Of a DNA stretch of 64,000 nt, positions 1 to 64,000 are shown in pieces. The position numbers and the translations under genes were made by a program. Origin of the DNA: Serinicoccus marinus DSM 15273 (lineage in GTDB: Bacteria > Actinomycetota > Actinomycetes > Actinomycetales > Dermatophilaceae); contig NZ_CP043808.1 in assembly GCF_008386315.1 (NCBI RefSeq), positions 1,488,001-1,552,000 of the forward strand, given 5' to 3'. Position 1 is the stretch's first letter; every line of letters starts with the position of its first letter. The notes under the pieces are model-generated. The model ran no database searches. It was not told where the DNA came from and saw only the letters and a program-made list of their open reading frames with translations.

Positions 1-132
1 CAGATCCAGGGTGTAGCCCTCGGTGCGCGGCCCGGGCGCCACCTCGACGAGGTCGACCTGCCAGCCCAGCGACGTCAGCGCGTGTGCCACGGCGAGCCCG
101 CTGATGCCCGCTCCACTGACCACAGCTCTCAT
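1..132 (-). CDS. FAD-dependent monooxygenase/oxidoreductase, N-terminal fragment
   Basis: Only the first 44 residues lie inside the window; the gene runs off the left edge. The N-terminus reads MRAVVSGAGISGLAVAHAL followed by a beta-strand ending in VDLVE. This is the dinucleotide-binding GxGxxG fold with the acidic residue that contacts the adenine ribose, typical of PHBH-type FAD monooxygenases and related oxidoreductases. The ATG overlaps the TGA stop of the TetR gene (ATGA), so regulator and enzyme are co-transcribed and the enzyme is probably the regulator's target. Substrate cannot be inferred from so little sequence. Confidence 0.75.
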   Translation of the reverse strand, partial: MRAVVSGAGISGLAVAHALTSLGWQVDLVEVAPGPRTEGYTLDL

Positions 133-704
133 CGGGAGTCCTTCCTGGTGAGCTCGACGAGGTGTGCCATGGCCTCGGCCACGGGGAAGTCCGGGTCCAC
201 GCTCCGGTGGAGCACGAGGCCCTCGATCCCGGCGACCAGGGCCGCGGCCCGGCTCCGCGCCGCAGCAGGCGGGTGTCCGACGTCGCGCAGCCGCTCCTCG
301 AGGAGCGCGCGCAGCTCCCGGACGATCTGTCTGACCAATCCGGCGACCTCCGGGTCGCGGACAGCGGCGAGATAGGTCTCGGCGACCAGCATCGACGAGG
401 GGTCACGGGTGAAGTCGGGGGAGTCGACCGTCGCGCCGTAGGCCAGCAGCCCCGGCTCCAGATCGGGGAGGGCGGCGGCGAAGGACGCCAGAGACAGCCG
501 CAGCGAGGCGGTGGCGGCGTGCCGGCGCAGCTCCTCGGCCGAGGAGAAGTGGTAATGCACGACTCCGGGCCGCACCTGGGCCCGCTCCGCGACCGAGCGC
601 ACGCTGACCCGGCCCCAGCCCTCCTCGGCGATGAGGGCCGCGGCCGCCTCGAGCAGGGCCTCCCGGGTGCGCTCGCCCCGGGCAGCTCGTCCGTCACCGG
701 TCAT
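129..704 (-). CDS. TetR/AcrR family transcriptional repressor
   Basis: A 191-residue protein of usual TetR length. An N-terminal helix-turn-helix spans about residues 10-60, including TREALLEAAAALIAEEGWG and the recognition-helix region ending HYHFSS, which matches the family's [YF]YHF hallmark. The C-terminal helical domain is presumably the ligand pocket. I chose the ATG at 704 because the HTH follows at the expected distance; the open frame continues further upstream but is antisense to the ABC gene. It overlaps the FAD enzyme by four bases and is divergent from the ABC exporter. A 16-bp palindrome lies 20 bp upstream of the start and is the likely operator. Confidence 0.85.
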   Translation of the reverse strand: MTGDGRAARGERTREALLEAAAALIAEEGWGRVSVRSVAERAQVRPGVVHYHFSSAEELRRHAATASLRLSLASFAAALPDLEPGLLAYGATVDSPDFTRDPSSMLVAETYLAAVRDPEVAGLVRQIVRELRALLEERLRDVGHPPAAARSRAAALVAGIEGLVLHRSVDPDFPVAEAMAHLVELTRKDSR

Positions 705-723
705 GGCGCGAGCGTACCGAAAA

Positions 724-739
724 TTGGACGAACGACCAA
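724..739. promoter_or_regulatory. Palindromic operator candidate for the TetR repressor
   Basis: TTGGACGAACGACCAA is an interrupted palindrome (TTGG..CG..CG..CCAA) in an AT-richer patch just upstream of the TetR start and about 90 bp before the divergent ABC gene. Its position and symmetry are typical of TetR autoregulation. The assignment is by position, not by homology to a known box. Confidence 0.5.
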
Positions 740-828
740 ATAGATCACCGGGGCGCCACGGGCCATCGGAAGCGGGCTGCGGTGCGGTGCCCCGGCGACA
801 GCCCAGGTCACGGCTACGCTGGACGGCG

Positions 829-2634
829 ATGCTCGCTCTGTGGCGCACCGTCCGCCAGCTCCTGACGGTCCTGCCCCCCGGCACCAGCCGCTTCATCATC
901 GGCTTCGCGGTGCTGCAGAGCCTGCTCGCCGTCCTCGACGTCGCCGCCCTGGGCCTGCTCGCGATCGTGCTCACGCCCATGCTCACCCAGCGCAGCGCGA
1001 CGCTCCCGGTCCTGGGCATCGAGCTGTCCGAGCCGGTCGAGTTCGGGATCGTGCTGCTCGTCGTCGGCGGGCTCATCATCACCAAGTCGGTCTTCGCGAT
1101 CCTGCTGCAGTGGTGGGCGACGCGGCGGTTCGCGCGCTTCGAGCAGGCGCTGGGGGCGCAGCTGCTCGAGACCACCTTTCGTGCACCGTGGGCCGAGCGG
1201 CTGCGCCGCAACTCCACCGACCTGGTCCGCTCCACCGACGTCGGGGTCGGGGCGACGGTGGCCGGGGTCATCATCCCGTTCTGCCAGCTCTCGGGTGAGG
1301 TCTTCACCTTCCTCGCCGTGCTCGTGGTGCTCCTCGTGGCCCAGCCGGTGCTCGCGACGGCCACGATCCTCTACTTCGGCCTGGTGGCCTTCGCGCTCTA
1401 CCGCGTCGTGCTGCGGCGGGCGGTGCAGGCCGGCAAGGACAACCGCAACTACTCCGCCCGCGCGGTGCGCCTCGTGACCGAGATGGTGCACTCGCTCAAG
1501 GAGGTCACGCTCCGGGACAAGTCGCAGGAGGTCGCCACCGTCGTGCTCCGGGCCCGGCGCCGCGCCTCGCAGGCGCGAGCCAACCAGACCTTCCTCGGTG
1601 CCGTCCCGCGCTACGTCCTCGAGTCAGCGCTCATCGGCGGTCTGGTGCTGGGCGGCGCGATCGGGTGGCTGCAGGACGGGGTGCCCGGCGCGTTCACCGC
1701 CATCGCGCTCTTCGGGGTGGCCGGCTTCCGGCTCGTGCCCTCGCTCACCCGCTTCCAGACGATCATGGGGCAGACGGCTGCCAACATCCCGTTCGCGACC
1801 CAGGTCCTGGAGGAGATCGACCGTGGCCGCCGGTATGCCGAGGCGGACCGGACGGGAGGCAACGCGCCGCTGCCGGACGACGCGCGCACGTTGCGCCTGG
1901 ACGGCGTGACCTTCAGCTATCCGGACGCCGCGGAGGCGGCCGTGCGCGACGTCTCCCTCACCCTGCGGTTCGGCGAGACCCTCGCGCTCGTCGGGGCGTC
2001 CGGCTCGGGCAAGTCGACCCTCGTCGACCTCGTCCTCGGCCTGCTGCAGCCGGACTCCGGGCAGATCCTCGTCGACGAGCAGCCGCTGCCGGACGTCCTC
2101 AAGGCCTGGCGGTCCCGCGTGGGCTACGTGCCGCAGGACGTCGCGCTCTTCGACGCCTCGGTCGCGCGCAACGTCGCGCTCTCCTGGGACGACGACGGCA
2201 TCGACGAGGACCGCGTCCGCCGCGCCCTGGAGCGGGCGCAGCTGCTGGAGGTCGTCGAGGCCCGGCCCGACGGCATCCACGCGCCCGTGGGGGAGCGCGG
2301 GCTGGCCCTGTCCGGGGGGCAGCGCCAACGGCTCGGGGTCGCGCGCGCCCTCTACACCGACCCACTCGTGCTCGTCATGGACGAGGCCACCTCGGCGCTC
2401 GACACCTCCACCGAGCGGGCGGTGACCTCGGCCATCCGCGAGCTGCACGGCCAGGTGTCCGTCATCGTCGTGGCGCACCGGCTGGCGACCATCCGGCACA
2501 GCGAACAGGTCTGCTTCATGGACCGCGGCGAGCTGGTCGCCACCGGCACTTTCGACGAGGTCGTCGCGCAGGCTCCCGACTTCGCCGTGCAGGCGGCGCT
2601 CGCCGGCCTCGCGGACGAGAGGAAGGACTCATGA
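829..2634 (+). CDS. ABC exporter, fused membrane and ATPase domains (lipid-linked glycan flippase type)
   Basis: A 601-residue half-transporter. The membrane domain covers about residues 15-330 with several hydrophobic helices; the nucleotide-binding domain covers about 350-590. Visible motifs are Walker A GASGSGKST (about 390), signature LSGGQRQR (about 493), Walker B LVLVMDEATSAL (about 513) and the H-loop VAHRL (about 548). Membrane-domain length and context with glycosyltransferases resemble PglK/MsbA-type exporters that flip lipid-linked saccharides; substrate is inferred from context only. The ATG at 829 gives the expected domain length. The stop overlaps the next gene by four bases (ATGA), starting an operon with two glycosyltransferases. 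Confidence 0.85.
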   Translation: MLALWRTVRQLLTVLPPGTSRFIIGFAVLQSLLAVLDVAALGLLAIVLTPMLTQRSATLPVLGIELSEPVEFGIVLLVVGGLIITKSVFAILLQWWATRRFARFEQALGAQLLETTFRAPWAERLRRNSTDLVRSTDVGVGATVAGVIIPFCQLSGEVFTFLAVLVVLLVAQPVLATATILYFGLVAFALYRVVLRRAVQAGKDNRNYSARAVRLVTEMVHSLKEVTLRDKSQEVATVVLRARRRASQARANQTFLGAVPRYVLESALIGGLVLGGAIGWLQDGVPGAFTAIALFGVAGFRLVPSLTRFQTIMGQTAANIPFATQVLEEIDRGRRYAEADRTGGNAPLPDDARTLRLDGVTFSYPDAAEAAVRDVSLTLRFGETLALVGASGSGKSTLVDLVLGLLQPDSGQILVDEQPLPDVLKAWRSRVGYVPQDVALFDASVARNVALSWDDDGIDEDRVRRALERAQLLEVVEARPDGIHAPVGERGLALSGGQRQRLGVARALYTDPLVLVMDEATSALDTSTERAVTSAIRELHGQVSVIVVAHRLATIRHSEQVCFMDRGELVATGTFDEVVAQAPDFAVQAALAGLADERKDS

Positions 2635-4091
2635 GCCCCCACGGACCCCGTCTGCCATCGGTCGAGGGCCGGGCTCCGCGCGTCGCGCTGCTCGTCTACA
2701 ACCACGCCCACGCCGACTCCCGCGTCATCAAGACCGCCGAGAGCCTGCGGGCTGCCGGTGCGCAGGTCCGGATCTTCGCCGTCGCGCGGGCCGGGTATCC
2801 CGAGGGCCCGGGGGTCGTGGGCGACGGGATCGAGGTATGCCGTGCCCGCGAGTTCGCGCTCGCGCGCCAGGCCCCCTGGCTGCTCGATCTGGCGCGCCGG
2901 GTGACCGGCCGTCAGCCACCCGCGGCGGTGCCTCAGCCACCCGCGGCGGCGCCTCAGCCACCCGAGGCACTGCCGCAGGCGCCAGGGACGCCCGCGCCCA
3001 CCGACCACGCACCCGCCGCCTCGGCCCCCGCGGCGGGCGAGCGGCATACCCCCGCTGCCCCTGGCGCCGCGCCTTCGGAGCCGCCGCAGCCGCCGCTGCC
3101 CGAGCCCCTCTTCGACCTCTGGCTGCGCACCTGGCGGACCGCCAGCCTCGGGCTCTACTGGTGGGACGCCGCCCGCGACGCGGTCGACTTCGACCCCGAC
3201 GTGGTCCACGCCAACGACGGCAACACCCTCGCGCCCTCCTGGTGGATCGCGCAGCGCACCGGGGCGCGGCTCGTCTACGACGCCCACGAGCTGTGGCGGC
3301 ACCGCAACGTGCGCCAGGACCGGCCGGTCGCGCCGCACGTCGAGGCCCTGATCGAGTCGACGGTCGTCCGACAGGCGGCCGGTGTCATCACCGTCAGCCC
3401 GTCGATCGTCGCCTGGCTGCAGAAGACCTACGACCTGCCGGAGACGCCCACCCTGGTGCGCAACGTGCCGCGCCCGGCCGTGGGCGGGGCACCGGGCCGC
3501 GAGCAGGGCCGGCTGCGCGCGCTGGCCGGGCTCGGCCCGGAGCAGCAGGTCATCGCCTACGGTGGCCGGATCACCACCTCCCGCGGCATCGAGGAGACGC
3601 TGGAGGCGATGACCCACCTGAGCGACCGGGTGCACCTGGTGCTCCTGGGCTACGGCGAGGCGGGCTATCTCGCCGCGCTGCGCCGCCGGATCACCGACCT
3701 CGGGCTCGACGCTCGGGTGCACTTCGTGGGAGCGGTCGCCCCGCCCGAGGTCTCGACGGCGCTGGCCGACGCGGATGTCTCGGTCGTCTACGTCCGCCCC
3801 ATCTGCCTCAGCTACCGCTACAGCCTGCCCAACAAGCTCTTCGAGTCGATCCACGCGGGCATCCCGGTCGTGGCCGCCGATTTGCCGGACACCGCCGAGC
3901 TGGTGCGCGAGCTGGGCGTCGGCGAGATCTTCTCCGCGCAGAGCCCGGCCGACCTGGCGGCCACGATCGAGCAGGTGCTGGCCGACCCGACGCCGTATGC
4001 CGCGGCCGCCCGGGCCACGGCGCACGGGCTCACCTGGACCGCCGAGGAGGAACGCCTGCTCGGGCTCTACGCGCGGGTGCTGCGCGGATGA
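2631..4091 (+). CDS. GT4-type glycosyltransferase with proline-rich insert
   Basis: A 486-residue cytosolic sugar transferase of the GT-B fold. The acceptor half has VALLVYNHAHADSRVIKTAE near the N-terminus and VVHANDGNTLAPSWWIA. The donor half begins near residue 300 with YGGRITTSRGIEETLEAM and carries LPNKLFESIHAGIPVVA. Between them, about residues 97-160, lies a low-complexity insert in which QPPAA-like units repeat and Ala/Pro predominate; it is probably a flexible linker loop absent from most relatives. Start and stop both overlap the neighbouring genes by four bases, so it is translationally coupled to the exporter and the next glycosyltransferase. Donor and acceptor sugars are unknown. 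Confidence 0.85.
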   Translation: MSPHGPRLPSVEGRAPRVALLVYNHAHADSRVIKTAESLRAAGAQVRIFAVARAGYPEGPGVVGDGIEVCRAREFALARQAPWLLDLARRVTGRQPPAAVPQPPAAAPQPPEALPQAPGTPAPTDHAPAASAPAAGERHTPAAPGAAPSEPPQPPLPEPLFDLWLRTWRTASLGLYWWDAARDAVDFDPDVVHANDGNTLAPSWWIAQRTGARLVYDAHELWRHRNVRQDRPVAPHVEALIESTVVRQAAGVITVSPSIVAWLQKTYDLPETPTLVRNVPRPAVGGAPGREQGRLRALAGLGPEQQVIAYGGRITTSRGIEETLEAMTHLSDRVHLVLLGYGEAGYLAALRRRITDLGLDARVHFVGAVAPPEVSTALADADVSVVYVRPICLSYRYSLPNKLFESIHAGIPVVAADLPDTAELVRELGVGEIFSAQSPADLAATIEQVLADPTPYAAAARATAHGLTWTAEEERLLGLYARVLRG

Positions 4092-5232
4092 GTCGGGATC
4101 CGCGGCCCCGGCTGCTCGTCATGGCATGGAGTCCGCTGCGATCCGACGCGCGGGTCCTGCGCCAGATCCGGCTCTTCGCCGACCGCTACGCCGTGACCAC
4201 GATCGGCTACGGCGAGGCGCCGGACGGCGTCGTCGAGCACCTGCGCCTGCCCGACCACGTGGTCCACTGGCACAAGGACCGCCGGCTCCTCGCGTTGCGG
4301 CGGTTCGAGACGGCATACCGCGGCGCGCCGGTGACCGTCGCGGCGGCCGAGTTGCTCGCCGACCAGGCGAAGTTCGACGTCGTGCTCGCCAACGACGCCG
4401 ACACCCTGCCGCTCGCGCTCGAGCTGGCGCCCTACGGCGGGGTGCACCTGGATCTGCACGAATACGCGTCCCGCCAGAGCGAGGAGTCGTGGCGCTGGCG
4501 GCTCTTCGTCGCGCCGTACTACCGCTGGTTGCTGCGTCGCCACGGGCGCGAGGCCGACTCGGCGAGCACGGTGGGGCGCTGGCTGGCGCGGGAGTACCGT
4601 CGCGAGTTCGGCCTCACCTGCGCGGTGGTGCCCAACGCCGCGCCGTATGCCGACCGCACGCCGACGCCGGTCGGCGCACCGCTGCGGCTGGTGCACTCCG
4701 GGCTCGCGCGTCGGGGCCGCAGCCTGCACGTTATGGTCGACGCGGTGCGCTTCTGCCAGCGCGACGTCACCCTCGACCTCTACCTCATGCCCAACGACCC
4801 GACCTATCTGGAGCAGCTGCGGGCCTCGTGCGCCGACCTGCCGCAGATCCGCTTCCACGACCCGGTGCCGCCGGAGCAGCTGGGCGACGCGCTCGCCGCC
4901 GCTGACCTGGGCGTCTTCGTGCTGCCGCCGGTCAACTTCAACTACAGGTTCACCCTGCCCAAAAGTTCTACGACTTCGTCCAGGCACGGTTGGGGATCGT
5001 CGTCGGGCCGAGCCCGGAGATGGCCGATCTGGTGCGGCACCACCGGCTGGGGGTGGTGCTCGACGATTTCACCGGCGAGGCGCTGGCTGCTGCGCTCGAC
5101 GCGCTGAGCGACGCGCAGGTCGCGGACTTCAAGGCGGCCTCAGACGCGGCCGCGCGGGGGCTCTCCGCGCAGGAGCAGGTCCGCGGCTGGGTGCGGGCGG
5201 TCGACACGCTCGCGGCGCGCGTCGGGGGGTAG
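4088..5232 (+). CDS. Glycosyltransferase, interrupted by one frameshift
   Basis: A second GT-B-like glycosyltransferase starting at the ATGA overlap with the previous gene (MSRDPRPRLLVMAWSPLRSD). Reading is clean to about residue 290 (VNFNYRFTLP). The next codons should give an NKFYDF-type motif, as in the upstream paralogue's LPNKLFES, but the DNA reads CCCAAAAGTTC. One base, probably the C of an AAC codon, is missing near 4960-4965. Restoring it gives a C-terminus that runs through VVGPSPEMADLVRHHRLG to the stop at 5232. The conserved restoration suggests a sequencing indel or a very recent mutation. The same glycan locus is implied by operon position. Confidence 0.75.
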
Positions 5233-5248
5233 GTAACCACGGCATCAC

Positions 5249-5388
5249 GGTGAGGATGGGTGCGGGTGGACCGATCCTCACCGGGTGGGGGCGGGCATAC
5301 CGGTGAGGATGGGTGCGGGTGGACCGATCCTCACCGGGTGGGGGCGGGCATACCGGTGAGGATGGGTGCGGGTGGACCGATCCTCACC
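5249..5388. repeat. Triplicated 53-bp hairpin repeat between convergent genes
   Basis: Three nearly identical copies begin at 5249, 5302 and 5355, a period of 53 bp. Each carries GGTGAGGAT and, about 16 nt later, its complement ATCCTCACC, so each can fold into a 9-bp stem. Spacers between copies contain GGCATACC. The array sits between two converging genes, the place for a bidirectional terminator, although no T-tract follows. Confidence 0.85.
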
Positions 5389-5433
5389 GGTGACCCCTGT
5401 GGGCCCAGCCCACGATCCTGGCCGTCCGGCGGC

Positions 5434-6507
5434 TCACCCGCCCGTCGTTCTGCCACGCTCCAGGGCGTCCAGCACCGCCGCTGCCGCGTGGCCGTCACCG
5501 TAGGGCGCGGCCTCGGTGGGCGCGGGGCCCGGGCGGGAGGCAGCCTCACGCACGGCGGGGCCGGGCTCGGCGAGGACGTTCCAGCCGAGCTGGACCGTCT
5601 CGACCCACTCAGTCTCGGTGCGGACGGTCGTGCAGGGGGTGCGCAGGGCGAAGGCCTCCTTCTGCAGGCCGCCGGAGTCGGTGATGACCCCGCGGGCCTG
5701 GCTGACCGCGCCGACCAGCTGCGGGTAGGGCAGCGGGTCGCGGGTGGTGAGCGCGCCGCCGTCGAGGTCGAGCCCCTGCTCGGTGGCCCGGACCCGCAGC
5801 CGCGGGTGGGCGAGCAGCACCACCGGGTGGTCGACCTGCTGCAGCGCCTCGACGGTCGCGCGGAGGCGAGCCGGGTCGTCGGTGTTCTCCGCCCGGTGGA
5901 TCGTCGCGACGGAGAAGCCGGCCGGCGGCATACCGAGCATGTCGAGGACGGCACCGGTGTCGGTGAGCTCGTCGCGGACCCGCAGCAGGACGTCCATCAT
6001 GACGTCGCCCACGACGACGGTGCGCATCGCGAGACCCTCGGCCGCGAGGTGGTCGCGCGCCACCGCGGTGGGGGCGAGCAGCAGGTCGGCGGCATGATCG
6101 GTGAGCACCCGGTTGTGCTCCTCCGGCATCCGCCGGTTGAAGGAGCGCAGCCCGGCCTCCAGGTGCGCGATCGGGAGGTGCAGCTTCACCGCCGAGAGCG
6201 CCCCGGCGAGCGTGGAGTTGGTGTCTCCGTAGACGAGGACCCAGTCGGGGCGGTGCTCCAGCAGCACCTCGTCCAGCGCGGCGAGGATCGCGCCGGTCTG
6301 GGCCCCGTGACCGCCCGAGCCGACGCCGAGGTGGACGTCGGGGTCGGGGATGCCCAGGTCGGAGAAGAAGACGTCGGAGAGCATCGGGTCGTAGTGCTGC
6401 CCGGTGTGGACGATGACGTGCTCGACGTCGCGCGCGGCGCACTCGCGGGCGATCGGCGCGAGCTTGACGAACTGCGGCCGGGCGCCGACGACGGAAAGGA
6501 CCCTCAC
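5434..6507 (-). CDS. wecB: UDP-N-acetylglucosamine 2-epimerase (non-hydrolysing)
   Basis: A 357-residue cytosolic enzyme converting UDP-GlcNAc to UDP-ManNAc. Family motifs are present: VVGARPQFVK at the N-terminus, HTGQHYD, YGDTNSTLAGAL, the acidic HLEAGLRSF, IHRAENTD and DSGGLQKEA. The GTG start at 6507 overlaps the upstream stop (GTGA) and matches the usual N-terminus better than an in-frame methionine codon further upstream. Together with the dehydrogenase at 10824 it would supply UDP-ManNAcA for a teichuronic-acid-like or capsular polymer made by the surrounding glycosyltransferases. The C-terminal 30 residues are Ala/Pro-rich and less conserved. Confidence 0.92.
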   Translation of the reverse strand: MRVLSVVGARPQFVKLAPIARECAARDVEHVIVHTGQHYDPMLSDVFFSDLGIPDPDVHLGVGSGGHGAQTGAILAALDEVLLEHRPDWVLVYGDTNSTLAGALSAVKLHLPIAHLEAGLRSFNRRMPEEHNRVLTDHAADLLLAPTAVARDHLAAEGLAMRTVVVGDVMMDVLLRVRDELTDTGAVLDMLGMPPAGFSVATIHRAENTDDPARLRATVEALQQVDHPVVLLAHPRLRVRATEQGLDLDGGALTTRDPLPYPQLVGAVSQARGVITDSGGLQKEAFALRTPCTTVRTETEWVETVQLGWNVLAEPGPAVREAASRPGPAPTEAAPYGDGHAAAAVLDALERGRTTGG

Positions 6508-6752
6508 CTGAGCGACTCCAGCCACCCTGCGATGGCGCGGCGGAGGTCATCCATCACCCGGGGAGCAGCTGCGGCAGCTTCGGCGACGATGGCGATGTCG
6601 ACGGACTGGCTCAGGATCCGTTCCGTGGCCAGCCGGGCTACCGGATCGGCGGAGAGCGACGGATGACCCATGCCGACGAGGACCCGCATGAGTTCGTCGC
6701 GGTGTGCGAGCCGAGCCAGGACCACCTCGGGATCGAGATCACGAGGGGTCAC
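6504..6752 (-). CDS. Small helical protein paired with MntA-like nucleotidyltransferase (HepT-like candidate)
   Basis: An 82-residue, largely helical protein starting at GTG and overlapping both neighbours by four bases. The stretch RLATERILSQSVDIAIVAE resembles the helix of HepT/DUF86 proteins that reads ERnlQvaiEaaiDianhi. The protein is shorter than typical HepT (about 110-140 residues) and lacks the RxxxxHxY motif of the HEPN RNase active site. By position it is the partner of the upstream MNT-domain protein. If so, it is a truncated or diverged HepT, or a small scaffold. Function is inferred mainly from context. Confidence 0.55.
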   Translation of the reverse strand: MTPRDLDPEVVLARLAHRDELMRVLVGMGHPSLSADPVARLATERILSQSVDIAIVAEAAAAAPRVMDDLRRAIAGWLESLR

Positions 6753-7180
6753 GTGCCGGTCTCCGCCAGGAGGGCGAGTTGGCGACGACGCAGGTAGGCC
6801 GTGTCAGCGTAGTCGCGCATCGCCCTCATCTGACGGGTCGCGTAAGCACCTGCTTCGCGCTGCAGGAGCACCTCACCGCGGGTGAGGGCGCGCTGACGGG
6901 CGACGGGGCCAGCGCGATCGAGATCCATGACATGCACCGCATCACCGAGCAGGCCCAGCAGGTCGCTGGTCAGGCCGACGAGGTCATTGCGCGTGGTCCC
7001 GGTATCCCAGGCGAGATCCACGTCACCGGGGGAGTTGTCGGTGGGCTCCGCGGCGCTGCCGAACAGCACGACCAGGGCGAGCCCGTGCCGCTGAGCAGCG
7101 TCGGAGAGGGAGCCGTCAGTGAGCGCGTGACGCAGTCGTGCCAGAGCTGCAGCCCCGTCGCGCGTGTGCGTCATCGACAT
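6749..7180 (-). CDS. mntA: MNT-type nucleotidyltransferase (MntA-like antitoxin candidate)
   Basis: A 143-residue protein. Residues about 30-60 read LALVVLFGSAAEPTDN then SPGDVDLAWD, the GSx(10)DxD catalytic motif of minimal nucleotidyltransferases. In MntA/HepT (type VII toxin-antitoxin) systems such proteins AMPylate and silence the HEPN toxin. Two ATGs are possible (7180, 7174); 7180 gives MSMTHTRDG. The stop overlaps the GTG of the small downstream gene (GTGA), typical of a two-gene TA operon, and the unit continues into wecB by another four-base overlap. It is divergent from the glycosyltransferase at 7221 with only about 40 bp between. Confidence 0.7.
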   Translation of the reverse strand: MSMTHTRDGAAALARLRHALTDGSLSDAAQRHGLALVVLFGSAAEPTDNSPGDVDLAWDTGTTRNDLVGLTSDLLGLLGDAVHVMDLDRAGPVARQRALTRGEVLLQREAGAYATRQMRAMRDYADTAYLRRRQLALLAETGT

Positions 7181-7220
7181 GGCTGCCAGCCTAGAGCCTG
7201 CCCTCGAGGCTCGCGATAGC

Positions 7221-9515
7221 GTGGCCCGCGTGCGGGTCCTGGTGGTGACGACGTGGTGGCCGACCTCGTCGTCACCGGCGACCGGCGTCTTCGTCGCGCG
7301 TGACGTCGCCGCGCTCGCGACGCGGCACGACGTGCGGGTGCTGCACCTCGTCGCGCCCGGGCTGGCGGGAGGACCAAATGCTCGCCCGGACAGCGAGCTC
7401 GCGGGGATGGTGCTGACGGAGTCGGTCGTGCCGGTGGAGCAGCTGGTCATGGGCGTCAAGCGGCCGGATCACGTGCTGCGTGCGGCGCGGCGGGTGCGGG
7501 AGCTGTCCAGGGGCGCTGACCTGCTGCACACGATGGCCATCTCGTCGCTGCTGCCGCTGGCGGGCTGGCGGCCGTCGGTGCCGTGGGTGCACACCGAGCA
7601 CTGGTCCGGGCTGCTGGCTCCGGAGACCTTGACCCCGGCCCTGCGCGTGGCCCGCCGCGCCGTGCGACCGCTGCTCGCGCGGCCCGACGTCGTGGCCGTC
7701 GTGGGCGAGGAGCTCGCGGCGGGGATGCGCCGCCTGCGCTCCGGCCCCGTCGAGGTGGTCCCCAACATCGTCACCGCGCCGGCCGAGCTGGCTCCCCGGA
7801 GGCGACCCGACGCCGACCTCGCCGGGCGCGGGGTGCTCGAGATCGTCGGCGTGGGTGGCCTCATACCTCGCAAGGACCCGGTGCGCGCGGTCGAGACGGT
7901 CGCCGCCCTGCGGACCCGGGGGATCGCCGCGCGGCTCACCTGGATCGGCGAGGGCCCGCTGCGCGGGGAGGTCGAGCTGCGGGCGGATGCGCTGTCCGTG
8001 CCGGTGCGGCTGCCCGGCGGGGTCCCGCCGGAGGAGGTGCCGGGGCTGCTGGGGGAGAGCGACGTCTTCCTGCTGCCGACTCGCGCGGAGACGTTCTGCC
8101 TGGCCGCGGCTGAGGCGCTGGCGGCGGGTCGCCCCGTCGTGGTCGGTGACACCGGCGGGCCGCGGGAGTTCGTCGGTCCGCCCAGTGGGGCGCTGGTCCG
8201 GCCCGGTGCGGCCCCGGAGGCGTGGGCCGACGCGGTGGAGCAGGTATGGCGTGACTCCCGAGGCCTCAGTGCCGAGGAGATCTCTGGTCCGGTGGCGCGG
8301 CGCTACGGCCCGGAAGGCTATGCCCAGCGGGTGGACGGGATCTATCGGCGGCTCGTGGGGAAGGGCGGAGCGGTGGCCGGTCGTGGGTCAGGCGAGGGCC
8401 CTCCCGCGGATGTCACCCGGGAGCAGCCCCTCGTCGACCTGGTGATCGCGCTGCACTCGGCCGATCGGCAGGTCGGCCGCGCGGTGCGCTCGGTGCTCGA
8501 CGGCTCACCTGGCCTCGACGTGCGGGTGAGCGTGGTGGCCCACAACCTGGCGTTGAAGGACGCCCGCGCCGCCCTCGGAGACCTGGCCGACGACTCCCGG
8601 GTGCGGGTGCTCGAGCTGGCTGACGGCATACCGAGCCCGAGCGGACCCTTCACCCTCGGTCTGGACGCCGCCACCGCACCCTGGACGGCGATCATGGGGT
8701 CCGACGACACGCTGGCCCCGGGGGCGCTCGCCGGGTGGCTGGCGGCGGCCGATGGACTCGACCCTCAGACGCCGGTCGTCGTCGTGCCGCCGCTGCGTCT
8801 GGCGGGGCGACGCGTGCCGACGCCGCCGGTGCGTCCGGTGCGGCGTCTGCGGCCTGGGGGGCTGGATCTCGCGCGCGACCGGCTCAGCTATCGCTCGGCA
8901 CCGCTCGGGCTGCTCTCGCACGGCGCGCTCGCGTTGCCGGGCGCGCGGCTGCTCCCTGGTGCGTTCGTCGGGGGCGACGTGCCGATGGTGACCGCGCTGT
9001 GGTCGCAGGCGGAGGTCAGGTATGCCGCAGCCGCCCCCGCCTACGAGATCCACGAGGACGCCGGTGACCGGGTGACCTACGACCCGCGGCCGATGGTGCA
9101 GCAGCTGGCCAGCGTCGACGCGTTGTGGGACCTGCCTGTCGGCCAGCAGTTGACGGCGACGCAGCGGCGTGCCGTGGCGACGAAGGTGCTGCGGATCCAC
9201 GTCTTCGGAGCGATCCTCACGCGCGCCGACCCCACCTGGTGGACGCCCGCGGAGCGCGAGGAGCTGGCTCGGGTGACCCGGCGGGTGCTCACCGAGGCAC
9301 CCGGCTGCGCCGACCCGCTCAGTGTGGCCGACCACGACCTGCTGGCCGCGATCCTGGACGTCTCGGTGTCGGCGGATCGGATGCTCGAGCTGGCCCGGGC
9401 CCGGCGCCGGCACGGGCATCCGCGGACGCTGCTGCCGTCGTCGTGGCGGCACGCGCTGCACCGTGAGGCCCCGCTGCGTTTCATGGCTGCCTCGCTGATC
9501 GCCTCGCATCGGTGA
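7221..9515 (+). CDS. Bifunctional GT4-GT2-like glycosyltransferase
   Basis: A 764-residue protein with two sugar-transferase modules. Residues about 4-385 are GT4-like: VVTTWWPTSSSPATGVFVARD at the acceptor end, then GVGGLIPRKDPVRAVE, PTRAETFCLAAAEALAAGRP and GDTGGPREFVG. After a short linker, residues about 415-640 are GT2-like (VDLVIALHSADRQVGRAVRSVL, then IMGSDDTLAPGAL, where SDD replaces the usual DxD). The remainder is helical. Start is uncertain: GTG at 7221 or 7230. It probably adds consecutive sugars to the same surface polymer as the other glycosyltransferases here. Confidence 0.78.
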   Translation: MARVRVLVVTTWWPTSSSPATGVFVARDVAALATRHDVRVLHLVAPGLAGGPNARPDSELAGMVLTESVVPVEQLVMGVKRPDHVLRAARRVRELSRGADLLHTMAISSLLPLAGWRPSVPWVHTEHWSGLLAPETLTPALRVARRAVRPLLARPDVVAVVGEELAAGMRRLRSGPVEVVPNIVTAPAELAPRRRPDADLAGRGVLEIVGVGGLIPRKDPVRAVETVAALRTRGIAARLTWIGEGPLRGEVELRADALSVPVRLPGGVPPEEVPGLLGESDVFLLPTRAETFCLAAAEALAAGRPVVVGDTGGPREFVGPPSGALVRPGAAPEAWADAVEQVWRDSRGLSAEEISGPVARRYGPEGYAQRVDGIYRRLVGKGGAVAGRGSGEGPPADVTREQPLVDLVIALHSADRQVGRAVRSVLDGSPGLDVRVSVVAHNLALKDARAALGDLADDSRVRVLELADGIPSPSGPFTLGLDAATAPWTAIMGSDDTLAPGALAGWLAAADGLDPQTPVVVVPPLRLAGRRVPTPPVRPVRRLRPGGLDLARDRLSYRSAPLGLLSHGALALPGARLLPGAFVGGDVPMVTALWSQAEVRYAAAAPAYEIHEDAGDRVTYDPRPMVQQLASVDALWDLPVGQQLTATQRRAVATKVLRIHVFGAILTRADPTWWTPAEREELARVTRRVLTEAPGCADPLSVADHDLLAAILDVSVSADRMLELARARRRHGHPRTLLPSSWRHALHREAPLRFMAASLIASHR

Positions 9516-9573
9516 GTCGCGCCCGCGCTTGAGCGTCGCCTCCACCTGAGTCTCGTCACGCTCGTGCGCCTGG

Positions 9574-9613
9574 TGGTGACACAGGCGTGGGCGGGAGAAC
9601 GCCTGTGTCACCA
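9574..9613. terminator. Strong hairpin between convergent genes
   Basis: TGGTGACACAGGCG and its exact complement CGCCTGTGTCACCA form a 14-bp perfect stem with a 12-nt loop, 60 bp after the glycosyltransferase stop. No T-run follows, as is common for actinobacterial hairpin terminators. It could serve both converging genes. Confidence 0.65.
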
Positions 9614-9672
9614 GCAGAGGCACGGGTATGCCGCATCGGCCGTCCCGATCGGCGCAGCCCCCCGGCCAGTGA

Positions 9673-9760
9673 GGGCATATCGCGCGGACGGTCAGGGCAT
9701 TTCGCGCGGACGGTCACGGCATATCGCGCGGCCGGTCGACGCGGACCGCGCGGCCGGTCC
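9673..9760. repeat. 22-bp tandem repeat, four units
   Basis: Units start at 9673, 9695, 9717 and 9739. The first two differ at one base; the third and fourth diverge progressively (consensus GGGCATATCGCGCGGACGGTC). The array abuts the stop codon of the lipase gene at 9762. Function is unknown. Confidence 0.85.
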
Positions 9761-9761
9761 A

Positions 9762-10718
9762 TCAGGGGGCCGAGGTGGTGGAGGTGGGGAAACGGTCGTC
9801 GAGCCAGGCCACCAGCTCGGTCTCCACCTCGTCGCGGTTGACCTCGTGCAGCACCTCGTGGCGGGCGTCCGGCCAGATCCGGGTGGTCACGTCCTGCAGG
9901 CCGACGTCGCGGAACATCGCGGCGACCTCCTCGGTCCCGGCCGCGCCGCCCACGGGGTCGACCTCGCCCGCGACCAGGTGCACCGGCAGGTCCCGCGGCA
10001 TCTGCGCGGCCACCGACGGCTGGCTCACCCACCGCAGCCCGGTGAGCAGGTCGCGGTAGAAGCCGGCGCTCGCGGTCGCCCCGGACAGCGGGTCGGCCTC
10101 GTAGGCGTCGACCTGCGCGGTGTCGCGCGACAGCCAGTCCGAGCGGGTGCGGTTGGGGCGGAACTGCGCGTTGTAGGGCCCCATCGTCAGCGCCGTCATG
10201 AGGTGGCTCGCCGCGCGCGGCCCGCGCAGCCGCGCCTCGAGCGAGGCGACGGTGAGGCCGAGGTTCCCCAGGAGGCCGGGGGCACCGGCGGTGCCGGAGA
10301 GGACCAGCGCGGCGAGCCGCTCGCCGTAGCGTGCGGCGTAGGCGCGGGCCAGGAGCGAGCCCATGCTGTGCCCGAGCAGCACGATGGGCACGCCCGGGAG
10401 GTCGGCCTCGATGCGGTCGGTCAGCGCGAGCAGGTCGTCGACGACCGCGGCGAAGCCGCCCTCGTCCGCCAGGTGCCCGAGCACCCCGCGCTCACCCCGC
10501 CCCGACACGGTATGCCCGTGCCCCCGGTGGTCGGGTGCGTAGACGGCATACCCATGGTCGGTGAGGCGCTGGGCGAGGTGGTCGTAGCGCGCGGCGTGCT
10601 CGACCATCCCGTGGGCGATGAGCACGACCGCACGCGGCGCCTCCTCGGGCAGCCAGGTGGTGACGTGGACCGGGGTGCCGTCGGGAACGCGCAGGACGAA
10701 GGAGGAGGCGTCGGGCAT
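9762..10718 (-). CDS. Alpha/beta hydrolase, monoacylglycerol lipase type
   Basis: A 318-residue serine hydrolase. The N-terminal part has LIAHGMVEHAARYDHLAQRL and YAPDHRGHG; the nucleophile elbow is LLGHSMGSLL (Ser near residue 120). A late aspartate in VHLVAGEVDPVGG and histidine in DARHEVLHE complete the triad. The order HGM-DHRGHG-GHSMGS matches monoglyceride lipase/lysophospholipase L2 (COG2267). No signal peptide is visible, so it is cytosolic. ATG at 10718 was chosen because the upstream in-frame codons contain no alternative start. It is convergent with the glycosyltransferase and divergent from the dehydrogenase at 10824. Confidence 0.85.
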   Translation of the reverse strand: MPDASSFVLRVPDGTPVHVTTWLPEEAPRAVVLIAHGMVEHAARYDHLAQRLTDHGYAVYAPDHRGHGHTVSGRGERGVLGHLADEGGFAAVVDDLLALTDRIEADLPGVPIVLLGHSMGSLLARAYAARYGERLAALVLSGTAGAPGLLGNLGLTVASLEARLRGPRAASHLMTALTMGPYNAQFRPNRTRSDWLSRDTAQVDAYEADPLSGATASAGFYRDLLTGLRWVSQPSVAAQMPRDLPVHLVAGEVDPVGGAAGTEEVAAMFRDVGLQDVTTRIWPDARHEVLHEVNRDEVETELVAWLDDRFPTSTTSAP

Positions 10719-10823
10719 ACCCCCATGATCCCCGATGAGCGGGCGCCGAGCACGGCGGGGAGGCAGCACCCCGGACCCGTATCCTGGGCCGGCAGGGATC
10801 GCCGACCAGGACGGGACGCAGGT

Positions 10824-12162
10824 ATGAAGATCGCGGTTGTCGCGATGGGCAAGATCGGGCTGCCGCTCGCGGTGCAGTTCGCCGACGCCGACCCCGCCCA
10901 CGAGGTGGTGGGGATCGACGTCAACCCCGACACGGTCGCGGCCATCAACGCGGGCCGCGAGCCCTTCCCCGGGGAGGCGCACCTGGCCGACAAGCTCGCC
11001 GAGCTGGTGCCTGCCGGGCGCCTGCGCGCCACGACCGACTACGCCGACGGCATCCCCGGCGCGGACGCCGTGGTGGTGGTCGTGCCGCTCTTCGTCGACG
11101 ACGTCACCGGCGCCCCCGACTTCGGCTGGATGGACTCCGCGACCCAGAGCCTGGCGCAGCACCTGACCCCAGGCACGCTCATCTCCTACGAGACCACGCT
11201 CCCGGTCGGCACCACGCGTGGCCGGTGGAAGCCGATGATCGAGCAGATCAGCGGGCTGACCGAGGGCGACGACGGTGGCTTCCATCTCGTCTTCAGCCCC
11301 GAGCGCGTCCTCACCGGTCGCGTCTTCGCCGACCTGCGCCGCTACCCCAAGCTCGTCGGCGGGCTCACCGAGGAGGGCACGCGACGAGCCGTCGCGTTCT
11401 ACGAGGCGGTGCTCGACTTCGACGAGCGCGAGGACCTGGCTCGCCCCAACGGCGTGTGGGACATGGGCAGCGCCGAGGCGGCCGAGATGGCCAAGCTCGC
11501 CGAGACGACCTACCGCGACGTCAACATCGGGCTCGCCAACCAGTTCGCCCGGTTCGCGGACAGCGCCGGCATCGACGTGCACCGGGTCATCGAGGCCTGC
11601 AACTCCCAGCCCTACAGCCACATCCACCAGCCCGGCATCGCCGTCGGCGGTCACTGCATCCCCGTCTACCCACGGCTCTACCTCTCCACCGATGCCGACG
11701 CCACCGTCGTCCGCAGCGCCCGCGAGGCCAACGCCGCGATGCCGGAGTATGCCGTCGCCCGCGCCGAGGCGCTGCTCGGCTCGCTCGAGGGCCTGCGCGT
11801 CCTCGTGCTCGGCGCGTCCTACCGCGGCCGCGTCAAGGAGACCGCCTTCTCCGGGGTCTTCGCCACCGTCGAGGCGTTGCGGGGACGCGGCGCGCAGGTG
11901 CTCGTCCACGACCCGATGTATGCCGCCGACGAGCTCGCGGCCCTCGGCTGGGAGCCCTACGCCTGGGCCCCGGGCGAGGCCGGCGACCCGGTGGACGTCG
12001 CGATCGTGCAGGCCGACCACCCGGAGTACGCCCAGCTGTCTGCCGCCGACCTTCCCGGGCTGCGGGTGCTGCTCGACGGCCGCCGCGTCACCGACCCCGA
12101 CCCGCCAGGTTCACCGGGTGCCCCGCCTGACCATCGGCGGGGGCGAGCCGGTCGCGGGATGA
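10824..12162 (+). CDS. wecC: UDP-glucose/UDP-ManNAc dehydrogenase family protein, C-terminal frame break
   Basis: A nucleotide-sugar dehydrogenase of about 445 residues that oxidises the C6 hydroxyl to a uronate. Motifs are MKIAVVAMGKIGLPLAVQFA (Rossmann), ISYETTLPVGTTRGRW, FSPERVLTGR, the helix EAAEMAKLAETTYRDVNI, catalytic VGGHCIPVYP and LGASYRGRVKETAFSG. With wecB nearby the likely product is UDP-ManNAcA, but UDP-glucuronate cannot be excluded. The plausible C-terminus RLTIGGGEPVAG ending at 12162 is one frame away from the rest; a single extra C near 12105-12110 would explain it. As read, the frame would continue to 12203. ATG at 10824 is supported by the immediately following Rossmann strand. 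Confidence 0.82.
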
Positions 12163-12184
12163 CGCGCCGTCCCGGGGGCCGGTC

Positions 12185-14215
12185 GTGGGTGCGCCGCCGA
12201 TGAGCGAGGGTGTCGGCTGGCTGACGGTGCTGCCGGGGACGCTCGCCCTGGCGGTCCTCTGGGTGCTTCCGGGGTATGCCGTGCTGCGGGCCCTCGGTGC
12301 CCGCGGCCTGCTCGCGCTGGGCGGCGCCCCGGCGGTGACGACCGGGATCGCCGGGGTGCTCGCGATCGGCTACGACCTGCTTGGCGTGCCCTGGACGCTG
12401 TTGACCTCCGCGCTCGGCGCCTTGCTCGCCGCGGTCGTCGCCGGGCTCGTCGGTGCCGCGCTCGGCACGACGCGCGACCCCAGCGGGGTGACGGTCGCGG
12501 GCGAACGGGCGCTGCGGCATACCGAACGCGGCTGGCTCGCCCTCACCTGGCTGCTCGGCGGCGGCGTCCTCGCGGCCACGATGACGACCGGGATGGGCCG
12601 GGCGGACCAGCCGCCGCAGGCGTGGGACGCGGTCTTTCACCTCAACGCGCTGTGGTTCGTCCGGGAGACCGGCAACGCGAGCTCGCTGGGCGGGCTGGCG
12701 CCGATGTACGCCGACCAGGCCGCGCCCTTCTACCCAGCCGTGTGGCACGCGCTGGTGGCGATCGCGCCGGGCTTCGCCGGGGTGACCGAGGCGGCCAACG
12801 CCTCCTCGCTCGTCCTCGGGTCGGTGATCTGGATCGCCGGCCTCGTGGCCCTGGCGCGGGTGGTCTGGCCGGCCCGCGCCCTGCCGACCGTCCTGACCCC
12901 GGTGCTCGCTGCGACCTTCGTGACTTTCCCGGCGGTCGCCGTCTCCATGCTCGCGGTGTGGCCCTTCGCGCTGTCGACCGCGTGCCTGCCGGGCACGATC
13001 GCACTGCTCATCGCGACCCTGCGCGGCGTCCTGACCTGGCGGATGCACCTCTCGCTGGCGCTGGGCCTGGCCTGGGCCGTCGCCGGGGTGGTCCTCGCCC
13101 ACCCCTCCGGCCTGTTCTCGCTGGCGCTGCTGGCCCTCCCGCTCCTGGCGGTCCTGCTCGTGCGTCAGCTGCGGCGGCAGTTCCGCCTCGGGCGGCGGGC
13201 GGTCGCGCTCGGCGTGGGCGTCGGCGGCGCGCTGGGGGTGCTGGGCGTCGCCGCCTTCCTGCTGACCTTCCCGCCGGTGCTCTCGATCATGGACTACCAG
13301 CGCGGCGGGCAGGAGTCCTATCTCCCGGGGATGGGGTCGCTGGCGATCGACCACCCGCTGGTCTACGTCTACAAGATCACCTCGGTCAACCTCGTCGTCA
13401 CGCTGCTCGTCTGGCTGGGGATCGCTCTCACGCTGCGGTGGCGGCACGCGCGGTGGCTCGTCGTCGCCCTCGGCGCGGCGGTGGTGCTCACGCTGCTCGC
13501 GGCCGGGCCGCCGGAGCAGCCGCTGCGGGTGCTCGCCGGGTTCTGGTATACCCAGGCCTCCCGGATCAACCAGCTCGTGCTCGTCCCGGCGATCATGCTG
13601 GCGGCCGGGGCCGGCGGGTGGCTCTGCGGCCGGCTGACGCGGGTCCTCCGGGTGCGGGTGGAGTGGGTCGCCGCTTGGCTCGTGGTGGCGCTCGTCGTGC
13701 TCACCTCGGGGCTGCGCTGGACGAGCCAGGTGCAGGTCATGGCCTCGACCTACACGGCATACCCGATCGCCTGGGGGACGATGCTGGAGCCGGAGGAGAT
13801 CGCGATGATCGACCGGGCGGGCCAGACCCTGCCGGAGGACGCCGTGGTCCTGGGCGAGCCGGTGGCCGGTTCGCCCTACCTGCTGCACCGCGCCGGCGTC
13901 GATGTCGTCTTCCCCCAGCTCAGCCCGATCCCCGACAGCCCGGCCCGGACGGTCCTGGAGGAGCGTTTCGATGAGTGGGCGAGCGACCCGACCGTCTGCG
14001 CGGCGGTGCGCGAGCTCGGGGTCACCCACGTGTATGCCGACTCGCTCGACTACTACGACGACCTCAACGCGAAGTACGAGAGCCGCACCCAGGGGCTCTA
14101 CCTGCTCGACCCCGACGGCGGCAAGGGCAGCGGCGGCACCGACGAGGCGGGCGCCTGGACCCTCGTCGACGAGGGCGGGCACGCCTCCCTCTGGGAGTTC
14201 ACCGGCTGCTCGTGA
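12185..14215 (+). CDS. Polytopic membrane protein, DUF6541-like
   Basis: A 676-residue protein with an N-terminal block of many hydrophobic helices (roughly residues 10-500) and a C-terminal soluble part of about 170 residues containing VVLGEPVAGSPYLLHRAGVDVVF and LGVTHVYADSLDYYDD. This layout (about 12 membrane segments, then an extracytoplasmic domain) resembles the actinobacterial DUF6541 family and GT-C-like enzymes in glycan loci. GTG at 12185 has GGGGG a few bases upstream; ATG at 12200 is an alternative. It overlaps the convergent HEAT-like gene by 17 bp. It may act on or polymerise the surface glycan; catalytic residues could not be identified. Confidence 0.7.
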   Translation: MGAPPMSEGVGWLTVLPGTLALAVLWVLPGYAVLRALGARGLLALGGAPAVTTGIAGVLAIGYDLLGVPWTLLTSALGALLAAVVAGLVGAALGTTRDPSGVTVAGERALRHTERGWLALTWLLGGGVLAATMTTGMGRADQPPQAWDAVFHLNALWFVRETGNASSLGGLAPMYADQAAPFYPAVWHALVAIAPGFAGVTEAANASSLVLGSVIWIAGLVALARVVWPARALPTVLTPVLAATFVTFPAVAVSMLAVWPFALSTACLPGTIALLIATLRGVLTWRMHLSLALGLAWAVAGVVLAHPSGLFSLALLALPLLAVLLVRQLRRQFRLGRRAVALGVGVGGALGVLGVAAFLLTFPPVLSIMDYQRGGQESYLPGMGSLAIDHPLVYVYKITSVNLVVTLLVWLGIALTLRWRHARWLVVALGAAVVLTLLAAGPPEQPLRVLAGFWYTQASRINQLVLVPAIMLAAGAGGWLCGRLTRVLRVRVEWVAAWLVVALVVLTSGLRWTSQVQVMASTYTAYPIAWGTMLEPEEIAMIDRAGQTLPEDAVVLGEPVAGSPYLLHRAGVDVVFPQLSPIPDSPARTVLEERFDEWASDPTVCAAVRELGVTHVYADSLDYYDDLNAKYESRTQGLYLLDPDGGKGSGGTDEAGAWTLVDEGGHASLWEFTGCS

Positions 14216-14624
14216 CCATGGCGAGGACCGCCCGCACCTGCGAGTCCTCGTCCTGCGCCAACCTGTCCCGCGCCTGCGCCGGGGCGGCCGGGTGCACCGC
14301 CACCCACCGGCGCACCACGGCGACGGCGTCCCCGGCGAGCCGGTCCAGCAGATCCGGGCCGGCCCAGGCGTTGCGCGCCAGGGCGACCCGGACCCGGGTG
14401 TCCTCGTCCTCGGCGAGGGCGTGCAGCAGCTCGGCCGGCGCGTGTCGGTGCGCCGCCGCGCTGGCCCGGATCCCCGGTCGAGGGTCGCGTGCCAGCGCGG
14501 CGAGGCGGCGCACCGTCGACCCGGTCACCTCCGGCGAGCGGAAGGTCGACACCGGCGCCCCGTCGAGCGCGGCCACGCGCAACCGCCGGCGCTGCTCGTC
14601 GGTGAGGAAGGTGACGCAGGACAT
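14199..14624 (-). CDS. HEAT/LRV-like repeat protein downstream of nrdB
   Basis: A 141-residue protein built of roughly three to four 22-30 residue helical units with the recurring pattern LARDPRPGIRASAAAHRHAP, LAEDEDTRVRVALARNAWAG and LAQDEDSQVRAVLAM. The xxDxxxxVRxxLAxNxxxP spacing is that of leucine-rich-variant/HEAT-like repeats, usually protein-binding scaffolds. GGAGCGGGA immediately precedes the ATG. Only nine bases separate it from the nrdB stop, so it is likely the third gene of the ribonucleotide reductase operon and under the same riboswitch. No enzyme motif is visible. Confidence 0.7.
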   Translation of the reverse strand: MSCVTFLTDEQRRRLRVAALDGAPVSTFRSPEVTGSTVRRLAALARDPRPGIRASAAAHRHAPAELLHALAEDEDTRVRVALARNAWAGPDLLDRLAGDAVAVVRRWVAVHPAAPAQARDRLAQDEDSQVRAVLAMVTSSR

Positions 14625-14633
14625 TCCCGCTCC

Positions 14634-15668
14634 TCAGGAGTCGGCGCGGGTGTTGACCTCGTAGGAGGTGTTGATCGACTCGAAGAAGTTGACCAGCTGC
14701 AGGGTGTCGTTGGCCGCGGCCATCCACTTGGCCGGGTTGGCGACGCCGTACTCCGGCTCGAAGCCCAGCTCCTCCAGCCGCCGGTCCGCGAGGTAGCGGA
14801 CGTAGGTGTTGATGTAGTCGGCGTTGAGCCCGAGGATGCCGTGGGGCAGCATGTCCCGGTTGTAGTCTTCCTCCATCTCCACCGCGTCCAGGATCATCCC
14901 GCGGATCTCGTCGGCGAACTCCGGCGTCGCGACGTCCGGGTTCTCCTCGAGCACGGTGAGGATGAGGTTGATGCCGAACTTCAGGTGCAGGCTCTCATCG
15001 CGGACGATCCAGTCGATGAGGGACCCGAAGTTGCGCAGCAGGTTGCGTTGCCGGAAGCTCAGCGCCACCATGAAGCCCGAGTAGAACCAGATGCCCTCGA
15101 GGATGACGTTGTAGGCGACCAGGTTGCGGACGAAGTCCTGCTTGCCCTCGGTCGTGGAGATGTCCAGCGTCTGCTCGGTCATCCGCTTGATGAAGCGGAC
15201 CTCGAACTCCTCCTTCGCGGCCATCGAAGGCACGTCGACGTGCGAGTTGTATGCCGCCTCCCGGTCGATGGGGAAGGTCTCCAGCACGTACTCGAAGCTC
15301 ATGCAGTGGTTGGCCTCCTCCCACATCTGCTTGGCGAGGTAGAGGTGGCACTCGGCCGCGTTGACGTAGGGGTAGACGCCGAAGGCCAGCGCCTTGTTGA
15401 CCAGCAGCTCGTTGGGGTTGAAGTAGCTCATGAGGAAGGTGAGCGCGTGCCGCTCGTCCTCGCTCATCCGCTCGAAGTCGCCGAGGTCCTCGCCCAGCTG
15501 CACCTCGTTGGGGAACCAGGTGTTGGCGACGGCCTGGTCGTAGAGCTCCATGGCCCACGGGTAGGTGACGGGCTTGAGCAGCAGGCCCTCGCGGATGCCG
15601 GTGCCAAGGATGCCGTTGCCGACCTCGGTGCCGTTGCCGGTGGTGGTCGTGTCGAGGGTGTCGGTCAT
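14634..15668 (-). CDS. nrdB: Ribonucleoside-diphosphate reductase small subunit, class Ic-like (Phe at radical position)
   Basis: A 344-residue R2 protein that supplies the oxidising equivalent to NrdA. Metal ligands can be placed: Glu87 (in NPNELLV), Glu118 and His121 (WEEANHC), Glu191 (LEGIWF), Glu225 and His228 (RDESLHLKFG). The residue four after the first ligand histidine, Tyr122 in E. coli, is Phe125 here (HCMSF), and the first ligand is Glu rather than Asp. Both are hallmarks of class Ic R2 proteins, such as that of Chlamydia, which use a Mn/Fe cofactor instead of a tyrosyl radical. It is 37 bp downstream of nrdA and in the same operon. Confidence 0.93.
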   Translation of the reverse strand: MTDTLDTTTTGNGTEVGNGILGTGIREGLLLKPVTYPWAMELYDQAVANTWFPNEVQLGEDLGDFERMSEDERHALTFLMSYFNPNELLVNKALAFGVYPYVNAAECHLYLAKQMWEEANHCMSFEYVLETFPIDREAAYNSHVDVPSMAAKEEFEVRFIKRMTEQTLDISTTEGKQDFVRNLVAYNVILEGIWFYSGFMVALSFRQRNLLRNFGSLIDWIVRDESLHLKFGINLILTVLEENPDVATPEFADEIRGMILDAVEMEEDYNRDMLPHGILGLNADYINTYVRYLADRRLEELGFEPEYGVANPAKWMAAANDTLQLVNFFESINTSYEVNTRADS

Positions 15669-15705
15669 GGGGTCGTCTCCTCCGGGAGGTCTGGTCGGCG
15701 GGTGG

Positions 15706-18321
15706 TCACTGGCAGGAGTCGCACTGCAGGCGCTCCATCGGGTCGATCGGGCACTGCTGGCCGTCGACCTCGTCGACGACAGGCAGCTGCTCGACCTGCG
15801 GCGGCGCCTCGACCACGGGGGCAGGGGTCGGGGTCGCCGAGGGGCGGGCGGCTGCGCCGAAGCCGGAGCGGGCGGGCGCGCCGCTGCCGCCGCTGGCGCC
15901 GAAGCCGCGCCGGGCACCGCCACCCCCTCCGCCGGTGGTCGGCTGGGCCGCCTTGTTGACCTTCACCGTCGACTGCTCGGCAGTGTGCCGGGGCATCATG
16001 TGCAGGTAGTAGGTCGTCTTGACGCCCATCCGCCACGCGGCGGAGTAGAGCTCGGCCATCGAGCCGACGTCGCGGCTCGCGAGGTAGATGTTGCGGCTGA
16101 TCGCTTGGTCGATCCATTTCTGGGCGCGGGCGGCCACGTGCAGGAAGGCGTAGGGCGAGAGCTGGAAGCTGGTGCGGTAGATCTCGGTCAGCTCGGCCGG
16201 CACGCCCTCGACCTTGGACAGGTCGCCCTGGTGCCGCAGCAGGTCCTCGCGAACCTGCTCCCACAGGCCGAGCTCGCGCAGGTCCTCGACGAGGTTGCGG
16301 TTGACCTCGAGGAACTTGCCGGCGCTGGTGGCCCGGCTGAAGATCTGGCTGAACTGCGGGTCCAGCCCCGGCGTGGTGCCCGCGACCAGGCCGATCGAGG
16401 CGGTCGGGGCGATGGCCATGAGGGTGGAGTTGCGCATCCCGCCGCGCACCTTCTCGCGCAGCACGTCCCAGTCCATGGTGCTGCTGCGGTCGACCTCGAC
16501 GGTCAGGCCACGGTCGGCCTCCAGGAGCCCGATGGTGTCGACAGGCACCATGCCCTCGCTCCAGCGCGACCCCTCGAAGGTCGGGTATGCCCCGCGCTCA
16601 CGGGCGAGGTCGGCGCTGGCGTCGATGGCGTGCCAGGAGACGAACTCCACGAGCCGGTCGATGAGGTCGTAGGCCTCCGTCGAGTCGTAGGACATCCCGA
16701 GGCGCTCCACCACGTCGGTGAAGCCCATCACGCCCAGACCGAGCGCCCGGTTGAGCTCGTTGGACCGCTCGGACTCGGGGACCGAGCTGATGGTGATGTC
16801 GATGAGGTTGTCCAGCTGGCGGACGGCGAGGCGGGCCGAGTGGGCCAGCCGGTCCCAGTCGATGCTGACCTCGCCCTCGCTGCGCCGCCCGTGGACGTGC
16901 CGCGAGAGGTTGATCGAGGCGAGGTTGCAGACCGAGACGTTGTCACGGTCCTGCGGCAGCGTGATCTCGGTGCACAGGTTGGAGGAGTGGATCGTCCCGG
17001 TGTTGTTGTTGAGCGCCCGGGTGTTGATCGAGTCCTTCCAGGTCAGCCAGGGGTGGCTGGTGGTCTGCAACGAGACGAGGATGGCCTTCCACTGCTCCCG
17101 CGCCCGCAGCTTCTTGTGCCGCAGCGTCCCCGCCTTGGCCTGCGCGACGTAGCCGGCATACCGGGTGGAGAAGTCGGCACCGGTCGCCTCGACCAGGTCC
17201 GGGGTCTCCAGCGGGTCGAAGAGGAACCACTCGTCGTCGGCGGCGACCCGCTTCATGAACTCGTCGCTCAGCCACACCGCGGTGTTGGCGGTGCGGGTCC
17301 GGCGGTAGGGGTCGCCGGAGTTCTGGCGCAGGTCGAGGAAGGCGGGGAAGTCGAGGTGCCAGTTCTCCAGGTAGAAGCACAGCGCGCCGAACTTCTTGCC
17401 CCCGCGGCTCACCGCGCGCAGGGTCGAGTCGATGGTGTGCATGAAGGGGATCGGCCCGGTCGAGGAGGTGTTGTTGGAGCGGATCGGGCTGCCCTCGCAG
17501 CGCAGCTTGGAGACCGACATCCCGATGCCGCCGGTGCCCTTGGTGAGCCACATGACGTCGCGCACGCTCTTGGCGATGTGCTCGATGTCGTCCTCCATCT
17601 GCATGACGAAGCAGTTGGAGAGCTGGCTGTAGGCGGTGCCGGCGTTGACGAGCGTCGACCCGGCAGCGAGGTACTCCAGCCGGGACATCGCGTCGTAGAA
17701 CTGCAGCGCGGCGGTCGTGGGGTCGGCCTCGTTGAGGGCTAGGCCCATCGCGACGCGCATCCAGAAGAACTGCGGCGTCTCCAGCACGGTCTTCGCCGGG
17801 TCGGAGTCGTTGAGGGCATACCGGGTGCGCAGCGTCTGGGCCCCGATGTAGCGCAGCAGGTCATCGCGCGAGGGGTCGAGCGCGTCGGCCAGCACCTCGA
17901 GGTCGAAGAGCTCGGTCAGCCGGGGGTCGAGCAGGCCGGTCCGGACGCCGCGGGCGATGGTCCCGGGGAAGTACTGCCGGTGCTTGGCGGCGATGACCTC
18001 GGGGTCGTCCTCACCGAGCAGGTCGCGGGTGTCGCCGAAGACGGCCTTGTACATCGTCTTGACCAGCAGGCGGGAGGCGATGGTGTCGAACGCCGGGTCG
18101 TCCTTGACGTTCTGCAGCGCGACCTGGATGACCGCCTCGTCCAGCTGCTCGCTGGTGATGCCGTCGAAGAGGGTGATCTCCAGCTCGGACTGCAGCTGGG
18201 TGGCCCGGACGACCGCGTCGTCCAGGCCGCGGGCCGCCGCCTCGATGGAGCGGGCGATCTCGTGCCCGTCGTAGGGAACTCGGGTGCCGTCGCGCTTGAC
18301 GACGGTGGTGGTGCTGGCCAT
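15706..18321 (-). CDS. nrdA: Ribonucleoside-diphosphate reductase large subunit
   Basis: An 871-residue catalytic subunit reducing NDPs to dNDPs. An ATP-cone occupies about residues 5-95 (VVKRDGTRVPYDGHEIARSI), implying dATP feedback. Active-site cysteines are visible in LSNCFVMQM (about 236), SSNLCTEITLP (about 448) and VSVCNLASIN (about 462). The R2-interacting and redox tail ends in CDSCQ after a Gly/Ala/Pro-rich linker (about 790-850), normal for actinobacteria. GAGGGG precedes the ATG. The gene is expressed through a 350-nt leader containing a cobalamin riboswitch, so a B12-dependent class II reductase elsewhere in the genome is expected. Confidence 0.95.
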   Translation of the reverse strand: MASTTTVVKRDGTRVPYDGHEIARSIEAAARGLDDAVVRATQLQSELEITLFDGITSEQLDEAVIQVALQNVKDDPAFDTIASRLLVKTMYKAVFGDTRDLLGEDDPEVIAAKHRQYFPGTIARGVRTGLLDPRLTELFDLEVLADALDPSRDDLLRYIGAQTLRTRYALNDSDPAKTVLETPQFFWMRVAMGLALNEADPTTAALQFYDAMSRLEYLAAGSTLVNAGTAYSQLSNCFVMQMEDDIEHIAKSVRDVMWLTKGTGGIGMSVSKLRCEGSPIRSNNTSSTGPIPFMHTIDSTLRAVSRGGKKFGALCFYLENWHLDFPAFLDLRQNSGDPYRRTRTANTAVWLSDEFMKRVAADDEWFLFDPLETPDLVEATGADFSTRYAGYVAQAKAGTLRHKKLRAREQWKAILVSLQTTSHPWLTWKDSINTRALNNNTGTIHSSNLCTEITLPQDRDNVSVCNLASINLSRHVHGRRSEGEVSIDWDRLAHSARLAVRQLDNLIDITISSVPESERSNELNRALGLGVMGFTDVVERLGMSYDSTEAYDLIDRLVEFVSWHAIDASADLARERGAYPTFEGSRWSEGMVPVDTIGLLEADRGLTVEVDRSSTMDWDVLREKVRGGMRNSTLMAIAPTASIGLVAGTTPGLDPQFSQIFSRATSAGKFLEVNRNLVEDLRELGLWEQVREDLLRHQGDLSKVEGVPAELTEIYRTSFQLSPYAFLHVAARAQKWIDQAISRNIYLASRDVGSMAELYSAAWRMGVKTTYYLHMMPRHTAEQSTVKVNKAAQPTTGGGGGGARRGFGASGGSGAPARSGFGAAARPSATPTPAPVVEAPPQVEQLPVVDEVDGQQCPIDPMERLQCDSCQ

Positions 18322-18480
18322 CGGTTCACCCCTCGTGAACTCGGTCCTGCTGCGAGAGGCGCCCGCGCCGGAGGAGGGGGAGGGGTATGCCGTGGATCCC
18401 GCGGTCCTCGCGGGTCGCCACTGCCAGCCCCAGACCGTCCCTCGCGGTCACGAGCCACGCGCGCCATCGGGGCGCCCGTG
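18322..18480 (-). other. nrdA leader, riboswitch expression platform; no gene
   Basis: Between the aptamer and the nrdA start there is no coding frame. The transcript contains CTGGCAG (plus-strand 18421-18427), exactly complementary to CTGCCAG at the aptamer's 3' edge (18483-18489). This offers an alternative pairing that could compete with closure of the aptamer. GAGGGG before the start codon is the ribosome-binding site. No terminator with a T-run is visible, so control may be translational or through folding. Confidence 0.5.
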
Positions 18481-18655
18481 CACTGGCAGGTCTTCGGACT
18501 CACGGGCGCCCGGTCGGCTCTCGCCTCCCGGTCCTACTGGTCGCGGCTTCCCACGCCCTCAGGGGCGCAGTGCCTGGATGCGACGGTCGTTCCTGTTCAC
18601 CGCTGCGGGGCAGTCCCGGGTTCTCACCGGGTTCCCTCTTGCGACGACCACGACC
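18481..18655 (-). ncRNA. Cobalamin (AdoCbl) riboswitch aptamer
   Basis: Read on the minus strand, the leader contains the invariant B12-box elements in order: GGTGAGAACCCGGGACTG, then CCCCGCAGCGGTGA, then GTGGGAAGCC, and near the 3' end GAGTCCGAAGACCTGCC. Their order and spacing are those of the cobalamin riboswitch. B12 would repress the downstream nrdA-nrdB-HEAT operon, as is known for class I reductases in Streptomyces that also encode class II NrdJ. Confidence 0.93.
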
Positions 18656-18696
18656 CACGGGAGCCCCGTGGACCGCAGCCGAACCAGCTGCGTGCG

Positions 18697-18744
18697 CCAC
18701 TATATACAGAAGAATGACACGGATGTAACCCCACATCTTGTGAA
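18697..18744 (-). promoter_or_regulatory. Promoter region with two putative NrdR boxes
   Basis: This is an AT-rich island in an otherwise GC-rich leader. CCACTATATACAGAAG (18697-18712) and CCCCACATCTTGTGAA (about 18729-18744) each resemble the NrdR-box pattern CAC(N8)GTG, and their cores are offset by about 31 bp, three helical turns, the usual spacing of paired NrdR boxes. The second keeps GTG but has CCC for CAC; the first keeps CAC but has GAA for GTG. It lies just upstream of the riboswitch and would contain the nrd promoter. Confidence 0.5.
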
Positions 18745-18745
18745 T

Positions 18746-18809
18746 CCCACCGAGCGGCGCGTGTGGTGGCCCTCTGCCCCACCGAGCGCTGCTGGTGGTG
18801 GCCCGCGGC
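18746..18809 (+). repeat. 32-bp dimer repeat, copy A
   Basis: Two direct units with a 32-bp period begin at 18746 and 18778, each starting CCCACCGAGCG and continuing with a GTGGTGGCCC-type segment. The same CCACCGAGCG-plus-32-bp dimer occurs at 32131 and, inverted, at 33301. This copy is the most diverged. It lies between the nrd promoter and nadE. Confidence 0.75.
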
Positions 18810-18830
18810 GCTCCTGACACACTGACCTGC

Positions 18831-20894
<2,064 letters not shown>

Positions 20895-20994
20895 CGCGCG
20901 CCCAGCAGGATCCCTCCGCACGCAGCGTCCGTGCCCGCATACCGTGCGGTCGCCGGTCGGTATGCCCGCAGCCGCGCCGGTCGGGCGTGGCGGT

Positions 20995-21040
20995 TTGACG
21001 CATCATCCATGCCGGGGAATAAGGTTAGGCATAATCCTCG
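20995..21040 (+). promoter_or_regulatory. Promoter with an iron-box-like site upstream of cysI
   Basis: TTGACG at 20995-21000 could be a -35 element. About 19 bp later is AATAAGGTTAGGCATAAT, an AT-rich segment that can hold the -10. Within it AGGTTAGGC matches the left half and centre of the DtxR/IdeR consensus TTAGGTTAGGCTAACCTAA; the right half is poor. Iron control of a siroheme/FeS enzyme is plausible but unproven. Confidence 0.4.
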
Positions 21041-21111
21041 CTTACCGATGAGCAGGCACACCGACCCGGGTGCCTGCTCGCATCGTGACCCGACCGAAAG
21101 CCACGCACCCC

Positions 21112-22827
21112 ATGCCGCAGAGCCAGCAGGACGCCCCGCTGATCGTCGAGGGGCCGCTGTCCGACAACGAGCGCCTCAAGCGCGAGAGCGACTACCTCCG
21201 CGGCACGATCGCGGAGGACCTGCGCGACCAGATCACCGGTGGCTTCGGGCCGGACAACTTCCAGCTCATCCGGTTCCACGGGATGTACCAGCAGGACGAC
21301 CGTGACCTGCGGTCCGAGCGCTCGCAGCAGAAGCTCGAGCCGCTGATCAACGTCATGCTCCGGGCCCGGATGCCCGGCGGGGTCATCACCCCCGAACAGT
21401 GGCTCGTCGTCGAGGACTGGGCGCAGCAGCACACGATGTACGGCTCGGTGCGGCTGACCACGCGGCAGACGTTCCAGTACCACGGCGTGCTCAAGCCGGA
21501 CATCAAGGACACCCACCAGGCGATCAACGCCGCGGGCATCGACTCGATCGCCACCGCCGGCGACGTCAACCGCAACGTCCTGTGCTCCAGCAACCCGCTG
21601 GAGTCCGCGCTGCACGCGGAGGTCTACGACTGGGCCGCGCGCATCTCCGAGCACCTGCTGCCGCGCACCCGGGCCTACATGGAGATCTTCCTCGACGGGG
21701 AGAAGGCGAAGAGCACCGAGGAGCCGATCCTCGGGAGCACCTACCTGCCGCGCAAGTTCAAGACCACCGTCTCGCTGCCCCCCAACAACGAGGTCGACGT
21801 CCACGCCAACGACCTCAACTTCGTCGGGATCGTCGAGGACGGCGAGCTCGTCGGGTGGAACGTCCTGGTCGGCGGCGGGCTGGCGATGACCCACGGGGAC
21901 ACCGCGACCTACCCGCGCAAGGCCGACGACCTGGGCTTCGTCCCGCTGGAGCACACCCTCGCGGTCGCCGAGCACGTCGTCACCGTCCAGCGCGACTGGG
22001 GCAACCGCACCGACCGCAAGAACGCCAAGACGAAGTACACCCTCGACCGCGTCGGGACCGACGTCTTCAAGGCCGAGGTCGAGCGCCGCGCCGGCGTCAC
22101 CTTCGAGCCCTCCCGGCCGTACGAGTTCACCTCCCGCGGCGACCGCTTCGGCTGGGTCAAGGGGCACGACGGCAACTGGCACCTGACGGTCTTCATCCTC
22201 AACGGCCGCATCAAGGACCGTCCCGAGGCCCCGATCAAGACCGGGCTGCGACGGATCGCCGAGGTCCACCAGGGCCACTTCCGGCTGACCGCCCACCAGA
22301 ACCTCATCATCGCCGGCGTGCCCCCGCGGCAGAAGCGGGTGATCGACCGCCTCGCCCGCGAGCACGGCCTCGTCGACGACACCACCACGCCGCAGATGCG
22401 CAGCTCGATGGCCTGCGTGTCCTTCCCCACCTGCCCGCTGGCGATGGCCGAGTCCGAGCGCTTCCTGCCCGGCTTCGTGCGGCAGGTCGAGGGGCTCCTG
22501 GACAAGCACGGCATACCCGAGGACCACATCGTGCTCCGGGTCTCCGGCTGCCCCAACGGCTGCTCCCGCGCCATGCTCGCCGAGGTGGGTCTGGTCGGCA
22601 AGGGCCCGGGGAAGTACAACCTGCACCTCGGCGGCAACCGGATCGGGACCCGGGTGCCCAAGCTCTACCGCGAGAACATCAGCGCCGAGGCCATCCTCGA
22701 CGAGCTCGACCACCTCATCGGGTCCTGGGTCTCCGGGCGCGAGGAGGGCGAGGGCTTCGGCGACTTCCTCATCCGCACGGGCGTCGTGGCCGAGGTCATC
22801 GTCTCCCGCACCGACTTCCATGCATGA
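21112..22827 (+). CDS. cysI: Sulfite reductase hemoprotein (NADPH-type, beta subunit)
   Basis: A 571-residue siroheme/[4Fe-4S] enzyme reducing sulfite to sulfide, nearly the same length as E. coli CysI (570). Two fused nitrite/sulfite-reductase repeats are seen. The cluster ligands are in [11 protein letters not shown] (about residues 434-441) and [11 protein letters not shown] (about 479-484). Siroheme-contact arginines occur in [15 protein letters not shown] at 21112 was chosen because [18 protein letters not shown] matches the enteric N-terminus; a GTG at 21070 is possible. It is followed by cysH and cysJ in one operon. Confidence 0.93.
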
Positions 22828-22846
22828 CCAGCCGAGAGGACGAATC

Positions 22847-23586
22847 ATGACGGCTCTGGCCAGGAACGACGACTGCTGCGCCCCGCCCCGCTCATGCCGC
22901 ACGACCTGGACGCCGCGGCGCTCCGGCTCGGCGGCCGCAGCGCCCAGCAGCGCGTCGACTGGGCGATGGACCACCTCCCCGGCGGGTATGCCGTCACCTC
23001 CAGCTTCGGCGTCCAGTCCGCGGTCATGCTCCACCTCGTGACCCGCCGGGTCCCGGACATCCCGGTCCTGCTCTTCGACACCGGCTACCTCTTCCCGGAG
23101 ACCTACCGCTTCGTCGACGAGCTGACCGACCGTCTGGGCCTCAACCTGCACGTCTACCGCTCCCCGATGTCGCCCGCGTGGCAGGAGGCGAGGTTCGGCC
23201 GGCTCTGGGAGCAGGGCGTCGACGGGATCACGGAGTACAACCGGATCAACAAGGTCGAGCCGATGCAGCGCGCCATGAACGAGCTCGGCATCAACACCTG
23301 GTTCAGCGGGCTGCGCCGCGAGCAGTCCGACGGCCGGGCCGACCGGCAGACCGTCGAGCTGCAGAACGGCCGGGCCAAGGTGCACCCCATCGTCGACTGG
23401 AGCAGCCGCGACGTGCACCGCTACCTCACCGAGCACGACCTGCCCTACCACCCCCTCTTCCACGAGGGCTACCTCAGCATCGGTGACACGCACACCACCC
23501 GCCGGGCGCAGGACGAGCTGGATGAGGAGGGCACCCGCTTCTTCGGGCTCGTCCGCGAGTGCGGTCTGCACGTGGAGCAGGGCTGA
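22847..23586 (+). CDS. cysH: Phosphoadenylyl-sulfate (PAPS/APS) reductase; probable frame break near the start
   Basis: The conserved part starts at [12 protein letters not shown] (22894) and gives 230 residues: PP-loop region [51 protein letters not shown] and the C-terminal [11 protein letters not shown] with the catalytic cysteine. The CC...CxxC pairs that hold the FeS cluster of APS reductases are missing, so it looks like the cluster-free PAPS-type enzyme. A good ribosome site (GAGAGGA) precedes an ATG at 22847 that reads [14 protein letters not shown] in another frame. One missing C in the C-run at 22881-22890 would join the two, so I include it. Thioredoxin would be the reductant. Confidence 0.82.
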
Positions 23587-23587
23587 C

Positions 23588-25399
23588 ATGACGATCACCA
23601 GCACCGTCCCCCAGGGCGCGAGCCCGCTCTCGCCCGACCAGCACCAGCGGTTCTTCGAGCTCGCGGCCTCGCTGTCGCCCATGCAGAAGGTCTGGCTCAG
23701 CGGCTACCTCGCCGGCAGCGCCGAGACCGGGGCGCCCGCCGGGGCCGCCCCGGCCGCCGCCGCCGAGCCGGCCACCCTCACCGTGCTCTACGGCTCGCAG
23801 ACCGGCAACGCCAAGCACGTCGCGGCAGAGCTGGCCTCGGCGGCCTCGGCCCGCGGCCTCACCGTCGCGCTGACCGACATGGCCGACTTCAAGCCCACCC
23901 AGCTCAAGCACGAGAAGTTCCTCACCGTCGTCGTGTCGACCCAGGGCGAGGGGGATCCCCCGGAGACGGCGGAGAAGATGCACGCCTTCCTGGCCTCCAA
24001 GAAGGCGCCCGACCTCGCCGGGACCCAGGTCAGCGTGTGTCTCGGGCTCGGCGACTCCAGCTACGAGTTCTACTGCCAGGCCGCGGTGGACTTCGAGGAC
24101 CGGCTCCGCGCGCTGGGGGCCCAGGTCGTCGCCGACCGGCTGCTGCTGGACGTCGACTACGAGGACCAGGTCCCGGGCTGGATCGAGACGACCCTGGACG
24201 TCTTCGAGCCCGAGCTGACGGCGGTGACCCCCGCCGGCGGGACCGTGGTGCAGATGCCCGGGCTCTCGGCGGCCGCGCCGACGGCATACTCCAAGCGGAA
24301 CCCGTTCACCGCGGAGATCTCCGAGGTGCAGAAGATCACCGGCCGGGACAGCACCAAGGACGTCCGGCACGTGGAGATCTCGCTCGAGGGTTCCGGGCTG
24401 ACCTACCGGCCGGGCGACTCGCTCGGCGTCTTCTTCCACAACGACACCGAGGCGGTCCAGGCCATGCTGGACGCGCTCGGCCTGGACGGGGGAGCGGAGG
24501 TGACCCTCGGGGAGCAGACCAAGACGCTGCGCGCCACCCTGACCGAGGACCTGGAGCTCACCCAGTCCTACCCCGGTTTCGTGGAGAAGTACGTCGGCGC
24601 CGCGGCCGAGCCGGTCGAGGCGCTGGCCGCGCTGGTCGAGGACAAGCCGGCGCTGCGGTCCTTCCTCGAGCAGCGGCAGATCTACGACGTCGTGCACGAG
24701 CACCCCGCCCGGATCACCGCCCAGCAGCTCGTCGACTCGCTGCGCAAGATGCAGCCGCGGCTCTACTCCATCGCCTCCAGCCAGAGCGAGGTCGAGGACG
24801 AGGTGCACCTCACCGTCGGCGTCGTCGAGTGGCACGGCTTCGGGCGGGCCCACCTCGGCGGGTGCTCCGGGCACGTGCGACGGGCCCAGGAGGGCGAGGA
24901 GGTGCGGGTCTACGTGGAGCCCGGGGACCACTTCCGGCTCCCGCAGGACCCCTCGGTCCCGACCATCATGATCGGCCCCGGCACCGGCATCGCGCCGTTC
25001 CGTGCCTTCCTGCAGGAGCGCGAGGCGCAGGGCGCCGACGGCGACAACTGGTTGATCTTCGGCAACCCGCACTTCACCCAGGACTTTCTCTACCAGGTCG
25101 AGATGCAGGCCTACCTCAGGTCCGGGCTGCTGACCCGGATGGACGTCGCCTTCAGCCGGGACCAGGCGGAGAAGGTGTATGTCCAGCACCGGATCTCCCA
25201 GCACGGGGCCGAGGTCTTCGACTGGCTGGAGCGCGGGGCGCACCTCTACGTCTGCGGCGACGCCACCCGGATGGCCAAGGACGTGCACGCCGCCCTCGTC
25301 GAGGTGGTCGCCGAGCACGGACGGATGGACGCCGAGGCGGCCGAGGACTACCTGGCCGCGCTGCGGGACGGCAAGCGCTACCAGCGGGACGTCTACTGA
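23588..25399 (+). CDS. cysJ: Sulfite reductase flavoprotein (NADPH, alpha subunit)
   Basis: A 603-residue diflavin reductase passing electrons from NADPH through FAD and FMN to CysI. The N-terminal linker [20 protein letters not shown] then VWLSGYLAG resembles enteric CysJ. The flavodoxin domain (about 63-205) has [14 protein letters not shown] and [13 protein letters not shown]. The FAD domain has [20 protein letters not shown], followed by GGCSGHV. The NADP domain has [18 protein letters not shown] and ends KRYQRDVY, the typical C-terminus. It starts two bases after cysH ends. Confidence 0.95.
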
Positions 25400-25486
25400 T
25401 CAGGTCCGCCGGGCGCCCGGTCAGGCCGGCCGCGGGTCTGTGCGCACCCCTCCAACCCCAGGCGCCCCACTCGTCCCTCGATGCCA

Positions 25487-25534
25487 GGAAATGCCGATCT
25501 GCCCACGCTATGGCCTGCGCGGATCAGGATTTCC
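25487..25534. terminator. Imperfect palindrome after cysJ
   Basis: GGAAATGCCGATCTGC and GCGGATCAGGATTTCC form an imperfect stem (GGAAAT/ATTTCC and GATC/GATC blocks) around a 16-nt loop. It lies about 90 bp past the cysJ stop, in a 220-bp gap facing the convergent ynfA remnant. The rest of that gap shows nothing recognisable. Confidence 0.5.
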
Positions 25535-25624
25535 CGGCAGGTCGTGACTGGTGGGGTGAAGGGGGCCGGCGAGGGATCGTTGGGCGAAGGCAGCCGCGAC
25601 GCCGCGCGGCAGGTCCTCAGGCCG

Positions 25625-25951
25625 GCCGCGGGGGCATACATGATGATCGCGACGCCGGCGAGGCAGACGAGGGCGCCGGTCACGTCCCACCGGTCGGGCA
25701 CGAAGCCGTCGACGGCCATGCCCCAGGCGAGGGACCCGGCGACGAGACCCCGCCGTAGGCCGCGAGGATGCGGCCGAATTGGGCATCGGGCTGCAGCGTC
25801 ACAAGAAGCCGTAGAGGCCGAGGGCGATGACCCCGGCACCGATCCAGACCCACCCCTTGTGCTCGCGCACCCCCTGCCACACCAGCCAGGCGCCGCCGAT
25901 CTCGAAGAGCGCCGCGAGCGCGAAGAGGACGAGGGACCGGAGCACGATCAT
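25625..25951 (-). pseudogene. ynfA: UPF0060/YnfA-like small membrane protein, two frameshifts
   Basis: The gene starts [20 protein letters not shown] and continues with a [14 protein letters not shown] segment and [10 protein letters not shown], the beginning of the four-helix YnfA (SMR-like) family. The frame then breaks near 25801-25806. It resumes as [18 protein letters not shown], breaks again near 25747-25750, and resumes as [20 protein letters not shown] then GVAIIMYAP. Adding one base at each point restores a protein of about 108 residues. The usual stop after MYAPR is absent, so the C-terminal end is uncertain. Two breaks in 330 bp suggest decay or local sequence errors. It starts 22 bp after the glycerophosphodiesterase stop. 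Confidence 0.7.
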
Positions 25952-25973
25952 CGGGTGACCTCCTGGGCCCGCA

Positions 25974-26762
25974 TCAGGCCGCGACCCACTGGCCGCGCTG
26001 CGTGAGCACGTCCTTGAGGACGTCGGCCCGGTCGGTCATGATCCCGTCGACACCGAGGTCGAGCAGGCGGTGCATCTCGACCGGGTCGTCGATCGTCCAG
26101 ACGTGCACGGACTTGCCGATCTCGTGCGCCGCCGCGAGCGCCTTCGGGGTCACGACCTCGATGCCGTGGTGCTGCGGCGGCACCTGCAGCGCGTCGACCG
26201 AGCGCAGGGCCCGCGCGGCGACCGAGGCGCGGATGAGGGGCGGCAGCTCGGCGGCGGCCCGGAACGAGGCGGTGCTGCGCTGCCCCGCCGAGGTCGCGAC
26301 GGGGCGGGTGAGCCGCATGACGGCGGCGTCCCGGCGCTGCTCGGAGAAGCTGGTCACGCAGACCCGCTCGTGCGCGCGCATCCGCTCGATGACCCGGACC
26401 AGGGGCACGATCGCGCCCGGGGTCTTGATGTCGATGTTGACGCGCAGCTCGGGGAAGCTCCCGAGCAGGTCCTCGAGCCGGGGGACCGGCTCCTGCCCGG
26501 AGATGCGGGCCCGCGCCACCTCGCGCCAGGACAGCTCCGGGATCGCGCCGCGCCGGTCGGTGACCCGGTCGAGCGTCTCGTCGTGGAAGGCGACGACGAC
26601 GCCGTCCCGCGTCGCGTGGACGTCGGTCTCGACGTAGCGGTAGCCGAGGTCGACCGCCGCCTGGAAGGCGGCCATGGAGTTCTCCAGCCCGGCCGCGGCG
26701 GGGTCGAAGCCACGGTGGGCCATCGGGATCGGGCCGGGGTGGTCCAGGTAGGCCGTGCGCAC
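25974..26762 (-). CDS. Glycerophosphodiester phosphodiesterase
   Basis: A 262-residue TIM-barrel enzyme that hydrolyses glycerophosphodiesters to glycerol-3-phosphate. Catalytic and metal motifs are [20 protein letters not shown] (His-Arg and Glu), [20 protein letters not shown] (Glu, Asp and second His), INIDIKTP-like [10 protein letters not shown] and the C-terminal [20 protein letters not shown] then IMTDRAD. No signal peptide is seen, so it is cytosolic. GTG at 26762 gives [18 protein letters not shown]. It is about 35 bp downstream of the HAD phosphatase on the same strand. Confidence 0.92.
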
Positions 26763-26797
26763 CCTCCGAGGGTATCCGCCGGGCAGCCGGCCCCCGG

Positions 26798-27617
26798 TCA
26801 CACGCCGCTGCGCGGCGGCTCGATCTCGGAGGCGACCGGACCCGACGGCACGAGCTCGCCCACGCCGCCCAGCACCTCGTCCGGCCGAAACGGGTAGGAG
26901 GCGAGGGTGTCGAGGCTGCTGATGCCGGTCGTGACGAGGACGGTGTGCAGCCCTGCCTCCATGCCCGCCACGATGTCGGTGTCCATGCGGTCGCCGATCA
27001 TGCCGGTGCTCTCGCTGTGCGCCCCGATGGTGTTGAGCGCCGAGCGGAACATCATCGGGTTGGGCTTGCCCACGACGTAGGGCTCCCGGCCGGTGGCCTT
27101 GGTGACCAGCGCGCTGATCGCCCCCGTCGCCGGCAGGATCCCGTCCGCGCTGGGCCCGGTCGCGTCCGGGTTGGTGGCGATGAACCGGGCGCCGGCGGCG
27201 ACGAGCCGGACCGCGGTGGTGATGGCCTCGAAGGAGTACTGCCGGGTCTCGCCGATGACGACGAAGTCGGGGTCCGTCTCGGTCATCGTGAAGCCGGCCT
27301 CGTGCAGAGCGGTGATGATGCCGGCCTGCCCGACGACGTAGGCGGACCCGCCGGGCTTCTGCGTGGCGAGGAAGTCGGCCGTCGCCAGGGCGCTGGTCCA
27401 GATGCGCTCCTCGGGCACGGGCAGGCCGGAGTGGTGCAGCCGCGCGGCGAGGTCGCGCGCGGTGAAGATGGAGTTGTTGGTGAGGACGAGGTAGGGGGTG
27501 GTGGGTCGTCTCCCAGTGGTCGATGAGGTCGCGCGCGCCGGGCAGCGCGCGGTTCTCGTGCACCAGGACGCCGTCCATGTCGGTCAGCCAGGCCTCGACG
27601 TCCTCACGGTTGCGCAT
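26798..27617 (-). CDS. HAD-IIA sugar phosphatase (NagD-like), one frameshift
   Basis: The N-terminus MRNREDVEAWLTDMDGVLVH carries the DxDG nucleophile of HAD phosphatases. After WETTHHP the frame is lost at a C5 run near 27497-27505. Removing one C restores PYLVLTNNSIFTARDLAARL and joins PEERIWTSALATADFL, the part read in the other frame, which contains FIATNPDATGPSADGILPAT, GKPNPMMFRSALNTIGA and GMIGDRMDTDIVAGMEAG. Full length is about 273 residues, normal for subclass IIA enzymes acting on small phosphorylated metabolites. A sequencing insertion is likelier than inactivation because all motifs are intact. Confidence 0.82.
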
Positions 27618-27659
27618 GGTCTCAGCGTAGGGCCGCAGGAGCCCGGCGTCCGACGGTGC

Positions 27660-27719
27660 GCGACTGCAGCGGTGATGTCGCCCGGCAGGGCGATTCCACG
27701 ACATACCCGGTGCAGTCGC
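27660..27719. repeat. Nested stem-loop in the gap between two minus-strand genes
   Basis: GCGACTGCA at 27660-27668 is complementary to TGCAGTCGC at 27711-27719. Inside, TCGCCC and GGGCGA form a second hairpin around GGCA. The 135-bp gap contains no gene. It may be a terminator for the spermidine-synthase-like gene or a processing structure. Confidence 0.55.
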
Positions 27720-27753
27720 GAACTTCTGGGCTCCCAGCCCAGCATCCTCACCG

Positions 27754-28550
27754 TCAGCGCAGCCGCAGCGGGCCCGAGTCCGGGGAGGGGGTGAGGGTAC
27801 GCCGGTCTCGCCGAAGGGCTGGACCCCGCGCTCGGAGCGCGCCACCTCGGCGCTGGGTCGCCAGCGGGTGGGGAAGGTCGCCCGCGCCGCCTCCCGGGTG
27901 AGCGTCACGTCGTCCAGCGGTCTCGCCGAGGCGACGAGCACGACGTTGCCGTAGCGCTTGCCGGTGGCGACACCTCGCGCAGACACCAGCTGGCCCACGT
28001 GCGGCAGCGACTGGCGCAGCGTGGCGCCCAGGCGGGCGACCCACCTCAGCCCGGGCAGGTCGGCCCCGTTGACGAGGACGAGACCCTCCGGCGCGAGCAC
28101 GCGTGCCAGCTCCGCGGCGAACGACCCTCCCGCGAGCGCGCCCGGCACCCGGCCCTCGTCGAAGGCGTCGACCACGACCACGTCGGCCGAGCCGTCGCGC
28201 AGCCCGCCGATCCCCTCCTGCCCGGTCTGCGGCCGCACCCGGATGCGGTGGCCGCGCGGCAGCGGCAGCTCGCGACGGACCAGCTCGGTGAGCGCGGCGT
28301 CCGGCTCCAGCACGATCTGCGGGGACCCCGGGTGGGTGCGGTGCACCCAGCGGGCCAGGGTCATACCGGCGCCGCCGACGTGCGTCACCGCGAGCGGCGC
28401 CGGGTCGGGTCGCAGCGCGCGCAGGACGAGGGCCAGGTGCTCGACGTACTCGAAGACGAGGAGCTCGGGGTCGTCGAGGTCGACGTAGGACTGAGGGTGG
28501 CCGTCACGGAGGACCGTGGCGCCGCCCCGCTCGTCCCGGACGATCTCCAC
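27754..28550 (-). CDS. Spermidine-synthase-like methyltransferase-fold protein
   Basis: About 265 residues with the class I SAM-binding fold of the PF01564 family: ELLVFEYVEHLALVLRAL, HVGGAGMTLARWVHRTHPGS (glycine-rich motif I), IVLEPDAALTELV (acidic ribose contact) and ADVVVVDAFDEGRVPG. Actinobacterial proteins of this kind are often called fused spermidine synthase but lack proof of aminopropyl transfer. The final residues shift frame near 27797: after PFGETGV, one missing base restores TPSPDSGPLRLR and the stop at 27754. The GTG start lies one base after the murA stop, indicating coupling. Confidence 0.75.
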
Positions 28551-28551
28551 C

Positions 28552-30078
28552 TCAGATGTCGCGGAAGGTCTGGATCTGCGCCCCGAGCGCGTTGAGCCGG
28601 GTCGCGAGGTCCTCGTAGCCGCGGTTGATGACGTAGACGTTGCGCAGCACCGAGGTGCCCGGCGCCGCGAGCATCGCCAGCAGGATGACCACGCCGGGAC
28701 GCAGCGCCGGTGGGCACATGATCTCGCCCGCGCGCCACTTGGTCGGCCCCTCGATCATCACCCGGTGCGGGTCCATGAGGTGCACCTTGGCGCCGAGGGT
28801 GGTGAGCTCGGTGAGGTAGATCGCACGGTTCTCGTAGACCCAGTCGTGGATGAGCGTGGACCCCTCCGCGCAGGCCGCGATGATCGCGAAGAACGGCAGG
28901 TTGTCGATGTTGAGGCCGGGGAAGGGCAGCGGGTGGATCTTGTCCAGCGGTGCCTTGAGCGGACCCGGCTTGGTGGTCAGGTCCACGAGCCGGGTATGCC
29001 CGTTCGCGCTGGCGTACTCCTCCGACAGGTGGCACTCGAAGCCCATCGTCCCCAGCACGGCCAGCTCGATCTCCATGAACTCGATCGGCACCCGGCGGAC
29101 GGTGATCTCGCTGCCGGTGACGACCGCGGCCGCCAGCAGGCTCATCGCCTCGATGGGGTCCTCGGAGGGGGCGTACTCGATGTCGCTGTCGATCTCCTCG
29201 ACCCCGGTCACGGTCAGCGTCGTGGTGCCCAGGCCCTCGATGCTCACCCCGAGCTGCTGCAGGAAGACGCACAGGTCCTGGACCATGTAGTTGGAGCTGG
29301 CGTTGCGGATGACCGTCGTGCCGGTGTGCCGCGCAGCGGCCAGCAGGACGTTCTCGGTGACCGTGTCGCCGCGCTCGGTGAGCACGATCGGCCGGGTCGG
29401 GGACACCGCGTCGTCCACGGTGGCGTGGTAGCTGCCGGTGGTGGCGGTGACGTCCAGACCGAAGTGCCGCAGCGCGATCATGTGCGGCTCGACGGTGCGG
29501 GTGCCGAGGTCGCAGCCCCCGGCATACGGCAGCTCGAAGGTGTCGAACTCGTGCATGAGCGGGCGAGGAACATGATGATCGTCCGGGTGCGCGCGCCGCG
29601 GCCTCGTCCATCGAGTCGAGGTCGATCTTCTCCGGCGGCACGATCTCCAGGTCGGAGGAGTCCGGGAGCCAACGGATCTTGTAGCGATGCTGGTGAGCAC
29701 CTCGGTGATCCGGTTGACCTCCTCGATCCGTGCGAGGTGCGCAGCGTCGTGCGGCCCTTGTTGAGCAGCGAGGCGCACAGCAGCGCCACCGCGGCGTTCT
29801 TGGAGGTGCGGACGTCGATGCCGCCGGAACAGCTTGACGCCGCCCTCGATGCGCAGGTTCTGCGGGATGCCGGAGGAGACCTGGACGATCTCGGAGTCCA
29901 GCTTCTCGCCGATGCGGGCGATCATCTCCAGGGAGAGGTTCTGCTTGCCCTGCTCGATGCGCGCGACGGCGCTCTGGCTGGTGCTGAGCAGGTCGGCCAG
30001 CTCGGCCTGCGTGAGGTCCTTGTGGCGGCGGGCGTCACGGATGAGCCCGCCGATGCGGGAGAGGTAGCTCTCGGTCAT
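28552..30078 (-). CDS. HTH-domain fused MurA-type enolpyruvyl transferase, several frame breaks
   Basis: The first 65 residues are an XRE-type helix-turn-helix (RRHKDLTQAELADLLSTSQ then SAVARIEQGKQNLSLEMI). The rest is an EPT-fold enzyme like UDP-GlcNAc 1-carboxyvinyltransferase: LRIEGGVKLF, a segment readable as ALLCASLLNKGRTTL, EVNRITEVLTSIA, LMHEFDTFELPYAGGCDLG, TVIRNASSNYMVQDL, NIDNLPFFAII and LRPGVVILLAMLAAPGTS. Between 29560 and 29830 the frame changes at least five times; piecewise reading recovers conserved sequence in all three frames. The 3' two-thirds is clean. Actinobacteria encode such HTH-EPT fusions besides canonical MurA; its role may be regulatory or in a dedicated wall pathway. 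Confidence 0.8.
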   Translation of the reverse strand: MTESYLSRIGGLIRDARRHKDLTQAELADLLSTSQSAVARIEQGKQNLSLEMIARIGEKLDSEIVQVSSGIPQNLRIEGGVKLFRRHRRPHLQERRGGAAVRLAAQQGPHDAAHLARIEEVNRITEVLTSIATRSVGSRTPPTWRSCRRRRSTSTRWTRPRRAHPDDHHVPRPLMHEFDTFELPYAGGCDLGTRTVEPHMIALRHFGLDVTATTGSYHATVDDAVSPTRPIVLTERGDTVTENVLLAAARHTGTTVIRNASSNYMVQDLCVFLQQLGVSIEGLGTTTLTVTGVEEIDSDIEYAPSEDPIEAMSLLAAAVVTGSEITVRRVPIEFMEIELAVLGTMGFECHLSEEYASANGHTRLVDLTTKPGPLKAPLDKIHPLPFPGLNIDNLPFFAIIAACAEGSTLIHDWVYENRAIYLTELTTLGAKVHLMDPHRVMIEGPTKWRAGEIMCPPALRPGVVILLAMLAAPGTSVLRNVYVINRGYEDLATRLNALGAQIQTFRDI

Positions 30079-30089
30079 CCGGCCACTGT

Positions 30090-30112
30090 AGATCACATAT
30101 ATGAGATATGCC
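30090..30112 (-). promoter_or_regulatory. AT-rich promoter/operator candidate of the HTH-MurA gene
   Basis: GATCACATATATGAGATATG, 12-30 bp upstream of the start, is a strikingly AT-rich island containing the palindrome CATATATG. It could hold the -10 and the autoregulatory site of the protein's own HTH domain. Confidence 0.4.
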
Positions 30113-30198
30113 TGGACGGGTGGGGTCGGTGCCGGAACCACCGCGGTCGCGGCGTTGCGCTCCTGCCGGGACCGGCCGGCGCGTCCTACCCTGGGGGT

Positions 30199-30845
30199 GT
30201 GGTGAGCCGGATCTCCGACCAGCGTCCGCGGCAGCGTCCCGCGGCCGGCCAGGGTGCGCCCGAGCCGGGCGTCTTCTCCCGGGGCCTGCAGGGCATACGC
30301 GCGGCCCAGGTCCGCCCCGAGCTGGTCCTCGAGGAGGTCCCCGCCCCGACCCGGCTCGCGCCGCACGCGGTCGCGCTGTCCGGGGAGGTCGTCCCCTCCC
30401 GGGTCGACGACGAGGACCCGATCGCCACGGGACGCTTCGTCGTCCTGCACGACCCCGAGGGCCGGAGCCGTGGGAGGGCACCTGGCGGGCGGTGACCTAC
30501 GCCAAGGCGCAGATGGAGCCGGAGGTCGGGCACGACCCGCTGGCCGGTCAGGCCGGGTGGTCCTGGCTCACCGACGCGTTGGACGACGCGCAGCTGGGGT
30601 GGTCCGCCGCCGCCGGCACGGTCACCTGCGTCACCTCGGAGAGCTTCGGGGCGCTGGCCGACCGGGAGCCGACCGTCGAGCTCGAGATCCGCGCGTCCTG
30701 GACCCCGGTCCTCACCGACGGTGACGAGGCCCGGGAGCTGGCCGCCCACCTCGGTGCCTGGGGCGACCTGCTCTGCACGCTCGCCGGGCTGCCGCCGCTG
30801 CCCGACGGCGTGGTGGCCCTCACCGGGGTCCGCCGCGACCGATGA
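30199..30845 (+). CDS. DUF3000 family protein, one frameshift
   Basis: An actinobacterial protein of unknown function, about 215 residues. The first part reads FSRGLQGIRAAQVRPELVLE and then AVALSGEVVPSRVDDEDPI up to VVLHDPEG. The frame breaks near 30465 and resumes as PEPWEGTWRAVTYAKAQMEP then EVGHDPLAGQAGWSWLTDAL. One missing base restores the standard DUF3000 arrangement. GTG at 30199 follows GGGGG. The stop overlaps the RNase D start by four bases, a conserved neighbourhood in actinobacteria that suggests a link to RNA metabolism. Confidence 0.82.
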
Positions 30846-32130
30846 GCCCCGACCTCACCGACGAGGACCCCAGCGGCGACTACGACCGCCTGGAGACCCC
30901 GCTCGAGGGGATCCCTGCGGTGGTGGACACCGCCGAGGGGCTGCGGCAGCTGATCACCGCCCTGGGGCGGGGGAGGGGTCGGTCGCCGTGGACGCGGAGC
31001 GGGCCTCCGGTTACCGCTACGGGCAGAGGGCCTACCTCATCCAGCTGCGCCGGGAGGGGACCGGCACCTGGCTCGTCGACCCCATTGCCTTCGACGACCT
31101 CACGGCGGTCGACGGGGCGCTCGCAGGGACGGAGTGGGTGCTGCACGCGGCCACCCAGGACATCCCGTGCCTGGCGGAGGTCGGGATGCGCCCGCGGGCG
31201 CTCTTCGACACCGAGCTCGGGGCGCGGCTCGCCGGGCTGCCGCGGGTCGGGCTGTCCGCCGTGCTGGAGTACTACCTCGGCGTGACCCTGGCCAAGGAGC
31301 ACTCGGCCGTCGACTGGTCCACCCGGCCGTTGCCCGAGCCGTGGTTGCGCTACGCGGCCCTCGACGTCGAGCTGCTGGTCGAGCTCCGTGACCGGATGGA
31401 GCGCGACCTGCGCGAGCAGGGCAAGCTGGACTGGGCGGAGCAGGAGTTCGCCGCGCTGTGCGACTTCACCGGGCCGCCCGGGCCGGACGAGCCGGACGCC
31501 TGGCGTCGGACCACGGGGGCGCAGCGGCTGCGCCGACCGCGGTCGCTGGCGGCGCTGCGCGAGCTGTGGACGACCCGGGACGCCCTCGCCCGGGAGCGCG
31601 ACGTGCCCCCGGGGCGGGTGCTGCCCGACGGCACCCTCATCGACCTGGCCCACCGGATGCCGACGCAGGCCGCCGCCCTCGCCTCCGGTCGCAAGGAGTC
31701 CTCGCGGACCCGGCAGCGACGTGCGGAGCAGGGCTTGCTGCGTCACCAGCGTGCCTGGCTGGGCGCGCTCGAGGCCGCCGCCGCCCTACCCGACGACGCC
31801 CTGCCCGAGCCGCCGCGGCGCGGCGACAGCCCGCCGCCGCCCCGAGCCTGGGCCGAGCGGGAGCCGGCCGCCGCCGAACGCCTCACGCAGGTCCGGGCCG
31901 ACCTGTCCGACCTGTCCGAGCGGCTCGAGATCCCGGTCGAGAACCTCATGACGCCGGACGTGGTGCGGCGGATCCTCTGGAAGCCTCCCGCGGAGATGGG
32001 CGACGAGTCAGGGGACGGAGATGCGGCGGACGCGGTCGACCGTGCGGCGGCGGAGCTGGGAGCCCGCCCCTGGCAGCGCCAGCTGGTGGTGCCGATCCTC
32101 CTCGCTGCCCTGGAGGCCCACCCCTCCTGA
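30842..32130 (+). CDS. rnd: Ribonuclease D-like 3'-5' exonuclease with HRDC domain, one frameshift
   Basis: About 430 residues. A missing G in the G-run near 30969-30977 separates LETPLEGIPAVVDTAEGLRQ from SVAVDAERASGYRYGQRAYL. The DEDD-type exonuclease residues are visible: VDAE (Asp and Glu), HAATQDIPCL (Asp), and YAALDVELL (Tyr and Asp). The HRDC-like helical domain follows from about residue 215 (RPRSLAALRELWTTRDALAR). It would trim the 3' ends of structured RNAs in the cytosol. It is translationally coupled to DUF3000 and ends directly at a 32-bp repeat dimer. Confidence 0.88.
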
Positions 32131-32189
32131 CCACCGAGCGCCGCCCATGGTTGGCCTCGACCCCACCGAGCGCCGCCCATGGTTGCCGG
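32131..32189 (+). repeat. 32-bp dimer repeat, copy B
   Basis: Units begin at 32131 and 32163 and share CCACCGAGCGCCGCCCATGG followed by TTG. The period is 32 bp. The dimer fills the entire gap between the RNase D stop and the hemE stop. The same element, inverted, lies just beyond the hemE start. Confidence 0.9.
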
Positions 32190-32191
32190 CG

Positions 32192-33286
32192 TCAGCGGGC
32201 AGAGTGCTCGTGCACCAGCTCGACCACCCGGGTGAGCACCGTCGGGTCGGTGTCGGGCAGGACTCCGTGGCCCAGGTTGAAGATGTGTCCCGGCACACCA
32301 TCCGCTCGCCCCTCGTCGACGATCTCGCGCACGCGGGCGGCGAGCGCCTCCCAGGGGGCGAAGAGGAGGGCCGGGTCGAGGTTGCCCTGGACGGCATACC
32401 GTCCACCGGTCCTTGCCGCCCCGTCGGACAGGCTGACCCGGTAGTCGACACCGATGACGTCGGCCCCCGCCTGCGCCATCGCTGGCAGCAGCTCGCCGGT
32501 GCCCACGCCGAAGTGGATGCGCGGCACACCGAGGTCGCCGATCCCCTCCAGCACGGACCGGCTGTGCGGCTCGACGTGGCGCAGGTAGTCGGCGCGGGAG
32601 AGGTGGCCGGCCCAGGAGTCGAAGAGCTGCACCGCGCTCGCTCCGGCCTCGACCTGGACCCGGAGGAAGGTCCGCGAGATCTGTGCGAGTCGGGCGCACA
32701 GGTCGCTCCACAGCTGCGGGTCGCCGTGCATGAGCGCCTTGGTCCGCTCGTGGTTCTTCGACGGTCCGCCCTCGACGAGGTAGGACGCGAGGGTGAAGGG
32801 GGCTCCCGCGAAGCCGATCAGAGGCGTATGCCCCAGCTCGCCGACGAGCAGCCGCACCGATTCCGCGATGTCAGGGAGGTGCTCCGCAGTGAGCTCCGGC
32901 AGGCGGTCGAGGTCGGCACGGGTCCGGATCGGCTCGGCGATGACCGGGCCGGTCCCCGCGACGATGTCGAGGTCCACCCCGACGGCCATGAGAGGCACGA
33001 CGATGTCGCTGAAGAAGATCGCCGCATCGACGCCATGGCGACGCACCGGCTGCAGCGTGATCTCGGTGACCAGCTCCGGGGTGCGGCAGGCGGTGAGCAT
33101 CGGCACGTCGCGCCGCACCTCGCGGTACTCCGGCAGGGACCGCCCGGCCTGACGCATGAACCACACCGGGGTATGCCCGACCGGCTGCCTCCGCGCGGCG
33201 CGCACCAGCACGCTGTCGGCGGGGCTCGGGGTGAGATCGGTGGAGGATGAGGCAGGGGAGGTCACCGCACGAGTCTCGCACGGCAT
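32192..33286 (-). CDS. hemE: Uroporphyrinogen decarboxylase
   Basis: A 364-residue TIM-barrel enzyme converting uroporphyrinogen III to coproporphyrinogen III. Diagnostic motifs are [39 protein letters not shown] (catalytic Asp), [17 protein letters not shown] and the C-terminal [19 protein letters not shown] at 33286 is chosen; GTG at 33265 is an alternative. It is convergent with RNase D and lies close to hemY and hemQ, giving most of the coproporphyrin-dependent branch in 4.5 kb. Inverted copies of the 32-bp dimer bracket it. Confidence 0.95.
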
Positions 33287-33300
33287 ACCTGATCCGGACG

Positions 33301-33360
33301 GGGGCAACCATTCGCGACGCTCGGTGGGGCCAGGGGCAACCATTCGCGACGCTCGGTGGG
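33301..33360 (-). repeat. 32-bp dimer repeat, copy C (inverted)
   Basis: Units at 33301 and 33333 read GGGGCAACCATTCGCGACGC followed by TCGGTGGG, the complement of the CCCACCGAGCG...ATGGTTGCCCC element at 32131. The period is again 32 bp. The dimer fills the gap between the DUF4349 stop (33361) and the hemE start. Confidence 0.9.
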
Positions 33361-34329
33361 CTACTCCGCGTGGTGGTGCGACACATGTGGGCTCTCGGTC
33401 TCCGGGGCGGTGCTGCGGGCGGACGACGAACCATGGCGCCGGCGCCACCACCAGAGCACCGGCACGAGGATCAGCGCCAGCACGACCAGGAAGGGCAGCA
33501 GCGCTCCGAGCAGCGTCAGCAGCACCGTCACGGACGCGGCGAAGGCGTCCCAGCCCTGCTGCAGCCCGGCGACGAACCCGGTGTCCGGCCGTGCCTCGTC
33601 GAGGTCCTGCGACGCCTCGGCGAGATGCAGCGTGATCGTGGACCGGGTGACGTCGTCGGCGAGCACCTGCATCCGCGCCTTGAGCGCATCGAGCTCGGCC
33701 TCGCGGGTCGACAGCTCGCGCTCCAGGCTGGCGATCGACTCGACGTCGGGGGCCTCCTCGACGAGGTCCCGCAGCCGGGTGGCCCCGGCCTCGAGCGTGG
33801 CGATGCGGGCCTCGACGTCGCGGTACTCCGTCGTCACGTCGTCAGCGCTGCTGCTGGAGGACTGCACCTGACCCAGCTCGCCCAGCGTCGCCACCACCGG
33901 GTCCAGCTCGGCGGAGGGGACCCGCAGCACGAGCGACCCGTAGCCACCACGGTCCTCGGTGCCCGGCCGCACGTCCTCGGAGGAGACATAGCCCCCGGCG
34001 CCCGTCACCGTCGCGCGGGCGCGGGTCACGGCGGCGTCGACCGCCTCGACGACGACCTCGAGCTCGACGCGGCGCACCATGAGCGGCGCCTCGCCGTCCG
34101 TCGCGACGGAGCCCTCGCCGATCTCCGCAGCGGCTTCGGCGGCGCGGCTCCCTGCCTCGTCGCCACCCTCCTGCGCGGCGTCACCCTCCGCCCCGTCCTC
34201 TGCGTCGGCGGCATAGCCGGAGGCGGCGTCCGCTCCTGCGTTCTGCGCGCCGCTGTCGGCACTGCTGCACCCCGTCAGCAGCGCCAGCAGCACCGCCACC
34301 ACGGCTGCCACGATCGTCCTGGTGCCCAT
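33361..34329 (-). CDS. DUF4349 lipoprotein with C-terminal membrane helix
   Basis: A 322-residue envelope protein. The N-terminus [20 protein letters not shown] leads into a lipobox cysteine (LTGC), so it is a predicted lipoprotein. An Ala/Glu/Asp-rich spacer follows (about 25-75), then the DUF4349 core ([20 protein letters not shown] and [17 protein letters not shown], then a coiled-coil stretch [20 protein letters not shown]). A strong transmembrane segment is near residues 265-290 ([20 protein letters not shown]), with a basic and His-rich tail. The combination of lipid anchor and C-terminal helix places the core outside the membrane. Function is unknown. Confidence 0.85.
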
Positions 34330-34492
34330 CGGCTCGCCTTTCCTCGAACGCCCGCACGGCGACCCCCTGCGGATCGACGGTGCGACGGGAGCCACCGGCG
34401 GGGTCGTTCCGCCGCGGCGGTCACGAGCGCGTCACGATGACGACGGCGGGGTCACGGGTCGGTCACGCCGGCCCGGGTGAGACGCTGGAGGT

Positions 34493-35911
34493 ATGACGTC
34501 CTGGCTGGTCATCGGTGGGGGGGTCAGTGGGCTCACGGCGGCGCTGGCGGTGCTCGAGCGCGAGCCGACCGCCCGGGTCACCGTGCTGGAGGGCAGCGAC
34601 CGCCCCGGCGGCAAGCTGAGCGGTGCGCGGGTCGCCGGGTGCGAGGTGGACGTCGGCGCCGAGGCCGTGCTGGCCCGGCGCCCCGAGGCCGTCGAGCTCG
34701 CAGACCAGGTCGGACTGGGCGACGAGCTCGTCCACCCCACCTCAGCCGGGGCGCAGGTCTGGAGCCGGGGCCGCATCCACCCGCTGCCGCGGCGCACCCT
34801 CATGGGGGTGCCGGCGGACCCGGGGGCGCTCACCGGGCTGCTCACCGGCGACGAGGTCCGCCGTGCGGCGGCCGAACCAGCGGGCCGGGTCGAGGCCGAC
34901 GACGTGAGCGTGGGGGAGCTCGTCAGCGGGCGGATGGGTGGCGCCGTGACGCAGCGACTGGTCGAGCCGTTGCTCGGGGGCGTGTATGCCGGGCACGCCG
35001 ACCTCATCTCGGCCCGGGCCGCCCTGCCCGCGCTGCTGCGCGCCGCGCAGGACGGACAGCGGCTGCAGGAAGCAGCGTCCCGGATCCTGCCCGCACCCAC
35101 CGACGGCACCCAGTCAGTGGGCACGGCACCGGTCTTCGCCACGGTGCGGGGCGGGCTGCACCGGCTCGTGGACGCCGCGGCCGGGCACATCACGGCCGCC
35201 GGGGGTGATGTCCGCACCGGCACCCTCGCGCGCGAGCTGCGCCGACACCCGGATGGTGGCTTCGAGGTGGTGACCGGCCCGCGACCGGACCCCACGGCAT
35301 ACCGGGCCGACCGGGTCGTGCTCGCGACCCCTCCCGCGGCGACCGCGCGACTGCTGCGCGACGTGTCCCCCGCCGCTGCGGACCGGCTCGTCGGCGTGGA
35401 GACAGCCTCGATGGCCGTGCTGACCTTCGCCTTCGCGACCGCATCGCTGGGGCAGCTCGACGGCTCCGGGGTCCTGCTGCCGCCGGTGGAGGGCCGCACC
35501 ATCAAGGCGGCGACCTTCAGCGCCACGAAGTGGGACTGGGTGCGCGAGCTGGGCCGGGGCGCCGGGCCCGACGGCGAGGACGTCACGTTCCTGCGCACGT
35601 CCGTGGGCAGGCACCGCGAAGAGGCGACGCTCCAGCGTCCCGACGAGGAGCTGCTGGCCGCCGCGCTGGGAGACCTTCGGGCCGTCCTGGGTCGAGACCT
35701 CCCGCCCCCGGTGGACGCGCACGTGCAGCGCTGGGGCGGTGCGCTGCCGCAGTATGCCGTCGGGCACGTCGAGCTCGTCGCGCAGGTGCGCGCCGCGGTC
35801 GCGCAGGCGCCCGGGATCGCGGTGTGCGGGGCGACCTACGACGGGGTCGGGGTGCCCGCCTGCATCGCCTCGGCCCGCCGTGCCGTGGCGGAGCTGCACC
35901 CCGCACAATGA
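34493..35911 (+). CDS. hemY: Coproporphyrinogen III / protoporphyrinogen oxidase (HemY/CgoX type)
   Basis: A 472-residue FAD enzyme oxidising coproporphyrinogen to coproporphyrin in the actinobacterial/firmicute haem route. The N-terminus [20 protein letters not shown] is the dinucleotide-binding motif; [14 protein letters not shown] and [20 protein letters not shown] are conserved in PPO proteins. The central part has [20 protein letters not shown] and [15 protein letters not shown], and the C-terminus has [18 protein letters not shown] and [18 protein letters not shown]. It is followed with a near-overlap by hemQ, which argues for the coproporphyrin pathway. Confidence 0.92.
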
Positions 35912-35916
35912 GGGGC

Positions 35917-36630
35917 ATGGCCGACTACACCCACCCCACCCCCGACCAGGCCGAGGAGATCAACGCCTCGCTGCGGTATGCCGCCTACTCGGTCTTCCGC
36001 TCGGCGGCTCCGCTGCCGCAGGGCAAGGCGCGCGCGAGCCTGGTCGCGCAGCTCGACCGGCTCTTCCAGGAGCTGGAGCAAGAGGGCCTCGTGATCCGCG
36101 GGGTCTACGACGTCTCCGCCCTGCGTGCCGACGCTGACCTGATGATCTGGTGGCACGCGGAGCAGGTCGAGACGGTCCAGCGGGCCTACCAGCGGTTCCG
36201 GCAGACCGACCTCGGCCAGCACCTGGCACCGGTGTGGAGCAACGTCGCGATCCACCGGCCGGCGGAGTTCAACCGCGGCCACGTGCCGGCCTTCCTCTCC
36301 GGGGCCGAGCCCAAGGACTACATCTGCGTCTACCCCTTCGTGCGGTCCTACGACTGGTACGTCATGGACGCCGAGGACCGCTCCCGCATGCTGCGCGAGC
36401 ACGGGATGGCGGCCCGCGACTACAAGGACGTGCTGGCCAACACCCTCGCGAGCTTCGCGCTCGGCGACTACGAGTTCCTGCTCGCCTTCGAGGCCGACGA
36501 GCTGCACCGGATCGTCGACCTCATGCGGGAGCTGCGCAACACCGAGGCGCGCCTGCACGTCCGGGAGGAGATCCCGTTCTTCACCGGCCCGCGCGTGAGC
36601 CTGGAGCGGATCGTCGACGCGCTGCCCTGA
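35917..36630 (+). CDS. hemQ: Coproheme decarboxylase
   Basis: A 237-residue chlorite-dismutase-fold enzyme making haem b from coprohaem III with peroxide. The conserved catalytic tyrosine is Tyr139 in [14 protein letters not shown] and the proximal histidine is His162 in [10 protein letters not shown]. The N-terminus ([14 protein letters not shown]) and the C-terminal [18 protein letters not shown] are typical of the family. ATG at 35917 gives [11 protein letters not shown]; an ATG at 35908 overlapping the hemY stop is possible. Presence of hemE, hemY and hemQ marks the coproporphyrin-dependent route. Confidence 0.95.
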
Positions 36631-36690
36631 GCGTCGTCGGGGGCCTCGGCCGCGGATTGAGGGCCTCGGGATCGTCTCGGTCTCTGCGGT

Positions 36691-36759
36691 GACCTGAGCA
36701 AGGTTGCGCACCTGATGCACGGCTCTCGACGGCTCACCGGTGCATACCTTGCCCAGGTC
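36691..36759. terminator. Long stem-loop after hemQ
   Basis: GACCT...GCAAGGT...GCACC on the left pairs with GGTGC...ACCTTGC...AGGTC on the right, giving three helical blocks (5, 7 and 5 bp) around a loop of about 25 nt. It is the main structure in the 190-bp gap between hemQ and proC and probably ends hem transcription. No T-run follows. Confidence 0.55.
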
Positions 36760-36820
36760 GGCTGGACGCGGCGGCGGAGTCGGCACCGGGTGGGGCGGAG
36801 CTGCGTGCGAGGCTGTCGGT

Positions 36821-37625
36821 ATGCCTGAACCCACCGCGGCGACCGACTCACCCACCATCGGCATCCTCGGCACCGGCTCGCTGGCGGCGGCCATCGTCAG
36901 AGGGCTCTGCGAGGGCGTCGACGACGCACCGCCGATCCTGCTCTCCCCACGGGGCGAGCGGACGAGCGCGCGGCTCGCCGCGGCATACCCCGGCGTGACG
37001 GTGGCGGCGGACAACCAGGCGGTGGTGGACGGCGCCGACACGGTGCTGGTCTGCCTGCGTCAGGACGACGCCGGGCTGCTCGGGGACCTGACGTGGCGAC
37101 CGGAGCAGACCGTGGTAAGCGCTGTCGCAGGGCTCACCGCACCAGCGCTGGCCAGGCGGTGGCACCCGCGACGGAGGTGGGGCGGGCGGTGCCGGTCGTC
37201 GGCGTCGCGACCCGGTCGTGGTCCACGCCGCTGCGCCCGGCACTGCCTGGTGCGGTGGCGGTCTTCGAGCGCACCGGCGGTGTGCTGCCGGTGGAGGACG
37301 ACGAGCAGTTCGACGCGATCTTCACCGCGCTCGGCACGGTGGCCCCGCTCTTCGACTACCTCGCCGCGATCGAGGGCTTCCTGCGCGACCACGGCCTGCC
37401 GGCCGGTGGGGCCCGCACGCTGCTGGGCAGAACGTCGCGCTCGCGCTCGGCCCGCTCGGCGTCGAGCCGGAGCCGGACTTCGCCGAGCTGCGGCGCGAGC
37501 ACGCCCCGGCCGGGGGCGGCAACGAGCAGATGGCGACGCTCCTGGCGCAGGCCGGGGTGCCGGAGGCGACGCGCGCGGCCCTGGACGAGGTCTTGCGTCG
37601 CCAGACCGGCGGCGCCTGGGAGTAG
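36821..37625 (+). CDS. proC: Pyrroline-5-carboxylate reductase family protein, two frameshifts
   Basis: An NAD(P)-dependent reductase of about 268 residues for the last step of proline synthesis. The N-terminus has PTIGILGTGSLAAAIVRGL and DTVLVCLRQDDAGLLG. The frame breaks near 37150 and again near 37428. Adding one base at each rejoins TVVSAVAGLTAPALA to QAVAPATEVGRAVPVVG and then FLRDHGLPAGGARTLL to QNVALALGPLGVEPEPDF and EHAPAGGGNEQMATLLAQAG. The C-terminal part matches the dimerisation domain of ProC (HxxxPGGxT-like). It could also be a paralogue; residue identity is modest. Confidence 0.72.
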
Positions 37626-37658
37626 CCGGGCGACGCGGCTGCCTCCTGGCTGGGCCGG

Positions 37659-38114
37659 TCAGCCGGCCTTGGGCTCCAGTGTCATCGCGATGCTGTTGAT
37701 GCAGAAGCGCTGGTCGGTGGGGGTGTCGTAGCCCTCGCCCTCGAAGACGTGGCCGAGGTGGGAGCCGCAGGAGGCGCAGCGGACCTCGGTGCGCGTCGCG
37801 CCGAGCGAGTCGTCCTGGAGGTACTCCACCCGGTCTTCGGCGAGCGGGGAGTAGAAGCTCGGCCAGCCGCAGTGGCTCTCGAACTTCGTCTCGCTGCGGA
37901 ACAGCTCGGTGCCGCAGGCGCGGCAGGCGTAGACGCCCTCGGTGGTGGTGTTGGTGTACTCCCCGACGAAGGGGCGCTCGGTGCCAGCCTCACGCAGCAC
38001 GGCGTACTCCGCGGAGGAGAGCTGCTCGCGCCACTCCTGCTCGCTCTTGGCGGTGTCGTAGGCCTTGCCCTCGGGCTTGGCGGAGTCGGTCGCGGGGGTG
38101 CTGTGGTGGCTCAT
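37659..38114 (-). CDS. msrB: Peptide-methionine (R)-S-oxide reductase
   Basis: A 151-residue enzyme repairing methionine R-sulfoxide. Structural zinc cysteines occur as CRAC and CASC. The substrate site is FESHCGWPSFYSPL, and the catalytic cysteine is in DQRFCINSIAM near the C-terminus. A 25-residue polar N-terminal extension precedes the fold, and no signal peptide is seen, so it is cytosolic. It is divergent from the LigD-like gene, with a large palindrome between them. Confidence 0.95.
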   Translation of the reverse strand: MSHHSTPATDSAKPEGKAYDTAKSEQEWREQLSSAEYAVLREAGTERPFVGEYTNTTTEGVYACRACGTELFRSETKFESHCGWPSFYSPLAEDRVEYLQDDSLGATRTEVRCASCGSHLGHVFEGEGYDTPTDQRFCINSIAMTLEPKAG

Positions 38115-38158
38115 GCCCAGGACAACGAGCGGCGCCGCCGATTGCTTCCTGACCTGCC

Positions 38159-38210
38159 GTTCCGGACTTCGGTTCCTGGCGCTCGTCCCCCAGGAACCGA
38201 GGTCCAGAAC
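38159..38210. repeat. Large palindromic element, family member 1
   Basis: TCGGTTCCTGG (38169-38179) is perfectly complementary to CCAGGAACCGA (38190-38200). Outside it GTTCCGGAC pairs with GTCCAGAAC with one mismatch. It is preceded by GACCTGCC at 38151. The same flank and arrangement recur at 47439-47497, so it is a dispersed element rather than a chance hairpin. Confidence 0.85.
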
Positions 38211-38248
38211 CGTCGGTCGGTGCCGGGTCGTGCCGCTACATTGCGGGT

Positions 38249-39318
38249 ATGCCTGCCGACGCCCTGATCCTGACCGCACCCGGCCCGGACGGCGAGGAGC
38301 GGGCGGTCCGGCTGTCGAGCCGGACAAGGTGGTCTGGCCGGCCACGGAGGCGGGTGCGGCGATCACGAAGGCCGACCTCGCGGCATACCTCGAGGCGGTG
38401 TCGAAGCCGATGCTGCGTGCGCTCGCGGACCGGCCGGTGACCCTCCAGCGGGTCCGCGGTGGCATCGAGGGGGAGGAGTTCTACTCCAAGAACCCGCCCA
38501 AGGGGGTCCCCGAGTGGTCGCGGACCACGACGTGCACCTATCCCTCCGGCCGCAGCCACCCGCAGCTGGTGATCGACGATCTCGCCACGCTGTGGTGGAC
38601 CGCGCAGATGGGCACGGTGACCTGGCACCCGTGGCCGGTGCGCAGCGGCGACAACGACCATCCCGACGAGCTCCGCATCGATCTGGACCCGCAGCCCGGC
38701 CGCGGCTTCGCCGACGTCGTCGAGGCGGCCCGGGGGCTGCGTGAGGTGATGACCGAGGCGGGGCTCACGCCTTTCGTGAAGACCACGGGCAACCGGGGGG
38801 TCCACGTCTTCGCCGCGATCGAGCCGCGGCTGGAGTTCCTGGAGGTGCGGCACGCCGTCATCGGCCTCGCCCGCGAGCTGGAGCGACGGATGCCCGAGCT
38901 GGTCACGACGGCATGGTGGAAGGAGGAGCGCGGTGAGCGCATCTTCGTCGACTTCAACCAGGCGACGCGCGACCGCACCCTGGCCGCTGCCTGGAGCACC
39001 CGGATCCTCCCGGGCGCGCCGGTGTCGGTGCCCCTGACCTGGGAGCAGCTGGGGGATGTCGACCCGGCCGGGCTCACGCTGCACACGGTGCCGGACTTCC
39101 TCGCCGAGCACGGCGACGCCTGGGCGGGCCTGCATCGGGAGGCGGGCTCGGTCGACGGTGCCTACGCGCTGTGGGAGGCCGACCTGCAGCGTGGCCTGGG
39201 TGAGCTCAACTTCCCGCCCGACCACCCCAAGATGCCGGGTGAGCCGCCGCGCGTGCAGCCGTCCAAGAAGGTCGCGGAGCACTGGGACGCCGACGGCAAC
39301 CGGGTGGAGGGCACCTGA
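38249..39318 (+). CDS. LigD-type DNA polymerase/primase domain protein, one frameshift
   Basis: About 357 residues of the archaeo-eukaryotic primase fold (LigD PolDom) used in non-homologous end joining. The start MPADALILTAPGPDGEERAV is separated from EPDKVVWPATEAGAAITKAD by a missing base near 38318. Motifs include EGEEFYSKNPPKGVPEWSRT, DLATLWWTAQMGTVTWHPWP, the catalytic LRIDLDPQPGRGFADVV (DxD) and FVKTTGNRGVHVFAAI. No ligase or nuclease domain is attached. A stand-alone ATP ligase lies 4 kb downstream; no Ku gene is in the window. Confidence 0.87.
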
Positions 39319-39470
39319 GGGGTGAGGATCGATCGCCGTGGACGTGACACGCAGACAGGTCCGTTCCGCGCTCCTGACGATGTCACCCAGCGGCCCACTT
39401 CGGTGCCCTCGAAGGCCGTCATCATGAGCGCAACCGGGCCACTCGGCGCGCCCGGCGCGCGTGACTGCGC

Positions 39471-40669
39471 TCAGGTCGTCGTGGTCGCGAGGTAGAGGTC
39501 TCCGCGCCCTCGATCCGCACCGGCCCCGCCTGGTCGACGAAGCACGCGTCACCGCGGCGCAGCGTCAGGGTCGCCTCGCCCGCGCCCAGCGTGAACTCGC
39601 CCGCCAGCACCAGGGCGATCGACGGGCTGCCCGTGGCCACGTCTGCCGACCCGGTCACGCGCAGCAGCTGCCAGGGCACGTCCGCCCCGCTGGCCTGGGT
39701 GCTCGGACGGTATGCCCGCACCCCCGGGGCGACCTCGACCGGCGCCAGGCGCGGTGGCGGGCCCGGTGTGAAGTCCAGCACGCGCAGCAGCTCGGGAACG
39801 TCCACGTGCTTGCCGGTCAGGCCGCCGCGCAGCACGTTGTCGCTGGGGCCCATGACCTCGACCCCGAGGCCGGACAGGTAGGCGTGCACGTTGCCCGCCG
39901 GCAGCCACAGCGCCTCACCGGCGGCGAGTCGCACCCGGTTGAGCATCAGAGCCACGGCGATCCCCGGATCGCCGGGATGATGCGCGGTGAGCAGCCGGAC
40001 AAGGTCGGCATCGCGCTCCGGCAGGCCGTCGAGATCCTCCCCACCGAGCGCACGCACCAGCCTCCCGACCTCCGGGTCGCCGGAGAGCAGCCACGCCACC
40101 GCGGCACGCACCCCCGAGCCCGTGTGACCGGCGACCTCCCCCTGCCCCGGGGCACTCGCGACCCGATCTCGCCACACCCCGACGGCAGGGTCGTCGAGCA
40201 ACCCCGCCAGGGTGTCCAGCAGCGCGAGGACCTCCTCGACCGGCCGGAAGCCGCACAACGCGTCGAAGCCGTCCTCGACGGCCACGATGATCTCCGGCTT
40301 GGCGTGCGGGTCCTGGTAGCTGCGCTCCGGTGCACCGAGCGGCACCCCGGCCGCCTCCTCCCGGGCATACCCGGCCCGCGCCTGCTCCGCGCTGGGGTGC
40401 GCCTGCAGCGACAGCGGTGAGGCCGCGGCCAACAGCTTCATGAGGTAGGGGAGAGACCCGCCGGTGCGCTGCTCCCAGACCGCGAGGTCGGTCCAGGCCG
40501 CCGTGGCCTCGAGCGCCCGGGAGGGTGCACCCGCGTGCGCCCCCAGCCACAGCTCGGCCTCCGGGCCGGTGCCCGGCGGCTGGCCAAGCGCGGCCCGGAT
40601 GCCGCCGACCCGGCCCCAGGCGTAGTCCCGGACCTCGCCGGCGAGCGGCACCAGCCCCGCCGGGCTCAC
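39471..40669 (-). CDS. manA: Mannose-6-phosphate isomerase, frame break near the C-terminus
   Basis: About 400 residues, interconverting fructose-6-P and mannose-6-P for GDP-mannose and glycan supply. Zinc ligands are in LSLQAHPSAEQARAGY (Gln, His), AKPEIIVAVEDGF (Glu) and AGNVHAYLSGLGVEVMG (His). A cupin-like C-terminus ends VRIEGAE. One missing base near 39497 would restore a DLYLATTTT ending and the stop at 39471; as read, the frame continues to 39422. The GTG start at 40669 overlaps the upstream stop (GTGA). Confidence 0.88.
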
Positions 40670-43308
40670 GGGTCAACCCCCGTCTCCTCCTCGTGGATCC
40701 TCACCGTGCCCGCGTCGCCGTCCACGGTGAGCATCGTCCCCGTGGTGATGCGCTCGGTCGCGGAGCCGGTGCCCATCACGGCAGGTATGCCGTACTCCCG
40801 CGCCACGATCGACCCGTGCGCGAGGGCACCGCCGACATCGGTCACCAGCCCGGCCGCCTGCCCGAAGAGCGGTGTCCAGGCCGGGGTGGTCGTCCGGGCG
40901 ACGAGGATGCTCCCGGGCCGCATGAGGTGGAAGTCCGCGGTCGAGCCGATGACGCAGGCGGGGGCGGTGACCCGTCCCGAGCTCACCGCAAAACCGGTGA
41001 GCGTGCTCGCGTCGGCACCGGAACTTCCGCCCGGGGTGGGGTGGAAGGCCGTGAGCTCGAACGGCCCGACCTTGAGGGCGCCGCGCTCGGGCACGATCGG
41101 CGGTGGCGTGAGCCGGGAGCGCGCGGCGCGAAGGTCCCGACGCTCCTGGGCGAGACCGGCCAGATGGGCGGGCTCGCCGATGGCTCCCTCAGGACCAGTC
41201 ACGGCACCGGTGTCCCTCGACCCGGTCTGCTCGCCCGCGATCCCGCCCCTCAGCCCCAGTGCCGACCGGATCTCGGCGTCGGTGAGGAAGTAGACGTCGC
41301 CCGCGTCATAGAGCGCCCCGACCTCCACCAGCCGTCGACCCAGCTCGGCGGCCAGGCGCCGGGCCGCCGGCCAGCCCGACCCGAGGTGGAACATCACGTG
41401 CTCGCGGTAGGGCGCGTAGTGGGCGGTCCACCGCCAGAGCAGGTCGAAGGCGGCGCGCGCGAGCGGTCCGAGCCGTCGGCGGGTGTGCGCCAGCAGCTCC
41501 TCGCGCTCGGCAGCCATCCTCCGCTGGCGGGCGCGCGCGCCCTCGGCCGGCTCGGACTCGACCAGTGCCCGCAATGTCGCGGCCACCAGCGTCGGGTCCT
41601 CGCCCATCGGCGGCTCGGCGAAGTCGAGGGAGTAGATCTGGTGGCCGTAGGTCGCCAGGTGCCGGCGCAGCCCGGCCAGGACCGCACCCCCAGCCGGATG
41701 CTGCGCCAGCGCGGGCAGGAGCTGCGCGGGCTCGGTGCCGAGCACGAGGTCGCGCAGACCCGCCGACGCCCGTATCTGGTCCGCCAGCCCCTCCACATCG
41801 GCCTGCGCGTCGAGGGCGGGGGAGGCGAAGCCGCGCAGGAAGGACGAGCTGCCCAGGCCGGGCTCCGGCAGCGCCGACCGCAGCGGCGGCAGCCGCAGGG
41901 CCAGCCCGAAGGTCGGGTCGAGCAGCCGCGACATCCCGAGGTTCAGCGCCGAGCCGAACCAGTAGCGCGCGTCCTCCAGCGCCAGCTCGGCGAGCCCGTC
42001 GAGGAGGTCCTCGCCCGTCGCCGTCGCGAGGTCGACGTGGGTCCACCGAGCCCGCACCTGCTGGTAGCGGGGGAGCACGGCCCCGTGCCAGTCGAAGGCC
42101 GGGCTCCCGAAGATGCGGGGGAGGCGGGCATACACCCCGGCGATGCCGCGCAGCGTCGCCCACCCCATCCGGAAGCTGGCAGTGGTGTAGCCGAAGCCGT
42201 TGATGGAGCGCCCGAACCCCTGCGGCACCATCTCGTCGACGTCGAAGGTGGCGCCGGTCGCCGAGGCCATCTCCTGGCCGAGCTCGCGCATCGCCTGCTG
42301 CAGCCCGCGGCGGAGGTAGAGCTCCTCGAAGAGCGGCGACAGCGGGCCGGGCATGTGCTCCACGACCTGCCGACGCATCCACACCGTGCCCGGCACGGGC
42401 GGCTCCCACCGCACGTCCTTCAGCGGTGCCGGCGGCAGGGAGGTGATCGGCCGTGCCTGCAGCACCGCCACGGTGCCCTCGCTCACCGCCCACTCGATGT
42501 CCATCGGCGTCCCGGTGTGCTCGGCGATGCGGCCACCCAGCCCCGTCAGCTCCAGCGCCGTCGCACGGTCGAGGGCGGGGGCGTCGACGAGCTCGGCCGG
42601 GGTGGGCTCCTCCCGGGTGCCGGTCGGCGTCGGCACGGTGCGCACCTCCTTGGCCGCGACGTGCTCCTCGACGACCTCGGGCGCGACCGGGTCGGCGGTG
42701 CTCACCACGACGGTGTCTGGCGTGACCAGACCACCCACCACGGCCTCCCCGAGACCCCACGCGGCGTTGATGACGGTCCGCCCGCGCTCGCCGGTCGCCG
42801 GGTCGGCGGTGAAGAGCACCCCGGCCACGTCCGCCGGCACCAGCCGCTGCACGACGACCGCCATCGCGACGTCCTCCTCGCGCAGGCCCTGCCTGGCGCG
42901 GTAGGCGACCGCGCGCTCGGACCGCAGCCCGGCCCAGCAGTCGCGCACGGCGAGCAGCACCGGGTCGGTCCCGGCGACGTGCAGGAAGGTGTCCTGCTGG
43001 CCGGCGAAGCTCGCCTCCGGCAGGTCCTCTGCGGTGGCCGAGGAGCGCACGGCCACCGGCAGATCCTCCCCGGCGCCGGCCCGCACGCCCAGCTCGAGGT
43101 ATGCCTGCGCCACCTGGTCACGCACCTCCTCGGGCAGTTCGCCACCAGAGCCGGCCGCGGCGTACGCCTCCGTCGTCAGCACGAACCCGTCCGGCACCGG
43201 CATCCCGGCGCGCACCAGCTGGCCGAGCCCGGCCGCCTTGCCGCCCACGTCCGCGAGCATCGAGGCGTCCACCTGCTCCAGCCACCGGACGAACCCGTCG
43301 GCAGGCAT
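40666..43308 (-). CDS. PEP-synthase-like / rifampicin phosphotransferase-like three-domain enzyme
   Basis: An 880-residue protein. The N-terminal ATP-grasp (about 1-315) has DVGGKAAGLGQLVRAGMPVP, VAVRSSATAEDLPEASFAGQ and MDIEWAVSEGTVAVLQARPI. A long middle domain (about 320-760) has no PEP-synthase-like barrel motif. The C-terminal phosphohistidine domain has LVTDVGGALAHGSIVAREYG with the catalytic His near residue 831. Size and order (ATP-binding, middle, His) match rifampicin phosphotransferase, about 867 residues, rather than PpsA, whose His domain is central. Many actinobacterial homologues have unknown substrates, so antibiotic inactivation is an inference. It is coupled to manA by GTGA. 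Confidence 0.72.
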   Translation of the reverse strand: MPADGFVRWLEQVDASMLADVGGKAAGLGQLVRAGMPVPDGFVLTTEAYAAAGSGGELPEEVRDQVAQAYLELGVRAGAGEDLPVAVRSSATAEDLPEASFAGQQDTFLHVAGTDPVLLAVRDCWAGLRSERAVAYRARQGLREEDVAMAVVVQRLVPADVAGVLFTADPATGERGRTVINAAWGLGEAVVGGLVTPDTVVVSTADPVAPEVVEEHVAAKEVRTVPTPTGTREEPTPAELVDAPALDRATALELTGLGGRIAEHTGTPMDIEWAVSEGTVAVLQARPITSLPPAPLKDVRWEPPVPGTVWMRRQVVEHMPGPLSPLFEELYLRRGLQQAMRELGQEMASATGATFDVDEMVPQGFGRSINGFGYTTASFRMGWATLRGIAGVYARLPRIFGSPAFDWHGAVLPRYQQVRARWTHVDLATATGEDLLDGLAELALEDARYWFGSALNLGMSRLLDPTFGLALRLPPLRSALPEPGLGSSSFLRGFASPALDAQADVEGLADQIRASAGLRDLVLGTEPAQLLPALAQHPAGGAVLAGLRRHLATYGHQIYSLDFAEPPMGEDPTLVAATLRALVESEPAEGARARQRRMAAEREELLAHTRRRLGPLARAAFDLLWRWTAHYAPYREHVMFHLGSGWPAARRLAAELGRRLVEVGALYDAGDVYFLTDAEIRSALGLRGGIAGEQTGSRDTGAVTGPEGAIGEPAHLAGLAQERRDLRAARSRLTPPPIVPERGALKVGPFELTAFHPTPGGSSGADASTLTGFAVSSGRVTAPACVIGSTADFHLMRPGSILVARTTTPAWTPLFGQAAGLVTDVGGALAHGSIVAREYGIPAVMGTGSATERITTGTMLTVDGDAGTVRIHEEETGVDP

Positions 43309-43440
43309 ACGCCTCACCCTCCTCGGTCGACCCGGGGCGCCCTCACCCCGCCTGGCCCGCCAGTATGCCCGCACCCACCGACACGCTCGTGCCCGCCTGG
43401 CCCCCGGACGGCTGTCGGCGGCATCGGGCACACTGAGCGC

Positions 43441-44520
43441 GTGGACCTGCCCGTCATGCCCCCGGTCAAGCCGATGCTCGCCAAGCCGGCCGCGAGCCTG
43501 CCCCCCGGCTGGCTCTACGACCCGAAGTGGGACGGCTTCCGCTCCATCGTCTTCCGCGACGGCGACGAGGTCGAGCTGGGCTCGCGCAACGAGAAGCCGA
43601 TGACCCGCTACTTCCCGGAGCTCGTCGAGGCGGCGCGTGCCGAGCTGCCGCCGCGCTGCGTCGTCGACGGCGAGATCGTGGTCTCCTCCCCGGACGGGTC
43701 GCGGCTCGACTTCGACGCCCTCGGCCAACGGATCCACCCCGCGGACTCCCGGGTCCGGATGCTCAGCGAGGCGACCCCCGCGGCCTTCGTCGCCTTCGAC
43801 CTGCTGGCCCTGGGCGACGACGACCTCACCGGTATGCCGTTCCGCGAGCGCCGCGCCCGGCTGGAGTCGGTCCTGCCCAGCACCTCCAGCGGCTCGATCC
43901 ACCTCTCGCCGCTCACCGACGACCTGGAGCTGGCGATGCGGTGGTTCACCGACTTCGAGGGTGCGGGGCTCGACGGCATGATCGGCAAGGACCCCGAGGC
44001 GGTCTACGAGCCCAACAAGCGCATCCTCATCAAGCTCAAGCACACCCGCACCGCCGACTGCGTCGTGGCCGGCTACCGCACCCACAAGTCGGGCGACGAC
44101 GTCATCGGCTCGCTGCTGCTGGGCCTGTTCACCGACGAGGGACGACTGGCCCACGTCGGGGTGTCCTCCTCCTTCACCATGGCGCGACGGCGCGAGCTCT
44201 TCACCGAGCTTCAGCCGCTGGTGACCGACTTCGAGGGCCACCCGTGGGACTGGGCGTCCCAGCTGCAGGCCGACACCCCGCGCAAGAGCGAGGGATCGCG
44301 CTGGGCGGCCGGCAAGGACCTGTCGTTCACGCCGCTGCGACCCGAGCGGGTCGTCGAGGTGAAGTACGACTACCTCGAGGGTGGCCGCTTCCGGCACACC
44401 GCCCACTTCCAGCGCTGGCGGGAGGACCGCGAGCCGGCCAGCTGCACCTTCGAGCAGCTCGACCAGCCGGTGGACTACCCCCTCGCCGACGTGCTCGGGG
44501 CCCCGGTGACGGGTCGCTGA
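43441..44520 (+). CDS. ligC: ATP-dependent DNA ligase (LigC-like)
   Basis: A 359-residue ligase that seals nicks through an enzyme-AMP intermediate. The adenylated lysine is Lys29 in YDPKWDGFRSIVF (motif I); RNEKPMTRYFPEL, VVDGEIVVSSPDGSRLDFDA, GLDGMIGKDP (motif IV) and LIKLKHTRTADCVVAGYRTH (motif V) follow. A C-terminal OB-fold ends the protein. Its length without extra domains fits LigC, a backup NHEJ/repair ligase in actinobacteria. GTG at 43441 gives VDLPVMPPVKPMLAKP, the conserved N-terminus. It is divergent from the phosphotransferase-like gene. Confidence 0.9.
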   Translation: MDLPVMPPVKPMLAKPAASLPPGWLYDPKWDGFRSIVFRDGDEVELGSRNEKPMTRYFPELVEAARAELPPRCVVDGEIVVSSPDGSRLDFDALGQRIHPADSRVRMLSEATPAAFVAFDLLALGDDDLTGMPFRERRARLESVLPSTSSGSIHLSPLTDDLELAMRWFTDFEGAGLDGMIGKDPEAVYEPNKRILIKLKHTRTADCVVAGYRTHKSGDDVIGSLLLGLFTDEGRLAHVGVSSSFTMARRRELFTELQPLVTDFEGHPWDWASQLQADTPRKSEGSRWAAGKDLSFTPLRPERVVEVKYDYLEGGRFRHTAHFQRWREDREPASCTFEQLDQPVDYPLADVLGAPVTGR

Positions 44521-44548
44521 GGCAGGGGGCACGAGGCAGGTGGCACGC

Positions 44549-45754
44549 ATGACGAGCACGGCGGGGCGGGCGGCGGCGGTCGGGTCGGCCGTGGCCGGGG
44601 GAGCGGCGGTGGGCGGAGCCGTGTCGATGGGCACGGCGACCTACTTCGCGCACCGGGTCATCACCCCGGACCACGAGAAGAAGGACGACGTCACCGTCGT
44701 GTCCGTGGACACCGAGGCGGGCACCGTGACCCTGCGCGCCGACCCGCAGACCACGTCCGTCGGGCGCTACGGCCTGTGGCTGGACCGGGGCGCCGGGCAC
44801 GCCCGGCTCGGCGAGGTGGTCGAGCCGGCGCACACCGAGCCGGAGGAGCAGGCACGCGGTCATCGGCGGCAGACCGTCGTGACCCGGCAGCTGCTCGGCG
44901 TCGACGTCGGCGACCTCGTGCCCGGCCCGGCCCGGTGGAACAAGTACTTCTACTGCGGCGACCCGTCCGGCTCGCTCGGCCTGGAGCACGAGGACGTCGT
45001 GGTCACCTCGGACATCGGGGACCTGCCCGCGTGGCGGGTCCCTGGCGACCCGTCGGCCCCGGGACACGGCGAGGACTGGGCGATCCTCGTGCACGGCCGC
45101 AGCGCGCAGCGCGGCGAGACGCTGCGCGCCGTCCCGGTGCTGCACCGCCTGGGCTACACCTGCCTGATCCCGATGTACCGCAACGACATCGGGGCACCCC
45201 CGTCGTCGGACGGGCGCTACAGCCTCGGCCTGTCCGAGTGGCGCGACATCGACGCCGCGATGCGGTATGCCCTCGCGCACGGCGCCCGGCGGCTCGTCCT
45301 GCTCGGGTGGTCCATGGGCGGCGCGATCGTGCTGCAGGCGCTCAACCGCTCCGACGTCGCGCACCGGGTGCAGCGGGTCGTGCTCAACGGGCCGGTCATC
45401 GACTGGGGATCGGTGCTGGCGCACCAGGCCGACCTGCACTTCATCCCCCGGCCCATCGAACAGCTGGCCCGCAGCCTGCTGCGCAGCAAGGCCTCCCGTC
45501 ACCTGCTGCGGGTCGCAGAGCCGGTCGACGTCGCGGCGACCAACTGGGTGGACCGGGCCGACGAGGTCAGCCACCGCATGTTCATCATCCACTCGATGAC
45601 CGACGAGACGGTGCCCTACGGCCCCTCGCAGGACCTCGCCCGGCGCCGCCCGGGTCTGGTGCAGACCTTCGTCTGGCCCCAGGCGCGGCACTGCCAGGAG
45701 TGGAACACCAACCCCTCGCTCTGGGAGGACCTCGTCGCCTCCTTCGTGCGCTGA
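44549..45754 (+). CDS. Membrane-anchored alpha/beta hydrolase
   Basis: A 401-residue protein. An N-terminal Ala/Gly-rich hydrophobic stretch (about 8-35) is probably a membrane anchor. The hydrolase fold has AILVHGRSAQRGETLRAVPV (oxyanion region), the nucleophile elbow LLGWSMGGAIVLQALNRSDV, an aspartate in MFIIHSMTDETVPYGPSQDL and a histidine in WPQARHCQEW. These form a plausible Ser-Asp-His triad. Substrate is unknown. GAGGCAGG precedes the ATG at 44549, so I prefer it to the GTG at 44540. It is followed 17 bp later by the reductase gene. Confidence 0.82.
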   Translation: MTSTAGRAAAVGSAVAGGAAVGGAVSMGTATYFAHRVITPDHEKKDDVTVVSVDTEAGTVTLRADPQTTSVGRYGLWLDRGAGHARLGEVVEPAHTEPEEQARGHRRQTVVTRQLLGVDVGDLVPGPARWNKYFYCGDPSGSLGLEHEDVVVTSDIGDLPAWRVPGDPSAPGHGEDWAILVHGRSAQRGETLRAVPVLHRLGYTCLIPMYRNDIGAPPSSDGRYSLGLSEWRDIDAAMRYALAHGARRLVLLGWSMGGAIVLQALNRSDVAHRVQRVVLNGPVIDWGSVLAHQADLHFIPRPIEQLARSLLRSKASRHLLRVAEPVDVAATNWVDRADEVSHRMFIIHSMTDETVPYGPSQDLARRRPGLVQTFVWPQARHCQEWNTNPSLWEDLVASFVR

Positions 45755-45771
45755 GCCGGAGAGGGCACCAC

Positions 45772-46404
45772 ATGGGAGCACTTCAGCTGGCCCGCGGGCC
45801 GCTCACCGAGGACGAGCTGGACGCGTGGTACGCCCTGCCCGAGGACCACCCGGCCGACACGGCCTGGGTGCGGGGCAGCTTCATCGCGACGCTGGACGGC
45901 CGGGCCACCGGCCCGGACGGCCGCAGCGGTGGGCTCAACGAGGGCTCGGAGGGTGATCACGCCGCCTTCGAGGCGGGGCGCCGCTGGGCAGAGGCGGTCG
46001 TGGTCGGTGCCGGCACCGCGCGGGCGGAGGGCTACGCGCCGCTCGAGGGGTGTCTGCTGGTCGTGGTGACGCGGTCCGGCGACGTGCCGGCGTCGCTGCG
46101 CGACCACCCGGACGTCCTGGTGGTCGGCGGCGACGGCGAGGACGTCGGTCCCGAGCGTGTCCTGGCGGCGATACGTGACCGCGGGCTCCACCGGGTCGTG
46201 GTCGAGGGTGGCTCGGCCCTCTTCGGCCCGTGGGTCGCGGCCGGAGCGGTCGACGAGCTGTGCGTCACGGTCCGGCCGGTGCTCGCCGGTGGCGAGGCTC
46301 CCTCGCTGGTGCCCGCGGACGTGCAGCTCCCCCAGCTGGTCGGCGAGGCCACCCACCTCATCGAGTGGGACGGCGACCTGCTCCTGCGGACCCGGCTGCG
46401 CTGA
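45772..46404 (+). CDS. RibD C-terminal-type pyrimidine reductase family protein
   Basis: A 210-residue NADPH reductase-like protein of the dihydrofolate-reductase/RibD-C fold: WVRGSFIATLDGRATGPDGR, EAVVVGAGTARAEGYAPL, HRVVVEGGSALFGPWVAAGA and the terminal LVGEATHLIEWDGDLLLRTR. It has no deaminase domain, so it is not full RibD; such stand-alone reductases may act on riboflavin-pathway pyrimidines or other substrates. GGAGAGGG precedes the ATG. A related reductase module is fused to GTP cyclohydrolase II at the right edge of the window. Confidence 0.85.
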   Translation: MGALQLARGPLTEDELDAWYALPEDHPADTAWVRGSFIATLDGRATGPDGRSGGLNEGSEGDHAAFEAGRRWAEAVVVGAGTARAEGYAPLEGCLLVVVTRSGDVPASLRDHPDVLVVGGDGEDVGPERVLAAIRDRGLHRVVVEGGSALFGPWVAAGAVDELCVTVRPVLAGGEAPSLVPADVQLPQLVGEATHLIEWDGDLLLRTRLR

Positions 46405-46435
46405 CGGCGCCCGGCCGGTCTGCCAGACTGCGGCG

Positions 46436-47438
46436 ATGGGCACGAAGGCGAAGAAGAAGAAGCAGAAGAAGAAGGACGAGGCCAAGGCCGCGCAGCTCAA
46501 GGCCACGTCGGGCAAGGCCGCGAAGGGCGCCAAGGGCAAGAAGGCCGCCAAGGGCCAGAAAGGCGCGAAGGCCCGACCGAGCGCAGCTCCGCGCAGCAGG
46601 CGACGGCGACGTCATACACCGACGCCCTGCGCGCCGGCGACGGCTTCGTGCTCGCCGACCTCGACCCGCGCTCGACCCCGGCCTTCGGGGGGACAAGCAG
46701 GCGGGCAAGGAGGCGCTGGCCGCCGCCGACGACGAGCTCGACACGCTGCAGGAGCAGCTGTATGCCGAGTCCAAGGCGGGTGGCCGCAAGCGGGTCCTGC
46801 TCGTGGTGCAGGGGATGGACACCGCGGGCAAGGGCGGCATCATGCGGCACGTCGTCGGCGCCGTGGACCCGCAGGGCGTCGAGCTCACCGCCTTCAAGGC
46901 GCCCACCGCGGAGGAGAAGGAGCACCCCTTCCTGTGGCGCATCCGCAAGGCGCTGCCCGGCCCCGGGATGATCGGGGTCTTCGACCGCTCCCACTACGAG
47001 GACGTGCTCATCGTCCGGGTGCACGACCTGGTGCCGCCGAGCCAGTGGAAGCGGCGCTACGCCACGATCAACCGCTTCGAGCAGGGCCTGGTCGACGACG
47101 ACGTCACCGTCATCAAGGTCATGCTGCACATCAGCGCCGACGAGCAGAAGGAGCGGCTTGCCGAGCGGCTGGAGCGCCCGGACAAGCACTGGAAGTTCAA
47201 CCCCGGCGACCTGGACGAGCGCGCCTACTGGGACGACTACCAGGAGGCCTACCAGGCGCTGCTCGAGCGCTGCAGCACGGACGCGGCGCCGTGGTTCGTC
47301 GTCCCCGCCGACCGCAAGTGGTATGCCCGGCTCGCCGTCCAGCAGCTGCTCCTGGAGCACCTGCGCGGGCTCGACCTCGCCTGGCCGGAGGCAGACTTCG
47401 ACGTCGCGGAGCAGACCGAGCGGCTCGCCGACCTCTGA
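46436..47438 (+). CDS. ppk2: Polyphosphate kinase 2 family protein with lysine-rich tail, two frameshifts
   Basis: The N-terminal 45 residues are an unusual Lys/Ala/Gly-rich low-complexity tail (MGTKAKKKKQKKKDEAKAAQ). The frame then breaks near 46578, runs as TERSSAQQATATSYTDALRA then GDGFVLADLDPRSTPAF, breaks again near 46690, and continues as DKQAGKEALAAADDELDTLQ to the stop. The core has Walker A LLVVQGMDTAGKGGIMRHVV, the lid region TAFKAPTAEEKEHPFLWRI and Walker B FDRSHYEDVL. PPK2 enzymes transfer phosphate between polyphosphate and nucleotides. The basic tail might bind polyphosphate. Length when repaired is about 335. Confidence 0.85.
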
Positions 47439-47448
47439 GACCTGCCGT

Positions 47449-47497
47449 TCTGGACATCGGTTTCTGGGGGACCAGGCCCCAGAAAGCCATGTCCAGA
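47449..47497. repeat. Large palindromic element, family member 2
   Basis: TCTGGACAT (47449-47457) pairs with ATGTCCAGA (47489-47497), and TTTCTGGGG (47461-47469) with CCCCAGAAA (47477-47485), around a 7-nt loop. The flank GACCTGCCGTT starting at 47439 is identical to that at 38151. It occupies the gap between convergent ppk2 and glgX, so it may also act as a terminator. Confidence 0.88.
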
Positions 47498-47500
47498 TCG

Positions 47501-49627
47501 TCAGCCGTCGGCGAGCCCGGGCCGCGGCGTGGCCTGGAGCACGACGACCGCGCGCGCCGGCATCTGCCGCGTGCCGCCGGTCTCCCACGGCACGTCGTCG
47601 AGGTCGTCGCCGCTGGTGTCGACGACGACCTGCCAGGTCGGGGTGTTCATCCCGTCCGGCACGGTGAAGTCGACCGGCTCGTGGTGGCCGTTGAAGAGGA
47701 GGAGGAAGTGGTCGTCGGTGACCGGCCGGCCCCGCTCGTCCCGCTCGCTGATGGCCTCGCCGTTGAGGAAGACCATGACCGCCTGCTCGCGGCTGTGCCA
47801 CCGCTCCTCGGTCATGATCTCGCCGCCGGGGGAGTACCACTGGATGTCGCCGAGCTCGCTCTGCCCGCCGTGCTCCGCATCGCCGGCGTAGAACCGGCGG
47901 CGTCCGAAGGCGGGGTGCTCGCGGCGCAGCGCGATGAGCCGTGAGGTGAAGTCGAGCAGCTCGGCCTGGCGCGGGTCGAGGTCCCAGTCCATCCAGGCGA
48001 TCTCGTTGTCCTGCGCGTAGACGTTGTTGTTGCCGTGCTGGGTGCGGCCCATCTCGTCACCGTGCGCCAGCATCGGCACGCCCTGGCTCAGCATGAGGGT
48101 GGCGAGGAAGTTCTTCTGCTGCCGCAGCCGCAGCGCGCAGACCTCCGGGTCGTCGGTCGGGCCCTCCACCCCGCTGTTCCAGGAGCGGTTGTGGTCCTCG
48201 CCGTCGGCGCCGCCCTCGCCGTTGGCCTCGTTGTGCTTCTCGTTGTAGGACACGAGGTCGGCGAGCGTGAACCCGTCGTGCGCGACGACGAAGTTGATCG
48301 AGGCATATGGGCGGCGGCCGCTCTGCTCGTAGAGGTCGCTGGAGCCGGTGATGCGCGAGGCGAACTCGCCCATCGTCGCCGGGGCGCCCCGCCAGTAGTC
48401 GCGCACGGTGTCGCGGTACTTGCCGTTCCACTCGGTCCACAGCGGCGGGAAGTTGCCCACCTGGTAGCCGCCGTCACCGAGGTCCCACGGCTCGGCGATG
48501 AGCTTGACCTGGGAGATGATCGGGTCCTGCTGGACGATGTCGAAGAAGGCGGAGAGCTTGTCGACCTCGTGGAACTGCCGGGCGAGCGTCGCCGCGAGGT
48601 CGAAGCGGAAGCCGTCCACGTGCATCTCGGTGACCCAGTAGCGCAGGCTGTCCATGATGAGCTGCAGCACGTGCGGGGAGCGCATGAGCAGGCTGTTGCC
48701 GGTGCCCGTCGTGTCGTAGTAGTGCGCCTTGTCGTAGTCGACGAGCCGGTAGTAGCTGGCGTTGTCGATGCCGCGGAAGGACAGCGTCGGGCCCAGGTGG
48801 TTGCCCTCGGCGGTGTGGTTGTAGACGACGTCGAGGATGACCTCGATGCCGGCCTCGTGCAGCGTCTTGACCATCGACTTGAACTCGGTGACCTGCTGGC
48901 CGCGGTGACCGTAGGCGGAGTAGCCGTTGTGCGGCGCGAGGAAGCCGATCGTGTTGTAGCCCCAGTAGTTGGACAACCCCTTGTCCTGCAGGTGCGGGTC
49001 GTCGACGAACTGGTGCACCGGCAGCAGCTCCACGGCGGTGACCCCGAGGCTGGTCAGGTGCTCGACCACGGCCGGGTGCGCGACCCCCGCATACGTCCCG
49101 CGGATCTCCGGGGGCACCTCCGGGTGGTTCATCGTCAGACCCTTGACGTGCGCCTCGTAGATGACGCTGTCGTGGTAGGCGTGACGGGGCGGCCGGTCGT
49201 GGCCCCAGTCGAAGAACGGGTTGACCACGACCGAGGTCATCGTGTGCAGGGCGGAGTCGTCGGTGTTGTATGAGGTCGGGTCGCCGAAGTCGTAGGCGAA
49301 CAGTCCCTGGTGGCCGCGGATCTGGCCGGCGATCGCCTTGGCGTAGGGGTCCAGCAGCAGCTTGTGCGGGTTGAAACGGTGGCCCTCTGAGGGCTCGTAG
49401 GGACCGTGCACCCGGAAGCCGTAGCGCTGGCCCGGCTGGCAGTTGGGGATGTAGCCGTGCCACACGTGCGCGTCGACCTCGGTGAGGGGGACCGTGGTCT
49501 CGATCGCGCGGTCGTTGATGAGGCAGAGGTCGACAGCGGTCGCGTGCTCGGAGAAGAGCGCGAAGTTCGTGCCGGTGCCGTCGAAGGTCGCGCCGAGCGG
49601 GTAGGCCGATCCGGGCCAGAGTTCCAT
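47501..49627 (-). CDS. glgX: Glycogen debranching enzyme
   Basis: A 708-residue GH13 isoamylase-type enzyme that removes alpha-1,6 branches from phosphorylase-limited glycogen. An N-terminal CBM48 domain (PLGATFDGTGTNFALFSEHA) precedes the barrel. Catalytic motifs are DVVYNHTAEGNHLGPTLSF, the nucleophile Asp in HVDGFRFDLAATL, the acid Glu in LIAEPWDLG and the His-Asp in FVVAHDGFTLADLVSYN. QNFLATLMLSQGVPMLAHGD-type and NEIAWMDWDLD segments match GlgX. It is cytosolic. It is convergent with ppk2 and its stop follows the palindrome by four bases. Confidence 0.95.
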   Translation of the reverse strand: MELWPGSAYPLGATFDGTGTNFALFSEHATAVDLCLINDRAIETTVPLTEVDAHVWHGYIPNCQPGQRYGFRVHGPYEPSEGHRFNPHKLLLDPYAKAIAGQIRGHQGLFAYDFGDPTSYNTDDSALHTMTSVVVNPFFDWGHDRPPRHAYHDSVIYEAHVKGLTMNHPEVPPEIRGTYAGVAHPAVVEHLTSLGVTAVELLPVHQFVDDPHLQDKGLSNYWGYNTIGFLAPHNGYSAYGHRGQQVTEFKSMVKTLHEAGIEVILDVVYNHTAEGNHLGPTLSFRGIDNASYYRLVDYDKAHYYDTTGTGNSLLMRSPHVLQLIMDSLRYWVTEMHVDGFRFDLAATLARQFHEVDKLSAFFDIVQQDPIISQVKLIAEPWDLGDGGYQVGNFPPLWTEWNGKYRDTVRDYWRGAPATMGEFASRITGSSDLYEQSGRRPYASINFVVAHDGFTLADLVSYNEKHNEANGEGGADGEDHNRSWNSGVEGPTDDPEVCALRLRQQKNFLATLMLSQGVPMLAHGDEMGRTQHGNNNVYAQDNEIAWMDWDLDPRQAELLDFTSRLIALRREHPAFGRRRFYAGDAEHGGQSELGDIQWYSPGGEIMTEERWHSREQAVMVFLNGEAISERDERGRPVTDDHFLLLFNGHHEPVDFTVPDGMNTPTWQVVVDTSGDDLDDVPWETGGTRQMPARAVVVLQATPRPGLADG

Positions 49628-49780
49628 CGGGTGGTCGGGCCTTTCAGTGGGGTTCAGGGGAAGGCTGACCGCGGTGTCACCAACATCTCAGTGTATGCCG
49701 TGGGCCGGCCGCCGAGGGCCTCGGCACCTCCCCGGCACGTCGCGCCGGTGCAGCGCCCGGCCGGGGCTACCGTCGACGGT

Positions 49781-50537
49781 GTGACCGCGGCCCCCACCTT
49801 CCGGCGCGGCCTGCGCCGGGTGCTGGCACCGGTCCCGGGGGCGGTGCCGCTGGTCCGGCTGACGGCCGAGACCGCGGTGGTCGCCTTCCGCTACCGGGCG
49901 ACCGGGCTCGCCGCCGAGGCGGCCTTCTTCACTCTGCTCTCGCTGCCGCCGCTGCTGGTCGCGCTCGTCGCCGAGGCGGGCTCGGAGTGGGTTCACGCTG
50001 CCGCTGCTGCTCATCGGATCGGGCTATCTCCTGCGCCGGGTGCCCGAGCGCGTGGACGTGCTCGTCGAGCTCTACTGGCCGCTGGTGGGGGTGCTCGGGA
50101 TCATGAGCCTCACCGGCCTCTTCCACGTGGCCACCCCGGCCCGCGGGCCGTTCTGGCGCGACCTGCCCGGGGCGCTGCTGACCGTCGTGCTCTGGGTGGT
50201 GAGCTCGATCCTCATCCGCCGCTGGGCCGAGCTCGCGGCGGGCGGCTTCTCGGTCTTCGGCCCGCTGACCGCGCCGATCATCCTCATGGTCTACCTCTAC
50301 TTCCTTTCCTTCGCCGTCCTCGTCGGCGCCTCGCTCAACGCGGGGATCCGCCGCCTGTGGCCGCCGCCGGAGTACCGCGGTCCCATGGCGCGGGTCAACG
50401 AGTGGTGGGAGGAGCGCCGTGCGCACCGCGAGCTGCGCCGCGCCGAGCGGGAGGCGCTGGCCGCCCGGAGCCGGGAGTCGGAGGAGGACGAGGAGCTGCG
50501 TCTGGCGGTGACGGACGGCATACCGGGGCCCCGCTGA
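49781..50537 (+). pseudogene. YihY/BrkB-family membrane protein with internal loss
   Basis: The N-terminal 65 residues (AETAVVAFRYRATGLAAEAA then FFTLLSLPPLLVALVAEAG) are the start of a YihY/UPF0761 protein. Near 49985 the frame changes and the sequence resumes as FTLPLLLIGSGYLLRRVPER then VDVLVELYWPLVGVLGIMSL, which belongs to the third-quarter of the family. Roughly 100 residues, covering two to three membrane segments, are missing between them. The remaining part runs to SIL-RRW and GASLNAGIRRLWPP with a charged tail. An internal deletion plus frame change points to a true pseudogene or an assembly collapse. GTG at 49781 is the likely start. Confidence 0.75.
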
Positions 50538-50566
50538 GCCGCCGCAGGACGCGCCGTGCGGGTGAT

Positions 50567-50596
50567 TTGGAAACGTCCGCCGCCGTCGGCTAGTGT
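50567..50596 (+). promoter_or_regulatory. Sigma-70-like promoter of the tRNA cluster
   Basis: TTGGAA (50567-50572) and TAGTGT (50591-50596), separated by 18 bp, lie about 33 bp upstream of tRNA-Gly. A short AT-rich stretch, TGTTTTC, follows the -10. This is the only such signal in the 90 bp after the yihY remnant. Confidence 0.6.
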
Positions 50597-50628
50597 TTTC
50601 TCTCGCGCCGCTGGAAGCAGCGGAGCAG

Positions 50629-50701
50629 GCGGATGTAGCTCAGTTGGTAGAGCGCAACCTTGCCAAGGTTGAGGTCGCCGGTTCGAGCCCGGTCATCCGC
50701 T
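50629..50701 (+). tRNA. tRNA-Gly (GCC)
   Basis: A 73-nt cloverleaf. The acceptor GCGGATG pairs with CATCCGC; the D-arm contains AGTTGGTA; the anticodon stem AACC/GGTT holds the loop TTGCCAA, giving anticodon GCC; the T-arm is CCGGTTCGAGCCCGG. The 3' CCA is not encoded. First of three tRNAs in tandem. Confidence 0.96.
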
Positions 50702-50728
50702 CTGAGGCACCACCACCAGATGCCTCAC

Positions 50729-50799
50729 GGTGGAGTGGCCGAGAGGCGAGGCAGCGGCCTGCAAAGCCGTATACACGGGTTCGAATCCCGTCTCCACCT
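50729..50799 (+). tRNA. tRNA-Cys (GCA)
   Basis: A 71-nt cloverleaf. The acceptor GGTGGAG pairs with CTCCACC; the anticodon loop CTGCAAA gives GCA; the T-arm is ACGGGTTCGAATCCCGT. The 3' CCA is not encoded. It lies 27 bp after tRNA-Gly. Confidence 0.96.
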
Positions 50800-50823
50800 C
50801 GCACTCGCGGGTCCACCGCGCAG

Positions 50824-50898
50824 GGACGATTGGCGCAGCGGTAGCGCGCTTCCTTGACACGGAAGAGGTCACTGGTTCGATCCCAGTATCGTCCACCA
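50824..50898 (+). tRNA. tRNA-Val (GAC)
   Basis: A 75-nt cloverleaf including an encoded CCA. The acceptor GGACGAT pairs with ATCGTCC; the anticodon loop TTGACAC gives GAC; the T-arm is CTGGTTCGATCCCAG. It lies 24 bp after tRNA-Cys and two bases before the terminator. Confidence 0.96.
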
Positions 50899-50900
50899 AT

Positions 50901-50940
50901 AAGCCCCTGACCAGCAGGTATGCCGGTCGGGGGCTTTGGT
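50901..50940 (+). terminator. Intrinsic terminator of the tRNA cluster
   Basis: AAGCCCCTGACC pairs with GGTCGGGGGCTT (one G bulged or mismatched), around a loop containing GGTATGCC, and is followed by TTGG. It directly follows tRNA-Val. Confidence 0.85.
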
Positions 50941-51025
50941 GTTCCCGGCGCGCCGATCGACGCGTCGGCGCCATGCGCGAGGCTGTCCCACGGCCCCGTC
51001 CACCGCACCGAACCGAGGAGATCCG

Positions 51026-52711
51026 TTGGGCCATCCGCACCCTGAGCTGGGCGCCCCGCCCTCCCTGCCCCGCAACGGCCTGAGGGTGGTGGCGCTCGGC
51101 GGCCTGGGCGAGGTCGGCCGCAACATGGCCGTGCTGGAGCACCGCGGCAAGCTGCTGATCATCGACTGCGGCGTGCTCTTCCCCGAGGAGCACCAGCCCG
51201 GTGTCGACGTGATCCTGCCCGACTTCACCTTCCTCCAGGACCGGTGGCAGGACGTCGTCGGCGTCGTCCTCACCCATGGTCACGAGGACCACATCGGAGG
51301 GGTGCCCTACCTGCTCAAGGAGCGGGGGGACATCCCCGTCGTCGGCTCGCGCCTCACCCTGGCCTTCGTGAGCGCCAAGCTCAAGGAGCACCGGATCAAG
51401 CCCCGGACCACCCAGGTCGCCGAGGGTGACCGGCTCAGCCTGGGTCCTTTCGACTGCGAGTTCGTCGCGGTCAACCACTCCATCCCCGACGGGCTGGCCG
51501 TCATGGTCCGCACCGCGGCCGGGTCGGTGCTGCATACCGGGGACTTCAAGATGGACCAGTTCCCCCTGGACGACCGCATCACCGACCTGCGCGCCTTCGC
51601 CCGTCTGGGCGAGGAGGGCGTGGACCTGTTCATGGTCGACTCCACCAACGCCGAGGTGCCCGGCTTCACCACCGCGGAGAAGGACCTGTCCCCGGCCATC
51701 GACACCGTGTTCCGCACGGCGCCGGGGCGGATCGTGGTCTCCAGCTTCGCCAGCCACGTCCACCGCATCCAGCAGGTCATCGACGCCGCCGCGGCACACC
51801 GGCGCAAGGTCGCCTTCGTCGGCCGCTCGATGGTGCGCAACATGAAGATCGCCCAGGACCTGGGATACCTCGAGGTGCCGCGCGGGCTGGTCGTGGACGT
51901 CAAGGAGCTCGACAACCTCCCGCCCGAGAAGGTCACGCTCGTCTCCACCGGCTCCCAGGGCGAGCCGATGGCCGCGCTGTCGCGGATGGCCAACCGCGAC
52001 CACCAGATCCGTATCGGCGAGGGCGACACCGTGCTGCTGGCCAGCTCGCTGATCCCCGGCAACGAGAACGCCGTCTCCCGCATCATCAACGGCCTGACCC
52101 GCTGGGGCGCGAAGGTCGTCCACCAGGGCAACGCCAAGGTGCACGTCTCCGGCCACGCCAGCGCCGGCGAGCTCGTCTACTGCTACAACATCATCCGGCC
52201 GCGCAACGTCATGCCGGTCCACGGTGAGTGGCGACACCTGCGCGCCAACGCCGACCTGGCCATCGCCACCGGGATGGACCCGGACCACGTCGTCGTCGTC
52301 GACGACGGCATGGTCGTGGACCTGGTCCAGGGGCGGGCCACCGTCAGCGGCAAGGTCCGCGCCGGCTACGTCTACGTCTCGGCGGGCAACGTCGGCGACG
52401 TCACCGAGGACGAGCTGCGCGACCGGCTCACCCTCAGCCAGCAGGGCACCGTGACCGTCGTCGCCCTCGTCGACGCCGACACGGGCAGGCTCACCGAGGC
52501 GCCGGACTTCCTGGCACGCGGTCTGGGCACCGACGAGCGCATGTTCGACGCCTCGGTCCCCGCGATCGAGAAGGCGCTCGCCGAGGCCGCCTCCCAGGGG
52601 ATCGGGGACGTCCACGAGCTCGAGCAGCGGATCGCGCGGGCCGTCTCGCGGTGGGCGTTCCGCACGCACCGTCGCAACCCGTTGGTGGTGCCGGTGGTCA
52701 TCGACGCCTGA
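51026..52711 (+). CDS. rnj: Ribonuclease J
   Basis: A 561-residue metallo-beta-lactamase/beta-CASP RNase with 5'-3' exo- and endonuclease activity in mRNA decay and rRNA maturation. The fold begins RVVALGGLGEVGRNMAVLEH; zinc ligands are in VLTHGHEDHIGGVPYLLK and SVLHTGDFKMDQ. The beta-CASP part has GRIVVSSFASHVHRIQQVID and HVSGHASAGELVYCYNIIRP, with MPVHGEWRHLRANADLA near the end. The TTG start at 51026 is preceded by GAGGAG five bases upstream and gives the normal actinobacterial length; no ATG or GTG fits. Confidence 0.93.
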   Translation: MGHPHPELGAPPSLPRNGLRVVALGGLGEVGRNMAVLEHRGKLLIIDCGVLFPEEHQPGVDVILPDFTFLQDRWQDVVGVVLTHGHEDHIGGVPYLLKERGDIPVVGSRLTLAFVSAKLKEHRIKPRTTQVAEGDRLSLGPFDCEFVAVNHSIPDGLAVMVRTAAGSVLHTGDFKMDQFPLDDRITDLRAFARLGEEGVDLFMVDSTNAEVPGFTTAEKDLSPAIDTVFRTAPGRIVVSSFASHVHRIQQVIDAAAAHRRKVAFVGRSMVRNMKIAQDLGYLEVPRGLVVDVKELDNLPPEKVTLVSTGSQGEPMAALSRMANRDHQIRIGEGDTVLLASSLIPGNENAVSRIINGLTRWGAKVVHQGNAKVHVSGHASAGELVYCYNIIRPRNVMPVHGEWRHLRANADLAIATGMDPDHVVVVDDGMVVDLVQGRATVSGKVRAGYVYVSAGNVGDVTEDELRDRLTLSQQGTVTVVALVDADTGRLTEAPDFLARGLGTDERMFDASVPAIEKALAEAASQGIGDVHELEQRIARAVSRWAFRTHRRNPLVVPVVIDA

Positions 52712-52787
52712 GGGGCCTCTCCCTGCTCGTCCTGCGACCGTGGCAGACCGCGGCACCCGCCGCGCCACCCGTGGGGGACGCACCCGC

Positions 52788-54705
52788 TCACCCCGTGACG
52801 CCTCGGACGACCCGCACGCCTGTTGGCACCGACGCGAGCAGGGGGAGGGCGATGACGGTGCAGCTGAGCGCAGCCACGGTGACGGGATGGACGACGGGAG
52901 CGGTCGCACCCAGCAGGCCGATGCTGACTCCCAGGACTCCCGGCAGGACCGTCACGGCGCCGATGAGCCAGGCCGCGGTCCCCGTGGCGAGGGACTCGAG
53001 GAGCACCATGGCCACGAGCTGCCGAGGGGTCGCACCCGTGCGGTGGAGCAGGGCCAGCTCACGGCGACGGCCGGCCGTCGTGAGCACCAGGGTGTTGGCC
53101 GCCCCGAGCGCCACGAACGCCAGCAGCATGAGCAGCAGCCACGTCCCCAGGCGTTGCTGAGCCGTCCCTGGCGCGGTCGACGTCGCGACGACGTCCTCGG
53201 TGGTCGCCACCGGCAGGTCCAGGGCCTCGATCTCGGCGGCGAGGCGCTCGGTGCTGGTCGGCCCGCCCGACGGTCCGCCGACGAGGAGGGTCGTCGGTTG
53301 CTCCGGTGCGCCGTGGTCCCGGGCGGTGGACCCACCGATGAGGTACGGGCCCAGGCCCAGCCCCCGGTCGAAGACCGCGACGACCCGGAACGTGTGCTCA
53401 CCGTCGGGAAGGCGCACCTGCAGGTCCTCGCCGACGCGGGCGCCGGTCTCGAGCGCGGCGTCGGAGCTGACCGCGATCGTGTTCGGGGCGGAGCGACACC
53501 AGCGACCCGTCGGACACCCCGGGGTCCAGCAAGGAGGCGGGCGCGTCCGGGGAGACCACGCGCATGGTCACCGTCTCCCAGGCCAGTCCGGCGAGGTCCT
53601 CGTCGTCGGTCCGGACCTGGGCCGGGGTGCTGGACAGCACCGTGGTCTCGTGGACGCCCGACATCGCGGCGACGCGCTCGGCGGTGCCCGCGGGCAGCGG
53701 CGACCCTGCGCCGACGACCAGGTCTCCGCCGAGCGAGGCGGCGAGCTGACGGTGGGCGGCCCGCTCCACGGCGGTGTCCGTGCTCGTCTGGATGACGCCC
53801 GTCGACATGACGAGGGCGAGCGGCACGACGACCGCTGCGAGCCGTCGCGAGAAGCCCCGCAGGTTGTCCATGGCCAGCTGCGTCGGTGGATGCCGGTGGC
53901 CTCCCAGCAGGGGCGTCAGGGCGTCGACGGACCAGGCCACGAGAGCCGGGCCGGCGAGGGCGGCGGCGCCGAGGAGGAGGAGGGCCGACGAGGCCGCCAC
54001 CGCGCTGCCGATCACCCCGGGGAGGACGAGGGGCGTGAAGGCCGTGGCCAGCCCGAGTGCCGCGGTGCCGATCGCAGCGATCCGACGTCCCGTTCCGAGC
54101 GGGCCCTCCTCGACGGCGGAGTCGCGGACGGCGGAGGTCGCGGTCTGGCGGAGGGTCTCGCGCGCCGCCAGCCATCCCGCGGCCAGTGCGGTGGGCAGGA
54201 GCACCACCACGGCGCCGAGGACCGGCAGCGGCGAGAGAGCCGGCCGCGAACCCGGCACCAGCAGCCCGGCGTCCACGAGGACAGGAGTCAGAGCCTGGGC
54301 GAGCGCCAGCCCGGGCAGGGCTCCGAGGGGCACGGCCAGCAGGCCGACCTGGAGGGTCTCCCTGGCGATGATGCCCCGCACCTGTGCGCGGGTCGCCCCG
54401 ACGGCACGCAGGAGGGCGAACTCCGGTCGGCGCCGGCGCAGGGCCAGGGACACGGTCGTGGCCACGACGACGAGGACCACGACGAGCGCGGTTCCCGCGA
54501 AGGAGGAGGCGAGGATGGTGAGCTGGGCTCCGGCGAGCGCCCCGGGCGACAGCGGGTCGCCCGTGCCGGCGCGGACGCCGGTCTCGAGGAGGACGCCCGT
54601 GAGCGTGAGCAGGGTGGCGGCGAGTCCGAGGGCGAGAGCGGTGCCGATGAGCCCGCCGCGATGCGCGCGGGCGCCGGCCCTGGCGAGGGTCCACATGGCG
54701 CTCAC
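52788..54705 (-). CDS. FtsX/MacB-type ABC transporter permease, one frameshift
   Basis: About 638 residues with two FtsX-like blocks. The N-terminal half has SLALRRRRPEFALLRAVGAT then RAQVRGIIARETLQVGLLAV and several membrane helices. A large extracytoplasmic region lies around residues 340-520. The second block has NTLVLTTAGRRRELALLHRT then GATPRQLVAMVLLESLATG. The frame breaks near 53488 inside the external region, where one extra C separates SDGSLVSL from PNTIAVSSDAALETG in the other frame. The GTG start overlaps the ATPase stop (GTGA). Likely an exporter or efflux system for peptides or lipids controlled by the adjacent two-component system. Confidence 0.85.
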
Positions 54706-55454
54706 CGGCCGATCGCGAGGAGGCGGGAGGTGACCTGCTCGGCACTGGCGCCGGTCTCGTCGTGGACGACCAGGCCGTCGGCGAGGTACAGCACCCGGTC
54801 CGCGGTCGCCGCGACCTGGGCGTCGTGGGTGACGATGACGACCGTCTGGTCGAACCGGCGCGCGGTGGCAGCGAGCAGGCCGAGGACGTGGGCCCCGGTG
54901 CGGGAGTCCAGGGCGCCGGTGGGCTCGTCGGCGAACACGACGGCGGGACGGGCCACGAGGGCCCGGGCGATGGCCACCCGTTGTGCCTGTCCACCGGACA
55001 GCTCACCAGGGCGCCGCCCCACGAGGTCGGCGAGCCCCAGGGCGTCGACGAGCTGGCCGATCCAGTCCGGGTCGGCCTCCCGGCCGGCGAGGACGAGGGG
55101 GAGACCGATGTTGTTCAGCACGCTCAGGTGGGGGATGAGGTTGTAGGACTGGAACACGAACCCGATGTGCTCCCGGCGGTACCGGGTGAGGTCGTCGGCG
55201 GAGAGGCCGGTGGTGTCGTGGCCGCCGATGACGACCCGTCCGGAGGTCGGCACGTCGAGGCCGGCGGCGACGTGGAGGAGGGTGGACTTGCCTGACCCGG
55301 ACTGGCCCACGACGGAGGTCATGGTGCCCGACGCGAGGTCGAGGGTGACCCCGCGCAGGGCAGCCACGGGTCTGGCGCCGCCCGGATAGGTCTTGTGCAC
55401 GTCGACGAGACGAAGCGCTGTGGAGGTGGTGACGTCGTACGGAAGGGTGGGCAT
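54702..55454 (-). CDS. ABC transporter ATP-binding protein (MacB/LolD type)
   Basis: A 250-residue ATPase. Motifs are Walker A VVGQSGSGKSTLLHVAAGLD, Q-loop FVFQSYNLIPHLSVLNNIGL, signature GELSGGQAQRVAIARAL, Walker B AVVFADEPTGALD and H-loop VIVTHDAQVAATADRVLYLA. The sequence is of the LolD/MacB/FtsE class that partners FtsX-type permeases. ATG at 55454 is preceded by AGGAG about 11 bases upstream; a GTG at 55493 is possible. It lies 75 bp downstream of the response regulator on the same strand. Confidence 0.92.
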   Translation of the reverse strand: MPTLPYDVTTSTALRLVDVHKTYPGGARPVAALRGVTLDLASGTMTSVVGQSGSGKSTLLHVAAGLDVPTSGRVVIGGHDTTGLSADDLTRYRREHIGFVFQSYNLIPHLSVLNNIGLPLVLAGREADPDWIGQLVDALGLADLVGRRPGELSGGQAQRVAIARALVARPAVVFADEPTGALDSRTGAHVLGLLAATARRFDQTVVIVTHDAQVAATADRVLYLADGLVVHDETGASAEQVTSRLLAIGR

Positions 55455-55528
55455 GGCGGTGATGGCTCCTGGTCGAGGGGGATCGGTCACCATCGACGGT
55501 AGGGAGCGGGGGAGGGCGGGACGAGCCG

Positions 55529-56247
55529 CTAAGGATGGAACCGCGGGGGTTCATCCTTTGGATGGAGGGCCGGCCGGTCCGGGGTGCCGCCCACGGTGAC
55601 GAGCCCGGTCTGGTAGGCCCAGACCACCGCCTGGAGGCGCGAGGTGACACCGAGCTTGGGCATCATCCGGGCGAGGTGGGACTTCACGGTGGAGATCTCC
55701 AGGACGAGGGTGCGAGCGATCTCCTCGTTGGACAGGCCCTCGGCCAGCAGCAGGAGGATGTCGGTCTCACGGGGGTGAGGACGTCGCTGGCCCGCGCCGC
55801 GGTGACGGGGAGGGTGCGTCGGCGTCCACTCAGCTCGCCGATGACGCGGCGGGTCAGACCGTCGGTGATGGTGCCGTGCCCGGCGGCGACCGAGCGGACG
55901 GCCGCGATGACCTCGTCCGGCTCCGCGTCCTTGAGGAGGAAGCCGGAGGCGCCCGCGTCGAGCGCCCCGAAGAGGTGCTCGTCGGTGTCGAAGGTCGTGA
56001 GGATGAGGACGGGGATGGGGGGCGAGGCGTCGGGTCCGGCGAGCTCCCGGGTGGCGGCGACGCCGTCGAGACGGGGCATCCGGATGTCGAGGCACACGAC
56101 GTCCGGATGCTCGGTCCGCGCCCGCTCCACCGCCTCGACGCCGTCGGCCACGGCTGCGACGACGTCGATGTCCGGCTCGGAGGAGAGCAGCGCCGAGAGA
56201 CCGGCCCGCACCAGGGGCTCGTCGTCGGCCACGAGGATGCGGATCAT
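55529..56247 (-). CDS. NarL/LuxR-family response regulator, one frameshift
   Basis: About 239 residues when repaired. The receiver domain (1-120) reads MIRILVADDEPLVRAGLSAL with phosphoacceptor Asp in VVCLDIRMPRLDG, and conserved Thr and Lys in LILTTFDTDEH and FLLKDAEPDE. The frame breaks in a C5 run near 55770; adding one C restores LTPRETDILLLLAEGLSNEE then IARTLVLEISTVKSHLARMM, the LuxR-type DNA-binding HTH. It overlaps the histidine kinase stop by four bases and probably activates the downstream ABC genes. Confidence 0.88.
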
Positions 56248-57505
56248 CCTCCGTGCCCCGGGTCCGGGTGGTCGGTGCCGGCCTGCGCACCGGGAAGGGA
56301 CAGGTCGACGCACCACCCACCGTCCTCGGTGGGGCCGTAGGAGAGGTGGGCACCCGTGAGGCTGGCACGCTCCCGCATACCCACGAGACCGTAGCCCGTG
56401 CCCGGCGATGTCGGAGCGTCAGCCGGAGCCGGGTGGTTGACCACGCGGACGCGGGTCGTCCGTGCGTCCCGGGTGTCGAGGACGACCTCGCACCGCGCGC
56501 CGGGGGCGTGCCGGGCGGCGTTGGCCAGCGCCTCCTGCACGGTCCGGTAGGCGCCGAACTGAGCGAGCGGACCCGACCGGCCGTCGAGGACGTCGCCGGG
56601 CCCGGGTCCGAGCACGGTGAGCTCGACGTCGGTGCCGGCTCGCCGCGCGCCCTCGACGAGGGCCGGGAGGGAGGAGAGGGTCTCCGGGGCGGTGGCGCCC
56701 GTCGGGCCGCCGTCCTCCCGCAGCAGGGTCACGAGGCTGCGGAGGTCGCGCAGCATGGCCTTGCTCTGGTGCCGCACCTGCTCGACGGCCCGCTTCGCGC
56801 CCTCCGGATCGGTGTCGATCTGGCGGCCCAGGGCACCGGTCATGACGGTGATCCCGGAGAGATGGTGTGCGGCGATGTCGTGCAGCTCACGAGCGGTCGC
56901 CGTCCGTTCCCGTGCGACGGCGACCTGCACCAGGGCGTCGTGCTCGCGGACGACGGCCTGGGCCTGCTCCGCTCGGGCGGTGACGACGTCGCGGCGGGCC
57001 CGGACGAACACGGCGGTGGCCAGGGGGAGGCCCACCGTCCCGACCCCCTGCACCACCGACGAGCCCAGGACCGCGAGGACGGCGCCGGCCTCGCTCCAGG
57101 ACACGAACGCCTGGGCCGAGCCCACGAGGAACGCCGCGGCAGCGGCTGCCGGCAGCGCCCGGACCACCCCCATGAGCAGGACGGCGGCGAACGCCGCGAC
57201 GATGACCGCCACGGAGGTGACCCCGGTGCCCGCGTCCATTCCCGCGAGCGCCGCCGCCGGGGCGCCGGCGGCGACGAGCACCAGGACGGACCGGGGGGCC
57301 CGTCGCCGCCGCAGCAGGACGAGCGCTGGACCGACACGAGTGCGAGTCCCGCCCACCAGGCCGCGCCTGCCACCGCCGGGAGCGAGTCGGCGGAGGCCGG
57401 CTCGCCCGCAGCGAGGAGCGGGAGGCAGAGCAGCACCGTCACGCTGAGGCCCCAGGAACCTGCGGCGACGAGGGCGTCGACGGTGCGGACCGGGTGCCTC
57501 GTCAT
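56244..57505 (-). CDS. Sensor histidine kinase (HisKA_3 / NarX type), one frameshift
   Basis: About 420 residues. The N-terminal half contains several membrane helices (VLLMGVVRALPAAAAAAFLV). The dimerisation/phosphoacceptor region is ARERTATARELHDIAAHHLS, with His in ELHDIAAHH, and the ATPase domain has EALANAARHAPGARCEVVLD (N-box) and GTGYGLVGMRERASLTGA (G-box). The frame breaks near 57330: one missing base separates AWWAGLALVSVQ from [21 protein letters not shown] 144-bp gap upstream probably holds the promoter for HK-RR-ATPase-permease; no specific box was recognised there. Confidence 0.88.
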
Positions 57506-57649
57506 CTCAGCGCATCCCTCCCCGGCGGGGGCGCGCCCGGGGCATCGACCGCCACCAGAGTGTCGTCGTCACGACCTCCAGGGTAGGGGACGACGGTCCG
57601 GGGAGACCGGACGGCGCCGGCACCTGCAGGCCGACGCACCCGCGCCGCA

Positions 57650-58579
57650 TCACCCCTCGCGCCGTCGATGGCGGGCCAGACCGGCTTCGCGCCACCGGGG
57701 CACGACGCGCACGGCCAGGATCGCGGCACCGGGGAGCGTGGAGAGCAGCGCGAGGATCCCGTAGCCGATGGAGACGGTGACCCCGGTGCCCATGTCGAGC
57801 CCCCGCACCATGAAGATCCACCCCGCGGCGGCCTCACGCGTCCCCCACCCGCCGACCGTGACGGGGACCGACATCGCCGCGACGGACACGGTGGCGAGCC
57901 CCGGTGCCAGGGACACCTCCACGTCGGGTGCCACGACGACGACGGCCAGCACGAACATCCCGACGAAGGCGGCCCACCCGGCGACCGACAGCAGCAGGAC
58001 GAGGGCGAGGTCCCGCAGCGGCAGCACCCGCAGCCACCTCCAGGCCACGGCCGCGGTGACGACGCCGCCGGCCAGGCAGGCGACCCCGACCAGCGGGACC
58101 GGGCCCAGCAGGGCCACCGCCGCCGCGACCAGCACCACCGTGGTCCCCACCAGGCGCTCGGCGGCGACGGCGGCGAAACCGCTGGCCAGCGCGCGCCGGC
58201 CGTCCGGCGCCTCGGCGTCGCTGCTGTCGTCGGCCGCACGGAGCGCGTCGCCGGCGACTCCTCCGGGCAGCACGCTGTTGAGGAAGGCGGCCTGCCAGCA
58301 GCGGGCGACGGCCGGACCCACGGGGAGGGAGATCTGGAGGTGCCGGGCGACGAGCCGCCAGCGCAGCGCCTGGAGCACCACGCCGGCCGCCCCCAGGCCG
58401 AGGCCGGCCACGACCGCCCACCAGGGCAGGGCACGGGCCGCGGAGGTGAAGGGGCTGAGCCCCCACTGCGTGACGACGAGGCCGAGCAGGCCCAGGGTGA
58501 GCCCGACCTGCAGCGTCGCACCGACCACGAGGCGGACGCGCCGGGGCCGTGGCCGGCTGGCGACCAGGGTGTCGCTCAC
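57650..58579 (-). CDS. UPF0104 (LPG synthase transmembrane region-like) membrane protein
   Basis: A 309-residue polytopic protein of the aglD/UPF0104 flippase-like family. About eight hydrophobic segments are visible, with VLQALRWRLVARHLQISLPV, NSVLPGGVAGDALRAADDSS, FAAVAAERLVG and VTVGGWGTREAAAGWIF, which are the conserved motifs. There is no catalytic lysyltransferase domain, so it is not MprF itself. Relatives in glycolipid pathways are thought to move or accept lipid-linked products. The GTG start overlaps the methyltransferase stop (GTGA). It is the last gene of the seven-gene operon. Confidence 0.85.
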   Translation of the reverse strand: MSDTLVASRPRPRRVRLVVGATLQVGLTLGLLGLVVTQWGLSPFTSAARALPWWAVVAGLGLGAAGVVLQALRWRLVARHLQISLPVGPAVARCWQAAFLNSVLPGGVAGDALRAADDSSDAEAPDGRRALASGFAAVAAERLVGTTVVLVAAAVALLGPVPLVGVACLAGGVVTAAVAWRWLRVLPLRDLALVLLLSVAGWAAFVGMFVLAVVVVAPDVEVSLAPGLATVSVAAMSVPVTVGGWGTREAAAGWIFMVRGLDMGTGVTVSIGYGILALLSTLPGAAILAVRVVPRWREAGLARHRRREG

Positions 58580-59433
58580 CGGCTCCGCGGCGCCGCCCCG
58601 GCGCCCTCGTCGACGGGCTCGGGCGGCAGGCTCAGCAGGTCGAGGTGGCCGACGCGCGCCCGGAGCGAGCCGGCCTCGAGCTGGAGCGACCGCTCCTCGA
58701 GCCACCCCTGCACCACGGGAGCGAGCCCGGGGTCGTGCTCCACCGCCACCGCGGCGCGGTCGTGGAGATACCGGCGCAGGAGCGGCTCGTTCTCGGTGCC
58801 CAGGAGCCAGTCCGTCGCCCGCAGCTCCACGCGGGCGCCGCGACGGCGCAGGGCGCGGGCCATCACCTCCGCGGCGTCCGGCCCGGGCCGACCCTCCCTC
58901 CGCTGGTGCGCGTCGAAGGCGGTCGTGACGACCGCGTCGGCGGGGTGGCCCGGCGTGAGCACGACCTCGCCCGTGACGGTGAGGCTCAGCAGTGCAGCCG
59001 CTCCGGGCGCCGCGTCCGGTGCGACCACGTGGGCGAGCGTCTCGATCTCTGCCGCGGACAGCAGGTCGAGCAGGGCTGCGCACGCGAGCAGGGCCGTGCC
59101 GTCCTGCGGGACCAGGGAGGGCAGGTCCTCCACGGTCGCGACGGCGCGCTCGGTCGTGATGCGGTCGTCGGCCCCGGTCGAGGTCTCGTGCTCGAGCAGG
59201 TCGGCGTCGTGGTCGACCAGGACCCACCGCTGGTGTCCGGGCAGGCGCGGTGCGAGCCAGGCCTGGTTGGAACCGGTGCCGGCCCCCACGTCGACCACCA
59301 CGAGCTCGTCGACCCCGCGGGCGCGCAGGTGGTGGGTCAGCAGCTCCAGCAGGTCGAGGGCGTCCTCGCGGGCGCGGTGGTCGGCGCGGCGTCGCAGCGC
59401 CAGCCAGTCGGCCGGGACGGGACGGGCTACCAC
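58576..59433 (-). CDS. SAM-dependent methyltransferase-like protein
   Basis: About 285 residues. A class I SAM-binding fold is indicated by ELVVVDVGAGTGSNQAWLAP (motif I) followed by RWVLVDHDADLLEH (acidic residue binding the ribose) and LLACAALLDLLSAAEIETL. The C-terminal part has LRRRGARVELRATDWLLGTE. GTG at 59433 overlaps the glycosyltransferase stop by seven bases; a GTG at 59472 would extend further into that gene. It probably methylates an intermediate of the operon's product; acceptor unknown. The fold call is firm, the activity inferred. Confidence 0.75.
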   Translation of the reverse strand: MVARPVPADWLALRRRADHRAREDALDLLELLTHHLRARGVDELVVVDVGAGTGSNQAWLAPRLPGHQRWVLVDHDADLLEHETSTGADDRITTERAVATVEDLPSLVPQDGTALLACAALLDLLSAAEIETLAHVVAPDAAPGAAALLSLTVTGEVVLTPGHPADAVVTTAFDAHQRREGRPGPDAAEVMARALRRRGARVELRATDWLLGTENEPLLRRYLHDRAAVAVEHDPGLAPVVQGWLEERSLQLEAGSLRARVGHLDLLSLPPEPVDEGAGAAPRSR

Positions 59434-60496
59434 CGCAGAGCCCGGGTGAAGTCCGTCGCGGTCGTGGCCCACCCACGGAGTCTATCCCGGTGGGCCGACG
59501 CGCCCGCCCGCCAGGCGCGCCTCAGGCCCTGGTCGTCGAGCCACCGGGCCAGGGCCGTGGACCAGGCCTGCGGGTCGGCTCCGTCGACCGTGGCTCCGGC
59601 CGGGGGCAGACCGTCGCGCTCGCCCGACCCGTGCAGCGCCTCGACGGCCCCCGTCCGCGCAGGGACCAGCGCCGGTATGCCGTGCGCCAGCGCCTCGGTC
59701 ACCACCATCCCGTAGGTCTCGGCGCGGGAGGGCAGGGTCAGGAGGTCGGTGGCGCCCCAGATCTCCTCGAGGTCCTCGCCGCGGCACGGGCCCAGCGCCC
59801 GGACGCGGCCCTCGAGCTCGGCCGAGCGCTCCCGTACCGTCGCGACGTAGCCCTCGTCCGGGCCCTGAGGCCGACGAGGGAGGCGGTCCAGGGGCGGTCC
59901 ATCAGCGTCCGCAGCGCGTCGAGCAGGACGAGCGGGTTCTTGCGGGCGGTGACCGCGCCGAGGAGGAGCAGGTGCGGGGGAGTGCTCCCGGCCGCCGGCG
60001 GCGCCAGGTCCACGCCGGGAGGCACGGAGCGCACCCCGGCGAGCCCGTAGCGGCGCAGCAGGTCGTCCCGGGCCCAGTCGCTGGTCGCCACCACCGTGCC
60101 CGCGGCGTGCAGCGCGGCCCGCTCCGTCTCCTCCAGAAGTCGGCGCTCCGGAGCGCTCGTGCCGCCCTCGGCGGGCAGCGGCAGGTGCACCAGCACCGCG
60201 ACCCGGACGCCGTGCGCACGGGCCCACGCGAGCTCCTCGGGTGCGGCCGACCCGATGATCCCGTCGACCACCACGTCGGTATACCGTCCCAGCGCCTCGC
60301 GCAGCGCCGACCGGTCAGGCTCGGCCGGTCGGGGCCACGCCCCGGGCAGTCGCTCGACCGCCACCGCGAGCCCTCGGGCGTCGAGCTCGCGGACGACCCG
60401 GTCGTTGTAGTGGTTGCCCCCGCTGGGCCCGGCGAGGTCTCCGGGCAGGATCAGCGCCCGCGACGGACCCCGCTCACGAGCGGAGGTCGAGGTCAT
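59427..60496 (-). CDS. GT4-type glycosyltransferase, one frameshift
   Basis: About 357 residues when repaired. The acceptor side has ALILPGDLAGPSGGNHYNDR then VVRELDARGLAVAVERLPGA. The donor side has LLLLGAVTARKNPLVLLDAL, and after the break EIWGATDLLTLPSRAETYGM then VVTEALAHGIPALV, the typical E-x7-E donor motif. The frame is lost near 59872; one missing base restores VGPQGPDEGYVATVRERSAE. ATG at 60496 overlaps the upstream pterin-synthase-like gene by 23 bp. Within the operon it would glycosylate the pathway intermediate. Confidence 0.82.
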
Positions 60497-60854
60497 ACGT
60501 CACCCAGGCCTGCGGATGCTCGCGCACGACGACCCCGATGCCGTCGATGGCGGGGTCGGCGCGGTCGGCCAGCGCGTGCGCGACGTGGGCCGCGACGGCC
60601 TCGGTCGTGCTGAGCCGGCCGGCGAACGCGGGGTGCTCGTCGAGGTTCTGGTAGCGCAGCGGGTCGAGCACCGCGGCGAGGTGGCCGCCCGCCTCGCCGA
60701 TGTCCACCACCACCCCGTGCTCGTCCAGCTCGCGTCGGCGCCAGGTGGCCTCGACGACCAGGGTGGCGCCGTGCAGCCCCTGGGCCGGCCCGAAGAACGG
60801 GTCGGGCAGGCTGTGGGCGATCATGACGTGGTCGCTGACGGTCAGTCCGAACAT
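60474..60854 (-). CDS. 6-pyruvoyl-tetrahydropterin synthase-like protein with altered active site
   Basis: A 126-residue member of the PTPS/QueD T-fold family: DHVMIAHSLPDPFFGPAQGL then HGATLVVEATWRRREL, GVVVDIGEAGGHLAAVLDPL, LSTTEAVAAHVAHAL and VREHPQAWVTYD. Relative to PTPS/QueD, the catalytic Cys before the HGH motif is absent, HGH is HGA (one zinc histidine lost), and the LDH motif is LDP. The zinc site and proton relay are therefore incomplete, so normal PTPS or QueD chemistry is doubtful. It starts 15 bp after the dehydrogenase ends. Confidence 0.8.
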   Translation of the reverse strand: MFGLTVSDHVMIAHSLPDPFFGPAQGLHGATLVVEATWRRRELDEHGVVVDIGEAGGHLAAVLDPLRYQNLDEHPAFAGRLSTTEAVAAHVAHALADRADPAIDGIGVVVREHPQAWVTYDLDLRS

Positions 60855-60869
60855 CGTGCTCCTCGTGGG

Positions 60870-61894
60870 TCAGGGGTGTCGGGCGGGGGCGTCGGTCTCG
60901 GGGTCCTGCGCGTCGGGGTAGGACAGGACGACGCACCCGGAGAGGTCGTCGTCGTGCTCCAGCTCCTCGAGCGCTGCGGGCATGGCCGGGAAGGGTCTGA
61001 CCCCGGCGAGGAGGGTCTCGAACGCGGGGTCGGACAGCAGGTCGAGGGCCGTGGCGAGCCGGGCCGCCGGGTCCCGCCGGTGGCGGCGGGCGTCACCGAC
61101 CCTCGAGACCTGGCTGGCGACCAGCCGCAGCCGGCGGGAGTGGAAGTCCTCGCCGAGCGGCACCTGCGGTGCGGGGGAGCCGAACCACGACAGCTCGACC
61201 ACGTCGGCGTCGTCCCCGGCGAGGGCGAGCGCCAGCGCGAGGCCCGGCTCGCTGGCCGAGGCGTGGAAGACCAGGTCGCAGTCGTCCAGCGCCTCCTCCG
61301 GCGGCACCGCGTCCAGGCCCGCGTCGACCAGCTCCCGGCGCCGGGTGGCGTCGGCCTCCACCACCTGGAGACGGCTCAGCGGGAAGCGGCGCAGGAGCAG
61401 GGCGAGGGCTCCGCCGATGAGCCCGGCGCCCACGACGGCCACGCGGTCGCCCACGCAGGCGGGGCGTCCCAGAGGGCGTTGAGCGCCGTCTCGGTCGGGC
61501 CGGCGAGGACCGCGCGGGACGAGGGCACGTCGTCCGGGACCCGGGTGAGGGCCGACACGGGCACGACATACCGGTCCTGGTGCGGGTGCAGGCAGAACAC
61601 CCGCACCCCGACCCACGCGCGCGGGCCGCGCTCGACCACCCCGACGGAGAGGTAGCCGTACTTCACCGGGAAGGGGAAGCCTCCTTCCTGGAAGGGCGCC
61701 CGCATCCGGTCGACCTGCGAGTCGGGCACGCCGCCGCGGCGCACGAGCAGCTCGGTGCCGCGGCTGATGCCGCTGAACGACGCCCGCACGAGGGCCTCGT
61801 CCGGGCCCGGCTCCGGCAGCTGCTCCCGGCGCAGCTCGCCCCGACCCGGCGCGGTGGCCCAGTAGGCCAGGGCCGTCCCGGCTCCGCCGCTCAC
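60870..61894 (-). CDS. MDR-family (zinc-binding-like) dehydrogenase, one frameshift
   Basis: About 341 residues. The N-terminal GroES-like part has [20 protein letters not shown] then [15 protein letters not shown] and [18 protein letters not shown]; instead of the catalytic GHE of alcohol dehydrogenases it has KYGYLSVG, and no structural four-cysteine zinc loop is seen. After the frame break near 61464 the Rossmann part reads [20 protein letters not shown]. These features suggest a redox or dehydration enzyme without a canonical zinc centre. The GTG start overlaps the CDP-alcohol transferase stop (GTGA). Confidence 0.8.
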
Positions 61895-62610
61895 CCGCGC
61901 GCCTCGAGGTCGACGACGTCGCGCGCGAACGAGGCCGTGAGCGCTGCCAGGGCGACGGCGGTGCCCGCTGCGGCGAAGGGGGCGGGCACGACCGGCACGA
62001 GGGCGACCCACAGGGCGATGCCCTGGACGGCCGCGACGGTCCGTCGCGCCAGGCTCGGGGTCAGCTCTCCCCGCAGGGCCGGCCGCACCCAGGAGGCGAG
62101 CACGAAGAGGTAGCGCATGGCGCCGATCGCCACGACCCACCAGCCCAGCGTCACGGCCGCCAGCACCGACAGCACGAGGAGCAGGGCCGCGTCGGACTCC
62201 ATGTCCAGCCGAGCCCCGGCCGCGCTCGCGGTCCCGGTCGCGCGGGCGAGCCACCCGTCGACCGCGTCCAGCAGCAGCGCGGCGCCGACGACCAGGGCGA
62301 CGGCCCAGGTGCGGGCCGGCAGCTGGCCGGCGAGGACGAGCACGGTCGCGGTCCCGACCACACCCGTCAGCGCGACCCGGGCGAGGGTGACCACGTCCGG
62401 CGGGCTCACCGCCGCGGGACGACGCCGCACCAGCGCCCCGGTGGCCACGACCGGCACCACCAGGCCGGCGGCCACCGCGAGCACCCCCACACCGACACCG
62501 GGCCCCACCCGGGTGACCACCCCCACGCACAGGGCCAGGGGGAGGAGGACGACGGCCGAGCCGACCACCCCGCCGCCGCGGAGCCGCGTGGCGGGCGCCT
62601 GCGCCGACAT
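61891..62610 (-). CDS. CDP-alcohol phosphatidyltransferase
   Basis: A 239-residue membrane enzyme transferring a phospho-alcohol or phosphatidyl group from a CDP-linked donor. The family signature DxxDGxxARx8GxxxDxxxD is complete in [18 protein letters not shown] followed by [12 protein letters not shown]. About six membrane helices surround it, with one N-terminal to the motif region and the rest after. Start and stop overlap both neighbours (ATGA, GTGA). Its placement with a pterin-type enzyme and a glycosyltransferase suggests formation of a lipid- or phosphodiester-linked product rather than ordinary phospholipid synthesis. Confidence 0.88.
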
Positions 62611-63959
62611 CAGCTGGCGTCCGGGACGTCGGCGGCCAGCGCCGAGGGCACGGCGCCCCGGCGCCGCAGGTCCAGCTCGGTGACCATGTCGTCGCCGAGC
62701 TGGTAGCGGCGCGCGGGCGGGCGCAGGGCGTCCGAGAGCAGGTCCTCGCCGGCGACGCGCAGCCCCGGTACGCCGTCCCCGATGAGCACGGGTGCGGTGG
62801 TGAGGTAGAGCCGGTCCACGGTTCCGGCCCGGACGAAGGCCGACACCAGCCGCCCACCACCCTCGACGAGCACCCGGTGGAGACCGCGCGAGGCGAGCAG
62901 GTCGAGCACGGCTCGGGGCTCCATCGGCCCGTCGTCGGGCCAGCGGAGCACCTCGACGTGCTCACCCACCGGGCCGAGGGGGGTGTCGCCCCCGAGGACC
63001 CACAGCGTCGGCGCCGCGCCGTCGGTGAGCACCGAGGCGTCGGCCGGGGTCACGCCGCGCGGGTCCAGCACGACGCGGACGGGGTTCGACCCGCGCACCG
63101 CTCGGACCGTGAGGCGGGGGTCGTCGCAGGCCACGGTGGCCGCGCCCACGACGACCGCGTCCACGAGGGCGCGCAGCCGGTGGAGGTGCTCCCGGTCCTG
63201 CTCGCCGGTGACGAACGCGGCGTCGCCGGTGCGGCTGGCGATGAAGCCGTCGAGGCTCTGGCCGAGCTGGGCCAGGACGAGGGGGCCGCCGGCCCGGTTG
63301 AGGTGGCCGTAGCGGTGTCCGAGCTCACCGGACGCCGGGATCCGCCCGGCGAGCAGCTGCTCCCACTCGTCCTGGTCCGCCTCGTCGTGCCCCATCCGCG
63401 TCCGCTTGGTGGCCAGGTAGAAGGCGTTCTCCTCGCGGTCCGGGACGACGAGCGGCACCCGCTCCACGACCTCGATCCCGAGAGCGCTGAGCGCCAGCTC
63501 CTTGGCCGGGTTGGACGACAGCAGCCGGACGCGTCGCATCCCGAGGTCGAGCAGCATCGCGGCGCAGTGGTCGTAGGTGCGGGCGTCCGCGGGGTGCCCG
63601 AGGGCGAGGTTGGCGTCGACGGTGTCGACCCCCCGGTCCTGGAGGGCGTAGGCCCGCAGCTTCTCGCCGAGGCCGATCGCCCGGCCCTCGTGCCCGCGGG
63701 CGTAGACGACGGCGCCCCGGCCGGTTCGGGCGAGGAGGTGCAGCGCCTGCTGGAGCTGCTCGCCGCAGTCGCAGCGGCGGGACCCGAGGGCGTCCCCGGT
63801 GAGGCACTCGGAGTGCACCCGCACGAGGGGCGGCGGGAGGTCCGGGCCGTCGTCGTCGGTGACCCCGAGGCTGAGGACGACGTGGTCCATCCCCGTGTCG
63901 TCGCGGTATGCCGTCATCCGGAAGGTCGCGTGGTCGGTCGGGAGCCGGGTGTCAGCCAC
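62610..63959 (-). CDS. GTP cyclohydrolase II fused to RibD-type reductase domain
   Basis: About 449 residues. The first half is a GTP cyclohydrolase II: zinc cysteines in [20 protein letters not shown], then [40 protein letters not shown] and [20 protein letters not shown]. The second half (about 225-430) is a pyrimidine reductase: [60 protein letters not shown]. The usual DHBP synthase (RibB) and RibD deaminase are absent, so this is not a canonical riboflavin enzyme. Substitutions such as HEGRAIGL for QEGRGIGL and SSNP for TNNP hint at altered product. GTG at 63959 is the first start visible; the true start could lie beyond the edge. Confidence 0.85.
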
Positions 63960-64000
63960 CCGTTCGACCCGCCGCGGTGCCGTTCTCGCCTGCTCAGCCA

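Follow-up and report, generated by a model that had tools for sequence, protein, structure and literature searches.

A mobile gene cluster of Serinicoccus marinus predicted to turn GTP into a 2-aminopyrimidine or pterin glycoside that is often joined to a phospholipid

The described system closest to the locus analyzed here is the SCO6650-SCO6655 region of Streptomyces coelicolor, in which SCO6650 is the nearest relative with a solved structure of our T-fold protein and SCO6655 is annotated as a GTP cyclohydrolase II. SCO6650 reportedly lacks both zinc and PTPS activity, and SCO6655, when assayed, is said to give a formylated product. In the near relative S. fungicidicus the gene order is T-fold protein, glycosyltransferase, methyltransferase, LPG_synthase_TM protein, creatininase, and RibA, an order that agrees with SCO6655 standing five places from SCO6650, and the S. 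coelicolor region is therefore most likely an orthologous cluster. A comparable entry is known from archaeal ArfA/ArfB and from Sinorhizobium BrbF, where a formyl-retaining cyclohydrolase followed by a deformylase leads to the same diaminopyrimidine; according to PMC9478397, this bacterial creatininase homologue, first annotated as a creatininase, deformylates the compound, and its distant homologues failed to complement. Those routes feed riboflavin, whereas the putative deformylase of the relatives described below sits in a cluster of glycosyltransferase, methyltransferase, and lipid genes. The PTPS/QueD deazapurine and biopterin pathways likewise have a Pfam PTPS T-fold protein in a GTP-derived route, but in our locus the catalytic Cys, Asp, and His and one zinc His of that protein are gone, and entry is by RibA rather than FolE. 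RibD-type reductases of known structure (6p8c, 2azn) are of the same family as our reductase and share its DDPRLT motif, although ours is fused to a cyclohydrolase and lies outside a riboflavin operon. The original prediction recognized no characterized pathway with this gene set, in agreement with the open-access literature, where we found no report of the cluster product or pathway, yet SCO6650 does have a structure (3d7j).

Within the window, by which we mean the whole 64,000-nucleotide stretch of DNA that was analyzed, all seven predicted families lie on the minus strand between 57650 and 63959:

62610..63959, minus strand: GTP cyclohydrolase II (RibA)-RibD_C reductase fusion, 449 aa (cyclohydrolase part ~63387-63944, reductase part ~62676-63287)
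61891..62610, minus strand: CDP-alcohol phosphatidyltransferase, 239 aa, cluster-type subfamily by profile
60870..61894, minus strand: MDR dehydrogenase, BchC-like, frame split
60474..60854, minus strand: PTPS-like T-fold protein of the SCO6650 type, 126 aa
59427..60496, minus strand: GT4-family glycosyltransferase, frame split
58576..59433, minus strand: class I SAM-dependent methyltransferase, 285 aa
57650..58579, minus strand: UPF0104/LPG_synthase_TM flippase-like membrane protein, transmembrane region only

Pfam matched the fusion to GTP_cyclohydro2 (E 4.7e-59) and RibD_C (E 4.9e-38), and the other proteins to CDP-OH_P_transf (E 5.4e-13), PTPS (E 9.3e-22), Methyltransf_25 (E 2.3e-06), and LPG_synthase_TM (E 1.8e-21), together with both the GT4 and GT1 halves of the glycosyltransferase. 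The MDR gene of the window, read in pieces, gave zero Pfam matches above cut-off; an intact relative from the same genus has a sub-threshold BchC match, and a structure model of the S. chungangensis protein has the MDR fold. The MDR protein contains GxGxxG, and what we take to be the usual zinc-ligand Cys motif was not seen. Structure searches with models of the methyltransferase and the MDR protein returned broad families only and named no substrate. Five of the predicted gene junctions hold (GTGA between CDP-alcohol transferase and MDR, a 15-bp gap between MDR and T-fold, overlaps of 23 bp between T-fold and glycosyltransferase and 7 bp between glycosyltransferase and methyltransferase, and GTGA before the membrane protein gene), but the fusion and the CDP-alcohol transferase meet at TGATG with a 1-nt overlap rather than at ATGA.

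That the families should keep company elsewhere was borne out: they occur together in other genomes, and their co-occurrence exceeds chance. Ten of 396 phylum genomes carry the cluster-type T-fold gene, and the cluster-type CDP-alcohol transferase (at E 1e-20) and the full-strength MDR are each present in nine, all of them among these ten; the MDR threshold (≥460 bits; next best 288 bits) was picked after the scores were seen, the window copy scores in two pieces (231 and 219 bits), and at E 1e-40 the same profile also matches 38 other genomes, more weakly. Distribution within the family is patchy (T-fold gene in 19 of 59 genomes), and in all 18 other family genomes that have it the MDR and glycosyltransferase genes lie beside or near it, accompanied by the CDP-alcohol transferase, LPG_synthase_TM, and RibD genes in 14 each and the methyltransferase gene in eight, several contigs being short. 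Relatives are found in Actinomycetota, Proteobacteria, Myxococcota, and Bacteroidota, and on plasmids, where the T-fold gene adjoins MDR in 16 of 20 records and the four lone T-fold genes are all from Streptomyces. Because our locus set is limited to the best 80 of the 591 relatives confirmed, counts of composition are biased toward sequences near the window; in the 63 named loci 16.2 kb or longer (the 17 shorter ones being left out), MDR occurs in 63, glycosyltransferase in 61, methyltransferase in 50, LPG_synthase_TM in 41, RibD in 38, and RibA in 36, as counted by family models built from these same loci. As a check on the models, a separate rib locus was matched by the RibA and RibD models only, while elsewhere in the window the models matched two other glycosyltransferase stretches and one other RibD_C. 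The cluster is mobile, and its members are kept in many gene orders and settings. A recurrent-neighbor search over 4346 ORFs, in which five groups were inspected closely, showed ABC ATPases at 14 loci, SDR proteins at 12, and an IMPase-like phosphatase at 8 to be the largest groups, and cytochrome b561, one of the accessory genes whose models were each seeded by one plasmid protein, recurs in Proteobacteria (11 of 20 long loci from the best 80 of 591). A conserved mobile pathway common to unrelated phyla, for which no product was found in the open-access literature searched, presents a concrete target.

The cyclohydrolase part of the window fusion has the Zn-binding Cys motif ([17 protein letters not shown]) and, in LRAYALQD, the Tyr at the position of E. 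coli Tyr105, and it matches TIGR00505 above its cut-off; its predicted opening of GTP to 2,5-diamino-6-ribosylamino-4(3H)-pyrimidinone 5'-phosphate is well supported. The active-site Tyr is kept in 47 of 59 cluster RibA proteins, with a creatininase at none of these loci, and is absent from 12, ten of which have a creatininase; tblastn recovers the same 13 creatininase loci, and ten further loci comprise eight with Tyr and no creatininase and two with Met and a creatininase. This pattern suggests that two front ends, a Tyr RibA alone or a non-Tyr RibA with a creatininase, probably yield the same diaminopyrimidine. On the RibA tree, however, the Tyr was lost once and the creatininase gained once, in a single event, and the correspondence therefore does not count as independent replication. 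At the two non-Tyr loci where no creatininase was seen (L090 and L130) both contigs end near 10.6 kb, but L087, nearest to L090 on the MDR tree and complete to 16.4 kb, has neither creatininase nor RibA; RibA was also not seen in three of the 13 creatininase loci (L086, L113, and L114). For the creatininase of the Streptomyces cluster the best match is MftE, with only a weak one to ArfB, both under cut-off. A non-Tyr RibA with a creatininase, the pairing that a formyl-retaining route calls for, is present in the Streptomyces-type relatives, which also have a divergent CDP-alcohol transferase; in the window, by contrast, RibA keeps its Tyr and is fused to RibD_C, and there is no creatininase or other deformylase. 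Such a route would explain the odd Streptomyces GTP cyclohydrolase that reportedly stops at the formylated product, the cluster supplying the deformylase.

On balance, and with somewhat better than even confidence in all five steps taken together, we propose that the seven genes form one cluster converting GTP into a 2-aminopyrimidine or pterin glycoside that is often joined to a phospholipid. In the first step the cyclohydrolase part would open GTP as above, the Streptomyces type probably reaching the same compound through its formyl-retaining cyclohydrolase and creatininase-type deformylase. In the second, the stand-alone RibD_C domain, judged by family and motif, would act ahead of any deamination and reduce ribose to ribityl, and such an order would keep the 2-amino group and divert material from riboflavin to a pterin-type scaffold. 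The zinc-free T-fold protein may then hold the 2-amino-4-oxo-pyrimidine through an invariant Glu and close or rearrange the second ring in concert with the MDR dehydrogenase, whose target would be a hydroxyl on the side chain. The GT4 enzyme would add a sugar and the methyltransferase a methyl group. In a last step, common rather than universal, the CDP-alcohol transferase could link the product, which would bear a hydroxyl or phosphate, to a phosphatidyl group; the UPF0104 protein could then carry it across the membrane, and an AlkP-type membrane enzyme, where present, could modify it outside. The original prediction of a reduced, glycosylated, methylated, and lipid-attached aminopyrimidine or pterin draws support from the strong conservation of the families together and the intact cyclohydrolase, reductase, and CDP-alcohol transferase motifs, but its lipid part does not extend to every locus (CDP-alcohol transferase in 50 of the 63 long loci from the best 80 of 591). 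From this set of enzymes one would expect a lipid that absorbs UV and may be redox-active.

Only GTP_cyclohydro2 and RibD_C were found in the 449-aa fusion, and the lack of a deaminase domain means that the 2-amino group should stay; RibB, RibE, RibH, QueE, QueC, and a FolE entry are all absent from the seven genes. The T-fold assignment of the 126-aa protein comes from its kinship with SCO6650, and the PTPS-like identity originally given to it fails at the level of residues. In a profile alignment with 2g64, 3i2b, and 1b66, GPAQxLHGAT and YRNLD stand at the sites of the CxxxHGH and DHxNLD motifs, so that Cys, Asp, and His are all gone from the positions that we take to be the catalytic triad, and the third of the presumed zinc-binding His residues is Ala in all 25 T-fold sequences. 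We accordingly rejected PTPS and QueD as functions, and the residues contradict the annotated plasmid records examined, which label the protein 6-carboxytetrahydropterin or 6-pyruvoyl tetrahydropterin synthase, in most cases with a queuosine term. Glu112, presumably the pterin-anchoring residue, is invariant in 25 of 25. A pathway of the proposed kind would explain the persistence of a zinc-free PTPS relative. The same residues fit a split GTP cyclohydrolase I, in which RibA opens GTP and removes formate, the T-fold protein performs only the late steps, namely the Amadori rearrangement and the closing of the ring that gives a dihydroneopterin-type phosphate, and RibD_C, with its DHFR-like fold, reduces the pterin and not the ribose, ahead of glycosylation, methylation, and lipid attachment. 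The zinc site is needed only for the first steps of cyclohydrolase I, and RibD_C is missing from 10 of the 13 creatininase-type loci, which would follow if reducing the ribose were not an obligatory step. RibD_C and DHFR0 proteins are, moreover, hard to distinguish (PMC1971073). We nevertheless consider this alternative unlikely: the reductase keeps the DDPRLT and HLHRLRA-type motifs of solved 2,5-diamino-6-ribosylamino-pyrimidinone phosphate reductases, RibD_C is present in all six sister loci where the T-fold gene is also found, and the genome already has a FolE.

The lipid genes bear on whether one product or two should be expected. The CDP-alcohol transferase has a complete DGxxAR-x8-GxxxDxxxD motif ([24 protein letters not shown]), with position 115, D118, G119, A122, R123, G132, D136, and D140 invariant in 18 sequences, and in one locus it shares a single frame with the AlkP-type membrane enzyme. 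The UPF0104 protein consists of the LPG_synthase_TM region, and the MprF C-terminal aminoacyl transferase domain was not found in it. Neither the CDP-alcohol transferase nor LPG_synthase_TM was found by the family models in distant sister systems or in the Methylosinus and Rhodobacterales plasmid loci, the transferase gene is often divergently transcribed, and an IMPase-like phosphatase is present by profile in 9 of 106 loci, all of which would suit two co-regulated modules with separate products, a soluble pterin glycoside (RibA, RibD, MDR, T-fold, glycosyltransferase, and methyltransferase) and an independent lipid head group (CDP-alcohol transferase, LPG_synthase_TM, and AlkP-type enzyme). 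This arrangement seems to us distinctly unlikely, as none of the nine phylum genomes with the CDP-alcohol transferase subfamily is without the T-fold gene, and in the window the transferase gene sits between the fusion and MDR genes with overlapping ends. We tentatively suggest, as a possibility well short of even, that the cluster makes an undescribed class of membrane lipid whose head group is a glycoside of a reduced 2-aminopyrimidine or pterin derived from GTP. The UPF0104 protein would bring this lipid to the outer leaflet, where the AlkP-type enzyme would modify it further, and in Proteobacteria, with cytochrome b561, it could be a membrane-bound redox carrier. Riboflavin or folate housekeeping genes lying by chance beside cell-envelope genes are a highly improbable explanation and were rejected as a role for the cluster since, although RibA and RibD are families of riboflavin synthesis, the genome has a separate RibA/RibD pair at 2640-2643 kb and FolE at 421 kb, and the cluster is patchy with its members together in many orders.

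An upstream riboswitch was rejected, as no Rfam match was obtained at E up to 0.1 (L003, 8500-12000), a phage origin was rejected after tblastn of a phage collection gave no match, and a single-protein query of viral contigs, which detects close relatives only, gave no relative. The MDR and glycosyltransferase genes of the window are each broken by a 1-nt frameshift that the original prediction had missed. Relative to the Serinicoccus chungangensis locus L051 (89% identity over 6385 bp), one base is missing near 61458 in MDR and one near 59873 in the glycosyltransferase gene, and the spacer near 60870 has a further gap of 24 bp; MDR is open in L051 and its glycosyltransferase is a single model match, and both frames are open in another relative of the genus (L024). 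An adjacent response regulator is also split, its receiver and HTH domains lying in different frames, so that noise in the assembly is a likelier cause than decay of the genes, and the two frameshifts are probably assembly errors. Regulated frameshifting was rejected on the strength of the open frames in L024, the single-base gaps against L051, and the broken response regulator.

All seven genes of the cluster share one strand within window 57650-63959, as the original prediction had it; the strand is the minus strand, and in order of transcription the genes are as follows.

Gene 1, minus strand: GTP cyclohydrolase II (RibA)-RibD_C reductase fusion, 449 aa
Gene 2, minus strand: CDP-alcohol phosphatidyltransferase (CDP-OH), 239 aa
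Gene 3, minus strand: MDR dehydrogenase, changing frame in the window
Gene 4, minus strand: PTPS-like T-fold protein, 126 aa
Gene 5, minus strand: GT4 glycosyltransferase (GT), changing frame in the window
Gene 6, minus strand: class I methyltransferase (MT)
Gene 7, minus strand: UPF0104/LPG_synthase_TM membrane protein (LPG_TM)

The junctions first listed between these genes also stand, except that the first is TGATG with one shared base rather than ATGA, and the single change of frame within each of the MDR and GT4 genes had been overlooked. Aligned with the cluster of Serinicoccus chungangensis (L051), the window is 89% identical over 6385 bp with three gaps on its own side, one base near 59873, one base near 61458, and 24 bp of spacer near 60870, and both the MDR and GT frames are open in another genome of the genus (L024). 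A T-fold identity of 97% suggests Serinicoccus or a near neighbor of that genus as the source of the window. At window 53398-56368, the receiver and HTH domains of a response regulator are in different frames and the frame of an FtsX-type permease is seemingly broken. The window assembly seems to contain single-base gaps and, given the out-of-frame response regulator domains, assembly error is the simplest explanation for the broken MDR and GT frames.

A T-fold relative is encoded in 19 of 59 genomes of the family, the window's own genome counted, and in the 18 others tblastn recovers MDR and GT in all 18, CDP-OH, LPG_TM, and the RibD part in 14 each, and MT in eight, several of the misses falling on short contigs. 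Across the phylum (396 genomes), the T-fold profile picks out 80 genomes at E 1e-10, of which only 10 reach at least 121 bits, with a gap in the scores between 121 and 91 bits. The CDP-OH profile (E 1e-20) matches nine genomes, every one inside this set of 10, and the gene lies about 3 kb or less from the T-fold gene in eight of them, the two being on different contigs in the ninth (G066). The MDR profile (E 1e-40) matches 47 genomes; eight at 463 bits or more and the window's own genome, whose match is split as 231 and 219 bits, all fall within the same 10, the other 38 scoring at most 288 bits. In the tenth T-fold genome (G086) the T-fold match is partial, the only MDR match is a weaker one, and CDP-OH has no match. 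The co-occurrence of families, the check proposed in the original prediction, is thus borne out, and that the cluster is real and conserved is near certain.

Among 84,980 species genomes at least 591 relatives were confirmed, and the best 80 of these, which we analyzed, belong to Actinomycetota (54), Alphaproteobacteria (22), Bacteroidota (2), Gammaproteobacteria (1), and Myxococcota (1). One Thermoleophilia (Solirubrobacterales) MAG (L053) carries a cluster near-identical to that of a Microbacterium (L052) and is likely a misbinned contig. In the 63 loci of at least 16.2 kb among the best 80 of 591, the core families are represented by MDR (63), GT (61), MT (50), CDP-OH (50), LPG_TM (41), RibD (38), and RibA (36), with all eight core families present in 19 loci and seven in 15, and the accessory families by a membrane AlkP-type enzyme (21), FkbM methyltransferase (13), creatininase (11), and cytochrome b561 (11); gene order differs among loci. 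Twenty plasmid records gave a T-fold match, and in 16 of them MDR adjoins the gene; the remaining four are Streptomyces linear plasmids, two nearly alike, in which the T-fold gene is alone and the cluster absent. These lone SCO6650-like T-fold genes (L042, L048, L148, and L155, about 10.0 kb) have BTAD regulators, cupins, or MEKHLA-domain genes as neighbors. In the MDR tree the window's kin have as neighbors Microbacterium sequences, one of them from a mobilizable 59-kb plasmid, and relatives of the cluster were found neither in a phage collection nor, by single-protein query, among viral contigs.

The distant sister systems (L131-L137), in which MDR scores about 220-290 bits and the T-fold 44-91 bits, have a smaller cluster. 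RibD, MDR, T-fold, and GT are together in six of these seven loci, two of which also have RibA, and the seventh (L137) has MDR only. CDP-OH and LPG_TM matches are absent from all six; at L131 (example stretch 8215-11250), the only sister locus read further, the next gene encodes a methyltransferase. CDP-OH was also not found within 10 kb at the Rhodobacterales and Methylosinus plasmid loci. Because CDP-OH was found neither in the sister systems nor at these plasmid loci, we regard RibD, MDR, and T-fold as the core, usually accompanied by GT and MT, and the lipid genes as a frequent addition; L131-L136 may represent an earlier version of the pathway.

At the front end, the position of Tyr105 in E. 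coli GTP cyclohydrolase II is Tyr in 47 of 59 cluster RibA sequences and Met (6), His (3), Leu (2), or Ile (1) in the other 12. Creatininase was seen at none of the 47 Tyr loci and lies near 10 of the 12 others, and tblastn over all 106 loci recovers the identical set of 13 creatininase loci. Ten further loci, including sister systems L134 and L136, have either Tyr without creatininase (8) or Met with creatininase (2). Residue type and creatininase change once each on the RibA tree, L090 and L130 being left unscored for creatininase, which argues for one event rather than many. These two loci, both Nocardiopsis, are the non-Tyr exceptions without creatininase, on contigs that end near 10.6 kb. 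Creatininase lies at 11.1 kb in the closest kin of L130 (L072), beyond the end of the L130 contig; the closest kin of L090 (L087) reaches 16.4 kb with neither creatininase nor RibA seen, so the contig end is a weak excuse for L090. RibA is not visible at three creatininase loci (L086, L113, and L114). In S. coelicolor SCO6655 the reaction reportedly halts at the formylated compound because Met replaces Tyr. The Streptomyces cluster creatininase best matches MftE and weakly ArfB, both below cut-offs, so its role is one that we infer. The creatininase homolog BrbF of Sinorhizobium meliloti is reported to deformylate 2-amino-5-formylamino-6-ribosylamino-4(3H)-pyrimidinone 5'-phosphate, with failed complementation described for two more distant homologs (PMC9478397). 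Reading these data jointly, we propose that both cluster types lead to 2,5-diamino-6-ribosylamino-4(3H)-pyrimidinone 5'-phosphate, and we hold conversion of GTP to the diaminopyrimidine to be highly probable. The results for L087, the creatininase loci without RibA, and the weak ArfB match weaken part of the front-end argument and leave the odds for the window's Tyr-type RibA unaffected.

Bacterial RibD catalyzes deamination first and reduction second. A deaminase domain was not found in the cluster reductase, which resembles 2,5-diamino-6-ribosylamino-pyrimidinone phosphate reductases, and from these two features the 2-amino group is expected to remain on its product, a pterin-type rather than a lumazine-type precursor. 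Ribityl formation by the cluster is, in our estimate, fairly likely. Some clusters use another RibD_C subtype (DNPRLL), and RibD is missing from 10 of the 13 creatininase loci within the stretch covered. Outside the cluster, the window genome encodes a separate RibA and RibD (2640-2643 kb) as well as FolE (421 kb); a third RibD_C-family reductase, at window 45865-46314, is not part of the cluster. An IMPase-like phosphatase, which could be a candidate for removing the 5'-phosphate, is an occasional member in both Actinomycetes and Rhodobacterales, being present at 9 of 106 loci and on one Palleronia plasmid (stretches L104:6129-6932, L101:12657-13463, and L152:6171-6974). Ribokinase/PfkB-type kinases (L050:7834-8754 and L152:11997-12887) adjoin two Rhodobacterales versions of the cluster.

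The closest solved relative of the T-fold protein is SCO6650 (3d7j; E 8.7e-29). Compared with true PTPS (2g64, 3i2b, and 1b66), its Cys-containing loop is replaced, HGH has become HGA, and DHxNLD has become xYxNLD; Glu112 is kept in every one of 25 sequences. Assignment to PTPS or QueD fails on the three altered features, and the retained Glu112 suggests a pterin- or pyrimidine-binding type of T-fold enzyme. Among the sister systems, L131, L132, L133, and L135 retain HGH (three zinc His) and lack the catalytic Cys, the same site being HSH in L134 and HHH in L136.

On the lipid side, the catalytic motif of CDP-OH is complete. To the eye, the N-terminal part of the AlkP-type enzyme looks hydrophobic; together with its invariant motifs, ESYG and GDHQ, this is the layout of LtaS/EptA-type transferases, and in Pfam the enzyme matches Sulfatase only, below threshold. 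A single 821-aa frame in Nocardioides (L099:4748-7210) encodes CDP-OH followed by the AlkP-type enzyme, which links the two steps. The product would be a lipid bearing a GTP-derived ring, the chances that the lipid is attached to that same GTP-derived molecule being about even. Structure models of MT (mean pLDDT 94) and of the S. chungangensis MDR (mean pLDDT 90) match broad families, the best for MDR being RspB, HpsP, and sorbitol-type dehydrogenases.

A description of the cluster or its product was not found in titles or abstract openings among the matches listed from the open-access literature, and since open-access work alone was covered, the S. coelicolor genes have probably drawn attention before. 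Plasmid p1 of S. fungicidicus has the order T-fold, GT, MT, LPG_TM, creatininase, RibA, which the spacing of SCO6650 to SCO6655 fits, making SCO6652 the putative cluster methyltransferase. SCO6655 is in a gene list most members of which are reported to rise in stationary phase (PMC2853524), and the log2 ratios of second to first mycelium given for SCO6652 are 0.8 at 24 h, 4.3 at 48 h, and 4.1 at 72 h (PMC3610822). Insofar as the gene numbering deduced from p1 holds, this expression would agree with a specialized product.
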